Of a stretch of DNA of 51,232 bases, positions 1 through 51,232 are shown piece after piece; the stretch's first letter is position 1, and each line of letters begins with the position of its first letter. This DNA is from Desulfobacteraceae bacterium (GTDB lineage Bacteria > Desulfobacterota > Desulfobacteria > Desulfobacterales > Desulfosalsimonadaceae): positions 1 through 51,232 of the forward strand of contig QZKW01000081.1 in assembly GCA_003599885.1 (NCBI GenBank), written 5' to 3'. The notes beneath the pieces were generated by a model. That model was not told the DNA's origin, did no database searches, and saw nothing but the letters and a program-made list of their open reading frames with translations. The position numbers and the translations under genes are program-made.

Positions 1-89
1 AACTTCAAATAAATGTGAATCATGGTTTCAATAATCACAGGCATTCAGTATTTTGAATATATGTAAATGACCGATCCTGGCCGATTGAC

Positions 90-388
90 ACAGAATCTTC
101 AGCAGATGAATCCTTTTGATCTTTTATCAAGCGTTGAAGAATTCCTTCTCAGGATGCATGAAAAATCCGCATTCCCAATCACGATAAATCGGTCCAAACC
201 ATCTCTGGATATCATAACCAGGTGGTCGTTCTTCTTCTATGTCAGATCCCATTTCCCCATTTCATAAAAGATTCTATGGATTCCTTTTTCCAGCGTTCAA
301 ATAAAAGATCCAATCCATCTGCAAAATCCATCTTGAAGATCTATCGCCGAACTTTTTTAGGGGCACATTCTCGATCACCATGCCCTGG
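90..388. repeat. Degenerate direct repeat, copy 1
   Basis: This ~300 bp segment is repeated in the same orientation at 5408-5660. The first ~45 bases are nearly identical in both copies and similarity then continues with substitutions and small indels to a shared CATGCC(C)TGG end. No intact reading frame is kept on either strand, so it is probably a decayed gene or element fragment present in several places in the genome. The two copies bracket the ~5 kb block with the cassette-like genes. Positions 1-654 contain no gene I can support; the short open frames here are broken in the second copy. Confidence 0.75.
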
Positions 389-527
389 TTTAGGCAACAC
401 CAATTACAAAAACTTCAATGAAATTTCTTACTCCCGGTGCTGTTAGAAAAGCGCTATGTCGATATTTCAGAACGTTACCAAAAAATTAATAAATCCCAGA
501 TATTTGTTTCTGACATTCTTTACATCA

Positions 528-547
528 CATTCCAGACGTCTGGAATG
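528..547. repeat. 20-bp perfect palindrome
   Basis: CATTCCAGACGTCTGGAATG is a perfect two-fold symmetric site with no loop. There is no clear T-tract next to it, so a protein-binding site is more likely than a terminator. It lies about 110 bp beyond the 3' end of the minus-strand gene at 655-1467. Confidence 0.5.
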
Positions 548-654
548 GATTTTATATAATGCTTATCTGCTTTGATTATAAGTTATCCATAATGTGGTTT
601 GCCAGATGATCAAATCCATTATGAGTATGGACCGACGTGGTATTAAGCGTTTGC

Positions 655-1467
655 TTATTTTTCTTTAGATGCTTCTAATTTTTTTTGGATAGTTTCTTCT
701 ACTGTCCGTTTGGATTGTTCATACTGGGAAATTTTATCCTCTATCGCTTTCTTTTCCCTTTCAAGAGATGTAATTTTTTTGTCTATTCGTGGAAGAAAAC
801 TTTTTATCTCGCTTGGTTGCATTGTGATCAGATTGGATGGTTCGGTTGATTGAAGCAAATCCATCTTATTTTTCCCTGATTCAAGCAACTTTTTTAATGC
901 CCTCACAGAGAGATTCTCATCAATTGTTTTTTGTATAGCTGCCTTTTTGTCCTCTATCTTTTTAATTCGGGCTATATGAACTTTATGGCTTGGTGTAATT
1001 TTAGCATCATTATAAAGTTCATAGTTCAATTTCTGGAATTGAAGCTTGTCCGCCGCTATGCTTACTGCATCATAAAACCACGATTGTGATGGTGCTCGAT
1101 CATCAAATTCTGTAATTTTGCGGATTAAACTTTTCCATTCAAGCGCTTTAGTCGGCTTTTGTTTCTGAGCATCCTCAACGTTATTTTCATAAAATTTTTC
1201 AAATAAATAGACACCAACTTCTTCAAGCGCACTTCCAAAATGTTTTGTGAAGATTTCGCCGATTTTGCTAAATGCCTCATCTACGAGGTGCTCATCCGAT
1301 TCAGATTCTACATTCATTATTTTTTCCGGCAATAACTCGCTGACGGTTATTGGTCTGGAAATTATTCTTAGGTTTTTACCAGTATCTTGTTCTTTTTCAT
1401 GGGGTTGTTTGGTCGCTGTTTTTTTTCCACTACTTTTTTTTGGTTTTTCGTCTGTTGAAGAACTCAT
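655..1467 (-). CDS. Hypothetical charged coiled-coil protein
   Basis: This 270-residue protein is not recognised. The first ~35 residues are Lys/Ser/Thr-rich and probably disordered. A central part (about 50-160) is predicted helical and carries SQSWFYDA near 127-134. The last ~110 residues are dominated by Lys/Glu heptad-like runs that should form coiled coil, including LSVRALKKLLESGK near 186-199. No signal peptide or membrane segment is visible. The ATG at 1467 is supported by an upstream AAGGAGC on the minus strand. It is transcribed against the cassette-like genes that follow, so it is not part of that array. A DNA-binding or structural role on a mobile element is possible but unproven. 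Confidence 0.7.
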   Translation of the reverse strand: MSSSTDEKPKKSSGKKTATKQPHEKEQDTGKNLRIISRPITVSELLPEKIMNVESESDEHLVDEAFSKIGEIFTKHFGSALEEVGVYLFEKFYENNVEDAQKQKPTKALEWKSLIRKITEFDDRAPSQSWFYDAVSIAADKLQFQKLNYELYNDAKITPSHKVHIARIKKIEDKKAAIQKTIDENLSVRALKKLLESGKNKMDLLQSTEPSNLITMQPSEIKSFLPRIDKKITSLEREKKAIEDKISQYEQSKRTVEETIQKKLEASKEK

Positions 1468-1980
1468 TTACCGCTCCTTAGATTCAAATATTGTCTTTGT
1501 ATATTCGGGTCATTGGGTGATTTTGCGAATTGTGATGATAAAAAAATGAATCTCATCACTAAAGCGATTTAAGAAGAATGTCAACGTTATATCCAGTCAA
1601 ATCGGTTTCATATCCGAAAGATCCAGAACGGCCTATGGGCAACGTCTACATACGGGCAATGGTAATCTTGCCGCTTCCGGTTATCGTGCAATCTCGCGCA
1701 TCTGACGGGGCCAGTTTTTGCCCAGTGGCGCAAGACGAATCCTCCACTTTCCTGATAATCTCTATTTCGCAAGGATATACGACAAGAATAACGAAAATGA
1801 TTGCAAAATCCATGTCAAGGGTTTTATATGTATTTCAGGATAGTTAAATCTGGGCAAGGGGATCGGGCTGTCCATCGCTTCAAGGCTCGCAACAAAATGA
1901 TCGATACCGGCTGTCTATAGGCCCAGGAGTTCACCAGAAATTTTAGAATAACTTGTTATGCTTTGAATGGGAGAATAGGG
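1468..1980. other. Gene-free stretch, possible half attC at its end
   Basis: No open frame here has a ribosome site or recognisable product; both strands of 1578-1847 give only short low-complexity frames. The last bases contain GTTATGC (1955-1961) just before the next gene. This differs by one base from GTTAGGC, the complement of the GCCTAAC box at 2950-2956 that ends the following gene unit. It could be the right-hand core of an upstream integron-type site, but no matching left half is visible. Confidence 0.35.
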
Positions 1981-2889
1981 ATGATAAATCAGTTGAGACA
2001 ATTCTATAATGATGACGATGAACTTGTTATTCCATATGACCCAGAACAGAAAGAACTTTATATGGAAGCAACCAAGGAGCTTGAAGAGGCTGCTAAGTAT
2101 TTAATACATCACTCACCTGAACTTCGAAAATCCCGAGATAAAATAGAAAGAAAATACCGCAAGAAAGGCTTACTTTTAGACCTTTTTGGATTGCCTAAGG
2201 GGATTCACAGTAATGAAGGAAATTTCTTTGCAATGGTACTAAAGCGTTTCCTCAAGGACAAGGGTTTTCATGTCTTGGTATCAGAAGAAGACTATTTCCT
2301 CATGTGGCAGCGCGGACACCATAACACAAACGATGGATTCAAGATTATAGAAAATATTTTTGGTACCGAGAAAATAAAAGAGTTATTGCTGCGTGCCCCC
2401 TCGGGAGGAGATCCTGACGTTTTTGCATTTCTCGACCATAACCCGAAACTGGCATGGTTTATCGAGGCCAAAAGGCAGGGTGAGCCGTTTACAAAGAAAC
2501 AGGGCATGAACTTTCCCTATATCAACGAATTGTTGCGGCGAAAGGTTGAGATAGCGCGAATAGTGCCATCGCAGCAGAAAAATCAAGAGAAGAATCCCAT
2601 GACAAAAAAGCAATATAGCGTTTCCCTAATCAATGAGAACAATCTAATTGCCTTAAAAAACCAGAGCGACAAGGCTGTTCATATCGTTTTCCCTGATAGA
2701 TCATCAGGTGAGCTTAGAATATGCCGACCCAGTATGTTAAAAACCACACATGGCTCCTCACCGACAGAGTGGGAGGTCGTAGGAAGTGTCAGAGATGCGA
2801 GGCATTACGTTGAAGAAGTGGTAGAGATAGGTTGCCGCTACTGTGGCGAATGTTTGAGACATTTGCCTGCTCAAACAAGCAAAAAATAG
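1981..2889 (+). CDS. VRR-NUC/PD-(D/E)XK-like nuclease protein
   Basis: About 302 residues from the ATG at 1981, which follows a GGGAG; an earlier TTG at 1963 in frame is less likely. The nuclease-like core is in the middle: GGDPDVFAF followed about 14 residues later by WFIEAKRQGEPFTKKQ. This matches the order PD...ExK...Q of VRR-NUC type PD-(D/E)XK nucleases. Upstream helices include SNEGNFFAMVLKRFL. The C-terminus has a CRYCGEC cysteine cluster that could bind metal. The gene stands alone on the plus strand and ends 60 bp before an attC-like hairpin, so it reads as one gene cassette. A role in DNA cleavage, restriction or phage defence is inferred from fold and setting only. Confidence 0.65.
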   Translation: MINQLRQFYNDDDELVIPYDPEQKELYMEATKELEEAAKYLIHHSPELRKSRDKIERKYRKKGLLLDLFGLPKGIHSNEGNFFAMVLKRFLKDKGFHVLVSEEDYFLMWQRGHHNTNDGFKIIENIFGTEKIKELLLRAPSGGDPDVFAFLDHNPKLAWFIEAKRQGEPFTKKQGMNFPYINELLRRKVEIARIVPSQQKNQEKNPMTKKQYSVSLINENNLIALKNQSDKAVHIVFPDRSSGELRICRPSMLKTTHGSSPTEWEVVGSVRDARHYVEEVVEIGCRYCGECLRHLPAQTSKK

Positions 2890-2949
2890 TCCTACCAAGA
2901 GCATGAAATAAATACAGAATGAATGATAGGAAATGATTGGAACGAGAAA

Positions 2950-3008
2950 GCCTAACCTTGCTAATTCTGCCGACGAAAAAAACGTGCGGCTGATTAGCAA
3001 CGTTGTGA
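2950..3008 (+). other. attC-like integron recombination site A
   Basis: A 59 bp imperfect hairpin. It starts with GCCTAAC (fits RYYYAAC), followed by TTGCTAAT and an inner GCCG arm. After a loop it returns as CGGC, ATTAGCAA and a CGTTGTG core. The arms pair except for one extra T and a mismatch, which mimics the extrahelical bases that orient integrase on attC. It lies between two same-strand genes, where cassette sites belong. The GTTGTGA core fits GTTRRRY imperfectly. Confidence 0.6.
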
Positions 3009-3045
3009 ATTGAACAAATAATTAACCATCAAAGGAAACTCTGAA

Positions 3046-3576
3046 ATGGAATTCTATGTATACGGACCATTTATAATGAAAAGAAATCCTGCCAGTGGTC
3101 TAATTGCTCACGACAATGACAGCAAGCAGGTTTTCTGGGAAAGAGTTGATGAAGGCGAAGAGGGATTATCCAATTCCTGTGGATGTTATTTATTTGCTAT
3201 GAGTGCAAGTGGAAGTAAAAAGCCTTGGTATGTTGGGAAAGCAGAAAAGCAAAGCTTCCGATCAGAGTGTTTTCAGCCGCACAAAATCAATTATTATAAT
3301 GATATAGTTGGTAAATTCAAGGGCACTCCAATTTTATTTTTAATATCAAAGATAACGGGGAATGGTTCGTTCATGAAACCTTCTATAAATTCAAATGGAC
3401 CCATATCAGCATTAGAAAATATGATGATTGGTATGAGCATAGCAAAGAATAAAGATTTACTGAATTTGAAAGGGACAAAAATGATGAGGGAGTTGGTCGT
3501 TCATGGAGTGATTAACGCAAATCCAGGAAATCCCGGCGTGGCTTCATCAGAATTAAGGAAGATTTTAGGATTATAA
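3046..3576 (+). CDS. GIY-YIG-like nuclease-fold protein
   Basis: 176 residues; the ATG at 3046 follows an AAAGGA. Around residues 46-50 is GCYLF and about a dozen residues later WYVGKAEKQSFRSECF, the spacing and residues of the GIY...YIG pair. The Arg/Glu-containing helix follows, and SALENMMIG near 122-130 could supply the catalytic glutamate. Family members cut DNA or RNA. Here the first motif is GCY rather than GIY, so activity cannot be assumed. The gene is bounded by attC-like sites on both sides (2950-3008 and 3582-3642) and its stop is 6 bp from the second, a textbook cassette layout. Function in the host is unknown. Confidence 0.6.
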   Translation: MEFYVYGPFIMKRNPASGLIAHDNDSKQVFWERVDEGEEGLSNSCGCYLFAMSASGSKKPWYVGKAEKQSFRSECFQPHKINYYNDIVGKFKGTPILFLISKITGNGSFMKPSINSNGPISALENMMIGMSIAKNKDLLNLKGTKMMRELVVHGVINANPGNPGVASSELRKILGL

Positions 3577-3581
3577 TAATT

Positions 3582-3642
3582 GCACAAATTGTTCGAGCGG
3601 AAACAGCAAAGAGAACGGTTTCCGCTGAACTTGTCGTTGGGC
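3582..3642 (+). other. attC-like integron recombination site B
   Basis: A 61 bp hairpin ending in GTTGGGC, a perfect GTTRRRY core. The left arm GTTCGAGCGGAAAC pairs with GTTTCCGCTGAAC except for a single extra G, exactly the kind of extrahelical base found in attC sites. The left outer box GCACAAA shares CACAA with the complement of the GTTGTGA that begins the same unit at 3002-3008, as expected if both ends came from one circular cassette. The stop codon of the preceding gene is 6 bp upstream. Confidence 0.65.
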
Positions 3643-3678
3643 CGCGGGTCTTGTCTTGCGGCGAGGAGTAAGCATCTC

Positions 3679-4305
3679 ATGCCCAAAGATGTAGATCCGC
3701 TGACCGCTTATCTTCGGTCAAACTTCGTTCAGCGGAAACTCAAAGAGAAAACTCACCGTCGCTATAGCGATTTCACGGACGATCAATTGGCGAACATCGT
3801 CGGTGAACTTCACAAGGAAGCTCAAGCGCTTTCCGATGAGAAACTCACGGACACCCTCGATCCGGAAAAGGTTTTAACCCCTTCGCTCAAGCGGTTGCCG
3901 CGGGATCGAATTTCTTGGTGGACTGCTGACATTTCGTCACTCGTTACAGTGCTCTGGGTTGGCGACCTTCCGCATGAGATTACGCACGGTACTCTGGCAG
4001 ACGTCGTTTCTCTCGTCCGCGACCCTGACAAACGAAGTGTCGCGCCCGCTTTCTATGACAAAGTGCATCGTCTGCGTAATCTCCCATTCATTCTCAAGCT
4101 ACCCTCTTTGGCGGTCGCGCCATCCAATAGCCAGAGGTCGTCCCGCAAAAATCATCGTTCTGGCCCCGGAAACACGGGGTCAGCATGTACCGTAGATCGT
4201 CTCGAAGAGGGGAAAGCATATATCGAAGACGGAAATCATCGGGCCGTCGCGCAACTCCTTGCGAGGTGGGCGGATTCGTTAACCGTGATTAGGTATGACG
4301 TGTAA
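3679..4305 (+). CDS. Hypothetical protein with ParB/sulfiredoxin-like motif
   Basis: 208 residues from the ATG at 3679, which follows GAGGAG; an in-frame TTG at 3580 would run through the attC-like hairpin and is unlikely. Near the C-terminus VDRLEEGKAYIEDGNHRAVA resembles the DGNHR signature of ParB/Srx-fold nucleotide-binding domains. The rest is not recognised. Base composition is visibly richer in G+C than in the flanking genes, consistent with an independent origin as a cassette. The stop is immediately followed by ACCCAAA (4305-4311), which matches the complement of GTTGGGC at 3636-3642 in its CCCAA core, but no complete attC hairpin follows. The 3' site may be truncated. Confidence 0.5.
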   Translation: MPKDVDPLTAYLRSNFVQRKLKEKTHRRYSDFTDDQLANIVGELHKEAQALSDEKLTDTLDPEKVLTPSLKRLPRDRISWWTADISSLVTVLWVGDLPHEITHGTLADVVSLVRDPDKRSVAPAFYDKVHRLRNLPFILKLPSLAVAPSNSQRSSRKNHRSGPGNTGSACTVDRLEEGKAYIEDGNHRAVAQLLARWADSLTVIRYDV

Positions 4306-4481
4306 CCCAAACATTAAATTTCATATGCGGGATGTTTTGCATCGTTTTGAAGAAATGCCGTGAAAAGTAAACATTCGATTTCGTTCAACAACATTTTATT
4401 GAGGATTCCTGGACACCAGAAACATCTTCGGATAAATTAATCCACTCATCTCGATATCGGAGTATACGTTTGCTCGAATAT

Positions 4482-5159
4482 ATGAATATCAACGATTACG
4501 TATCTCAATTCATAAATGGCAATGGCAAGAATCGTGGACGGAAACCCACGGAACGTTACGCCTCTTTTGATTATTGCTTTAACTATTTTCAGCAATTCAG
4601 AGACGCAAAAACCTTTGGCAAAATGGCTGATGATGAGCATATGGAGATGTCTTGTCTCCATTTGGCTTTTTACTTGGCAAGTTGGGGCATGTTTCGGGGC
4701 TCATCATTCCTGCTGGAAAGAAGTGCGAAGTTTTTTGAGCCCCTCATAACAGCTATTTCTTCCATGGATGAAAATATTTGGAATGTGGATGCTGACAATT
4801 ATACAGATGAAAATATTGATCTGCTAATCAAATGTGCTGGCATCATTTCAGACAAGTGTGGAAAATCCAATGGCCCAACAGATACGTTAATCACCAAAAT
4901 TATGCTTGGGGTCTTCGGGAATGTACCTGCCTTCGATGACTATTTCAGAAAAGGCTTCGGTTGCCACTCTTTTGGCAAAAAGAACCTCAAGATGATCAAA
5001 GGGTTCTATGAGAACCACAAAGGTCAGATTGATGCAGCGGTGATTTTTACGTTTGATTTCTCTGGAGCCGAGACGGAGCGATGTTACACAAAAGCAAAGA
5101 TTATAGACATGATCGGTTTCATCAAGGGACAGCAAATACAAAAAAATAGAATTCAATAG
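4482..5159 (+). CDS. Conserved-type hypothetical protein
   Basis: 225 residues from the ATG at 4482 (an in-frame TTG at 4470 is the alternative). The protein looks soluble and mostly helical. The most distinctive stretch is LHLAFYLASWGMFRGSSFLL near residues 63-82, which has the feel of a conserved core. CGKSN and GCHSFGKKNL follow further on. I cannot assign a domain. It is on the same strand as the cassette-like genes, but I see no attC-like hairpin on either side, so membership of that array is uncertain. Confidence 0.6.
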   Translation: MNINDYVSQFINGNGKNRGRKPTERYASFDYCFNYFQQFRDAKTFGKMADDEHMEMSCLHLAFYLASWGMFRGSSFLLERSAKFFEPLITAISSMDENIWNVDADNYTDENIDLLIKCAGIISDKCGKSNGPTDTLITKIMLGVFGNVPAFDDYFRKGFGCHSFGKKNLKMIKGFYENHKGQIDAAVIFTFDFSGAETERCYTKAKIIDMIGFIKGQQIQKNRIQ

Positions 5160-5407
5160 TCCTCTCGGGTTTTCATAACTCAATGGCTTTGTTGTCTTTT
5201 AATGGTCAAAAAATATTGGCGGTCATGAAATATTAAGCATAAAATTGACTTTTTTACATAGCTATGACCAAAAAAATATGGACACAATTGGACACAATCG
5301 ATTTTTTGATGCCGAAGGTGGATTCCAGTCGCGAGAATCGTATTCCGGTGAAGCAGATAAAATGATCCACTCCCTCCGTTCCTCCTGCCTCATTCTATCC
5401 TATTTAT

Positions 5408-5660
5408 ACAGAATCTTCAGCAGATGAATCCTTTTGATCTTTTACCAAGCATTTAAGAATTCCTTCTCAGAGTGTGTGTTAAATCCGGATTCCCCATAAC
5501 GAGAAATCGGCTCCAAGCCCTCTATGTGTATCATAACCCGGTGGTTCTTTTTCCAGGTCAGATCCCATTTTTCATTTCATAAAAGATTCAACTGATTTTC
5601 TTTTTCAGCCTTCCGATAAAATATCCCGAGCCCTCTTCAAAACGCATCGCCATGCCTGGG
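5408..5660. repeat. Degenerate direct repeat, copy 2
   Basis: Same orientation and order as 90-388, beginning at the shared ACAGAATCTTCAGCAGATGA. Stop codons and indels differ between the copies, so neither strand encodes a shared intact protein. The pair encloses the block holding the coiled-coil gene and the cassette-like genes. Confidence 0.75.
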
Positions 5661-5936
5661 AAAAAGCATGATGACGGCAAATCAAATTTGAACGAATATA
5701 CCGCGATCCGAGACATTCAAGCCCCGTTATTCAAACCCAAAATGAAAATTACCTAAAAAATATCCGGTATATGAATTAAAAGACCTGGAACAGTAACTAT
5801 GAATCAGGGTTCCATCTCATCTTGTCTGAAATAACCCGACTCATATCAGACCGCCGCTTCTCTGGGTACTTTGATAATCAATCCAAGTGAGCCTCTGCGG
5901 TATTTTAAAAGTAAGATTGTATTCAGTGGAAGGGTA

Positions 5937-5975
5937 AGGGCTTCAAATCAGATACACAAGCTGACTTGAAGCCCT
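5937..5975. terminator. Long hairpin downstream of phage replication gene
   Basis: AGGGCTTCAA pairs perfectly with TTGAAGCCCT, extended inward by CAG/CTG, around a ~9 base loop. It lies ~45 bp past the stop of the minus-strand gene at 6022-6669 and could terminate it, although no strong T-tract follows. A phage origin or packaging hairpin is the alternative. Confidence 0.45.
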
Positions 5976-6021
5976 GTTCTCCCTTTCCCTGATCATCATC
6001 TGGTACACATCAATTCGCTGC

Positions 6022-6669
6022 TTACTTAATCTGGGAAACGCCGAATCTCCTTAATCCTTCTGGTGTATTCGACTTCTGTTTCACCTTCGCCAAATATGAA
6101 CTCCATCGGAATGATCTATCAATGCCCGCAAATAAATTATTCTCCTGATCCCGATACTCGAATTCATCGGCTTCTTTAGATGGCCGGCGGAGCATAATTC
6201 CGTTTGGAACAGATTCTCCTTCCAGTTTACGGTCACAATAATCGACTAAGCCAGCAGGATCACATTGAAGTAATCTGCCCCAAATTTTAGACACAATTTT
6301 AAGTACCGAATAATAACTTTGTACTTTATTTCCGTCAATCAGCAGGATGCAGTGATAATGTTGATGCTTCTCTCGACTCTGTTCCCTGGTCCAAATGAAC
6401 TGCAAGTCGATGCCTTTATAAGTGGCATTCTCTTTCAGTATCTTAAACAACCTCGAGACTTTGTCATTACTCTCGTCAGAAAAATAATTTTTGGGAAACG
6501 TCAGATCAAATCGTATAAAAAGAACTTTGTTGTGCTTCGTTATCATGTGAAACAAGCGCTCCTGAATCTTGTGAAGCATCATTTCGAAGCAGAAATATTG
6601 CCCATCTGTACCTGTGTTAATCGGGAGATTATTAAATTCAGGGGCATTGGTTTTAGTTTGGTAGTTCAT
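6022..6669 (-). CDS. Inovirus Gp2/YagK-YfjJ-type replication protein
   Basis: 215 residues. The centre has VLFIRFDLTFP followed by a histidine cluster HQHYHCILLIDG near residues 101-112, as in the YagK/YfjJ C-terminal and inovirus Gp2 families. Members are rolling-circle initiators or relatives that nick the phage origin. Next come VDYCDRKL and a C-terminal FRWSSYLAKVKQKS, also typical (the family often ends with RxxxxYLAK). The ATG at 6669 is preceded by AAAGGAGA on the minus strand. No other filamentous-phage genes (coat, gp1-like ATPase) are visible, so this is either a stand-alone remnant or a satellite-like element. An AT-rich repeat-bearing tract lies upstream. Confidence 0.72.
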   Translation of the reverse strand: MNYQTKTNAPEFNNLPINTGTDGQYFCFEMMLHKIQERLFHMITKHNKVLFIRFDLTFPKNYFSDESNDKVSRLFKILKENATYKGIDLQFIWTREQSREKHQHYHCILLIDGNKVQSYYSVLKIVSKIWGRLLQCDPAGLVDYCDRKLEGESVPNGIMLRRPSKEADEFEYRDQENNLFAGIDRSFRWSSYLAKVKQKSNTPEGLRRFGVSQIK

Positions 6670-8169
6670 TGTAATTCTCCTTTTGAGTTTGGTTAATAGA
6701 AAATTAAGTTTATCTTTCGCATATTATTATAACGAAAGTTGTCTCTTAACTTCTGGATTATGACTCAAAACTTGGAGGAGAATATCCGTGGATCAAGGGA
6801 TTGCCGGAGATAGGGCTATCGGAATCAATGATATCAAGCTTATTTGAAAGTGAAAATGAAGATGTTTTAACCAAGTTTTCGAGTTATGGATCAAGTCTCG
6901 GCTATGATTGCTATCGATGATTTGCAATGGCTGACGACTGTTATCTGGGGATGTTTTAATCAAGGCTGTCGACTGTTTTTCAAGTCTTGGCGATGCCTGG
7001 CGATGTTAAATGGGGGCGTTTTTCTTTTTTATCGACCGTTACCCTTACTCTTCTTGTTCTTTTTAATCTCATAACATATCTTCAACTTGTTATTTTTAAA
7101 CTAAAGGCGTTGATGTTTTCTATTCACCTGCTGCTTGCATATCCAAGTTATCTCTCATGTCAAGAGTATATAAATATTTTTAATCACTTAGATGCCGACC
7201 ATATCTCTTTGGGCTATTCATATGCGCTCGTTCTTTAGGTCAAACTCATGTAAAGATTTTTCTGTATACGCATAACGCTATTGCATCTTGTATTTTATAA
7301 ATAATCATGAGCTTATGTTTTTTAATAATTCCTATGTGCGCTCTTAGTCGCTTTGAATTCTCTTGTTATTATTTTTAAAATCATGCGAAAGGCCATATTG
7401 GATATTGAGATTGTGTCTCAGAATAGGGGATATTTCTAATATTTAAAATCACATACGCGATATAATGCCTTTCTCTTATTAATCATGCTAATTTAGCTAT
7501 TTCTTATATTTATATAAAATATAAACGCATACGCATATATACTAGGCTATAGCTTATTTATATACGCATACGCATATATATCTTGTTATTTAGCTATATA
7601 GATTACTCTTATTTATAATAATATAATTAATAAGCATAAGACACTACCAAAGACCTACCGAAATATGGCCTCTATCCCGTCCCATTGAGTTTGAATTTGA
7701 CAAAAGGAGTACCGGCTAAAAAGCCTTAAAACCCTTCCGAAAGTTATTTTCCATAGGGATAGCCGTGCGTCACACAGAAAACCATGCAAAATAGCCAATA
7801 ACTCTGGATTCATAAGCGCATCAGCCGGAAAGATTTGAAAACATTTGGTTTGCAATGCGGATATTTGAGGTATTTCGCAGCAAGACGGGGCAGGATCGCG
7901 GGATTAAGCATCTTCGGGTGCATATTCCGGATGATGCCGGCCACTGATCGATCTTTTTTTTGTGAATGCTTTTTTATTTAAGAATTCGCTGGGGCTCTAC
8001 ATCCGTTTTGAATTGCGGGGTCTAAGGAAACAGGCACAAGGTAAATTAATATTTTGAGGAAGTTACCTCAGAGAGCTTTTTGCGAGAGCATGATATGAAT
8101 AGATTTTCAGCAGGAAGAGTTCAACCACTATCTGAACCCAGTAAAAAAATGGTTAAAAAATGTATTTTA
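6670..8169. other. 1.5 kb AT-rich gene-free tract
   Basis: No credible gene. Composition is extremely AT-rich from about 7050 to 7640, with iteron-like repeats at 7525-7580. From 7655 the composition returns to normal; the minus strand there shows only short broken frames that look like remnants. The region separates the phage-type replication gene from the end of the BREX operon. Confidence 0.6.
7525..7580. repeat. Iteron-like direct repeat pair
   Basis: ACGCATACGCATATATA occurs exactly at 7525-7541 and 7564-7580, 39 bp apart, inside the most AT-rich part of the window. A related TATACGCATAACGC lies at about 7264. Such repeats beside a replication protein are typical of replication origins, but no origin function is shown. 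Confidence 0.5.
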
Positions 8170-10281
8170 TCAGCACTTTAATTTTATTAAGAATTTTATA
8201 GTCCCAGCCACATCCAGAAGCATATTGCTGATCATTTCCATAGCGTATTGTTTAGGAAGAGCCTGTTGAAACTTACTGAGTCGGTATTCAGGTAATTTTT
8301 GTAATATCAGTTTAACTGTTTCGGAATCCTCCCAGTAATCTTTTTTACTCAAATTCCGGATCATTTTTTCTAGGGGCTCAAACGACGATCCATTACTTTC
8401 AATTTTAAGTTTAAAATTATCGGCAATAACTTTAAAATCGCACTGGATCTCTATGCCATATTTAAGGGTATGGTTAATTTGACCTCCTGCAAAAGTCCAC
8501 CATAGCGCGCGCTCGGGCTCCATTTGCAGATTAATCCCGGAACGCTTTAACAGTGGGCCAAGATCTTCCCTTATGTCTTTTAAGGAGTTACGTGAACGAT
8601 CATCTATGTATGATATCTCATCATCAGACGCGATGACCTCTTTTGCTTTTTGACAGATTACAAAGCCAAGTATTTGCGGAACAATCCCTCCCCAACTTGG
8701 ACGCTTTCCTCTTGGTGCGGGCTCTACACGGACGGTTCGATCACTATGGTTAATATGTACGACAGTCCAGGCCCTTCCGCTCAAAAGGAAGGAGCTCATT
8801 TCAGCAACAAGTTTGTCCACAAACATCTGCTCCAATGATCCCAGAACATACCCTGTATTCGTTTTAACTTTGTAGAGCTGGGGGCTTGTAAACACAGCGT
8901 AAAGTTCCATAAAATTTTTACGTCCGAAAATGCGCTCTGTCTCATCTCCTAATGACAACAGACCGCCAGACTTAAAAAGAAAGTCGTTTTCAATGAGATG
9001 ATCCAAGAGTGCATCAAACTCGGGTTTAATAATTCCTGATAAGTCTGGAACAATGTGAAGTGCTGCCCAACAACGTTCATCACTAATTGCCCCGAACTGA
9101 AGCGCAAGCGCAAACACCTGATGAACTAAAACCGGCCAGCATCGATTGTTTTGAGGGGCTGACTCAACCCAGTGTTCTTTTGCAAGCTCAACAATAGCGA
9201 CTGCCTGTAAAACAGCTTCAAACTCTTCACAAAAAAATGTTGTGTTTGATATTTGCCCTGGCCGCCTTCCGGTCCGTCCCAGACGTTGCAAGAATGATGA
9301 CACAGTTGAAGGCGCATTTGCCTGTAAAACAAGATCCAGATCCCCGACATCTATGCCGAGCTCCAATGTTGAAGTACATACAATACTGGTGTTTGATCCA
9401 TGATGGAAACGATCCTCGGCAGCCTTTCTCTCTTCGTGTGAAACAGAGCTGTGATGGACAAATACATCAGTGCCACCGCCCTGCATCTGTTCTGCAATTT
9501 TTTCAGCAAGAGAACGGCTCTGACAAAAAAACAGACTTTTTTTACCGTAAGCCTGCTTGCTCGCCTCCAGAGCAATACCGTTAATAGTTTCAGGAAGATA
9601 TATTTTGATGTTTTTTTTGGATTTTATCTTGGGGGGATCAACGACCTGGCCTTTTCTTTTTGAACTTCCCTGCAGCCAACTTAAGATGTAATCAGGATTT
9701 CCAACCGTCGCACTTAGCCCGATGCGCTGAACATCATTTTTTGTATTTTGTACAAGCCTTTCAAGAACAGACATTAAGTGGGCGCCTCTGTCAGTGCCTG
9801 CCAGGGCATGAACTTCATCAACGATTACTACCCTGAAATCTTTAAAAAGATTCAAGTGGGGGACTCGCGGGGACAGCAGCATGACTTCAAGAGATTCCGG
9901 TGTTGTCAGCAGAAGATCCGTGGGTGCTTTAAGGAATTTATTTTTTTGAGACTGTTTAACATCACCATGCCACATGAAGCATTTTAATCCGACCATTTCA
10001 GCGTATTCACCAATCCGACCGGACTGGTTGTTCAACAAAGCCTTGATAGGCGCGATATAAATCAATCCCACGTTTTCCGGTTCATTTTTCATGAGCTGCG
10101 TCAGCATGGGAAAAATAGCAGCTTCTGTCTTCCCTCCGGCTGTGGGGGCCAAAATAACAGCATTGTTCCCGTCAAGCAGAGCATGAGCGGCAAATTCCTG
10201 TACCGGACGTAATGAAGACCAACCCAGCCTTGAAACGATAGCATCCTGCAAACGAGGCTCAAATCTCTCAAAGGCATTCAT
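8170..10281 (-). CDS. brxHI: BREX type 6 helicase BrxHI
   Basis: 703-residue superfamily 2 helicase of the Lhr-like kind. The order is Walker A TAGGKT (residues ~47-52), DEVH (155-158), SAT (190-192) and motif VI QRLGRTGRR (332-340), followed by a ~350 residue C-terminal region. In BREX, BrxH proteins are predicted DNA/RNA helicases needed in some subtypes; the exact role is not known. It is the last gene of the operon, 3 bp after brxD. The combination with brxD and brxE is the mark of type 6 rather than type 1 or 5. All catalytic motifs are present and the length is normal, so the gene looks intact. Confidence 0.85.
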   Translation of the reverse strand: MNAFERFEPRLQDAIVSRLGWSSLRPVQEFAAHALLDGNNAVILAPTAGGKTEAAIFPMLTQLMKNEPENVGLIYIAPIKALLNNQSGRIGEYAEMVGLKCFMWHGDVKQSQKNKFLKAPTDLLLTTPESLEVMLLSPRVPHLNLFKDFRVVIVDEVHALAGTDRGAHLMSVLERLVQNTKNDVQRIGLSATVGNPDYILSWLQGSSKRKGQVVDPPKIKSKKNIKIYLPETINGIALEASKQAYGKKSLFFCQSRSLAEKIAEQMQGGGTDVFVHHSSVSHEERKAAEDRFHHGSNTSIVCTSTLELGIDVGDLDLVLQANAPSTVSSFLQRLGRTGRRPGQISNTTFFCEEFEAVLQAVAIVELAKEHWVESAPQNNRCWPVLVHQVFALALQFGAISDERCWAALHIVPDLSGIIKPEFDALLDHLIENDFLFKSGGLLSLGDETERIFGRKNFMELYAVFTSPQLYKVKTNTGYVLGSLEQMFVDKLVAEMSSFLLSGRAWTVVHINHSDRTVRVEPAPRGKRPSWGGIVPQILGFVICQKAKEVIASDDEISYIDDRSRNSLKDIREDLGPLLKRSGINLQMEPERALWWTFAGGQINHTLKYGIEIQCDFKVIADNFKLKIESNGSSFEPLEKMIRNLSKKDYWEDSETVKLILQKLPEYRLSKFQQALPKQYAMEMISNMLLDVAGTIKFLIKLKC

Positions 10282-10284
10282 GGT

Positions 10285-11604
10285 TTAAAATTCCAATATA
10301 TCATACCCTTTAACATCTTCTAGTTCGACATCATAAGGATCTTTGCCGGCAATCAGGCGCTGTTCGTCCTCATTAGGCTCTTTAGGAGCAAATCCTTCTG
10401 CTGCGATTGGATCAAACTCTTCATGTTCTTCAGCCAGGTCCATCACATCAACGAACTGCCTGAGAAATTGTCTGGGAACGACTCCGACATCCCCTTTGAA
10501 ACCTTCTGTGACTTTCTTAATCAGGCGATCGATAAACTCGATGCTGACTTTTTTTGATAACCTGATACGATCAGCTGTGGAATAGGTTTCGCGAAGCTTT
10601 ACCGCGACCTCCTTTAAACGCTCCTGATTAAAAGGCTTAAGCTCTAACTGAGGCTGTCTTAAATTGGAAAACCCGCCATGTGATAAAAACTGTATGCGAT
10701 CATGAAGCGGCTGAAGTCCGGCAACGCCTCTTCGGGTATCAAAAAATTCAGGAGTTCCCGTAAATATCCATAACAAGCCTTTGAATTGATTGGCCGCATC
10801 ACATATTTGACGAATACCGTTTAAAGATTTACCGCGCACATCACGGCGCATTCGAAGAATGGTTTCTGCCTCATCAATAACGATAACCAGCCCTTTGTAC
10901 CCGGCCGCCTTAATAATTTCTAAAATCCCGTGCAAATAATTCATGGCATCACGGCTGCTGATATCACCTTTAATCCCGGCTATTTTTTTTGCATTTGCTG
11001 CCACATTTTCACTGGCAGTCAACCATGATAATAGCGCTCCTGCCTCTGCGGGCTTGCCTTGTTGCTTTAATCTAAAAATCGCGCGCAGAACACGCCCCAT
11101 ATCTTCAGGCGCTTTTCCTCGTGTAAGAGAGGCCAGATCTTCATCCATTCGTTTTTGGACAATTTCATCAAAGTCAGGACTGTCTTCGTCTGCCCCGCCA
11201 TCAATAAGACCATCCTCAACACGAGCAATCCAGCGGTCCAAAATGTCCCCAAGTGCGCCTCTGTAACAGGAGCTGGTCCCAAGTTCTTGCAAAACCTTAC
11301 GATAAATATCATCGAATTTATGAAAATGGAGATCATTATCTGAGACGACAACAAAACTGGTCGCAAAACCTTTGGCCTGGGCATCAACGACAGCAAGACG
11401 AGACATAAACGTCTTGCCACAGCCGTATCCCCCGCGTAAAAACTTAAAAGCGCCTTCCCCGTCTTCAGCCAACTTAAGCTGACGTCTTAATTCGGATCTC
11501 GGCTTATCAATACCAACGGCAAAGGTTTCCAAACCCCGCTCGGGAACCACTCCAGAGCGTAAACGTTCAAACACATGCTCAATATCCTTTTCGCTTATAC
11601 CCAT
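10285..11604 (-). CDS. brxD: BREX ATP-binding protein BrxD
   Basis: 439-residue P-loop ATPase of the DUF2791 kind. Walker A is GGYGCGKT at 58-65 and Walker B is IVIDEAET at 241-248. The N-terminus (residues ~5-40) contains a RLRSGVVPERGLETFAVG stretch typical of BrxD. The family is specific to BREX types 2 and 6 and is thought to act with the helicase encoded next to it. The gene starts 38 bp after pglZ and ends 3 bp before brxHI, so the three are co-transcribed. No defect is visible. Confidence 0.88.
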   Translation of the reverse strand: MGISEKDIEHVFERLRSGVVPERGLETFAVGIDKPRSELRRQLKLAEDGEGAFKFLRGGYGCGKTFMSRLAVVDAQAKGFATSFVVVSDNDLHFHKFDDIYRKVLQELGTSSCYRGALGDILDRWIARVEDGLIDGGADEDSPDFDEIVQKRMDEDLASLTRGKAPEDMGRVLRAIFRLKQQGKPAEAGALLSWLTASENVAANAKKIAGIKGDISSRDAMNYLHGILEIIKAAGYKGLVIVIDEAETILRMRRDVRGKSLNGIRQICDAANQFKGLLWIFTGTPEFFDTRRGVAGLQPLHDRIQFLSHGGFSNLRQPQLELKPFNQERLKEVAVKLRETYSTADRIRLSKKVSIEFIDRLIKKVTEGFKGDVGVVPRQFLRQFVDVMDLAEEHEEFDPIAAEGFAPKEPNEDEQRLIAGKDPYDVELEDVKGYDILEF

Positions 11605-11642
11605 TTTTCTTACCCTAAGTATGCATTATCAATTCAGACAAA

Positions 11643-14504
11643 TTATTCCTTAACATATCGTTTCCCGCTGTTATGCGTCTCAATTTTTACTGAAAACGGC
11701 ACCTTGCTTAAATGTGTTTCAAAAGAAAGGGCGAATTTCCTTACCTTTCGTGGTGATCCAAGTATCTGATTGAGTTCGGACTCGGTAATTGAGCCATGTT
11801 CATCAAGATGCATAAAAACGGTGCCGACCGCTTCGTCTTCAAAATTGTTACTCCAGGTCTGATCATCGGCAGAAACATCACGCCCAGCAGACTCATCATC
11901 CTGCACCGTACCTGCAACATTAAAATAAGTGTTCACGATTTCCGGTATCACATTTTCAACCCCGTCCGGATGGAAAACCTCCAGCCTTACTCGTTCATCG
12001 CGAGGGCCTGACAGATCAAAAAGGACTTCAACCGGTTTGTTATCCACAAGAACGCCAAACACCTGATTATTAAGATTTACGCCGCCCGCTTCTTTGATGG
12101 ATACCTTCACGTCTGATCGTTCTGCAACACGCAACGAAAGATTGATGCTCTGTGTTCCGGCAATATTTAATTGAGAATTGGCGGCCACGCCCACACTTAC
12201 ACGAATTCGACTGTAGCCAAGTATTTCCGGCAACACTTCTGCCTTAATCACATAACTTGAATCGGAAACAGTGGGTGCAAACCTGTGAGATACCGTCAGA
12301 ACCGGTATAATACGTTCCTGCAAACTGTTTCCACCGTGCACGAATGTTGCCCTGGGCTTCCCCGTTGCAAAGATAGCTGTATCTTTTCGAAAAAGAAGAT
12401 ATCCTTCTTGGCCTTCATAACCAAGGGAACTTAAGGATACATTTGTCATTCCTTCTTCACGACGGGGTTCAGTGCTCAACACATACCGACGGTTAGGATC
12501 TCTTTTGCTTCCGTAAGGCTTTTCTTTTGTTGTTTGGTCCTGAAGTAAAAACCCATGATCTGCGGAAAAAACAAACTCTGAAATTCCAATATTTTTAAGT
12601 TGTGTCCATGCCGTCTTGATCTGTCGCAGCCACGTTTCAAAACTGGCCAGACCGACGTTGGCTTCACCGGCATCATCGATTTCTTTTCCATAAACCACGA
12701 TTAGGTTTGAACCTGTAATACCTTTTTTGAGACTGGCACTCGAACGATTGCAAATATCATTTATTGGAAAACCGCGAGCCTTTTTTCTTCCGGAGCTGAT
12801 GTTATCAAGGCTTTTGTCTCCCATGGCCCGTATCCGTTCATCGGGCTTGTGGACGGTATATTCCCCAGTTTTAAATCCATTAAATCCCGTTCCTCCAGCC
12901 AATACCAGCTTTCCGTTTTTCACTACAGGCGCCAACACATTCATCCCAACAGATGTGACGCTGGGCAATTCGCAATAACGCCCTTTCAGATTTACCGTGG
13001 TTCCCGGGCCTTCCAAATCTTTTACAAGTTCAGCAGCCATTTCAAAGCGAAAAGCATCAATGAGAAAATAAGCTACTTTTTCATTTTGCTGGATCAAAGG
13101 ATGTACGATTTGATCGTACAAATTACGCTGCTGAAGATGACTTTGGGGAGTAAAGCCGTCTTTGTCGCAAATATCGGCAAAATCGATACCCAATGCATCA
13201 GCCCACTTGCGATATAATTGACGCAAGAGATCAGCAGCTGCAAGTAACTGGGTAAAATGCGGCAGCTTTGAATCCAGCAGATTGAGTCGTTGTTGTTCAA
13301 ACCATCGGTGAGCTTTGTCAACCTGATATCCCTCACTGGTATAGTAATCCAGAGCTGCTTCAAGATTCTTCAGTTTTTTTAATGGGTGGGATGATTTTTC
13401 CAGTTCTTCTCCCAGTTTTGCTGCATCAGCCACAAGCGTCCACACAAGTCTTCGTGTCGGTTCCTGCTTTAACCAGAAAGAGCCTGAACCAAGCCTAACA
13501 TCAGCCCAGTTAAGCGCTTGAATCCAATTCTCATTCAATAATGCCCGAACCGCCCCTTCCAGAATCCGTTCCTCTTCTTTTTTAAACGTATCTACCTGGC
13601 CCAGATCTTCCGGAGCGATGGCTTCAAGTTCCTCTTCAAGATGGGATTCTGTTAATTCAGCATACAGGATGTATACATTGGGATGTGTATCCCTTAAATA
13701 TGTAACCAGTCGGATACATGTTTTTCTTAATGGATCTGATAGAGTTTTAATGGAATTCAGATGTCCCAGATAAGGCGAACGTTTCAGATCATGAACATAT
13801 TCAACGCACATTAACCATGCGGCAAATATATCGCCGGTATCTGAAAAACTGGGTTCATCGGAGCTGCTATAAAAATATATAAAATCGGTATTTAAACCTG
13901 TGTGCCGGTATAGGTGATCAATCAAAATGGACAGTGATTCTTTATCAAAAAATTTCTCCTGCAATTTTTTTTCGTTGCACAGGAGGCCTTCTACCACCCA
14001 CTCAAGGGTTAAACTTTCTAAAAATCCTGTAAGGCCCTCCTTTGCATTAATGCTTGCCTCTTTAAGCCAAGCGTCCGCAGATTCGAGTTTTTTCCCCTCA
14101 TCCGAGTTAAGAAACGCTTCGATTTTATCCGGCTCAGTCCTACCGGTTGCCGCCTCTCTTATCAACGTGTCCAAAGCTCTTCGATACCGATAGCCAGAAG
14201 AATATAATTCAAGAACCGGCGTTTTGCGGACGGACTCTTCAGTGTGCCCAGGCATATGAATTAAAATCGGCTCCTGATCAAGCCCGTTTTCATAACCTTC
14301 CAGTGCAAACATCATCTCAAGAAAGCTTCCGCGAAACGAAACCACCGGAAAAGGAAAATCTTTTGCCATATACCGTTCAGCCAGCGAATCCACATATTCG
14401 GAATAAACGGCATGTTTATCCAACCAGACCACAATGCCTCTTTGACGGAGTTCCCGCTTAACATCCTCTTCAAGCAGAGCAGTGATGGGACCTATTTTGC
14501 TCAT
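11643..14504 (-). CDS. pglZ: BREX alkaline-phosphatase-fold protein PglZ
   Basis: 953 residues, with a long helical N-terminal half and the PglZ domain from about 470 to 700. Metal-site residues are visible as FLIDAFRFE (D483) and FSADHGF (D649, H650), with ELPSVTSVGMN (residues 512-522) at the conserved first loop. PglZ proteins are core to every BREX subtype and resemble alkaline phosphatases, with metal-dependent nuclease or phosphodiesterase activity reported for relatives. The start ATG overlaps the pglX stop by 4 bp, implying coupled translation. The C-terminal ~200 residues are beta-rich and less conserved. Intact as far as can be seen. Confidence 0.9.
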   Translation of the reverse strand: MSKIGPITALLEEDVKRELRQRGIVVWLDKHAVYSEYVDSLAERYMAKDFPFPVVSFRGSFLEMMFALEGYENGLDQEPILIHMPGHTEESVRKTPVLELYSSGYRYRRALDTLIREAATGRTEPDKIEAFLNSDEGKKLESADAWLKEASINAKEGLTGFLESLTLEWVVEGLLCNEKKLQEKFFDKESLSILIDHLYRHTGLNTDFIYFYSSSDEPSFSDTGDIFAAWLMCVEYVHDLKRSPYLGHLNSIKTLSDPLRKTCIRLVTYLRDTHPNVYILYAELTESHLEEELEAIAPEDLGQVDTFKKEEERILEGAVRALLNENWIQALNWADVRLGSGSFWLKQEPTRRLVWTLVADAAKLGEELEKSSHPLKKLKNLEAALDYYTSEGYQVDKAHRWFEQQRLNLLDSKLPHFTQLLAAADLLRQLYRKWADALGIDFADICDKDGFTPQSHLQQRNLYDQIVHPLIQQNEKVAYFLIDAFRFEMAAELVKDLEGPGTTVNLKGRYCELPSVTSVGMNVLAPVVKNGKLVLAGGTGFNGFKTGEYTVHKPDERIRAMGDKSLDNISSGRKKARGFPINDICNRSSASLKKGITGSNLIVVYGKEIDDAGEANVGLASFETWLRQIKTAWTQLKNIGISEFVFSADHGFLLQDQTTKEKPYGSKRDPNRRYVLSTEPRREEGMTNVSLSSLGYEGQEGYLLFRKDTAIFATGKPRATFVHGGNSLQERIIPVLTVSHRFAPTVSDSSYVIKAEVLPEILGYSRIRVSVGVAANSQLNIAGTQSINLSLRVAERSDVKVSIKEAGGVNLNNQVFGVLVDNKPVEVLFDLSGPRDERVRLEVFHPDGVENVIPEIVNTYFNVAGTVQDDESAGRDVSADDQTWSNNFEDEAVGTVFMHLDEHGSITESELNQILGSPRKVRKFALSFETHLSKVPFSVKIETHNSGKRYVKE

Positions 14505-17500
14505 GACGACTCACCTCCATCAGCAAAAGGCAGGCTTAGGTTATCTTGTTGCTTATCAAATGGATCTGAATCGTTTTTGTACTTTTTTTTCCGTCGCTTT
14601 AATTCATTTTTGACAAGCTTTTTTACAATTTTCGGATTTTCTTTTTCAAAATCAGCCCGTAATTGATCCGAATCCTTTTCGTCTATTGTAAAATCAAGGG
14701 CAATTTCATCCTTGAGTCTTAATTCCCATTGATATGCCTTTTCCGGATGAAATTTCCAAAAACAACCATGCGCCACGGCCAGGGAAGGATCTTTTTTACA
14801 CTTGTCATCCAGACGTTTCGGGAAATATCTTGCCGTCAGATGCGCCCAGTCATAATCTTTTCGACCTTTTGCCACGCAAAGTTCCGACCACCAGGTTCTG
14901 GGTTGTTTCCATTGGGGTTCCAAGAGCGGCCAGAGCGCGGCACTATTGATCATCACCCCATCGTCCAAATCCATTTTAAAATGGGCACTTGTCTCACGCG
15001 GCGGATCGATTGGCTTTGCTGGGGGTGGCCCCTGTTCGGCGCATTGTCTCACTATATTGATAAATTCCGTTAATTCGTCATAAAAGGACTTGGCTTCCAC
15101 AAACCGATTTTCAGAATTCGTCTGGCTTTTTTTATCGCCCTTTTTTCGAGACTCTAAAAGATCCTTCATTTCACCGTCAATCTGGTTTAACTCCGGGATA
15201 AGATATTCAGCCAACAGCGTCTTTAATGTATCGTCCGCCCAACGATGAATACTGATATAGGCTACAAAATTCTTCTTTTGGGATGACAGCGGAAAATAGA
15301 TGGGACGTTTTTCATACATATCCAGATGCACATCTGTAAAAAAAGAATGCATCAGCCATTTTTTTAAGGTTACTCCCGCGGCAATGTCACTGCCATTTTC
15401 CTCCCATGAGGATTTGAGTCCCTGGCATGCCGGATGCCTTAAACTGTCTTTATCCGATCTGGCAGACAAATATAAAATGCCGGCCGGTAAAGCCGTATCC
15501 GGAGCAATATTTAAAATACCTTCACCGCTCGCACCGAAACGACCTAAAACAATGCCGATTGCATAGGATAAATAAACCGTTTTATTTGGTTCTTCATAAT
15601 TAGGATTATACTCTAGTAAAGGTGATCCGTTTGGTCGATTAACTGATTTTTGTGCCCATTTCTGGGCGTATTTCCAAGCAGAAGGGCCGGGCTGCTTAAA
15701 TTCAATGGAAGTTTCTCGAGCTTCTTCTTGTTCAGAAAATGTTTCATCAAGTTCACCAAAAATAATATCAGATGATTCTATATTGAATAGAGCTAGACGA
15801 TTAATATCACCTACCTGAAAGTTTATTGTTGGATTCAATGCGGTAATGACCTTAGTCGTAATTTCACTATTCATTAAACAGACTGTATTAAAGACATCTA
15901 TCGGAAATACAGCCGAACCTGATACGTCAAAGATACTTTGAAATCGCATTAATCTTGCTAAAAAAGTTGAACCAATTGTGGAGTATGATATTCCTTGACG
16001 GAAAAAAAATGATTCACTGGGTATCCGTTTTGAATAAGATGAATATTTTATTTCATGAAATACTTTATGTTCAAGACCATTCCGACTCCAATTTATAATT
16101 GTAGAGAAGGTATCAAACCATTTACGACCTACCGCACCTTTAATGTAAGGGACCCATTTAATGTCTTTGAGAGACTCTATCGTTGAATTAAATAATTGTG
16201 CAGTAATGTCTAAATTAATCACTTCCCAAAAAAATCTTAAAAACCGAGGATTATTTGATGTGGCCATACCTTGCCTTACCTCAGTTTCGTCACCTAATTT
16301 TGGAGTTTTTTCATACTGCTGGACAAATTCCTCATCCCACCAATAGATGAAGGGATGCCCCTGAATAGCTTTAAAAGTTTTGAGTAGACAAATATAATAT
16401 CCATATGGCGCAATAAGGCCTGAAATATTTCTAAAAATCTGTTTAACATCTCGAACAATTAATTTATATTTAACTGGCTGCAAAAATAGTGTCTCTCTAT
16501 CATTTTGGGATGTGTTTGCGATTATACACATTGCGACCGAAACATCCCTCATTTCAGGGAAAGCACCAAAGTGAAGATCAGCAATAGAGTATAGATATTT
16601 CTGATCTTCTATATAATACCGTAGATTTTCATAATCTTTAATAAACATCCACCCACGCATTGTTACCATCGCAGACAAACCGAAAGATTTTGTCAGTTCA
16701 ATACCTCGCTTTAAAAAAACCGCATAAAGGTCAGCTTTCCCTTCCGGATAGTATGCATCAATATATTGTTTATCTGCAATTTTACCGCCGCCCAAATACG
16801 GCGGGTTTGCAACCACCAGATCATACTGTCCCTGTTTGACAAGACGGATAAACCGGACCCCGGCAGCCAGTTGTTCTCCACGCATCCGCAATCCTAGATC
16901 ATGTCCGCTGGTGCATTTATCCAGAAACTTATCAAGCTGCTCCAGAAAAGAGACCTTTGCCTGATCAAATGTCAGCAGTGTTTGTTCCGGCTGACGTGTT
17001 TCCCAAAGTTTTCTCTGAATATGAGGGCTATGCGGGTCCGTTCGTTTCAACCCGCCAATGCGTTCATGTTCCCTGATTGCCTCATCCACACATTCATCGA
17101 CTTTAAGCAGGCTGCCCAGATGATCTGCGCCTTTTAATGCATGTAAGATCTTTTCCGTGAGATCTTCAGGAATGCCTGTGGCAAGTTCCACTTCTTGCTT
17201 GAGTTCATATATTGCAGGATCATCATCCGGCAGTGAAGCCAGCCCTAAGTTGGATGCGACCAGATTGATTATTTTGGGAGAAGCAGTTTTACAGAATGAT
17301 TTTGCTTTTATCATCAAAGCAGCAGCGGCGATCTGGACGGCTCGTGGATCGAGGTCCACGCCATGCAGGTTATTTTCAATAATCTGTTCAGCGATCTGTC
17401 TGTCCGTCCAGGTTTCTTTTTTATGGTGTGCTTCTTCACGGTAAAAATTAATCAGCAAGTCAAACGCCAGAATCAGAAAATGCCCTGACCCAACTGCCGG

Positions 17501-18508
17501 GTCCAATATTTTAAGTTCGGTTATGGAATCCGGAACTGAATCTATAAAAGCTTCAGGCAGAGGCTGTTTTACCCAATATTTCCATTTCTGCTCCTGATCA
17601 CTTTCAATCGGCATGATGGCTTCAGGAGGAATTTCTCCGGAATTTCTTTTGGTGCGCCACTCCTGTCTGCGTTTTTCAAGGGCAGCCAGCGTACCATCGG
17701 ATTGCGCCCGGCATGTCCATCCGTTTTTTTCGCATATGGCCAGCCATTGGTTATTCAAACTGTTTTGAAGTAACCATTCCACCATATACCGTTCAGTGAA
17801 AAGCTGGGTTTTTGCCGCGATCTCATGTTTCTCAATTTTTCCCTGATTAGCGACTTTTTGGTCAAGCGCTTCGCGTTCTTTATCATTCCAGAACTGATAT
17901 ACCCAGCCACAGGTGGTGTCATCCGCCCAGACGCTATCTAAATCCTTATCGTCAAATGCTTCGATCACAGCCCTGATCGTTACTGCCGGAACAGGAAAGA
18001 GTTCCGATATCCCCATATCACCAAAAAGTCCTGGCAAATCCACGGCAAGCTCATTGAATAATAATTTTAAAAGGGTCTCAAACCCTTCAGTTTCATCTTT
18101 GAGCAGTGCCGGTGCAAACTCCCGGAACTCCCGATATCCTGAGCTCATTAAACCGCCGGTTACCACAGCGGGTCTAATAAGGCCAATGGCCTCCATATAC
18201 CGAATGACCACTATACGGTTTAAAAAAGTGGCTGCTGCTAACTTAACAGCAGTCTGATAATGCCGGCCCCTTGCCTGTGAATGCGTCTCTTTTTTACCTC
18301 TGGACTCACTTCTCGCCTGTTCATCCAACCAAGCTTCCAGCCGTTGGCGCTTTACATTAACTAATTCATTTAAATCTGCTTTTCCTATGGGCATGGAAAA
18401 CCGATAAAAACTATCGGCAGCATTATGAAAATCGTTTAACAGTCTTTCTCGAAGCTTTTCGATGGTAGCAGACAGCTTCGATTTGGCTTCCGGGGTCATT
18501 GAAGTCAT
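14501..18508 (-). CDS. pglX: BREX adenine-specific DNA methyltransferase PglX
   Basis: 1335 residues. The S-adenosylmethionine motif is LDPAVGSGHF (335-344) and the catalytic motif is NPPY (568-571), the pattern of N6-adenine methyltransferases. PglX marks host DNA at a short asymmetric site and supplies BREX specificity. The segment at about 15600-16650 (residues ~620-970), just after NPPY, is much poorer in G+C (near 30% in sampled lines) than the flanks (near 50%). This fits exchange of the target-recognition part. The gene runs through without a break, so methylation should be active. It lies 28 bp after brxC and overlaps pglZ by 4 bp. Confidence 0.92.
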   Translation of the reverse strand: MTSMTPEAKSKLSATIEKLRERLLNDFHNAADSFYRFSMPIGKADLNELVNVKRQRLEAWLDEQARSESRGKKETHSQARGRHYQTAVKLAAATFLNRIVVIRYMEAIGLIRPAVVTGGLMSSGYREFREFAPALLKDETEGFETLLKLLFNELAVDLPGLFGDMGISELFPVPAVTIRAVIEAFDDKDLDSVWADDTTCGWVYQFWNDKEREALDQKVANQGKIEKHEIAAKTQLFTERYMVEWLLQNSLNNQWLAICEKNGWTCRAQSDGTLAALEKRRQEWRTKRNSGEIPPEAIMPIESDQEQKWKYWVKQPLPEAFIDSVPDSITELKILDPAVGSGHFLILAFDLLINFYREEAHHKKETWTDRQIAEQIIENNLHGVDLDPRAVQIAAAALMIKAKSFCKTASPKIINLVASNLGLASLPDDDPAIYELKQEVELATGIPEDLTEKILHALKGADHLGSLLKVDECVDEAIREHERIGGLKRTDPHSPHIQRKLWETRQPEQTLLTFDQAKVSFLEQLDKFLDKCTSGHDLGLRMRGEQLAAGVRFIRLVKQGQYDLVVANPPYLGGGKIADKQYIDAYYPEGKADLYAVFLKRGIELTKSFGLSAMVTMRGWMFIKDYENLRYYIEDQKYLYSIADLHFGAFPEMRDVSVAMCIIANTSQNDRETLFLQPVKYKLIVRDVKQIFRNISGLIAPYGYYICLLKTFKAIQGHPFIYWWDEEFVQQYEKTPKLGDETEVRQGMATSNNPRFLRFFWEVINLDITAQLFNSTIESLKDIKWVPYIKGAVGRKWFDTFSTIINWSRNGLEHKVFHEIKYSSYSKRIPSESFFFRQGISYSTIGSTFLARLMRFQSIFDVSGSAVFPIDVFNTVCLMNSEITTKVITALNPTINFQVGDINRLALFNIESSDIIFGELDETFSEQEEARETSIEFKQPGPSAWKYAQKWAQKSVNRPNGSPLLEYNPNYEEPNKTVYLSYAIGIVLGRFGASGEGILNIAPDTALPAGILYLSARSDKDSLRHPACQGLKSSWEENGSDIAAGVTLKKWLMHSFFTDVHLDMYEKRPIYFPLSSQKKNFVAYISIHRWADDTLKTLLAEYLIPELNQIDGEMKDLLESRKKGDKKSQTNSENRFVEAKSFYDELTEFINIVRQCAEQGPPPAKPIDPPRETSAHFKMDLDDGVMINSAALWPLLEPQWKQPRTWWSELCVAKGRKDYDWAHLTARYFPKRLDDKCKKDPSLAVAHGCFWKFHPEKAYQWELRLKDEIALDFTIDEKDSDQLRADFEKENPKIVKKLVKNELKRRKKKYKNDSDPFDKQQDNLSLPFADGGESS

Positions 18509-18536
18509 AGGATATTTCTCTTTTTTACTGAGCAGT

Positions 18537-21500
18537 CTATATCAGGCGAATACGCATATTGTCTTTGAGTTGAGCCAAAAGCCTCTCGCGAAGTTCATTT
18601 ATCATCATTTCAACCTCTTCAGAGGTGCTGACTTCCCGTCCCTTAAGATTAATTTGAAACCGTACAACCTGTTTTTCGGTCAGTTCGGAAAGGAAATCAT
18701 CCAGCCTATCATTTGCCTCTTCTTCTGCTTCCCTTAATCTTGAAACGACCGAATCCTTCAGTAATTCCAGCGTCGGATTAATTGCATCCGGTGTTGTATC
18801 ATAAAGCTTGAGCGTTATAGGGCGAAGCACATTATAGACCTGATCGTTGCTGAGTTTTTCAAACCCAGTCCGTTGCTTAATGCGTTCCCTGATTTTTTGA
18901 GCCATCTGTTCCTGACGCTCTATCAGCTCCAAGCGGACCTCACGGTATCGGTCTTGTATAACTGTTAAATGGGGATCGATACTTGATATGTCCCGCCAGG
19001 GCCTTTCTTGCAGAAGTTGTTTATCCAGAATCCGGGCTGCCTCTTCAGCCTCACCCAAACCATCAATTGCCTGGAGCTGGCTTACACGAAAATTCTGAAT
19101 ATCCTGGGCGCGCCGGACAGCCTCAAGGTTCTGATCCGTCAATTCAGTCAAAAGAATGCCAAGTTGCTGCATACCATCTCTTAAGACATCCAGATTTTTT
19201 TTCATTTCAAGAACGGTTGGTTCAATGTGCCTGGATCGCTTGCAGTCTTCAAGGGCTTGCCTGAGCTTGGATAGGGATTCCGGAAGTTCAGGACGACCGG
19301 GCAAACGATTAAACTTTGCTTCCAGTTCCTGCAATCGTTTGACCTGGCCGGGAAACTGCTGAAAAACAGCATCCGCAATGGCATCATTTTCACGATCAAG
19401 ATCAATATCAAGGCTGTCTTTAAAAAAATTACATATGGCATTCCTGTCTCTGGGACCTATTCCTGTTCCACTCGGCGGCAGAACGTCCGCCCGTTTGAGG
19501 TCTCGATCTTTCTGAAACATATCCTTAACACCGGGATCACGGACCGATGTGATTTCCGGACCGGCATCCGGGCGTATACGTATTTTAGTTGCTCTGAGAA
19601 GACCGACCAGGCAAGCCTTGATCACATCCGCAGGATATCCACATGGCGGGCCGCCAAATTTATTCAGCAATACATTTCCGGCTGAACCGCCCTCATCTTC
19701 TATATATCGCAGAATACGACTGGGAACTTCGCCGCTGCATGTGGGAATATATCTTCCAGCATCAAGTTCGAGAATACCCAGCTCACCGTTCATAAATTTA
19801 TTCGACGGCCCGGAAAGGGTTGGCTCAAGCAATTGATTGAGCTCTCCCGGCGTTACTGCCATATCAACAAACATATTATACAATTCCGGAAGGATACTCT
19901 CGGCAGCCCCGTGGATTACTGTGGCAAACGTGGAACCCTGTGCCTGCTTATCAATGATACGGCCTTTATAATAAATTTCTCCATCCATAAATATCTGAGC
20001 TGTGGCTGACTGCGTCTGTTTTTCCAGCTCTTCACATCGACTTTGTTCCTCATAATACAGCCGTTGTTTATTCTTCGACAGGGATTGAACACGAGGTGCG
20101 TATCTGTTTACCGTATGTCTCGATCGGGCCAGATCTCGAATTAAAGAAGGAAGAGTGCCAACACTTCCTGCGACCCATATCATTCGATTCTTGAGGTGCT
20201 GTGAATCACTTTCCGTTATCCAGATACTCGAGCTTCGATCATCATTATTAGTAAAATATCGAAAATCAACATATACTGACGCTTGATCATTTGGATTTTG
20301 AATAAGCTCATCTTTTTTTTGTTTCCCGTCGCTGAAATATGCTGTCCATGGGAAGGCTTTTCTTTTTAGTCTTGGACGATCCAGGGTTCCCATCAGGTCT
20401 TTTAATTTTTCACCGACAATGGAACTGATTTCATCGGCTGTGATACCAAAAGAGTCTCTTTCTTTTTGCCATTCCTGCCCCGCAGAACTTTGCAGTTTAT
20501 ATCCCAGCTTTTCAGAATATGAAAGCAACCCCAAGCGGGTCAGTTTTTCGAGCGCTTTTTGAACTTCAGATTCAATATTGCCCATGCCGATACGGGCATA
20601 AAGACACTGACTGATCAGCTGAATCGTTGTCGGCTCCTGTTCCTGAATTAATTCCAGAAGCGAAACCACTTTGGCGACTCTTACAGCCAGTTCATCATTT
20701 GTGATATCTTCATGGATAAGAATCCGCATCATGGTGTTCTGGATATCAGCATCTAAAGCTGTTTGCTGGACTTCATAAATATTATCTAAGGTTACAAGGG
20801 CTCCGAGCTCTTTCTCGCCCAGAGCCTGATCACGAAAAAGTTCGCCAAGAAGCTGGAGTAAACCGCGAATCGCATGATCGTCTCCCTTTATCCGACTGGA
20901 TCGTGTTCGCAAGCTGGATGTGATTTGCATCAAAAGATCCACATGACCGGGGAGCATTGGGTATACTTCTAAAAAATCCTCCTCGGTAATTGCTCCGCAG
21001 GAGTATCCATATAATTTCAAATCACTTCGGTTTGTGTGGAAAAGATCTCTCAGTAAAGACTCTTTTGAGGGATCTTTTTTCAATAACCGTTTGTGTACGA
21101 CATCACGGATATTGGTCACGGAGAGATGCACTCTCAGTTTGTTCGGGAAACGGTCTTTTAATTTTCCGATGTTGTCTTCATCATCCGCATCTTCTAATTT
21201 TTGCTGGCCTGTTGCAATCAACCAGACCAGGCCTTTTAATTTCTGGCCTAGATCGGATACAAATGACTGGAGTTTGAGCACACGATTATCGTTTTGGTGG
21301 ATATACTGATAAACCTCATCCACAATGATAAAAAGGGTCTTGCCTGGTGCGCGGATATTGAGCATTTCAGTGATGGCTTTGGTCGTTTCCGAAACAGAAG
21401 AACCGATTGTGCTTTGTGATCCGGCACGGCTGTCAATCCAGCTCATAGGATCAGTATATCTCTCAGGATGCATCGCATGGAGGACTTCAGAGAAGTCCTC

Positions 21501-22157
21501 TTCTGCGAGCTGATGCGTCTTTGCCTCATCCCAGGTTTTGCCGAGCGTTTTTTCAGCCTGTACGAGAAAATCCTGCCATAAGCCATCAATTTCAAGCTTA
21601 AGCTCATGTTCGGCCACATGATTACTTATTGTGCAATAACCAAGCCTGTGCTGGATTTCACGTTTTACAGCAGAATGGATATGTTCGTTATCCCGAGCAA
21701 CGGACCCAATATCAAAAACAACCGCAATAGGATCAATCTGGCTTCGAACGTCCTCCCAAACTTTTTTAAAATCTTGTGCTTTAGGTGAATCATCTCTCGA
21801 AAGCAGTGCTTCGGCAAGCGGACGACTGTCCGGCAGCACTAAGCCGTCTAAGGCAAGACCTAATAACTTTGCGAAACTGGATTTACCGGAGCCATAAAAG
21901 CCGGAAACCCATGAAGCGGGAAGTTCCACACCATTTTCTTTTCTTAGTTCGGCTGAAAGGGCTTTTAACAAACTGACAAATTGTTCATGAATACCGGACT
22001 CGATGCGTTTATGGCGGGGATCGGACTCCGGATACCCTCCGGTGATAATGTATTCGGAAACCTCTTCTGCAACTTTTTCAGGTGCTTTTTCGTGGAAATA
22101 AACAACTGGCGCAATATCACGGGTTACATCGGCTGAGAAAATATCCTTTATCAACAT
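18537..22157 (-). CDS. brxC: BREX P-loop ATPase BrxC
   Basis: 1206 residues. Walker A is GFYGSGKS (86-93) and Walker B is FIIVDEVYQY (276-285), with the SWVSGFYGSGKSSFAKLLG context characteristic of BrxC/PglY. The C-terminal half has long coiled-coil stretches. BrxC is a large AAA-type ATPase and a core component of all BREX types; it is thought to form a complex on DNA with BrxB and PglZ. It starts 17 bp after brxB and ends 28 bp before pglX. Length and motifs are normal. Confidence 0.92.
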   Translation of the reverse strand: MLIKDIFSADVTRDIAPVVYFHEKAPEKVAEEVSEYIITGGYPESDPRHKRIESGIHEQFVSLLKALSAELRKENGVELPASWVSGFYGSGKSSFAKLLGLALDGLVLPDSRPLAEALLSRDDSPKAQDFKKVWEDVRSQIDPIAVVFDIGSVARDNEHIHSAVKREIQHRLGYCTISNHVAEHELKLEIDGLWQDFLVQAEKTLGKTWDEAKTHQLAEEDFSEVLHAMHPERYTDPMSWIDSRAGSQSTIGSSVSETTKAITEMLNIRAPGKTLFIIVDEVYQYIHQNDNRVLKLQSFVSDLGQKLKGLVWLIATGQQKLEDADDEDNIGKLKDRFPNKLRVHLSVTNIRDVVHKRLLKKDPSKESLLRDLFHTNRSDLKLYGYSCGAITEEDFLEVYPMLPGHVDLLMQITSSLRTRSSRIKGDDHAIRGLLQLLGELFRDQALGEKELGALVTLDNIYEVQQTALDADIQNTMMRILIHEDITNDELAVRVAKVVSLLELIQEQEPTTIQLISQCLYARIGMGNIESEVQKALEKLTRLGLLSYSEKLGYKLQSSAGQEWQKERDSFGITADEISSIVGEKLKDLMGTLDRPRLKRKAFPWTAYFSDGKQKKDELIQNPNDQASVYVDFRYFTNNDDRSSSIWITESDSQHLKNRMIWVAGSVGTLPSLIRDLARSRHTVNRYAPRVQSLSKNKQRLYYEEQSRCEELEKQTQSATAQIFMDGEIYYKGRIIDKQAQGSTFATVIHGAAESILPELYNMFVDMAVTPGELNQLLEPTLSGPSNKFMNGELGILELDAGRYIPTCSGEVPSRILRYIEDEGGSAGNVLLNKFGGPPCGYPADVIKACLVGLLRATKIRIRPDAGPEITSVRDPGVKDMFQKDRDLKRADVLPPSGTGIGPRDRNAICNFFKDSLDIDLDRENDAIADAVFQQFPGQVKRLQELEAKFNRLPGRPELPESLSKLRQALEDCKRSRHIEPTVLEMKKNLDVLRDGMQQLGILLTELTDQNLEAVRRAQDIQNFRVSQLQAIDGLGEAEEAARILDKQLLQERPWRDISSIDPHLTVIQDRYREVRLELIERQEQMAQKIRERIKQRTGFEKLSNDQVYNVLRPITLKLYDTTPDAINPTLELLKDSVVSRLREAEEEANDRLDDFLSELTEKQVVRFQINLKGREVSTSEEVEMMINELRERLLAQLKDNMRIRLI

Positions 22158-22174
22158 GGTATACCCCTTAAATC

Positions 22175-22831
22175 CTACTGTTCATGTATATTATCATCAT
22201 AAATTCTGGGTCTGTAATCCCGATCTGCAGGGAGCTCTCCCATAAAAGACAAAGCTGTCAAATCGCGACGTTCCCCTGGATAAAGCAACACAACTGGAAT
22301 ATTGCGGGTTTTGCCATCAATATGCTTTAAAAGAGAAGAAGATCGAAAAAATGGATACAAAGCACCAGCCCTGCCAACAAAAATAAGTGTCTTTTCCTTT
22401 TCAACAGAATAACGGTCGGCAAATTCCCCGATCAATTTAACAACGGCGCTTGCCACCCCATCCGGTTCCTCAATATATGGCATTAATTTATCTTTAAGAT
22501 AGCTCAAAGCACGATTCGGATCGTTCTGGTAAAGTTTGTGTTCTCTTCTCATAAAACTTTCAATGACTCTGGAATCCTCTGACTTCAAACGACTCATCAG
22601 AATTCGTTTCAAGGAAATTGAAAGAACATTCCACCCCATGCTCTTTAATTCATCGCTGAGTTTGCGGATGTGATTACGAAGTTCAAATTCCTTGCGCGGA
22701 TCGTATGGTAAAATGGCAAATCGATAATTTCGCATGGTACTGATCCGCGGCCCGCCTTCAGAAAGAAGATCCTTACGGAGCGCATGAACAGAAGAGATTA
22801 GGGAAGTTCTCGGAAATAACAGATCGTTCAT
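22175..22831 (-). CDS. brxB: BREX protein BrxB (DUF1788)
   Basis: 218 residues of the DUF1788 kind. Signature stretches are FAILPYDPRKEFELR (about 43-57), TLIFVGRAGALYPFFRSSSL (about 152-171) and VVLLYPGERRD. BrxB is a small protein of unknown activity found in BREX types 1, 5 and 6, and interacts with other BREX core proteins in studied systems. Its ATG overlaps the brxA stop by 4 bp. No catalytic motif is apparent. Confidence 0.88.
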   Translation of the reverse strand: MNDLLFPRTSLISSVHALRKDLLSEGGPRISTMRNYRFAILPYDPRKEFELRNHIRKLSDELKSMGWNVLSISLKRILMSRLKSEDSRVIESFMRREHKLYQNDPNRALSYLKDKLMPYIEEPDGVASAVVKLIGEFADRYSVEKEKTLIFVGRAGALYPFFRSSSLLKHIDGKTRNIPVVLLYPGERRDLTALSFMGELPADRDYRPRIYDDNIHEQ

Positions 22832-23655
22832 TCGTTAGCCTCCGGATGAATAGAAAATATATGGTTTGCCCAATCCATTAAATCACTATACGCCCAATCA
22901 AATTCCTGTAGCCCACCCATTAGACTGAATTTTAAATCCTTTAACCTTCGCAACCGCTGAGAAAGGTTCCCTTCAATCAGGCCTACCGACATAAGATAAT
23001 GATTAGAAAGAATGGTCCCATTGAATTTCACTTCTCGAAGAAGATAAAGTATGTAAGATAGGCTGAGATCATCGACATGGGGATACTGCAGCTTGCGAAC
23101 CCCAGGCACAGGGGAAAGCATCCCGGCTTCTGCGGCTGAAGAAATCAGATTATTTGATACCCGGTTGATGGTTGATGCTGCCCACTTGTTTTCAATGCGT
23201 TGTGAAAGCCATCGGGCCACTATATCGCGATCAACTCTCGGTTCGGGATGCATTCGCCTTTCATTTAAAAAAGCGCCTGTAAAATCCCGATATATGGGAT
23301 CTGCTAACTGAAGATGCCAATGGCAGAGATTTTTCCTTATTTTGATTTCATTCGGCTGCCATTTACACAGAACCTTCAAAGCCTGCGGGTACAAATCAAA
23401 ACGTCTACGGAAGTTGGTCAGCAGCAACTGAATACGGGCCATGCTTTTATTGCCGAACCATCTTTCCTCAAACGCCACTTTAGCGATTTCTTTTCTTGAA
23501 ATTTCTGGCCGGAGGTTTTCCCAGTATGCACGGCTATCTTCAGCAGAGAGAGCCATCCTTAAAAGAAGCGTATGCTCCATTGTTGCTTCAGCGTTTATAA
23601 CCAAAGCATCCTTTTTCATAATTTCAGGAGTATTGTTAATTTCTTGTTTTCCCAT
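22828..23655 (-). CDS. brxA: BREX protein BrxA (DUF1819)
   Basis: 275 residues of the DUF1819 kind. BrxA proteins are small DNA-binding proteins with a fold like the RNA antiterminator NusB. Visible conserved parts are ALSAEDSRAYWENLRPEI (about 36-53), WHLQLADPIYRDFTGAFL (about 113-130) and WAASTINRVSNNLISSAAEA (about 158-177). It is second in the operon, 12 bp after brxE. Nothing suggests damage. Confidence 0.88.
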   Translation of the reverse strand: MGKQEINNTPEIMKKDALVINAEATMEHTLLLRMALSAEDSRAYWENLRPEISRKEIAKVAFEERWFGNKSMARIQLLLTNFRRRFDLYPQALKVLCKWQPNEIKIRKNLCHWHLQLADPIYRDFTGAFLNERRMHPEPRVDRDIVARWLSQRIENKWAASTINRVSNNLISSAAEAGMLSPVPGVRKLQYPHVDDLSLSYILYLLREVKFNGTILSNHYLMSVGLIEGNLSQRLRRLKDLKFSLMGGLQEFDWAYSDLMDWANHIFSIHPEANE

Positions 23656-23667
23656 AATTGAGTCAGT

Positions 23668-24228
23668 CTAAACCCTAAAAAACGGGACAGGGTATTGGGT
23701 ATCAAGTGGCAATAGTGCTGCAGCAAGATGCCTTGCAGTTAATTCATGAGATGCCGGTATTGGGCCTTTAAGCTCGCGACCACCAGGTACAATTTTATAC
23801 TCTATCGTGTTTCCAGGAATACGAATAGTTTCTTCAAACTCAGATCTATTAAACTTAGAATAAAGGTCAATTGGGATGGGTAAAACTTCTGACGGTGGAT
23901 TCAAATTATGCCTTAGATAATCCAACCGTTCCTGAATTTTTTCGTCTATTTCAAAACCCCAGAAAAAAAGAGTTCTGATTTCATCTGGCTTTGCCATTGA
24001 TTGACGGGCCTGATCATCAACAGACATGGCAGCTTTTCTGACAGCTTCAACAGAAGCCCACGGATAGGTTTTGGGTAACAATCGTTTTAAAAAATCACCC
24101 CCGCCTTCCGCATCTACGAGATCGGTTTTCCACCAATCCAAACGTTTGGGTTCAGACAAACCCTCACCCGCCCATGCAACAGTAATCTGCAATGCCAATA
24201 TATTATCAATAACAGCATTTGAAATCAT
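23668..24228 (-). CDS. brxE: BREX type 6 protein BrxE
   Basis: 186 residues, first gene of the operon. The sequence WAGEGLSEPKRLDWWKTDLVDAE near residues 19-41 and the RLLPKTYPWASVEAVRKAA that follows fit the BrxE family, which is diagnostic of type 6 BREX. Molecular function is unknown. The ATG at 24228 follows AAGG on the minus strand. Assignment leans partly on position ahead of brxA, brxB and brxC. Confidence 0.82.
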   Translation of the reverse strand: MISNAVIDNILALQITVAWAGEGLSEPKRLDWWKTDLVDAEGGGDFLKRLLPKTYPWASVEAVRKAAMSVDDQARQSMAKPDEIRTLFFWGFEIDEKIQERLDYLRHNLNPPSEVLPIPIDLYSKFNRSEFEETIRIPGNTIEYKIVPGGRELKGPIPASHELTARHLAAALLPLDTQYPVPFFRV

Positions 24229-24422
24229 AAATACCCTTATATAAAAATTCAGAATTTCTATATATCTGAAATTGTAGATTTATCGTTATTTTACATCAAT
24301 GATTTTAATCAGAATTTTATCAAGTCCTTCTAATACAACATTTTGGCCCACATTACAATTAAATCTAAATAATGTTAAAGATTTATCTCTTTTGATAAAT
24401 ATAAACCCTGCCTTGACTTATT
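24229..24422. promoter_or_regulatory. Divergent control region, BREX / STAND nuclease
   Basis: 194 bp, very AT-rich, between two genes reading outward. It contains nested inverted repeats: AATTTC (24253-24258) with GAAATT (24268-24273), and TTCAG (24248-24252) with CTGAA (24266-24270). This resembles a regulator-binding site about 20 bp before brxE. No regulator gene such as brxR is encoded beside it. Confidence 0.5.
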
Positions 24423-27400
24423 ATGGGTCATACTTCAAAATACATAATCAATTTAGCACTATCAGCTGGTTACGATTTGGCTGAAAAGCTGGTTTACGGA
24501 CACTCAAAGAAATATAATTCATGGGGTGTAATGGATAATTTCATAGATCAATATTGTGATTTGGATCGCCGATTCTTAAAAGTTTCTGAGCATAAAACTG
24601 CTGAGGAATTAGCCAAAGAAAGTTACATTTCCTCTTTTTTGGGGAGTGAGACAGACCTTAACTGGGAAGATATCTTACAACATCCAATAACAGTAATCTT
24701 AGGTGAACCTGGTAGTGGAAAGAGCAAGGAATTTAAAGCACAATCTGAAAAATTGAATTTTAATTCAGTATTGGCTTTTTATATCCCCCTTGATCGTTTA
24801 GTAAGCGATTCATTCGGAACAGTTCTTGGACAAAAACAATTGCAAATATTTGAACAATGGCAAAAAAATAATAGCAAAGCCTATTTTTTCTTTGATTCCG
24901 TTGATGAATCTAAGCTTCGGAAACCAGATGACTTTTTCATCGCACTCGATAAAATAAGCGAAGTCATCGACTTAAAAGAATTGTCCAGAGCAACACTGGT
25001 TTTTAGCTCTCGCATTTTTGAGTGGCGGCCTTCAACAGATTATTTTGAAATTATAAAGCGTTTTCCAATTTCTGAAAAATCCTCAACATCTGAGTCTGAA
25101 GAAAATATTCAAGATAATGGTCTTATAGTAGCATATTTAGCGCCACTTGATAGAACCCGTGTTCAAAAATACATTAATTGGCATAATGTTTATGATCAGG
25201 AAAATCTATTGTTCGCTTTGGATGAAAACCATGCATGGGAATTTACTAGACGTCCGTTAGATGTCAATGGCCTTATTGAATTTTGGAATTCAAATGGTCG
25301 CCTTGGCTCACTAAATGAAATAATCGAATACAGTGTATCTCTTTGCTTGAAAGAAAGCGAAGGTCGAGAGACTCTTGATCCATTATCTCCAAAAATTGCA
25401 CGCAAAGGGATTGAATCTCTGGCAGCTGCTGCTGTGCTATGCCAGAATCTTAATTTCAAAGTCCCAGACGATGCCTTCATAGTGAAAAACGCAGCATTAA
25501 ATAGTTCTGCAATTCTTCCATCGAGTTGGACAACAAAGGAAAGACGGGCATTGTTGTCACGTCGGATCTTTGATGCCGCTACTTACGGTTGTATCCGTTT
25601 TCATCATCGCAGAACGATGGAATATCTTTGTGCATGTTGGCTTAATGAGCGCATCAAAGATGGGTGTCCCGAAAAAAATCTATTGGATCTGCTTTTTGAA
25701 AAATATAAAGGACAATATTTATTACGCCCAAAACTCGCGCCTGTAGCGGCTTGGCTTGCAAACGGCGATGAATCTCATAATAAGCTGGTAAGAGAAACAT
25801 TATTGAAAACTGAGCCTGAAATTCATTTCCAATTGGGTGACCCAGCGCAGCTCCCACTTGAGTATAAACGGAAAGTCTTGCGAACTTTGTCAAACCGTTA
25901 TGAAGGCTGCCGCAATATATGGCTTGATCGGGATGAGGAAGCTCTCAGTCGCCTTGCTGACGTGAATCTTTCGCCAGATATTTCTGATCTGATGTTAAAC
26001 AAAAATATGCCCGCCAAATTTCGAATATTTATGTTGTCATTGGTACAACATAAGCAAATTAAAGATTGTTATGAGTCAGCATTGCAAATTATAGCTGATT
26101 CAGATGAAGAGGATACCTTAAAAACATATGCTGTGGCAGCATTGATGGAAGATGCTGATTCAAAAATTAAATATAAATTAACCGAAATAGCATCTTCGAT
26201 GCGGGTTTTATCGGTTCAGTTTTCAAGTATAATATGCGAAACTCTTTATCCCGATTCAATTGATGAAGAATGTTTTATTAATTTGCTGCGAAAAACCAGA
26301 GATATTTCTATAATTCAATATCACTGGTATTCGCTGAAAAAACATCTTGATGAAATACTCACGATTAACCAATCGATCCTTCTGTTGGAATATATGATGG
26401 ATTTACTTGAAACAGAGCCTTTTACGGAATCCCGTGATATTAAGATTTCTCAATACTGCCTATGGTTGATCAAATTAATTCCCGGCATTTTATTGAGGCT
26501 CTTTGAAAAAGAAAGCCTTAAACAAAGTGAAACCATTCTGGCTGCAAAGTGTATCCCGATATTAGAAAAATTTAAAGATTATACTGGCCTTAATAATGAA
26601 ACTAAAATTCAATATTTTAAAGATGCGCTATGCCGTCACAAAGGGATAAAAGTTGAGTATATTTGGCATAAAATTGAAAGATACCGCATCAAAAATGGTA
26701 AAGAACCCGACTGGTTTCCATTGCTTTTCATAAGCGATAGTTTTTTCAAAATTGAAAAAAATGATATTTTCTGGCTATTGAACGAAGCTCAGAAAAAAGA
26801 AGAAGATAGTGATAGAAAAATCGCACTTCGATTCGCTTTTTACATTTGGCAGGCATATCGACTGCAATGGCAGGCAACTCTTATCATGTTGAGGATGTTA
26901 TTTACTTGCCAGGGTTTGCGCGGATTTTCGCTAAAATATTTTTGTCAATCTTTGATCTCTCCCGTCAAAAGCTTCTGGGTTCGAAAAATTAAAATGAAAC
27001 TTTTTCATAAATATTGGTGGACAAATCATTGGTGGAATATAAAGAGAAAATTAAACCGAATTAGTGATTATTATTACATTCACCGTTATATCTTTTCGAT
27101 CAATTCAGGAAAAAATATCATGATGTTAGGCAGCTTATTACATGAAGCAGTGAGCTCCAATGATTTTTGTAGATGGTCTGTCGAAGATTGGTCGTTGTTA
27201 GAAAAAAAATATAGTAGATGGATAGCAAAAGCTGTGCAGCATGGTTGTGAAATAAGTTGGCAGAGATATATTCCACCTCTGCCACATGAAAAGAATTCAA
27301 ACACAACAAGTTATCAAACCATAATTGGGTTATGCGGGTTGCACTCTCTTTGGAAAAAAAATAAATTATTTTTTGATAAACTTTCAGAGCGCGATGCTGA

Positions 27401-28814
27401 AATTATTGCGAGATACGGTTTATCCGACTTCAATGGTTTTCCAGAATGGTTTCCGGATTTCGCCAGTAAACTAAGGCAAGTTGTAATAAAAATATTTAAA
27501 CAGTGTATTGAAGGTGAATGGCGGTTTCCATCTTCAAGAGATAGTGTCCATGAGGTCTTGTCAAAAATTTCAGAGCAGGGCGAATTCTTTTGGCAAATAA
27601 CAAAAGATGATTTGCTATGGCAATTAAAAATACAAGATCCCTATAACCCAAAAATTCTTGAAAAAACACTATCAATATTAATGCGACTGCCGGAAACTGA
27701 AATGTCGAAGGACCCATTGATTTCAATAGCAATACAGAGGGTAACAATTTATCCTTACAAAAGTGACTTCTTTATCATTTGGCTTGTTACATGGATTAAA
27801 TTAATGGGGAACGGTGCGATTAGCTTTCTTTCAGCTTACTTCCTTGATTTGGGTTTTAAAGAGGCAAGCGGGTTATTAATTCGCATCTGTAGCGAATTAA
27901 AGGGTGAACGTTTATCTCGACAGCTTCATCGTGATCGTAAAAAATATTTAACACCTCAATTTCTCAGAATTTTTATACCCCTTGCACATATGTATATTCA
28001 ACCAGAAAATGATATTGTGAGAAATGGGGAAGGCTCCTACAGTCCAACCTCACGAGATAAAGCTCAGGAGTTTCGTGATAATCTTTTATCAATTCTGGCG
28101 GAAACAGAAGATCCAACTGTGATATCGATATTAAAGAGATTGCAGTCTTTGCCAGAATTGTCAGTGCGTAAAGAGTTGATTTCACACCTTATTCAACAAC
28201 ACATGAAAAGTATGATCGATCTGTCCCCTTGGCAGGAAGATGATATTCGAAATTTTGAGAATGATTTTGAATTCGACCCCCGCAATGATGCTGATTTATA
28301 TCGTATCGCATGCCAGCGCCTACGTGATATTAAATCCCAAGTGGAACGTTCTGATAATAGTCTCCGGGATGAGGTTCTCAAAGACTGGGACGAAGCCGCC
28401 TTGAGAAAATGGCTAAAAAGAAAATTGGAAGATCGTTCAAGACAGCGCTATACAATCCCGCAAGAAGCTGAAGTGGATCGCAGAAAAAAACCAGATTTAC
28501 TGTTTGAAAATCCTAATATCAATTCAGGCATACCCGTTGAAATTAAATGGGCTGATAAACATTGGACTGCCGCAAATCTTCTGGAACGATTGGAGAATCA
28601 GCTTTTTGGTCAATACATGCAGGCTGACAATATTCGCTATGGTATTTATTTGCTTGGATTTATCGGTAATAAACAGAGATGGAATCATCCAACTGAAAAG
28701 CGAGATATAGGCTTTGAAGAATTAGTGAACATTGTCAAACATCGAGCCAAGGAAATTGTGGAAAATTGTCCCGGGATTAATTCAATTCAAGTATTTTCTA
28801 TTGATTTTACCTAA
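24423..28814 (+). CDS. STAND/NACHT-like NTPase with C-terminal PD-(D/E)XK motif
   Basis: 1463 residues from the ATG at 24423; ATG 24531 is an alternative and neither has a strong ribosome site. An NTPase core follows a ~90 residue N-terminus: GEPGSGKS (94-101), FFFDSVDE (155-162) and VFSSRIFEWRPS (~189-200). The DxxDE form of Walker B is that of STAND/NACHT ATPases. A ~1000 residue helical, repeat-like middle follows, suited to sensing. The C-terminus carries KKPDLLF then VEIKWADKHW and a QLFGQYM about 25 residues on, the D...ExK...Q order of a PD-(D/E)XK nuclease. The likely role is a defence sensor that triggers DNA cleavage. G+C is lower than in BREX, suggesting separate acquisition. Exact family not recognised. 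Confidence 0.72.
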   Translation: MGHTSKYIINLALSAGYDLAEKLVYGHSKKYNSWGVMDNFIDQYCDLDRRFLKVSEHKTAEELAKESYISSFLGSETDLNWEDILQHPITVILGEPGSGKSKEFKAQSEKLNFNSVLAFYIPLDRLVSDSFGTVLGQKQLQIFEQWQKNNSKAYFFFDSVDESKLRKPDDFFIALDKISEVIDLKELSRATLVFSSRIFEWRPSTDYFEIIKRFPISEKSSTSESEENIQDNGLIVAYLAPLDRTRVQKYINWHNVYDQENLLFALDENHAWEFTRRPLDVNGLIEFWNSNGRLGSLNEIIEYSVSLCLKESEGRETLDPLSPKIARKGIESLAAAAVLCQNLNFKVPDDAFIVKNAALNSSAILPSSWTTKERRALLSRRIFDAATYGCIRFHHRRTMEYLCACWLNERIKDGCPEKNLLDLLFEKYKGQYLLRPKLAPVAAWLANGDESHNKLVRETLLKTEPEIHFQLGDPAQLPLEYKRKVLRTLSNRYEGCRNIWLDRDEEALSRLADVNLSPDISDLMLNKNMPAKFRIFMLSLVQHKQIKDCYESALQIIADSDEEDTLKTYAVAALMEDADSKIKYKLTEIASSMRVLSVQFSSIICETLYPDSIDEECFINLLRKTRDISIIQYHWYSLKKHLDEILTINQSILLLEYMMDLLETEPFTESRDIKISQYCLWLIKLIPGILLRLFEKESLKQSETILAAKCIPILEKFKDYTGLNNETKIQYFKDALCRHKGIKVEYIWHKIERYRIKNGKEPDWFPLLFISDSFFKIEKNDIFWLLNEAQKKEEDSDRKIALRFAFYIWQAYRLQWQATLIMLRMLFTCQGLRGFSLKYFCQSLISPVKSFWVRKIKMKLFHKYWWTNHWWNIKRKLNRISDYYYIHRYIFSINSGKNIMMLGSLLHEAVSSNDFCRWSVEDWSLLEKKYSRWIAKAVQHGCEISWQRYIPPLPHEKNSNTTSYQTIIGLCGLHSLWKKNKLFFDKLSERDAEIIARYGLSDFNGFPEWFPDFASKLRQVVIKIFKQCIEGEWRFPSSRDSVHEVLSKISEQGEFFWQITKDDLLWQLKIQDPYNPKILEKTLSILMRLPETEMSKDPLISIAIQRVTIYPYKSDFFIIWLVTWIKLMGNGAISFLSAYFLDLGFKEASGLLIRICSELKGERLSRQLHRDRKKYLTPQFLRIFIPLAHMYIQPENDIVRNGEGSYSPTSRDKAQEFRDNLLSILAETEDPTVISILKRLQSLPELSVRKELISHLIQQHMKSMIDLSPWQEDDIRNFENDFEFDPRNDADLYRIACQRLRDIKSQVERSDNSLRDEVLKDWDEAALRKWLKRKLEDRSRQRYTIPQEAEVDRRKKPDLLFENPNINSGIPVEIKWADKHWTAANLLERLENQLFGQYMQADNIRYGIYLLGFIGNKQRWNHPTEKRDIGFEELVNIVKHRAKEIVENCPGINSIQVFSIDFT

Positions 28815-29184
28815 AAAGGGAACCACACGAAGGAATATAATGACAAATTGATATCAATAACTCAAAGTCATAACTGTCAAAATTAAAAAACAAGGAGTAC
28901 ATGTTAAGAGGATCACCCTGACATTACCATCCTTGAGCACTTGTAACTAAATTATTTTTAAAACTGAATCTCCATACATTTTCAGATATATATAATAAAA
29001 ATGATCCGGGAAGAGCCTCATCCCGATGAATAAGCGGACTCAATTTCACCCTTTTACCCATCGCCCCGATCATTACCCACCACCCATTTCTAAATCATAA
29101 AAAGTTACAAGGCGACTGATCAGCCGCCCATACCTCCCTGAACTGACCTGCCACCCCATAAACATATATAAATAAAAAACACCC
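28815..29184. other. Gene-free leader upstream of AAA module
   Basis: No gene. The left part is AT-rich. From about 29040 the plus strand becomes C/A/T-rich and G-poor, like the other leaders of the downstream module. A near-perfect palindrome sits at 29111-29128. Confidence 0.6.
29111..29128. promoter_or_regulatory. Near-palindromic operator-like site
   Basis: GGCGACTGATCAGCCGCC is symmetric about TGATCA except for one base pair. It lies about 75 bp before the 17 bp inverted repeat that precedes the AAA ATPase gene, in a G-poor leader where such a GC-rich block stands out. Confidence 0.4.
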
Positions 29185-29222
29185 AAGAAGCCATCTGGTC
29201 ACTGACCAGATGGCTTCTTTTA
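29185..29222 (+). terminator. 17-bp inverted repeat, terminator or attenuator
   Basis: The arm AAGAAGCCATCTGGTCA (29185-29201) pairs perfectly with 29203-29219, and T-rich sequence follows. It stands 45 bp ahead of the AAA gene start. It may end transcription from the STAND gene or act as an attenuator for the module. A related hairpin with the same CTGGTCA core occurs at 32293-32330. Confidence 0.6.
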
Positions 29223-29266
29223 TTTATACCCCAGTAACCCCATACAAAACAGGAGATGAATTGACC

Positions 29267-30676
29267 ATGGAAATTACACCGTATTTAAAAGCAGGATATC
29301 CCGCCTTGTTTATCAGCACCCTCGAACCTCACCGGGCCATTGAATCGATCCGCCCCGATGGATGGAAAACCCTTAAATGGGATTGTCTTCGCGGCATTGT
29401 CGATTGCCAGGCTGAACAAACTATCGATTTCGTCAAAGACCCATTGGACGCCTTGCAGTGGCTGGCAAAACAGAGTGAAACCTTGTTGTTTGTTTCCAAT
29501 TTTCATTATTTTATTGAGTCGGTCGAGATCGTTCAAGGTATCCAGAATAATATCCCCAACTGGAAAGCAAATGGATGCTGTCTTGCAATGGTCGGCCCAG
29601 CGGTTCAACTCCCCACCGAGATATCCACGTATTTCACCATTCTTGATTTTTGCCTTCCCTCACGTTCTGAACTGCTGAAAATCCAGACAGACCTTGCAGA
29701 AAATGTTGGTCTTCCTGTTTGCTATGAATCTGTTGATGCTGCATTGGGTTTAACCGAATTTGAGGCGGAAACCGCCTTTGCCTTCAGCCTGGTTCAGGAG
29801 AAACGGTTTTCACCGGGCGTTATTGTGCAACAGAAACGTCAAATGATCAGAAGAACCGGCCTGATGGAATTCTGGCCACCGGTGCCGATAGCGTCTGTTG
29901 GAGGATTAAATCAGCTCAAAACTTATATTGAAAACCGCATCGCCGCTTTTCATCCGGATAATGTCACATTGCCCAACCCGAAAGCGATCCTGTTGCTGGG
30001 CATCCAAGGAACCGGCAAGTCTTTATCCTGTAAAGCCACTGCATCCATTCTGAACTGGCCCTTGATCCGACTGGATATCTCAGCATTAAAAGGATCTCTT
30101 GTCGGTGAGAGTGAACGACGCATGAGGCAGGCGACAGCTACCATTGACGCTTTTGGAAGAGCGGTTGTCTGGCTGGATGAAATTGATAAGGTTTTTGCGG
30201 GTGTTAAATCCTCCGGAAATACCGATGGCGGCACCACTGCCGGAATGTTCGGGCATTTCCTGACCTGGATGCAGGAAACCACAAGCCCGATTCTGGTCAT
30301 GGCTACGGCTAACAATATTTCAGCACTGCCCCCGGAATTCATGCGGACCGGCCGGTTTGACGCCTTGTTTTTCGTGGACCTTCCCACCGCAAGTGAACGC
30401 CTGGAAATTATCCAGATCATGAACCGGAAATATCATACCGCCATCCCGGAAGACTATGCGGAAAAACTCATCGGCTGGACCGGCGCGGAGATTGAGCAAC
30501 TTGCTAAAGACAGTCTTTTTGACGGACTCGAAACCGCCTATGCCAATATCGTTCCGCTATCCAAAACCATGAAAGAAGACATTACAGCGCTTCAGGAATG
30601 GGCGACATCCAGAGCAAGGAAGGCAAATACTGCGGACCCGGTAACCAAAAATAAACTGGCACGGAGGATAAAATAA
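29267..30676 (+). CDS. Ycf46-like AAA ATPase
   Basis: 469 residues from the ATG at 29267, which follows AGGAG; an upstream ATG at 29210 lies inside the inverted repeat and is unlikely. A ~225 residue N-terminal domain (EITPYLKAGYPALFISTLEP) is like plastid/cyanobacterial Ycf46. The AAA domain has Walker A GIQGTGKS (about 245), Walker B VVWLDEIDK (about 303), sensor ATANN and an arginine finger in FMRTGRFD. AAA proteins of this group are remodelling ATPases of unknown target. It heads a run of seven plus-strand genes and is followed within 1 bp by a DUF1257 gene, a pairing also seen with Ycf46/Ycf35. No membrane or protease part is present. Confidence 0.8.
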   Translation: MEITPYLKAGYPALFISTLEPHRAIESIRPDGWKTLKWDCLRGIVDCQAEQTIDFVKDPLDALQWLAKQSETLLFVSNFHYFIESVEIVQGIQNNIPNWKANGCCLAMVGPAVQLPTEISTYFTILDFCLPSRSELLKIQTDLAENVGLPVCYESVDAALGLTEFEAETAFAFSLVQEKRFSPGVIVQQKRQMIRRTGLMEFWPPVPIASVGGLNQLKTYIENRIAAFHPDNVTLPNPKAILLLGIQGTGKSLSCKATASILNWPLIRLDISALKGSLVGESERRMRQATATIDAFGRAVVWLDEIDKVFAGVKSSGNTDGGTTAGMFGHFLTWMQETTSPILVMATANNISALPPEFMRTGRFDALFFVDLPTASERLEIIQIMNRKYHTAIPEDYAEKLIGWTGAEIEQLAKDSLFDGLETAYANIVPLSKTMKEDITALQEWATSRARKANTADPVTKNKLARRIK

Positions 30677-30677
30677 C

Positions 30678-31055
30678 ATGTCGCATATGAGCACCATTGA
30701 GCTTGAGGTCAAGGATCTCGATATCCTGTCCCAGGCATGTAACCGGATGGGGTTGAAATTGATCCGGGATCAGAAAACGCATAAATGGTTCGGCAGTAAA
30801 GACGGGATTTGTGATCATGCGATATCGATACCGGGCGCTGAATATGAAATCGGTGTGACAAAGAAAAACGGTCAGTATGAACTCAATTGTGATTTTTATG
30901 ACCGCCGGTTGACCCAGGCCATCGGGGAAAATGGCGGGAGGTTGAAACAGTCATACGCTATTGAGAAAACCCGTCAGGCAGCCAGAATACGCGGATATTC
31001 GGTAACTGAAAGGCTCAATGAATCCAAGGTTCAACTGCGTATCTCTATTTCATAA
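30678..31055 (+). CDS. DUF1257 (Ycf35-like) protein
   Basis: 125 residues; the ATG at 30678 has GGAGG 10 bases upstream, and ATG 30687 is possible. The stretch CDFYDRRLTQAIGENGGRLKQSY (about 71-93) and the YAIEKTRQAARIRGYSV that follows match the Ycf35/DUF1257 signature. Function is unknown in any organism I know of. The family co-occurs with Ycf46-like ATPases and DUF2997, as here, so it is likely a partner or substrate adaptor of the ATPase. Confidence 0.82.
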   Translation: MSHMSTIELEVKDLDILSQACNRMGLKLIRDQKTHKWFGSKDGICDHAISIPGAEYEIGVTKKNGQYELNCDFYDRRLTQAIGENGGRLKQSYAIEKTRQAARIRGYSVTERLNESKVQLRISIS

Positions 31056-31107
31056 CAGCTCATACCATCCCATAACATCTCATCTCATAATAAAAAAGGA
31101 GGACCAC

Positions 31108-31305
31108 TTGAAAGAAATCATCATTGATATTGCTGAAGACGGGGAAATCAAGATCGAAACCCGAGGATTTACCGGCAAAGCCTGCATTAAAGAATCTCAG
31201 TTTTTAAAGGATATGCTGGGGACGGAAAAAGCCAATCAGTTAACCCCTGCCTATTATGAATCCGAAAAGAGCCACATCAAGAAACACCTTCCCCTTTGCG
31301 GATAA
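31108..31305 (+). CDS. DUF2997-like small protein
   Basis: 65 residues starting at TTG 31108, directly after a strong AAGGAGG; the longer in-frame upstream ATG would overlap the previous gene and lacks a ribosome site. It begins KEIIIDIAEDGEIKIETRGF and goes on to KACIKESQFL, the pattern of DUF2997 proteins, which normally sit next to DUF1257. No catalytic motif. It may form a complex with the two upstream products. Confidence 0.72.
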   Translation: MKEIIIDIAEDGEIKIETRGFTGKACIKESQFLKDMLGTEKANQLTPAYYESEKSHIKKHLPLCG

Positions 31306-31390
31306 TCCCACACTCATTTTCAATTCGTCTGTTTCATCAACCAGAATCACCAATCATCATTAAAAATAAACATTTTAAAAGGAGAGTCTT

Positions 31391-32263
31391 ATGGAAAATG
31401 CCTTTGATAAGGGCTGTATTATTCAAGTCAGCAGCAGCATGTGGGGAGCAACCAGAAAAATACATTCCGCTTATGTGGAAAAAATGGGGGCTGGCTCAGA
31501 ATGGCTGAATGCCCACAAGAAGCTGGTGGACCCGAAATCATTGAGGCCGGTGTTCAACGTTATCAGCAATGCAAAAAATTATCTGGCCAAGGTCAGTCTG
31601 CCGTTTCCGATCCAGGCAATGGTCTTTGTCCCAAAAGAAATGATTAACTCCATCGATTACAACCTGAATGAATATAAACTCCAGTTCCAGGATGCTGTGG
31701 AAAAGTTCAAGTTCGCATATCCGTTTTTAAGGGACCACGCCATTGTCCATCTTGGGGAATTGTTCAATGAATCCGATTACCCGGTGGATATCTCATCCAG
31801 ATTTTCATTCACCTGGCGGTTTTTAACGCTGAACGTGCCCAACGGCAATACCCGGCTGCTGGCCCCGGAAGTCTACGAGAGGGAAAAGCAGAAGTTTGTT
31901 GAAACCATGGAAGAAGCCCGTCAAATGGCGATCAAGGCTTTGCGAGTGGAGTTCACCGAGCATGTTAAGAATTTAACCGACAGGTTGAGTACCAATACGG
32001 ACGGAAAGCCCCGGATATTTAAGAACGGCACGGTGAATAATTTCTATGATTTCTTTGAGACCTTCAAGCAGCGGAACATATTCGAGGATCAGGATCTCAA
32101 GGAATTGGTGACTCAGGCGCAGGCTGTATTAAGCAATCACACGGCTGATGCCATCCGTTCAGATACGCAACTGAAGGAACGGATCAGTCAGGAGATGAGC
32201 GCGATTGAATCGAATCTGGATGCACTCTTTTCAGCACCCCGAAGACGGATTGTCATGAATTAA
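31391..32263 (+). CDS. DUF3150-like protein
   Basis: 290 residues; the ATG at 31391 follows AAAGGAGA. The N-terminus (IIQVSSSMWGATRKIHS) and overall helical character resemble DUF3150 proteins, which occur in phage and plasmid recombination loci, but the match is by eye. There is no enzyme motif. An internal helix pair around 170-240 is rich in charged residues. A terminator-like hairpin follows the stop by 30 bp, so output may drop before the next gene. Confidence 0.6.
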   Translation: MENAFDKGCIIQVSSSMWGATRKIHSAYVEKMGAGSEWLNAHKKLVDPKSLRPVFNVISNAKNYLAKVSLPFPIQAMVFVPKEMINSIDYNLNEYKLQFQDAVEKFKFAYPFLRDHAIVHLGELFNESDYPVDISSRFSFTWRFLTLNVPNGNTRLLAPEVYEREKQKFVETMEEARQMAIKALRVEFTEHVKNLTDRLSTNTDGKPRIFKNGTVNNFYDFFETFKQRNIFEDQDLKELVTQAQAVLSNHTADAIRSDTQLKERISQEMSAIESNLDALFSAPRRRIVMN

Positions 32264-32292
32264 ACCATTCCCATATAAACATAAATTCATTC

Positions 32293-32330
32293 AAAACCCT
32301 CTGGTCAAGAAATTGGCCAGGGGGGTTTTT
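32293..32330 (+). terminator. Rho-independent terminator-like hairpin inside module
   Basis: CTGGTCA pairs with TGGCCAG, extended by CCC/GGG and AAAA/TTTT, and is followed by a five-T run. It lies between the DUF3150-like gene and the small zinc protein gene, both on the plus strand, so it is either a true terminator or a point of partial read-through. Confidence 0.65.
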
Positions 32331-32346
32331 ATTTCAGGGAGACGAT

Positions 32347-32535
32347 ATGACAAAAGCACAAAAACAACAGTATCAAAATCCGGAGGCTTTAAAAGATATC
32401 ATCAACCGGCTGCGTGGGATGAAATTCAATCTGGATTGTGGCCACGTTGTAACCTTTGGTTACTTTCTGGGCAATGACATCACGATCCGGAATGGGAAGC
32501 ATGTAAGGATAATCTGTTCCCAGTGCGGATACTGA
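32347..32535 (+). CDS. Small zinc-binding-type protein
   Basis: 62 residues; the ATG at 32347 follows CAGGGAG. The C-terminal half holds NLDCGHVVTFGYFLGN and ends ICSQCGY, giving a CxH...CxxC set that could coordinate one zinc ion like a small zinc ribbon. No further function can be read. It starts 17 bp after the internal terminator-like hairpin and precedes the SWIM-finger gene by 67 bp. Confidence 0.62.
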   Translation: MTKAQKQQYQNPEALKDIINRLRGMKFNLDCGHVVTFGYFLGNDITIRNGKHVRIICSQCGY

Positions 32536-32602
32536 TCCGGAGATTCCTTGCGGAAGCCCTTCAACCAAGCCATCAACCCATCTATTGAAAAGGAGAACCA
32601 AC

Positions 32603-33496
32603 GTGACAGCACAAGAAATGCAGAAACGACAAGCCCGAGCTGAAAATCTCAAGGTATTAAAATCTGAAGACGGACAGTATTTTGTCGAAAGCAGTAACGG
32701 CAAAGTCCTGTATCACGTATCCCGGCATAACGATAAATTCATCTGTACCTGCGGGGATTACACACTGAACATCAAGACGGATGCTGAATTCAAATGCAAA
32801 CATATCCTGGCGGTTTTGAATTCTGAAGACATCGGACCCGTCATATATCTGGAAAAGCACCAGCCGCAGCTTGATGAGCGATTTATCCTGGACATAAAAG
32901 GTAAGGATTTCGTCTTATACGCCGGTGTCCTGGATCTGGCCACACAAAAGGGATTGATCAAGCTGGAAGTCGATCTGGTTCAATTCCCGTCAAAAGAAAA
33001 CAATATGGAAGCGGTGTGTAAAGCAACAGCGGTTTCAAAAACAGGCGCTGTTTATGCTGATTTTGGTGATGCCAATCCGGGAAACTGCACCGCACTGGTT
33101 TCCAAGCATATCATCCGGGTCGCATCTACAAGGGCCAAAGGCCGGGCATTGCGCGACATGTGCAATATCGGAATTGCTTGCCTGGAAGAGCTTGGAGATT
33201 TTGAAGAAGTGATTCCCCAGAATACGCCGCCGCATCGTGATGAAAAACCCCCGTATAAAAAGCCTGCCAATAAAAAACATCCTGCAAAGCCCTCAAATAC
33301 AGGCCATGAAAAACCTGCCGGTAATCAACCAAAGATCTCCGAGGCCCAGAAGCGGGCGATTTATAACCTGGGCGAAAGAAAAAAGCTCCAAAAGGATCAG
33401 ATCGAGAAACAGGTCTTTAATACTTTCGGCTCAAGCATTGATGACCTGTCTTCAGTCAATGCCGGGGCGTTTATTCAACTGTTACAGACCGCATAA
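32603..33496 (+). CDS. SWIM-finger protein, candidate ssDNA-annealing protein
   Basis: 297 residues from the GTG at 32603, well placed after AAAGGAG; an upstream in-frame TTG overlaps that ribosome site. A SWIM-type zinc motif is visible early: FICTCGDY then FKCKHILAVL (about 49-76). A middle domain ends in IRVASTRAKGRALRDMCNIG, resembling the conserved TRAxGRAL helix of Rad52/ERF/Sak-type annealing proteins. After a Lys/Pro-rich linker the last ~50 residues (SEAQKRAIYNLGERKKLQKD) match a small C-terminal domain common on such phage proteins. The proposed role is binding or annealing of single-stranded DNA. This is inference; the SWIM motif is better supported than the annealing fold. Confidence 0.6.
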   Translation: MTAQEMQKRQARAENLKVLKSEDGQYFVESSNGKVLYHVSRHNDKFICTCGDYTLNIKTDAEFKCKHILAVLNSEDIGPVIYLEKHQPQLDERFILDIKGKDFVLYAGVLDLATQKGLIKLEVDLVQFPSKENNMEAVCKATAVSKTGAVYADFGDANPGNCTALVSKHIIRVASTRAKGRALRDMCNIGIACLEELGDFEEVIPQNTPPHRDEKPPYKKPANKKHPAKPSNTGHEKPAGNQPKISEAQKRAIYNLGERKKLQKDQIEKQVFNTFGSSIDDLSSVNAGAFIQLLQTA

Positions 33497-33575
33497 CACA
33501 AACCTCGCCATATCTTTATAAAATCCATTCTCAATCTCCCTATTCAATCCCATTTATATAAAGAGGTATTTTCTT

Positions 33576-34391
33576 ATGAACTTATCGGAGTTGCGGAAAG
33601 AGGCGCATTTATCGATATCGTCAATCAGTACATATATAGATTGCGGGCTCTTATATCGATTTTCGCGGGTGGACTGCCTGATACCGGAGTTTAAAGCGGA
33701 TGTTCTGGTATTTGGAAGCGTCATCCACCGTATTCTGGAGATGTATTATCAGGGGTTTCTGGAAGGTTATAAAATGTCTTTGCTGGAATTATCTGAGCTT
33801 TTCCAGAATCACTGGTGTGAATCCGTCAATGGCAATGACAGGGCAAATATCCGGTTTACGAAAGGAAATGATTATCACTCGTTGCTTGAAATGGGCATCA
33901 ATCTATTAACGACGTGGTATGACAGCCGACCGGGTGAGTTATACCGGTTGATTGCCGTGGAAGAACCATTCAGTTTTACAGTTCCAGGGGTTCCGGTACC
34001 CATCATTGGCGGAATGGATCTGGTTGAAGAAGATCCGTCCGGTACGATCATCATTACTGATCACAAAACCCCGGCAAAAGCGATGGCGGAAAAGGATGTT
34101 CACATAAACCAGCAGTTAACCATTTATCAGATGGCGGCAAAGGCCAATGGGTATGCCAGCCGGGAGATCATGCTGAAATTCGATTGTCTGATTAAAACAA
34201 AAACCCCGAAATTCCAGCAATATTATACCACCAGGTCCGAAAACGACGAACAGCGCATGATCCGGAAAATTCAATCAGTCTGGGAAGGAATGGCCAAGGG
34301 TGTTTTTGTTCCGAATGATCTGAGCTGGAAATGCAATAACTGTTCATACAAAACCGCCTGCAACGAATGGTTTATGCAAGAAGCCGCATAA
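33576..34391 (+). CDS. Cas4/RecB-type PD-(D/E)XK nuclease with Fe-S site
   Basis: 271 residues; the ATG at 33576 follows AAAGAGG. It begins with LSISSISTYIDCGLLYRFSR, the N-terminal cysteine motif of Cas4/AddB-type nucleases. FGSVIHRILEMYY follows, then the catalytic GGMDLVEED and IITDHKTPAK, then QLTIYQMAA, and finally CNNCSYKTAC. One N-terminal and three C-terminal cysteines are the expected 4Fe-4S ligands. Such nucleases resect DNA ends. With the annealing-type protein just upstream it suggests an exonuclease/annealase recombination pair. There is no cas1, cas2 or CRISPR array nearby, so it is not a CRISPR adaptation gene here. Confidence 0.8.
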   Translation: MNLSELRKEAHLSISSISTYIDCGLLYRFSRVDCLIPEFKADVLVFGSVIHRILEMYYQGFLEGYKMSLLELSELFQNHWCESVNGNDRANIRFTKGNDYHSLLEMGINLLTTWYDSRPGELYRLIAVEEPFSFTVPGVPVPIIGGMDLVEEDPSGTIIITDHKTPAKAMAEKDVHINQQLTIYQMAAKANGYASREIMLKFDCLIKTKTPKFQQYYTTRSENDEQRMIRKIQSVWEGMAKGVFVPNDLSWKCNNCSYKTACNEWFMQEAA

Positions 34392-34545
34392 GCACCCGCC
34401 ATGTTTTGAAAATCAATGCTTCTGGTATCTATACGCAAGCGCTATTTAAGCACAATTTACGAAAGCTGATACCTGCAATATCCGGTTTCCTTAAGCGGGT
34501 TTTTCTAAATAAACAGTTAACCATATAAAATCCATGAGGAGAAAA

Positions 34546-34890
34546 ATGCTTAGAATTCCAATATGCCCAAAATGCAATACCCCATCACATGTTGTTTTAA
34601 TAAATTATGCACAAAAAATAGGCACTGCGGTTGGCGGAACAGTCGGAGGTGTCGCAGGCTATCTTGGATCGCTGTCAGGAGCATCGACAGGTGCTGCGGC
34701 AGGCGCTGTTATCGGATCATTCGTTCCAATAGTTGGCACTGGAGTCGGTATCATCGCTGGCGGATTTACGGGTGCTTTAGCAGGGTTCTTCGCAGGCTCC
34801 GCTGTGGGCAATCGGGTTGGAGAACGTATAGATCGCCATGTGATTTGCAAATATCGCTGTAATCGTTGCCGAATTAAATTTGCCCGGTAA
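34546..34890 (+). CDS. Split zinc-ribbon / glycine-zipper membrane protein
   Basis: 114 residues from the ATG at 34546, since GAGGAG (overlapping an upstream in-frame ATG at 34534) is its ribosome site. CPKC lies near the N-terminus and CKYRCNRC near the C-terminus. Between them is a long Gly/Ala-rich segment (GTAVGGTVGGVAGYL and similar runs to residue ~90), which should form packed membrane helices of glycine-zipper type. The two halves of one zinc ribbon would thus be brought together by a membrane hairpin. Function is unknown. It follows the nuclease gene by 154 bp and precedes another small membrane protein. Confidence 0.65.
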   Translation: MLRIPICPKCNTPSHVVLINYAQKIGTAVGGTVGGVAGYLGSLSGASTGAAAGAVIGSFVPIVGTGVGIIAGGFTGALAGFFAGSAVGNRVGERIDRHVICKYRCNRCRIKFAR

Positions 34891-34916
34891 ATATTTAAAA
34901 AAAGGAGTCAAAAACA

Positions 34917-35138
34917 ATGAAATACATATTAACCTTCATAGGCGGAATTACAGTTGGTTTACTCACAGCCATGGGAATATATGCCGCAGATGAATTCGAT
35001 AAAGAAGAGGAGAAACACACAATCGATGGAGGCGAAGATACGATCATTCAGGATGAAATTCAAGCTGATGGGGGCGAAGATATCCATGAGGATGGTATCG
35101 TTGAAGACTACAGGTCAATACTCTCCCGGCAATTCTGA
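34917..35138 (+). CDS. Small acidic membrane-anchored or secreted protein
   Basis: 73 residues; the ATG at 34917 follows AAAGGAG. Residues 4-23 (ILTFIGGITVGLLTAMGIYA) form a single hydrophobic segment, which could be an anchor or a signal peptide (AADE just after). The remainder is strongly acidic with two similar GGED-containing stretches. Not recognised. It lies 26 bp after the glycine-zipper gene and is probably co-transcribed with it. Confidence 0.55.
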   Translation: MKYILTFIGGITVGLLTAMGIYAADEFDKEEEKHTIDGGEDTIIQDEIQADGGEDIHEDGIVEDYRSILSRQF

Positions 35139-35416
35139 GATTTAAACTGATTCTGAAAAGGGGCCATCGGCAGTTCGCTGGTGGCTCAACACTTTATTTA
35201 AAAAAGAATATTTTTTTTTGAATAGACTTTTCGAGGCATAAGCAGTATTGCCCAAAGCGGTTGATTATATTAAACCAAGCGTATGCGCCCCTTTGCAAGT
35301 CAGGGATAGGCCACTGGTAAAGCATACCCCCAAAAAGTGTGGGGACTACAGTGGGGACCATTTTTTTAAAAAAGAAAAAGGGTTAACGACATAGGCCGTA
35401 ACCCCTTGATTTTTAT
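35139..35416. other. Intergenic flank of tRNA scar
   Basis: No gene. At about 35339-35360 the sequence GTGGGGAC is repeated (GTGTGGGGACTACAGTGGGGAC). Short direct repeats like this often lie beside tRNA attachment sites as integrase arm sites. The flank is otherwise unremarkable. Confidence 0.4.
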
Positions 35417-35460
35417 TGGCGCGCCTGAAGGGATTCGAACCCCTGACCTACGGATTAGAA
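35417..35460 (-). tRNA. 3' half of tRNA-Arg(TCT), integration scar
   Basis: The minus strand reads from the anticodon loop (TTCTAA) through TCCGT, the T arm (GGTTCGAATCC) and the acceptor strand CAGGCGC to GCCA. The T stem pairs. Upstream of the anticodon loop the sequence stops matching: the anticodon stem 5' strand, D arm and 5' acceptor strand (expected GCGCCTG) are absent. A 44 bp 3' half of this kind is the usual identity segment (attB core) left by a tyrosine-recombinase element. It is not a functional tRNA. Confidence 0.8.
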
Positions 35461-35499
35461 GTCAGAGCCTTCAGAGTTTCCTGAACTCCTCATTACCAT

Positions 35500-35527
35500 G
35501 AAAAGCCCCGTTATTCGGGGCTTTTCC
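35500..35527. terminator. Bidirectional terminator
   Basis: AAAAGCCCCG pairs with CGGGGCTTTT around a TTATT loop, with A and T runs on either side, so it can stop transcription on both strands. It lies 40 bp from the tRNA scar. Confidence 0.8.
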
Positions 35528-35579
35528 ATTTTTTAATCTTAGTCGCTTTTATGTCATTTTTGCATGCTTTGGAAAGATT

Positions 35580-35602
35580 TTCTCACACAGATTCTCACAC
35601 AG
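35580..35602. repeat. Tandem TTCTCACACAG repeat near tRNA scar
   Basis: TTCTCACACAG occurs twice, one base apart (35580-35590, 35592-35602), about 120 bp from the tRNA half. Its position on the element side of the scar suits an integrase arm-binding site; no integrase gene is present in the window. The rest of 35528-35879 holds no gene I can support. Confidence 0.4.
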
Positions 35603-35879
35603 AAAAAATCAAAAGATCAATTATCGGGACTATGATCAACAGCTATGAACATGCCATTAAAAGATATCGACCGATTTTCGGGCGGGACACGTATTGCGCA
35701 TAGGAAATCACCTGGATACTCCATGCCGTATCCCCTATCCGAAGAGGATGCGATGATCAAGTGAGGATCTCAGAATATCAATATGTTGTGTCTATGACAA
35801 GCGACTGGTGTCAACAGAAAAATAACCGAGGAAATCGCCCGTGTGTCCTCATCTCTGCGGGTGCAGGTGAACAGGCAGT

Positions 35880-36056
35880 GAATCGGGTCGGCCTACACCA
35901 TTTTTTAACGGCATCAAGACCTCGCGCCTGGATAAAATGGGGTCCCATTCCTCCCCCACCGGCGAGATTTTCTTCACCGACACCAGGGTGCCCAAGGAAA
36001 ACATTCTGGGCCGCCCCGGGGACGGCGCCCGGATCGTGTTTGAACATCTAGTTTGA
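35880..36056 (+). pseudogene. Acyl-CoA dehydrogenase fragment
   Basis: One frame reads about 58 residues with no start codon, including SRLDKMGSHSSPTGEIFFTD and RVPKENILGRPGDGARIVF, then stops at 36054. These are the middle-domain signatures of acyl-CoA dehydrogenases of the type acting on cyclic or dicarboxylic CoA thioesters in anaerobes. Both ends of the gene are missing, so this is a remnant. It shows the tRNA-scar region has lost DNA. The 36057-36208 stretch carries nothing visible. Confidence 0.72.
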
Positions 36057-36208
36057 TTAAATAATTGATGTTTAATACTTTTTGTGTAAAAGTGACTTGA
36101 ACGTAAACGGTATTGCCTATCTTTTTGCGCTCAGCCACAAAAGTAAACGAATAAATACACCGAGAAAATCGTATAAATCATTATCTAATAATACCAGCGG
36201 GGGTAATC

Positions 36209-36703
36209 TCAATCTCGGTCTCCCTGCTTGCGTTCATCTTCGGGGTCAAAAAAATCGATTTCTGCATCAAGGTCCCGAAAACGTTTGTTTTGCTCGTGCG
36301 AACATATCCTGGCCCAGGCTATAACGCCGATCCACCCCGCTGCGGCAAAAGAAAGGAAGGCAGCGGTTCTTCCATAAGAATGGCTTGTAATGGCCCAGAT
36401 TGCCAGCGTACATGCCGCGATCGCAACAATCAGCCAGACGAACATATGGCAGTTGCACGGATCACGCTCAGGAACTGAGGGAGAGAACCAAATCTGTTCC
36501 CCGATCTCCGTCCTCTCAAATTCAGAATCATCAAGATTCGTTTCAATTATCCTGTCCCTGAACTTGACAACGACTATTTTCTTTTCGGGCTGGCTGCCAA
36601 ATGATTCCATCCTTCTTTTTTCGATCACTTCACCTTTGACCCTCAGAGAACAAAGACGATCAATGAGACGTTTTTCTTGTAGCGCGCAAAGATTAATTCT
36701 CAT
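36209..36703 (-). CDS. Two-TM membrane protein of unknown function
   Basis: 164 residues from the ATG at 36703, which follows GGGAGG on the minus strand; a longer start at 36763 has no such site. The N-terminal half is soluble (VKGEVIEKRRM, KIVVVKFRDRIIETN), beta-like. Two hydrophobic segments follow at about 89-106 (MFVWLIVAIAACTLAIWA) and 115-132 (AAFLSFAAAGWIGVIAWA), then an acidic tail. It may be the last gene of the efflux operon, 79 bp after the PII-like gene, but its link to transport is only positional. Confidence 0.62.
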   Translation of the reverse strand: MRINLCALQEKRLIDRLCSLRVKGEVIEKRRMESFGSQPEKKIVVVKFRDRIIETNLDDSEFERTEIGEQIWFSPSVPERDPCNCHMFVWLIVAIAACTLAIWAITSHSYGRTAAFLSFAAAGWIGVIAWARICSHEQNKRFRDLDAEIDFFDPEDERKQGDRD

Positions 36704-36781
36704 CTTCCATCCTCCCCGGTAAAGATTTTTTTTAGGCCCAAAGAAAACATAACTGGGAGACACGTCGCCATGAAAAGCTTT

Positions 36782-37078
36782 TTACGAAACCGCCACCTCG
36801 CTCACCGGCAATTCGTAAATGATAATGCCTGACCCATGGAGCCGTTTTGCGACGGCACGCAAGGCCTCCCGGACTATTTCCTCGTTGTCGTCGTCGGCAA
36901 CCACGGCAACGGCACTGTTATAGCCCGGCCACACGGCAGTGTCCATTTTGGGATCAGAGTTCGGCCCTTTGCCGTGCACCCGGTCCCATTTTGTAAAACC
37001 GATTACGCAGCAATCATTTAACGTTTCCATTACATCATCATCATAAGTCACATCATAAATCGTCAGAAAGAGTTTCAT
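36782..37078 (-). CDS. PII-like signalling protein of efflux operon
   Basis: 98 residues with a PII-like ferredoxin fold pattern: MKLFLTIYDVTYDDDVMETL, then GFTKWDRVHGKGPNSDPKMD and a C-terminal ALRAVAKRLHGSGIIIYELP. PII-like proteins lacking the classical nucleotide T-loop sequence are often encoded with transporters and sense metals, nucleotides or bicarbonate. Its ATG overlaps the RND pump stop by 4 bp, so it is translationally coupled to the pump and probably modulates or senses the same cargo. The ligand cannot be told from sequence. Confidence 0.72.
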   Translation of the reverse strand: MKLFLTIYDVTYDDDVMETLNDCCVIGFTKWDRVHGKGPNSDPKMDTAVWPGYNSAVAVVADDDNEEIVREALRAVAKRLHGSGIIIYELPVSEVAVS

Positions 37079-40000
37079 GATCTCACCTTGTTTAATCTTC
37101 GATTTTCAAGCTGGAAATAGATCGTTGGAACCAGCACCAGAGTGACCAGGGTGGAGAGCGCAAGACCGCCCAACATGGTAATCCCCAGGGGATTCCACGC
37201 TTCCGCGCCAACGCTTTTCGATACAGCCATGGGAAACAAACCGCAGAAGGTGGTCAGAGTGGTGATCAAAACCGGCCGCAGCCGGTTCCTTCCCGCATGC
37301 GTAATGGCGTCAAACAGCTTTTCCCCGCGGTTCTGGAGCAAATGGATATAATCCAGCAGAACAATGGCGTTATTCACCACAACACCCATGAGCATGATGA
37401 GTCCCATAAAGCTCATGAGCCCCAGTTCAACGTGAAACAGGTAAAATACGATAAAGACTCCGGAAAACGCAAAAGGCACCGAAAACATGATAATAAAGGG
37501 ATCCCTTAGGTTGCCGAACAAGGCGGCCATGATCATATACACGAGAATAATCCCTAAAATCAGTAGATTTGTCAGGTCATGAAATGCCTTTTGCTGCTCT
37601 TCCACATCGCCCCCGAAATGCGTTGAAATCCCTTCGGGAACGCCCATTTGTAAAAGCGCCTGTTCCACGTCCGCCCGTCCCTCGCCCAGGGATTTCTTAA
37701 ACAGGTCGGCCTCGACCTTGACGAACCGCTGCCGGTTCTTTCGCTGGATCTCGATGGGGCCGCTGCCTTCGATCACGCTTACCACATTCTTTAATCGGAC
37801 CTTCCGTCCGTCTTGCGTAAATACCGGCGCATTTAGAAGGTTATCCAGATTGTTTTTATCTGTTTTTGAAAGCCGGGTAAAAATGTCAAAATTATCTCCT
37901 GCATCACGAAACTGAGTGGCTTCGTTTCCGTAAAAATAATTGCGAAGCACCATTGAAATAGAGGCGACACTCAGTCCCAGCTCGGACGCCTTGGCCCGGT
38001 CGATCATCACCCACAATTCAGGACGGGGGGCCTTCTGGCTGATGGAGACGTCCACCAGGCCGCGGATGCTTTCCATGGTTGATTTCAACTGATTCGCAAA
38101 ATCAAGCAACTGGTCCAGGTCCGAGCCTTGAAGCTCCACAATCAGCGGCTTGGCGTTTCCCATGAGGATTCCCATGATCGGATCCTGGGACATGACCTTG
38201 AGCTGGCTGATACCGGGTATTTTTTCAATATTATCCCGCAGGGCGTTGGCAACCTCCTTTGCGCTGCGATCCCGTTTGTCGCAATCCACCAATTTAAACC
38301 CGATTTGCCCCACATTGGGCCCTTCATCAAAGCCTAATGCAACCCCCTTTCCTTCTTCGGTTTGCCCGTCAAACGCATAGGACGCCCTGAATTCTTCGGG
38401 TTTCACGACGGTATCGATGGCATCAAGGATCTGTTGGACCACCCGGCTGGTTTCTTCGATGCGTGTTCCTTCAGGCATGCGAAAAGCAACGGCCATGTCC
38501 CCGCTATCCACGGCCGGAAATAACGCGGAGGATAAAAACGGAATCAGGGAAAGGCTGCCGGCAAACACGGCAATGGCCAGCCCGAATACCATCTTCCGGT
38601 GGGAAAGCGCCCAGGCCAGAATGCTTTCATAGCCGCGTTCCAATGCCACAAATCCGTTTTCGCTCACCCGTCGGAATCCGGCCAGAAATCCCTTTTCATC
38701 ATCGTCCCCATGGCCGGAAATCCATTTGGAAGACAGCATGGGGGTCAGGGTCAGGGCGGTAAAAAGGGAGGCCAGAATGGTAATGGAAAGAACAAACGCA
38801 AGCTGTTTGAAAATAATGCCGGCAAGCCCGGTGAGAAACATCATGGGCACAAAGATCACCACGGTGGTCAAGCTCGAAGCCGTGATGGCCAGTCCCATTT
38901 CACTGGTCCCGAACATGGCCGCCATCCCCGGGCGGGCTCCCCGCTCTAAATGCCGGACAATGTTTTCAAGCACCACCACGCCGTTATCCACCACCATGCC
39001 GGTGGCGATGGCCAGCGACATCAATGAGACCATATTGATCGTATATCCAAAAAAATACATGAAGGTAAAAGAAATCATTAAAGAAAAAGGGATGGATAGA
39101 GCGATGATTAATGCAGGCCGGAACCGCCGCAGCATGGCAAAGGTGACAAGGACCACAAAAAAAATTCCCCACCCCAGAGTGTTGCTGAGGTTCTTGATAC
39201 TGTTGAGGATGTTTTCAGAGCTGTCCATGACAAAATTAATCTTTATATCAGATGGAAGGGTTGATTGTAGCTCAGTGAGTCTTTCCCTGACCCGATTAAT
39301 GACCTCAACGGTGTTTTCCCCGGTCTGCCGCTGAAGAATCATGACGATCCCTTTTTTGCCGTCTCCCCATCCATTAATGTCCTGGGTTTTATAATCGTCT
39401 TTAACGTCAGCCACATCCCGCAGATATATTGATTTGCCGTTGAAACTGCCGATAATGGTATTTCCAATTTCCTCAACGGTCCTGTATCGGCCGGGGACCC
39501 TGACAAAATAGTCATTTAATCCGGTCTTGATGTTGCCGGCCGGAAGGTTGAGATTCTCCGCAGCCAGCGCCTGGTTAATCATGGGAAGTGAAAGGCGATA
39601 CCCTTCTATTTTTTTTAAATCAAAATAGACATTAATGCGTCTCTGCATGCCCCCATAGAGGTTAACTAAACCCACTCCGGGAACGCGCCTCAGCTCATCG
39701 GCGATTTTTTTATCCGCAATACGATACATCCTGGGCCAGCTCGCATCTCCGGTGATGGTCCCGAAAAGGATCGGGGCTGTGGCGCTGCTGAATTTATAAA
39801 GCATGGGTTGCTCAATGTCTTCGGGCAGCGTCCGCTTGGCCAGTTCCAGTTTATCCCGGACATCATTGGTGGCTACATCCAGACTCGCTCCCCAGTTGAA
39901 CTTGCATACGACCACGGAAAGATTGTCTAAAGACTTGGAGGTCAGCGTATCTAAATTATTAACGCTGTTGACCTCGTCCTCGATCTTTTTTGTCACCTCT

Positions 40001-40182
40001 GTTTCCACATCCGACGCGCTGGCACCGGGCCAGGTGGTGAGAATCGATACCACGGGCGGTTCAATGTCGGGAAGCATGTCGATGTTTAATTTAAAAATAG
40101 AAACAAAGCCCAGCAATGCAAGCGCCAGTAAAAGCATCAGTGTGGCAACCGGCTGCTTAACGGAAAATTCAGGGAGTCTCAT
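37075..40182 (-). CDS. RND efflux pump inner-membrane subunit
   Basis: 1035 residues, full length for an HAE1/AcrB-type proton antiporter. It begins MRLPEFSVKQPVATLMLLLA with the first membrane helix. The two repeat halves each have a porter loop and a cluster of helices. The helix-4 proton-relay aspartates fall in SLAIATGMVVDNGVVVLEN, and FGGDVEEQQKAF is typical of the second periplasmic loop. It pumps hydrophobic compounds or metals through a tripartite complex with the adaptor and TolC-like proteins encoded just upstream. The start overlaps the adaptor stop by 4 bp. Substrate is unknown; the neighbouring TetR regulator suggests an organic compound. Confidence 0.9.
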   Translation of the reverse strand: MRLPEFSVKQPVATLMLLLALALLGFVSIFKLNIDMLPDIEPPVVSILTTWPGASASDVETEVTKKIEDEVNSVNNLDTLTSKSLDNLSVVVCKFNWGASLDVATNDVRDKLELAKRTLPEDIEQPMLYKFSSATAPILFGTITGDASWPRMYRIADKKIADELRRVPGVGLVNLYGGMQRRINVYFDLKKIEGYRLSLPMINQALAAENLNLPAGNIKTGLNDYFVRVPGRYRTVEEIGNTIIGSFNGKSIYLRDVADVKDDYKTQDINGWGDGKKGIVMILQRQTGENTVEVINRVRERLTELQSTLPSDIKINFVMDSSENILNSIKNLSNTLGWGIFFVVLVTFAMLRRFRPALIIALSIPFSLMISFTFMYFFGYTINMVSLMSLAIATGMVVDNGVVVLENIVRHLERGARPGMAAMFGTSEMGLAITASSLTTVVIFVPMMFLTGLAGIIFKQLAFVLSITILASLFTALTLTPMLSSKWISGHGDDDEKGFLAGFRRVSENGFVALERGYESILAWALSHRKMVFGLAIAVFAGSLSLIPFLSSALFPAVDSGDMAVAFRMPEGTRIEETSRVVQQILDAIDTVVKPEEFRASYAFDGQTEEGKGVALGFDEGPNVGQIGFKLVDCDKRDRSAKEVANALRDNIEKIPGISQLKVMSQDPIMGILMGNAKPLIVELQGSDLDQLLDFANQLKSTMESIRGLVDVSISQKAPRPELWVMIDRAKASELGLSVASISMVLRNYFYGNEATQFRDAGDNFDIFTRLSKTDKNNLDNLLNAPVFTQDGRKVRLKNVVSVIEGSGPIEIQRKNRQRFVKVEADLFKKSLGEGRADVEQALLQMGVPEGISTHFGGDVEEQQKAFHDLTNLLILGIILVYMIMAALFGNLRDPFIIMFSVPFAFSGVFIVFYLFHVELGLMSFMGLIMLMGVVVNNAIVLLDYIHLLQNRGEKLFDAITHAGRNRLRPVLITTLTTFCGLFPMAVSKSVGAEAWNPLGITMLGGLALSTLVTLVLVPTIYFQLENRRLNKVRS

Positions 40183-41333
40183 GGCATATCCCCCGGATTT
40201 TTTTCAACGTCCTTATTTTGAATGATTTCCACCGGCGTATTATCCCTTAAGCGGTTTTGTCCCTGGATGACTACCTGATCCCCTTCAGCCAGGCCGGATG
40301 AAACTTCCACCCGGTTGCCTTGAAAAATTCCGGTCTCGATATTTTTTATACGGGCTTTCCCCTCTTTAACCGCATAAACATAATAATTTCCGGTTCCCGG
40401 CATTTTATTCAAGCCTTCCCGTTGGATTAAAAGCGCCTGTTTTTTCCCGAAATAAAGCCTCACATGCGCGAACATACCGGATCGGAGCTGCATGTCATCG
40501 TTTTTGATATGCACTTCCGCCTTGATGGTGCGCGTCATGGGGTCGACCGTGGGATTGATAAGCGCCACCTTTCCCGTAAAAGTCCGGCCCGGACAGGCAT
40601 CTGTCACAAACGTCACTGCAAGATCTTCCCGGATATTGGAAAATTCTATTTCCGGTACCGTCAGTTCGACCTTGAGCACCTTTTCATTGGATATCGTTAA
40701 TATAGGCGCCTTGCTGTTTGACATATTTCCCGGATCCACAAACCGGTCGGCCACAATGCCGGACTGGGTGGCGTAAATATCATGATCCCGAAAAAGGACA
40801 TCAAGTTCCTTTAACGCAGCTTGCGCCTCCTTGAGCCGGGCTCCGGCCACATCCAGCTCCGCCTGGATATGGTCCAGCTTTTGTTTCGGGGCCGCTTTTG
40901 ATTTATACAAATTTTCAATGCGGCGAAAATCCTTTTCCAGTACATCTACACTGGTCTGGGCTACCTCCACCACAGCCCGTCCCCGGTTAAGGTTCGCAGT
41001 AATCTGATCTTTCTCCAAAGATGCGACCAGCTGGCCTTTTTCCACCCAATCTCCCTTTTCCACAAAAATCTCTTCGATGATTTTACCCGGCACTTTGGCA
41101 TACAGGGCCGCCGATTGTATGGGGGTAAGGTCTCCCGTCACATCCGTGAACCAGTCCAGTTCACCTGTTATTGCAGGGCTTATGGTCACCGGAATAACTG
41201 TCGTTTTTTCAACTCTTGTCACTTCACGATGTTTGGCCCGCCATACATTAATAACAACAACGGCCAGACAGGCCAGGATCAGCAGACTGACCACGACGGT
41301 GACTTTATTTTTTGCGCTTTTTCCGTCACTCAT
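40179..41333 (-). CDS. RND efflux periplasmic adaptor (MFP)
   Basis: 384 residues from the ATG at 41333, which follows AAGGAGA; a longer frame starts 15 codons upstream without support. A signal anchor lies at about 11-28 (VVVSLLILACLAVVVINVW). Then comes the lipoyl half-motif GKIIEEIFVEKGDWVEKGQLVASL, a coiled-coil hairpin (about 105-175), the second lipoyl half with ATQSGIVADRFVDPGN and a beta-barrel domain. This is the standard order of HlyD/AcrA adaptors that join the pump to the outer-membrane channel. It is the middle gene of the tolC-MFP-RND set. Confidence 0.88.
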   Translation of the reverse strand: MSDGKSAKNKVTVVVSLLILACLAVVVINVWRAKHREVTRVEKTTVIPVTISPAITGELDWFTDVTGDLTPIQSAALYAKVPGKIIEEIFVEKGDWVEKGQLVASLEKDQITANLNRGRAVVEVAQTSVDVLEKDFRRIENLYKSKAAPKQKLDHIQAELDVAGARLKEAQAALKELDVLFRDHDIYATQSGIVADRFVDPGNMSNSKAPILTISNEKVLKVELTVPEIEFSNIREDLAVTFVTDACPGRTFTGKVALINPTVDPMTRTIKAEVHIKNDDMQLRSGMFAHVRLYFGKKQALLIQREGLNKMPGTGNYYVYAVKEGKARIKNIETGIFQGNRVEVSSGLAEGDQVVIQGQNRLRDNTPVEIIQNKDVEKNPGDMP

Positions 41334-41352
41334 ATAACTATCTCCTTGTTTG

Positions 41353-42717
41353 TTACCGTGTTGCACTTTGACATGCATCGTTTGATCCGATGGCCCGGAC
41401 CAGCGTCGCCTTTGAAATCATGTATCCGTATAAGGCACTGTAGTAATTCATCTCCGCCTGAGTCAGGAAGGACTGGGCGTCAAGCACATCAGTGGATGTT
41501 GTCACCTGCTGCTGATATTGCAGGTTTGTTATCCGAAAATTTTCTTTTGCCTGAGCCAGCGCTGTTTCTGCTGTTTTGATATTTTCACCGGCAACCATGA
41601 GTTTTTCATAGGCGTTCTTAACCTCCAGACGAATACTGTCTCTGATGCCGTCGATTTTTGCCTCAAGGGCTTTCATCTCATAGGTAGCTTTGTTAACGTC
41701 CGCACGGGTTTTTCCCCATTCAAAAAACTGCCATTGGGCCTGGGCGCCGATGATCGTATTGTAGCTGTTTCCAAAATCATTATTCGTAGCTCGCAGATTA
41801 TCGCCGATCTGCTCATAACGGCCGGTAAGATAAACTTTCGGATAATAATTGCTTTGGGCCATCTTTATGCCAAGGCCGGCCTGGGCCTGGGCGGTTTCAA
41901 GCTGTTTGAGTTCCGGTCGATATTTCATGGCAAGGTCAAAGAGTTCGGCGATATCGTAATGAAAGGGAGGAGAGGGGGCGATCTCCATAATGGTTGTATC
42001 TTGGGCAATATCCCGCTTTAAAATGGTATTAAACGCGGCCACCGCCACATTCAGGATGCTTTCCGCACTGACCCGGTTTTGCCGGGCATGGGCCAGCGCC
42101 ACCTGGGATCTTAGCAGATCGTTTTGAGGAATCAGTTCCTGGTCGTAAAACTGCTGTGCATCCGCGACATGGGCGGAAAGCTGTTTCACCGCTTCATCAG
42201 AAACGCCCAGATACCGTTTGGCCAGCAGAATATTAAAATATCCGACCTTGACATCCCGGGTAACATCCATCACCGCCTGATCTTTTTCAATATCAGACAT
42301 CCGGATGCCCAGTTCGGCGATTTTGCGGCGGGTAGTCAGGGCAAACCCGGTGAATAGAGGTTGGGCGATGCTGACATCCCATGCGAACCGGTCTTTATCA
42401 GATATGGGAAGATCGACACCGCCGAAAATAACAATGGGCGTTTCCTTAAACTGGGCATAAGAGTAACCGGCGGACAATTTCGGAAACAGATCGGCTGCTG
42501 CGCTTTTTTCATTTTCCATTGCGGCCCGCTGTTTCTCAATTGCCTCCTGAATCAGCATATTATTTCCAATGGCTTCTGATATCGCAATCTCCAGAGAAAG
42601 GGGATTCTCCTGTGCGCCGCATGGATTTACGCCAAAAAACAGCAGGGACATCAAAACAAGTACCCAGCTAAAACAGGCAAAATACCCTGAAAACATAATT
42701 ATTTTTGATTTAATCAC
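41353..42717 (-). CDS. TolC-family outer-membrane efflux protein
   Basis: 454 residues from the GTG at 42717, which follows GGGAGAGG; the longer frame to 42831 would overlap tetR by 122 bp. A signal peptide is visible (FACFSWVLVLMSLLFFGVNP). Two internal repeats follow the TolC pattern: EAIGNNMLIQEAIEKQRAAMENEKSAA-like helices in the first and ALAQAKENFRITNLQYQQ in the second. It forms the outer-membrane exit duct of the efflux complex. It overlaps the end of tetR by 8 bp, so regulator and pump are made from one transcript. Confidence 0.86.
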   Translation of the reverse strand: MIKSKIIMFSGYFACFSWVLVLMSLLFFGVNPCGAQENPLSLEIAISEAIGNNMLIQEAIEKQRAAMENEKSAAADLFPKLSAGYSYAQFKETPIVIFGGVDLPISDKDRFAWDVSIAQPLFTGFALTTRRKIAELGIRMSDIEKDQAVMDVTRDVKVGYFNILLAKRYLGVSDEAVKQLSAHVADAQQFYDQELIPQNDLLRSQVALAHARQNRVSAESILNVAVAAFNTILKRDIAQDTTIMEIAPSPPFHYDIAELFDLAMKYRPELKQLETAQAQAGLGIKMAQSNYYPKVYLTGRYEQIGDNLRATNNDFGNSYNTIIGAQAQWQFFEWGKTRADVNKATYEMKALEAKIDGIRDSIRLEVKNAYEKLMVAGENIKTAETALAQAKENFRITNLQYQQQVTTSTDVLDAQSFLTQAEMNYYSALYGYMISKATLVRAIGSNDACQSATR

Positions 42718-43354
42718 AAGCCTCTCCCTTTGGTAATAAAACGCCTTCAAAGAAAACCGTCTCGATAATGGAAATACTTTCCTCAAACGGATGCTTTTTT
42801 GGATCATCCAGCCAATAAAAAAGAAACGCATTGATATTGCTCATAAAAGACAAGGCCAGGGCATACGGATCAATCGGACGATACACACCTTTTTCGATCC
42901 CCTCGCTAAACACATCGCTCAGCTTGTTTAATATGTCATCATAGTATGCCTGCAGGTCCTTGGTGAGTGCTGCCCTCAAATTCAAACTCCCGCCGAGCGT
43001 TTCGGCAAAATAAAGGCGGACCGCCATGGCGTTGGCCATAAACAGCTCCCCGTATGATCGGACATATTTTTTGAGTTTATGATGGCAGTCGCCTTTCTCT
43101 TTGAGGGCTTGGTCAAGGGATGACTGGAACTGCTCTGCGGTATCAATCAGGAGTGAGTTGTAAAGGTCTTCTTTGTTTTTGAAGAATTTATAGAGGGTTC
43201 CGATGGCAAACTCGGCATGATGGGCAATTTCGTGCATCGAAACATTGGGATATCCTTTTTCCGAAAAAAGCTCCAAGGCCGCGGAAAGCATCATGCCCCG
43301 GTGGCGCAACCGGTCTTTTTCCCGGCGCGTTAGCTTTTTTCCGTCTTTATTCAT
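42710..43354 (-). CDS. TetR-family transcriptional regulator
   Basis: 214 residues. The N-terminal helix-turn-helix is clear: AALELFSEKGYPNVSMHEIA (about 26-45) followed by GTLYKFFKNKEDLYNSLL. The C-terminal helical domain binds an unknown ligand. As first gene of the efflux operon it most likely represses its own transcription and that of the pump, released by the pump's substrate. An imperfect inverted repeat in the upstream intergenic region (43443-43466) is a candidate operator. Confidence 0.86.
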   Translation of the reverse strand: MNKDGKKLTRREKDRLRHRGMMLSAALELFSEKGYPNVSMHEIAHHAEFAIGTLYKFFKNKEDLYNSLLIDTAEQFQSSLDQALKEKGDCHHKLKKYVRSYGELFMANAMAVRLYFAETLGGSLNLRAALTKDLQAYYDDILNKLSDVFSEGIEKGVYRPIDPYALALSFMSNINAFLFYWLDDPKKHPFEESISIIETVFFEGVLLPKGEACD

Positions 43355-43576
43355 AAATCCTCAGTAATGCCTTTAAATTGTAAGGGATAATAGTCAGAGC
43401 ACTGAACTGTAAATATTTTTAGACATATGGTTTAAAAATATGACGCTATATTATAAAGTATGGCGTATTATATCAAGAAAAATTTTGCAAAAAATTTGCA
43501 TTTATATAATTTGCATGCTAATTATATGCATATAAATTATTTTGCATAAAAAGATTGATTATACAAAGGAAAAACC
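43355..43576. promoter_or_regulatory. Divergent TetR/MarR control region
   Basis: 222 bp, AT-rich. Imperfect inverted repeat ACGCTATAT (43443-43451) with GTATGGCGT (43458-43466) is nearer the TetR side. TGCAT (43512-43516) with ATGCA (43526-43530), plus further TTTGCAT copies, lies nearer the MarR gene. These fit operators for the two regulators encoded on each side. Promoter boxes cannot be picked out with confidence. Confidence 0.5.
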
Positions 43577-43987
43577 ATGACTTTTCAGGATTGTATTTGT
43601 TTTCAACTTGGCACGATTAGTCGAAAAATTACACTGGATTACAGGAACAAAATTGCAGGCTATAATCTTACCCATTCCCAATTTTTCGTTTTAATGGCGG
43701 TTCTTGAATGTGAAGGATTACAGCCAAGCCATCTGGCTGAAAAAAGCTATATAGACCGGGCAACCGTTACAGGGCTTATTGATCGTCTGGAAAGGGATGG
43801 ATGGGTGGAACGGCACCGAGACGTGCCAGATCGTCGGGCTTTGAAAATATATCTTTCGTCAAAAGCAAAAAAGCACAAAAAGGAGTTCGTAGCAATTTTT
43901 AATGAAATTAATGGATCATTTAAGGACCGCTTCACAGGTGAAGAATGGGAACAGCTTCAATATTTGCTGGGAAAACTTGAACCATGA
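43577..43987 (+). CDS. MarR-family transcriptional regulator
   Basis: 136 residues; ATG at 43577 follows AAAGGAAA. The winged helix is clear: LQPSHLAEKSYIDRATVTGL then IDRLERDGWVERHRDVPDRR with the wing arginines and ALKIYLSSKAKK. MarR proteins next to CoA-ligase genes usually bind aromatic or fatty acyl-CoA ligands and release repression. Its stop overlaps the next start by 4 bp, placing it first in the acyl-CoA operon. TGCAT/ATGCA repeats just upstream are likely its own operators. Confidence 0.86.
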   Translation: MTFQDCICFQLGTISRKITLDYRNKIAGYNLTHSQFFVLMAVLECEGLQPSHLAEKSYIDRATVTGLIDRLERDGWVERHRDVPDRRALKIYLSSKAKKHKKEFVAIFNEINGSFKDRFTGEEWEQLQYLLGKLEP

Positions 43988-45372
43988 TGAGAAAATTTTT
44001 TTACCCGTCAAGTATTGCGGTGTTTGGCGTAAAGGATAACCCTAAAAATCTGGCCAAAAATATCATCGCAAACTGTGATAAAATGAAATTTAAAGGAAAT
44101 ATCTTTCCGGTTGGGAGAAGCACTGGAAAGGTATCTGGAAGAACAATCATCACAGACCCCCATGCCTTGGCAAAGGATATTGATCTTGCTGTGATTCTGG
44201 TGCCGGCTGATATGGTGGCGGAAACGCTTGAAATTTGTGGCCAAAAGGGGATTCGATATGCGATTGTCTCAAGCGGTGGTTTTCGAGAATTTAGCAAAAA
44301 TGAAAATACGGCTGAAAAAAATGTTGTTGCCATCGCCAAACAATACGGCATACGGTTCATCGGCCCGAACTGTATTGGGGTTATCTGCACAAATTCAGGT
44401 CTTTGCACGCCGTTTAGTCCTCTTCAGCCTAAAAATTTCAAAAAAGGCAATGTTAGTTTAGTTTGCCAGAGCGGCGGGGTTTCCATCCAAATCGCATACC
44501 ATTTTTCAGAGGAACATCTCGGCTTTTCAAAAATCATCAGCATTGGCAATAAACTCGATTTAGACGAAACCGATTACCTCTCGTATCTTTTGGAAGACCA
44601 GGAAACCTCGCAGATCCATTTCTATCTGGAAAGCATTGATCACGGCCGTAAGTTGATGCAGCTTGCCCGAGAAACCGAGAAACCGATAATCGTTTACAAA
44701 TCCAATATCGGTTCAACATCATCAGAGGTTGCAAGATCTCATACAGCAGCCCTTTCAAGCGATGACCGTATTATCAATGGCGCTTTTAGACAGACCGGAA
44801 TTATACGTGCCGAAAGTATCCATGATATGACTGTATGCGCTAAAGCGTTGCAGCTTAAGCCGCTAACCGGAGATCAACTGGTGGTTATCTCATTATCAGG
44901 CGGGTTTTCCGTTATTTTAGGCGATGCATGCGAAAATTACGGATTCAGTTGTCCGCAACTACCACCGGAGCTGATCAGTGACATTGAAAGTTTTCGTCGT
45001 GGCGGCGTGATTCAAATGTCGAATCCGATGGATTTTGGCGATGTCCATAATTACGAAGGGTTGATTTTTACGCTGGAAAAATGCCTGGCGCTCGATTTTA
45101 TTGACGGTATGGTTTTGTCTTTAATGTATGATCCTGACATGGCCCGTCTTTTTGGAACAGAGGATGAGGCGTATAATACCATCCTCGAGTTTTTATCCAA
45201 AATCAGCCAACGATTCAATAAACCGATTGCGCTGAGCTTTTTCGCCGAAAGAAGATATATCGACGCATTTAAAAAATCGAACGTTTTTCCGGTATTCAAC
45301 GATCCCGTTGAAAGCGTTCGGGCTTTGCGCAAAAACCGCGATTACTGGAAAGTTAAAAAGAAATATTCATAA
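43984..45372 (+). CDS. ADP-forming acyl-CoA synthetase alpha-type subunit 1
   Basis: 462 residues in the order CoA-binding Rossmann domain (FYPSSIAVFGVKDNPKNLAK, about 4-23), succinyl-CoA ligase-like domain (GNVSLVCQSGGVSIQIAYHF), and a domain with the swinging phosphohistidine in ARSHTAALSS. These enzymes interconvert acyl-CoA + ADP + Pi with acid + CoA + ATP, and need the ATP-grasp beta subunit encoded by the next gene. It overlaps the MarR stop by 4 bp. The histidine motif reads SHTAAL rather than the usual SHTGAL. The acid substrate cannot be read from sequence. Confidence 0.84.
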   Translation: MMRKFFYPSSIAVFGVKDNPKNLAKNIIANCDKMKFKGNIFPVGRSTGKVSGRTIITDPHALAKDIDLAVILVPADMVAETLEICGQKGIRYAIVSSGGFREFSKNENTAEKNVVAIAKQYGIRFIGPNCIGVICTNSGLCTPFSPLQPKNFKKGNVSLVCQSGGVSIQIAYHFSEEHLGFSKIISIGNKLDLDETDYLSYLLEDQETSQIHFYLESIDHGRKLMQLARETEKPIIVYKSNIGSTSSEVARSHTAALSSDDRIINGAFRQTGIIRAESIHDMTVCAKALQLKPLTGDQLVVISLSGGFSVILGDACENYGFSCPQLPPELISDIESFRRGGVIQMSNPMDFGDVHNYEGLIFTLEKCLALDFIDGMVLSLMYDPDMARLFGTEDEAYNTILEFLSKISQRFNKPIALSFFAERRYIDAFKKSNVFPVFNDPVESVRALRKNRDYWKVKKKYS

Positions 45373-45385
45373 CAAGGAGCTGTTA

Positions 45386-46060
45386 ATGAACATTCTCAAT
45401 AAAGCATTAAGCGAGAACAGGTTTGTCCTGACGGAATATGAAGCCAAAAAAGTCCTTGCTGAGTATGGCATCCCGGTTTCAAAGGAAATCCTTGTGGATA
45501 GCGAGACGGCCCTTATGGATGCGGTTAGGAACATCGGTTTTCCCGTGGTGATCAAGGGATGTGATCCAAAATTTGTCCACAAATCCGAAAAAGACCTGAT
45601 TCGAACGGATATTCGGTATGAAAAAGAAGCGATCGCGGCGTTTCATGACATCCAGGCGCGCATGACGGGAGTCTCCGGTGGCGTTCTTGTTCAGGAGATG
45701 ATCATGGGAAAACGCGAACTGGTTGCCGGATTAATCCGGGACAGCCAGTTCGGCCCATCCGTGATGTTCGGCATCGGCGGAATATTTACTGAAATATTCA
45801 ATGATGTTGTTTTTCGAATCGCTCCCATCGATAAATCCGACGCATTGGGCATGATGGAAGAAATCCGGGGGAAACGAATTCTGGAGGCCGTTCGGGGACT
45901 GGAACCGGTGGACCGTGAACAGTTAAGTAATCTTTTAGTTCGCATCGGACAGATCGGTATGGAAAATGAAATGATTCAGGAAATAGACATCAATCCGATC
46001 ATCATTTCAAAAGGAAGGGGCATCGCTGTTGATGCTATGATCGTTCTCAAATCTTTATAG
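45386..46060 (+). CDS. ADP-forming acyl-CoA synthetase beta-type subunit (ATP-grasp)
   Basis: 224 residues from the ATG at 45386, which follows AAGGAGC; the longer frame from 45308 would overlap the previous gene. The ATP-grasp fold is visible in LTEYEAKKVLAEYGIPVSKE, VVIKGCDPKFVHKSEKDL and FGIGGIFTEIFNDVVFRIAP, and ends with EIDINPIII. It carries the nucleotide-binding half of the ADP-forming synthetase. It lies between two alpha-type genes, 13 bp after the first and 11 bp before the second, so it could serve both. Confidence 0.86.
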   Translation: MNILNKALSENRFVLTEYEAKKVLAEYGIPVSKEILVDSETALMDAVRNIGFPVVIKGCDPKFVHKSEKDLIRTDIRYEKEAIAAFHDIQARMTGVSGGVLVQEMIMGKRELVAGLIRDSQFGPSVMFGIGGIFTEIFNDVVFRIAPIDKSDALGMMEEIRGKRILEAVRGLEPVDREQLSNLLVRIGQIGMENEMIQEIDINPIIISKGRGIAVDAMIVLKSL

Positions 46061-46071
46061 AAATAAAGGCT

Positions 46072-47475
46072 ATGATGAAGGAAACACATGAATTGATTGC
46101 ACAGTTGGATGCAATTTTTCACCCCGAGTCCGTTGCGATCATCGGACTTCCGAGGGGATTCAAGGCGGGAAAACTGTTTCTCATGGCGCTGTTGGATTTA
46201 AAATATGCCGGTCGCATTTATCCGGTCCATCCCAAAGCAAAAGAGATCGACGGATTAAAAGCCTATCAGAGTATCGCAGAAATTCCCGGAACCGTTGATC
46301 TGGCAATTATCCTGGTGCCACACCACCAAACGCTACCGATCGTCAAAGCGTGTGCGGCCAAGGGCGTCAAAGGAGCGGTACTTTTCACCGCAGGATACAA
46401 AGAGACCGGAACAGAGGAAGGGCGCAAAGTGGAAGCTGACCTGACCCGGGTGGCGCAATCTTCAGGCATGCGGCTTTTCGGGCCGAATTGCATGGGATTA
46501 TATGTTCCGGAATCGGGCATTTCTTTCTTTCCCGGACTTTCGAAAAAGTCAGGGCCGGTTGGATTTATTTCCCACAGCGGGTCGCTGGCTAATATTCTCG
46601 GCCGAGTTGCCCCGCAAAAAGGGATTTACTTCAGCAGCGCCGTGAGCCTGGGGAATGAATGCGACATTTCCAGCGCTGACATGCTTGCCTATTTAGGAAA
46701 CGACCCGAATACCGGTGTCATTGGCGCCTATCTGGAAAGTATCCGAAACGGACCATATTTCTTAGAAGCCCTGAAAAAGGCATCTGAAAAAAAACCGGTT
46801 ATTCTCTGGAAGGTCGGATTGAACCCGGAAGGACAAAAAGCCGCCAGCTCTCACACGGGTGCCCTGGCGAGTCAGAGTCATATATGGGAAGCGGTTATAC
46901 GGCAGACAGGCGCTGTGCCGGTCAAAGGATTTGATTTTCTGACAGATGCTCTGATGGGTTTTTCCATGCTTGGCGACGGCATCGGTGATCGGATAGCCAT
47001 TCTTTCCGGCCCGGGAGGTCTGGCGGTTGCGGCGGCCGAAGCCTGCGGTGACGAAGGATTAAAACTGGCGAAACTCTCAGATAAGACGCGCTTAGAATTA
47101 TCTGGTTTTGTTCCGCAAACCGGCACCAGTCTTTCAAATCCTGTGGATGTCGGACTGACCGCCTCTCTGGAAATGGAAATTTATACCCGGGCCGCACGTG
47201 CTCTTGCGGCGGACCCGGGTGTGGATGCCGTGTTCGTCATCGGGGTCGGGATGGACCGGAAAACAAATGAATTATATACGGAATCTATGATTCAGGCACA
47301 CCGGGAGCTTGGAAAGCCTTTTGTCATTATAAACATACCCGGGTTTGATACGGATCTGGCCCAAACGTTTTGCCGGGCAGGAATTCCCTTTTTTGAAACA
47401 ACGGAACGGGCCATGGCTGTTTATGCGATGGTAAGGCGGTATCAGGTATGGCGAAGAAAACAAAGAAAAAATTAA
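46072..47475 (+). CDS. ADP-forming acyl-CoA synthetase alpha-type subunit 2
   Basis: 467 residues with the same three-domain order as the product of 43984-45372: FHPESVAIIGLPRGFKAGKL for the CoA-binding domain, SHSGSLANILGR in the ligase domain and ASSHTGALAS with the phosphohistidine. The ATG at 46072 (or the next codon) follows AAAGG. The two alpha proteins differ clearly, so this is not a recent duplication. It may have a different acid specificity or act as a second partner of the beta subunit. Confidence 0.84.
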   Translation: MMKETHELIAQLDAIFHPESVAIIGLPRGFKAGKLFLMALLDLKYAGRIYPVHPKAKEIDGLKAYQSIAEIPGTVDLAIILVPHHQTLPIVKACAAKGVKGAVLFTAGYKETGTEEGRKVEADLTRVAQSSGMRLFGPNCMGLYVPESGISFFPGLSKKSGPVGFISHSGSLANILGRVAPQKGIYFSSAVSLGNECDISSADMLAYLGNDPNTGVIGAYLESIRNGPYFLEALKKASEKKPVILWKVGLNPEGQKAASSHTGALASQSHIWEAVIRQTGAVPVKGFDFLTDALMGFSMLGDGIGDRIAILSGPGGLAVAAAEACGDEGLKLAKLSDKTRLELSGFVPQTGTSLSNPVDVGLTASLEMEIYTRAARALAADPGVDAVFVIGVGMDRKTNELYTESMIQAHRELGKPFVIINIPGFDTDLAQTFCRAGIPFFETTERAMAVYAMVRRYQVWRRKQRKN

Positions 47476-47541
47476 AAAGAATCGAAAATTCATCTGAATG
47501 AAAGAACGAATTGTAAATAACCATAGCATGTCGGAGGTTGA

Positions 47542-49053
47542 ATGATTTCATATCCTTGTGGTAACAGACCGGTTATAATCGGTGTCGGCCAGTGCATGAA
47601 CCGATCAAATGATCCGGATGATACGAAGACAGCCATGGAATTGATCGATGATGCCATCCGGCTGGCAGAAAAGGATTCCCTGGCAGCCTCTCTTGTACAA
47701 CAGGTGGATATGTTATGTCTGGTAAATATATTTTCCATGCCGCATGGAAATCACCTTGCCGAACTTTGCAACCGCCTCGATATCCGACCGGACAAACAGT
47801 TGTACACTTGGGTTGGTGCAACCGCGCCGCAGTGGTTTGTCAATCAGGCCGCGGATAAGATAATCAGCGGCAAGGCAAAGGTTGCCCTGATCTGCGGTGG
47901 CGAGGCAATCCATTCCAAAAAAATTGAAGCCAAAGCCAAGGGCACACCCTTTGAACAATGGAATTTTCCTGTGAAAGAACCCTGGATGGCGGGAGATCTT
48001 CGCGATCCGCTGACCCCGGCGGAATTGAAATACGGTTTAATCCTGCCGATACATATTTATCCGCTTTTTGAAAATGCATTGCGCCATCATGAGTCCCTCT
48101 CCATTGAAGAACATAGAAAAGAGCTGGGAGAATTTTGCGCCGGGTTTTCTTCTGTTGCGTCTTTAAATGATTATGCCTGGTTTAAGACACCCAAAAGCAG
48201 AGAGGAAATTGAAATTCCTTCTGATACAAATCCCATGGCTGCGTTCCCGTACACAAGGTCCATGTGCTCTATCATGCAGGTGGATCAGGCGGCAGCGCTT
48301 TTTATGACAAACGAACAAACAGCCATGGAACTCGGTGTTCCCAGGGACAAATGGATTTATCTACTGGGCTCCGGTGATGCTTCCGGCATCTGGCACGTAT
48401 CTGAACGGAAAAACTTTTTTTCATCGCCCTCCGTAAAAGTGGCTGCAGAAAAAGCCATGGCACAGGCGAATGTATCATTGGAAAATATCGATCTTTTTGA
48501 TCTCTATAGCTGCTTTCCCTGCGCTCCGAGAATCGTTCGGAATATGCTTGAAATTCCCAAAAATGATCCGCGACCACTGACGGTGACAGGCGGCATGCAG
48601 TATTTCGGCGGTCCGGGTAACAACTATACGCTTCATGCCATCTGTAAAATGGTGGAACTGCTTCGGCAGGACAAAGACAAGATCGGGCTGATTCATTCGC
48701 TCAGCTGGTTTATCAGCAAGCATTCTATTGGAATATATGCCGGCCAGGGAAAAGAAATGCCAAAACGTCAGATCCCCCCGGAATCCTACCAGGCAGAGCT
48801 TAAGAAATTAAAGGGGCCGCCGTTAATTGATCAGGCATCCGGAGATGCCGTTGTTGAAACATACACATTATTTCATGACCGGTCCGGACAACCGATTGAT
48901 GCGGTTGTTATCGGCAGGCTGGATAACGGTGCGCGGTTTTTGGCAAAAATCGAGAAGGACAAAGACTTGCTGGCAGCAATGATGGAAACCGAATTCATCG
49001 ACAGAAAGGGAAGTGTCGACTTTAAGGACGGGTTTAATATTTTTCGTTTCTAA
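47542..49053 (+). CDS. Thiolase-superfamily acetyl-CoA acetyltransferase-like protein
   Basis: 503 residues; ATG at 47542 follows GGAGG. The fold is that of the thiolase/SCP2-thiolase group: RPVIIGVGQCMNRS at the start, ALICGGEAIHSKK, then IDLFDLYSCFPCAPRIV and TGGMQYFGGPGNNYTLHAIC. At the usual nucleophile position the sequence is WVGATAPQW, lacking the cysteine of classical thiolases, as in the long non-canonical relatives found in actinobacteria and deltaproteobacteria. It probably binds an acyl-CoA; cleavage activity is not assured. A C-terminal ~100 residue beta-rich extension (YTLFHDRSGQPIDAVVIGRL) is family typical. Confidence 0.78.
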   Translation: MISYPCGNRPVIIGVGQCMNRSNDPDDTKTAMELIDDAIRLAEKDSLAASLVQQVDMLCLVNIFSMPHGNHLAELCNRLDIRPDKQLYTWVGATAPQWFVNQAADKIISGKAKVALICGGEAIHSKKIEAKAKGTPFEQWNFPVKEPWMAGDLRDPLTPAELKYGLILPIHIYPLFENALRHHESLSIEEHRKELGEFCAGFSSVASLNDYAWFKTPKSREEIEIPSDTNPMAAFPYTRSMCSIMQVDQAAALFMTNEQTAMELGVPRDKWIYLLGSGDASGIWHVSERKNFFSSPSVKVAAEKAMAQANVSLENIDLFDLYSCFPCAPRIVRNMLEIPKNDPRPLTVTGGMQYFGGPGNNYTLHAICKMVELLRQDKDKIGLIHSLSWFISKHSIGIYAGQGKEMPKRQIPPESYQAELKKLKGPPLIDQASGDAVVETYTLFHDRSGQPIDAVVIGRLDNGARFLAKIEKDKDLLAAMMETEFIDRKGSVDFKDGFNIFRF

Positions 49054-49088
49054 CAGAAACTATCAACAAAAGGAGCAAAGCAGAATCA

Positions 49089-50006
49089 ATGCATGTTGGA
49101 ATTTTTGCAGATATTGAAGGCAGTTTTGGGATATGGCGAATGCGTCAGTGCCGTATGGGAACACGGGAGTGGCAGTATGGACGCGCCTGTTTAACCGAAG
49201 ATGTCAATCATGCCATTCAAGGTGCTTTTGACGGTGGTGCCGATAAAGTCACGGTTAAAGACACTCATGAAGTCGGGTTTAACTGCCTGATTGACAGGTT
49301 GGATTCCAGAGCAAAATATATTGGAGGTCATTATAGTAGTCCATCCCTGTTTGGAAAGATTACAGACCTGGACCTGGTCCTGTATGTGGCCATTCACGCT
49401 GCTTCCGGAACAGAAGGCGCCTTTTTTCCCCACACACATTATGGTATTTTTTCTGAAGTCAGGCTAAACAACAGGCGTGTCTGCGAGATGGATATTTATG
49501 GGGCTTATCTTGGTGAACTGGGTATTCCCATCGGTTTTGTTTCCGGAGAAGATATTGCCGTAAAACAGGCGTTAGCATCGCTGCCCTGGGCAAGATCTGT
49601 TGTCGTTGATAAAAGGAAAGAAGCCTATACCTCAAGTGAAAAAAGTCTCCGTTATCTTAAGGAAGGCAGAGCGATGCTAAGGCAGACTGCACAAGAAGCT
49701 GTCCGTAATGCATCTAAGATGCAGCCTCTGGTCATACCCGGTCCGCTTCATTTTGAAGCTGTTTTTCGCACCCGGCTGCTTGCCGATAAATTCAACAGGT
49801 GGAAGTTCAAACAAACAGGTGAAACGGTTGAGTGGGAATCTGAAAATATGATCGACGGGTTTGACATGCTGAACAAATTAACGTTTATTCCACCCAAAAT
49901 ATATCCATTTCGAAGACAGTTTGCCTTTTTGCTGCGAAGCTACTTTCGCATTAAAAACACTTATTTTGCACCGAAACCGAATTCGGAAGACGCGGCTGAA
50001 ACCTGA
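49089..50006 (+). CDS. M55-family D-aminopeptidase-like protein
   Basis: 305 residues. The start shows HVGIFADIEGSFGI (the D-x-E zinc ligands of M55/DppA), followed by VTVKDTHEVGFN, YVAIHAASGTEGAFFPHTHY and IGFVSGEDIA, in the order seen in DppA. M55 enzymes are dizinc D-aminopeptidases forming ring-shaped decamers. The DTHE replaces the more usual D-S-H-G/N and the C-terminal part is longer than DppA, so the substrate may not be a D-peptide. Being in the middle of an acyl-CoA operon, an amide of a CoA-linked acid is conceivable, but this is speculation. Confidence 0.74.
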   Translation: MHVGIFADIEGSFGIWRMRQCRMGTREWQYGRACLTEDVNHAIQGAFDGGADKVTVKDTHEVGFNCLIDRLDSRAKYIGGHYSSPSLFGKITDLDLVLYVAIHAASGTEGAFFPHTHYGIFSEVRLNNRRVCEMDIYGAYLGELGIPIGFVSGEDIAVKQALASLPWARSVVVDKRKEAYTSSEKSLRYLKEGRAMLRQTAQEAVRNASKMQPLVIPGPLHFEAVFRTRLLADKFNRWKFKQTGETVEWESENMIDGFDMLNKLTFIPPKIYPFRRQFAFLLRSYFRIKNTYFAPKPNSEDAAET

Positions 50007-50090
50007 CAGATATTTCCACTGACCCTGAAGAGCAGTTTTTTAAAATAATAGATATCCAAAGTGCAGAGTAATTAAAAAAAGGATTCGGAC

Positions 50091-50894
50091 ATGACACTGA
50101 TTTATGAAAAAAAAGACGGCATTGCGTATATCACTTTAAATCGTCCGGAAGCCCAGAATGCGTTTGATCCGGAAACGGTTGTTGCGATTGTCAGCGCATG
50201 GGAAGATTACCGGGACGATGACAGTCTTCGCTGTGCCATTATCACCGGCGCGGGCGAAGACACATTTTCGTCAGGTGCGGATCTGAAACGTCTCATTCCT
50301 TTAATCACCGGCGTTCGGCAACCAGAAACCGAGGCAGATAGAATAATTCAGAAAGATCCTATGCTTTTGCAGAAAGCATTTTTAAGAAATTTTAAACTGT
50401 ATAAACCTGTAATCGCAGCGATCAACGGAAGCGCCATTGCCGGGGGAATGGAAATTCTGTATTCAACGGATATTCGGATTGCAGCTGAAGGCGCTAAGTT
50501 CGGCCTCCAGGAAGTCAAATGGTCCATCCTCCCATTAATGGGCTCCACCATTAAGCTTCCTCGTCAGATTCCCTATGCGAAAGCCATGGAAATTATGTTG
50601 ACCGGCGAACTCATTAGCGCGGAAGAAGCCTTAAAGTACGGGTTTATTAACAAGATAGTTCCAAAAGACCAGGTGATGGCGGAAGCTGAACGAAACGCAA
50701 AAATCATTGCGAAAAACGGCCCCCTGGCTGTCAAGGCAGTAAAACAATCTGTTCAGGAAGGCATTGGATTATCACTTGAGGAAGGTCTGGCAAAAGAACT
50801 TGAGATAGGTATCCCTGTGTTTTTAAGTGAAGATGCAAAAGAAGGACCCCGGGCATTTAAAGAAAAAAGGGAGCCGAAATTTAAAGGCAAATAA
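50091..50894 (+). CDS. Enoyl-CoA hydratase/isomerase family protein
   Basis: 267 residues of the crotonase fold. The first oxyanion-hole motif is FSSGADLKRL (about 61-70), the second is GSAIAGGMEIL (about 111-121), and the two catalytic glutamates fall in FGLQEVKWSI and YAKAMEIMLTG. It should hydrate or isomerise an enoyl-CoA. An insertion of ~15 residues after the first motif (ITGVRQPETEADRI) is longer than in short-chain crotonase. The ATG at 50091 follows AAAAGGA, 84 bp after the peptidase gene. Confidence 0.86.
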   Translation: MTLIYEKKDGIAYITLNRPEAQNAFDPETVVAIVSAWEDYRDDDSLRCAIITGAGEDTFSSGADLKRLIPLITGVRQPETEADRIIQKDPMLLQKAFLRNFKLYKPVIAAINGSAIAGGMEILYSTDIRIAAEGAKFGLQEVKWSILPLMGSTIKLPRQIPYAKAMEIMLTGELISAEEALKYGFINKIVPKDQVMAEAERNAKIIAKNGPLAVKAVKQSVQEGIGLSLEEGLAKELEIGIPVFLSEDAKEGPRAFKEKREPKFKGK

Positions 50895-51051
50895 GTCTTG
50901 AGTCGATTTCCCAAATTGTAAAATACTTAAAAGCTTGTGCTTGGCAGACGTTTGGGGCAATCCCAGCGGTGCCTACAAAGGGCTGCTGCAAAACGGCAAG
51001 ATTGAGCGGCATAAGTTTAATCTTTTCATAAATTAGAAGGAAATGACTATT
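50895..51051 (+). other. Short intergenic stretch with coding remnant
   Basis: The plus frame 50941-51036 reads LADVWGNPSGAYKGLLQNGK and then stops after NLFIN. It looks like the C-terminal tail of a lost gene, but I cannot name it. The region otherwise separates the hydratase gene from the truncated nitroreductase start. Confidence 0.3.
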
Positions 51052-51144
51052 ATGGACATCACCGAGGCGATTCGAGAAAGAAAGAGCATCCGGGGGTTTA
51101 AATCCGATCCTGTAGAAAAATCGATTATCAAAGAAATTTTGTAA
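51052..51144 (+). pseudogene. Truncated nitroreductase-family N-terminus
   Basis: From the ATG at 51052 (AGAAGGAA upstream) 30 residues read MDITEAIRERKSIRGFKSDP and on to IIKEIL before a stop. This is the FMN-contacting N-terminus of nitroreductase-family flavoproteins, which are normally ~170-250 residues long. The frame breaks at GTAACTGTTCAG, followed by AT-rich sequence containing TTGACATAG. That suggests an inserted element starting near 51141 and running out of the window; this cannot be confirmed from 90 bp. Confidence 0.6.
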
Positions 51145-51232
51145 CTGTTCAGTAAAAAAAATCAATTTTTTAAAAAAAGTTCTTGACATAGTTTTTTGTT
51201 AAATTTTGAAAAACAGGAAGACGTTCAGCATC

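Follow-up and report, generated by a model that had tools for sequence, protein, structure and literature searches.

A long gene read away from a BREX type 6 operon raises the question of whether its product, with an ATPase at one end and a putative nuclease at the other, serves that operon or is a defence system of its own. The gene lies in a 51,232-nucleotide stretch of contig QZKW01000081.1 from a Desulfobacteraceae bacterium (hereafter the window, meaning this whole stretch), and a preliminary description made from the sequence had offered two options, a back-up sensor triggered when BREX is overcome or an unlinked second system; a survey of loci in both directions fits the second option better and speaks against the back-up. 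In this article, I will argue that the product is likely to be a HyoA-type antiphage receptor with an NLR-like build, one that consists of a single protein, is autonomous and is not part of BREX. The computed basis for this reading consists of the predicted folds of both ends, the conserved catalytic and nucleotide-binding residues, the family to which the protein is related and the lack of any recurring association with BREX among the loci studied.

Gene, family and domains

The longest reading of the gene is an open frame on the forward strand (24423..28814) of 1463 residues that carries GEPGSGKS (residues 94-101) and FFFDSVDE (residues 155-162) near its N-terminus, exactly as first described. 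The start codon is probably not at 24423 but at M37 (24531..24533, forward strand, giving a protein of 1427 residues), since the start codons of relatives align near M37 and GGGG lies directly 5' of 24531. The protein has a single match in its own genome (90 contigs), and a single-protein scan of genome contigs found no relative. Pfam revealed no domain even at an E value of 1, PADLOC returned mad8 only (E 0.0042) and sequence searches of the PDB gave no homologue; the NCBIfam profile NF058534 (antiphage_HyoA, "NACHT domain-containing antiphage protein") aligns residues 47-1463 with profile positions 1-1428 of 1430 at 1077 bits. Because this score lies below the curated cut-off of 1200 bits, I call the protein HyoA-like and not HyoA. 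This closeness to HyoA is absent from the preliminary description. A literature search returned, in its listings, no publication naming HyoA as a defence protein, and "Hyo" was not found in the accessible portion of the DefensePredictor paper.

Judged by its sequence, the window protein is best described as a deep-branching relative of this named antiphage family: it shares 21-26% identity with 13 other rows, and a tree of 92 rows, built by a quick method and holding long branches, places it on a deep branch as sister to the N-terminal half of one relative (G284; 38% identity over 724 columns), with the distant rows L034-L036, which may not belong to the HyoA family, falling outside. Of 98 genomes, 9 contain a HyoA match at E ≤0.001 (2 exceeding the cut-off), as do 13 of 395 genomes from the phylum (3 exceeding it), the window's genome being included in both sets; there are also matches in 64 plasmid records and two phage-collection records, one of which looks chromosomal. 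The named genomes with HyoA-type relatives appear to belong to many phyla. The survey of relatives kept 80 of 158, and the loci often end at contig ends.

At the N-terminal end, a NACHT nucleotide-binding core is predicted at residues ~80-300 (24660..25322, forward strand), containing Walker A (24702..24725), in which G99 and K100 are identical in all 70 full-length rows, and Walker B with its acidic cluster (24885..24908), in which the same is true of D158, S159, D161 and E162; R197 is likewise identical in 70/70. These 70 rows are ORFs of at least 1400 residues, the window protein included, a length filter that excludes nuclease-less members by construction. A WHD/HD2-like region follows (residues ~301-512; 25323..25958, forward strand) and falls inside the alignments to NLRs, the best structural-alignment row of which pairs model positions 4-501 with residues 33-530. 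The model has the NACHT-HD1-WHD fold expected of STAND NTPases of the NACHT class, and the earlier assignment to STAND-type NTPases is supported.

The helical, HEAT-like middle (residues ~513-1317; 25959..28373, forward strand) is the proposed sensor, with alphaRep-like profile matches at its start; run against the PDB, a profile of residues 30-600 hit, besides designed alphaRep repeats, only a fusion protein. The very long helical middle that had been claimed stands for the parts that were modelled, where helices are predicted, with residues 601-1199 lying outside the models. Conservation is low at residues 551-650 and 1051-1150, and equally low at residues 201-250.

A PD-(D/E)XK nuclease domain is predicted for the tail (residues 1318-1463; 28374..28811, forward strand) from an AlphaFold2 (AF2) model of residues 1200-1463 (pLDDT 88.9) and its structural alignment, in which restriction and related nucleases form the best rows; a Foldseek search of the model against the PDB gave no match at E 0.001. 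The model contains the alpha-beta core of this nuclease fold, which is the structure check that the preliminary description had proposed, and the D...ExK...Q motif recognized there holds across the full-length relatives: E1348, D1358, E1373-x-K1375 and Q1393 (28464..28601, forward strand) are each identical in 70/70 rows. Could the gene nevertheless be a decayed or inactive remnant? Its deep branch and lower GC would agree with decay, as would the relatives that are in at least two pieces or frame-broken (L049, L050, L084, L096, L114, L115 and L135), but with 1463 codons open and every conserved catalytic residue kept, I regard this as very improbable.

The nuclease also invites a different reading, that of a restriction-type enzyme recognizing DNA directly, its nuclease being constitutive or auxiliary and its ATPase engaging DNA instead of signalling an alarm. 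Type II restriction enzymes do align best with the nuclease model, and at one locus a Snf2/PLD helicase is followed by a type IIG restriction-methylation gene and then, 13 nt further on, by a relative of the window gene. However, the N-terminal fold is that of an NLR alarm receptor and not of a helicase, no methyltransferase accompanies the window gene, the pglX of BREX aside, and among 12 annotated neighbourhoods from plasmids or the phage collection 2 include a methyltransferase, directly adjacent in neither, which together make such an enzyme quite improbable. The NLR-like receptor is instead placed by its fold, its catalytic residues and its family. In such a receptor, the helical middle would keep the protein closed and recognize a phage product, whose binding would permit ATP exchange and NACHT-driven assembly; assembly would join the tail nucleases, leading to DNA cutting and either the destruction of the phage genome or a halt of the infected cell, with the tail acting as an exchangeable effector module.

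The adjoining BREX type 6 operon

The BREX neighbour noticed at the outset is a type 6 operon, brxE-A-B-C-pglX-pglZ-brxD-brxHI (8170..24228, reverse strand), which I treat as context outside the system. A shared promoter region had been suggested, and of this the geometry stands: brxE (reverse) and the HyoA-like gene (forward) diverge over 194 bp, or over 302 bp if counted to M37 (spacer 24229..24530, with 23% GC in 24229-24422). The promoter part does not, as promoter-like matches in 24100-24700 are at chance level (3 found against 3.5 expected), and no promoter or operator signal between the two genes rises above it. Short repeats are also present there and may be fortuitous.

The protein could be a back-up effector of this operon, fired upon BREX inhibition from the divergent promoter region that the two have in common, and the closeness of the divergent genes is in keeping with that idea. 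The idea is also reasonable in general because Rakesh and Krishnan (PMC12839542) report recurrent auxiliary or back-up effectors beside BREX, among them PD-(D/E)XK, OLD and other nucleases. If the link were functional, it should recur, and the preliminary description had pointed to a recurrent tie of orthologues to type 6 brxE; this was not borne out. With HMMs built from four BREX-6 loci, BrxE, BrxA, BrxB, BrxC and PglZ matched none of 1831 ORFs (E 0.01) in 106 HyoA-type loci, a set that includes a duplicate contig (L025/L057, with an identical HyoA-type protein), one gene divided between two contigs, as well as the distant L034-L036, and in which many loci end at contig ends. The BrxD and BrxHI HMMs matched one Klebsiella plasmid, where the proteins are SngB and SngC, relatives of BrxD-BrxHI that adjoin a HyoA gene and so lend the back-up idea some favour; BrxHI had one further weak match (L063), and PglX had four, the best of which (41 bits) is the type IIG enzyme of L031, a HyoA gene directly downstream of a type IIG gene being another point on that side.

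The reverse search agreed. The brxE gene scores over the cut-off in 6 of 389 genomes of the order, the window's genome included, and no HyoA was found in eight other BREX-6 loci (five from genomes and three from plasmids) over the stretches read, which cover ~2.6 to 20 kb on the upstream side of brxE. Two of the genome loci (L156 and L157) lost even brxE to the ORF filter, so short HyoA fragments could have been missed there.

Base composition can be read both ways. The HyoA-like gene (GC 36.6%, GC3 31.1%) lies below the BREX genes in whole-gene GC (41.7-45.4%), which counts against the back-up, and both it and the BREX genes fall below nearly all of the nine other window genes measured (45-51%); furthermore, its GC3 nearly equals that of brxE (31.6%; 37.5-41.6% in the remaining BREX genes), which favours the back-up. 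On balance, composition leans towards a separate arrival of the HyoA-like gene without proving it, and the locus survey is the stronger argument against a BREX link. With the survey negative in both directions and composition alone not deciding the matter, I rejected the BREX back-up as the main reading and consider it unlikely. The adjacency looks like chance, and since no recurring linkage was found in the loci examined, the window protein does not appear to be a BREX type 6 component; its position beside BREX is no evidence for cooperation.

Tail loss and candidate effector exchange

The relatives offer a lead that I find more interesting than the window protein itself. The nuclease HMM is absent from 11 of the 103 loci with a HyoA match. 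Contig ends truncate four of these, a broken frame affects one (where the tblastn match continues to 1447), and the remaining six just stop short. In four of them, the end falls at profile positions 1245-1252, and in L130 and L115 the tblastn match stops at query residues 1260 and 1256, respectively, L115 also being frame-broken further up. Without the nuclease, three of four scored relatives still reach the HyoA cut-off (1230, 1245 and 1429 bits), and the fourth, on a phage-like contig, scores 983 bits.

What accompanies the shortened genes differs. Two early-ending Pseudomonas genes overlap ptuA, followed by ptuB, the two genes of Septu (PtuA at 1069 and 1061 bits, PtuB at 428 and 414 bits); a Rhizobium cassette, found on two plasmids with 93% DNA identity and hence counted as one lineage, has an overlapping Fic gene at its start; the relative on the phage-like contig ends in a hydrophobic terminal segment; and no substitute for the nuclease was identified in L089 and L115. 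These patterns support the view that the nuclease is a detachable effector of HyoA-type proteins.

From this I would tentatively propose, with slightly less than even confidence, that HyoA-type proteins are back-to-front NLR-like receptors whose effector plugs in beyond the sensor, at its far end. They would keep an ATPase-plus-repeat chassis of ~1250 profile positions, the tail being in the great majority a nuclease, a membrane anchor in the prophage-like contig, or absent where a Septu (ptuA-ptuB) or Fic gene overlaps. If this is true, effector activation would not proceed through N-terminal domain clustering, unlike in known NLRs and Avs; a cut-off chassis overlapping Septu or Fic genes would make those effectors outputs of an NLR-like sensor, and an NLR could drive Septu; and the copy in the window would form a deep branch apart, responding to a trigger of its own. 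Neither of the two papers retrieved from the literature on Septu in combination with STAND or NACHT contains "PtuA".

The wider neighbourhoods are suggestive of defence, as the preliminary description had anticipated: some relatives adjoin defence genes, and a DRT-like reverse transcriptase adjoins the 3' half of the closest relative, which is split over two contigs. PADLOC, applied to 208 ORFs, the four closest at each of 52 loci, listed among the 25 commonest families two members each for the GajA and GajB models and two for SoFic in a scan that had no background control. In the same set, the PtuA models had up to 4 members and the PtuB models up to 5, figures that are not system counts as the two kinds of model cross-match and the two Pseudomonas Septu loci are included. 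An enrichment of HyoA-type loci in defence islands is suggested by these observations.

Comparison with known systems

The nearest known system is HyoA itself, which the window protein resembles in length, in end-to-end alignment, in its N-terminal NACHT and in its C-terminal nuclease, differing in its score below the cut-off, its low identity to the rows compared and its deep branch. EruA (NCBIfam NF058535), a related NACHT antiphage family, is much further away, at 148 bits over residues 82-1419 against a cut-off of 1000. Compared with animal NLRs, chiefly NLRC4, the window protein has no separate domain before the NACHT and carries a nuclease fold at its C-terminus; as regards leucine-rich repeats, this comparison leaves out residues 601-1199. 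Upx (9wuf) gave no sequence match in the PDB searches or in PADLOC, which may contain no Upx model, and PADLOC, whose Avs models may be incomplete, gave no match beyond the weak mad8 one noted above.

Avs proteins fuse a STAND ATPase to a PD-(D/E)XK nuclease. The same joining is seen in the window protein, but Avs has its effector N-terminal to the ATPase, and here the nuclease (1318-1463) comes last and the ATPase (~80-300) first, supporting the reversed order that had been remarked upon. The bNACHT proteins differ in the same way: PMC12169576 describes an N-terminal effector, a central NACHT and a C-terminal sensor, "as with all STAND NTPases", and reports that infection leads to DNA degradation by bNACHT25 and 32. 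These two also join a STAND ATPase to a PD-(D/E)XK nuclease, but their nuclease is N-terminal, at the opposite end from that of the window protein. The reversed order is unusual among STAND proteins, yet most HyoA-type proteins surveyed show it as a matter of course. Effector exchange among STAND proteins is already known, since P4-like satellites encode STAND NTPases with C-terminal repeats and an exchangeable effector (TIR, SIR2 or nuclease; PMC9122126). There the exchange is N-terminal, whereas in HyoA-type proteins it would take place at the C-terminus or in favour of a neighbouring gene, and this, as read from the sequences, would be the new part.

Neighbours of HyoA-type genes

Among the loci of relatives that match the profile of the antiphage family HyoA, one (L031, positions 3-10877) has its HyoA-like gene at the end of a row that starts with a Snf2/PLD helicase and continues with a type IIG restriction-methylation enzyme; the intergenic gaps are about 100 nt and then 13 nt. 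On a Klebsiella plasmid (L044, 7592-16257) HyoA follows SngB-SngC, which are relatives of BrxD-BrxHI. The record CAKLQH020000024.1 (L045), filed as Acinetobacter phage MD-2021a, resembles a bacterial chromosome contig, and efflux pumps and metabolic genes flank its HyoA-type gene.

Downstream of the HyoA-like gene in our window (29210-34391), the first two genes encode an AAA ATPase and a protein of the DUF1257 family, which we take to be a Ycf46/Ycf35-like pair, and are followed by those for DUF3150, SWIM-like and Cas4-like PD-(D/E)XK proteins; the GC content of these genes is higher than that of the HyoA-like gene.

Relatives without the C-terminal nuclease

Two Pseudomonas genomes (L124, 9992-17082; L130, 9977-17038) each carry a nuclease-less HyoA-type gene that overlaps the ptuA gene of a Septu system, with ptuB of that system next. 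On two Rhizobium plasmids (L047, 10928-15831; L159, 2901-7786), a HyoA gene that lacks the nuclease has its start overlapped by a Fic gene, and the DNA of the two regions is 93% identical. A further HyoA-type gene, on an IMG/VR contig (L138, 7989-11915), has a hydrophobic segment at its C-terminus in place of the nuclease and is surrounded by what appear to be phage tail and other late genes, roles that were assigned by eye from sequence.

The BREX operon and its plasmid relatives

Near the far end of the type 6 BREX operon of the window (8170-24228, reverse strand) lies a protein with a YagK/YfjJ C-terminal, Rep-like domain (6022-6669), perhaps the trace of a mobile element. When three plasmid BREX-6 loci were compared with this operon, the one from the cyanobacterium Aulosira laxa proved the closest (BrxC, 1843 bits; BrxE, 52% identity), which suggests that BREX operons of this kind have been widely transferred.
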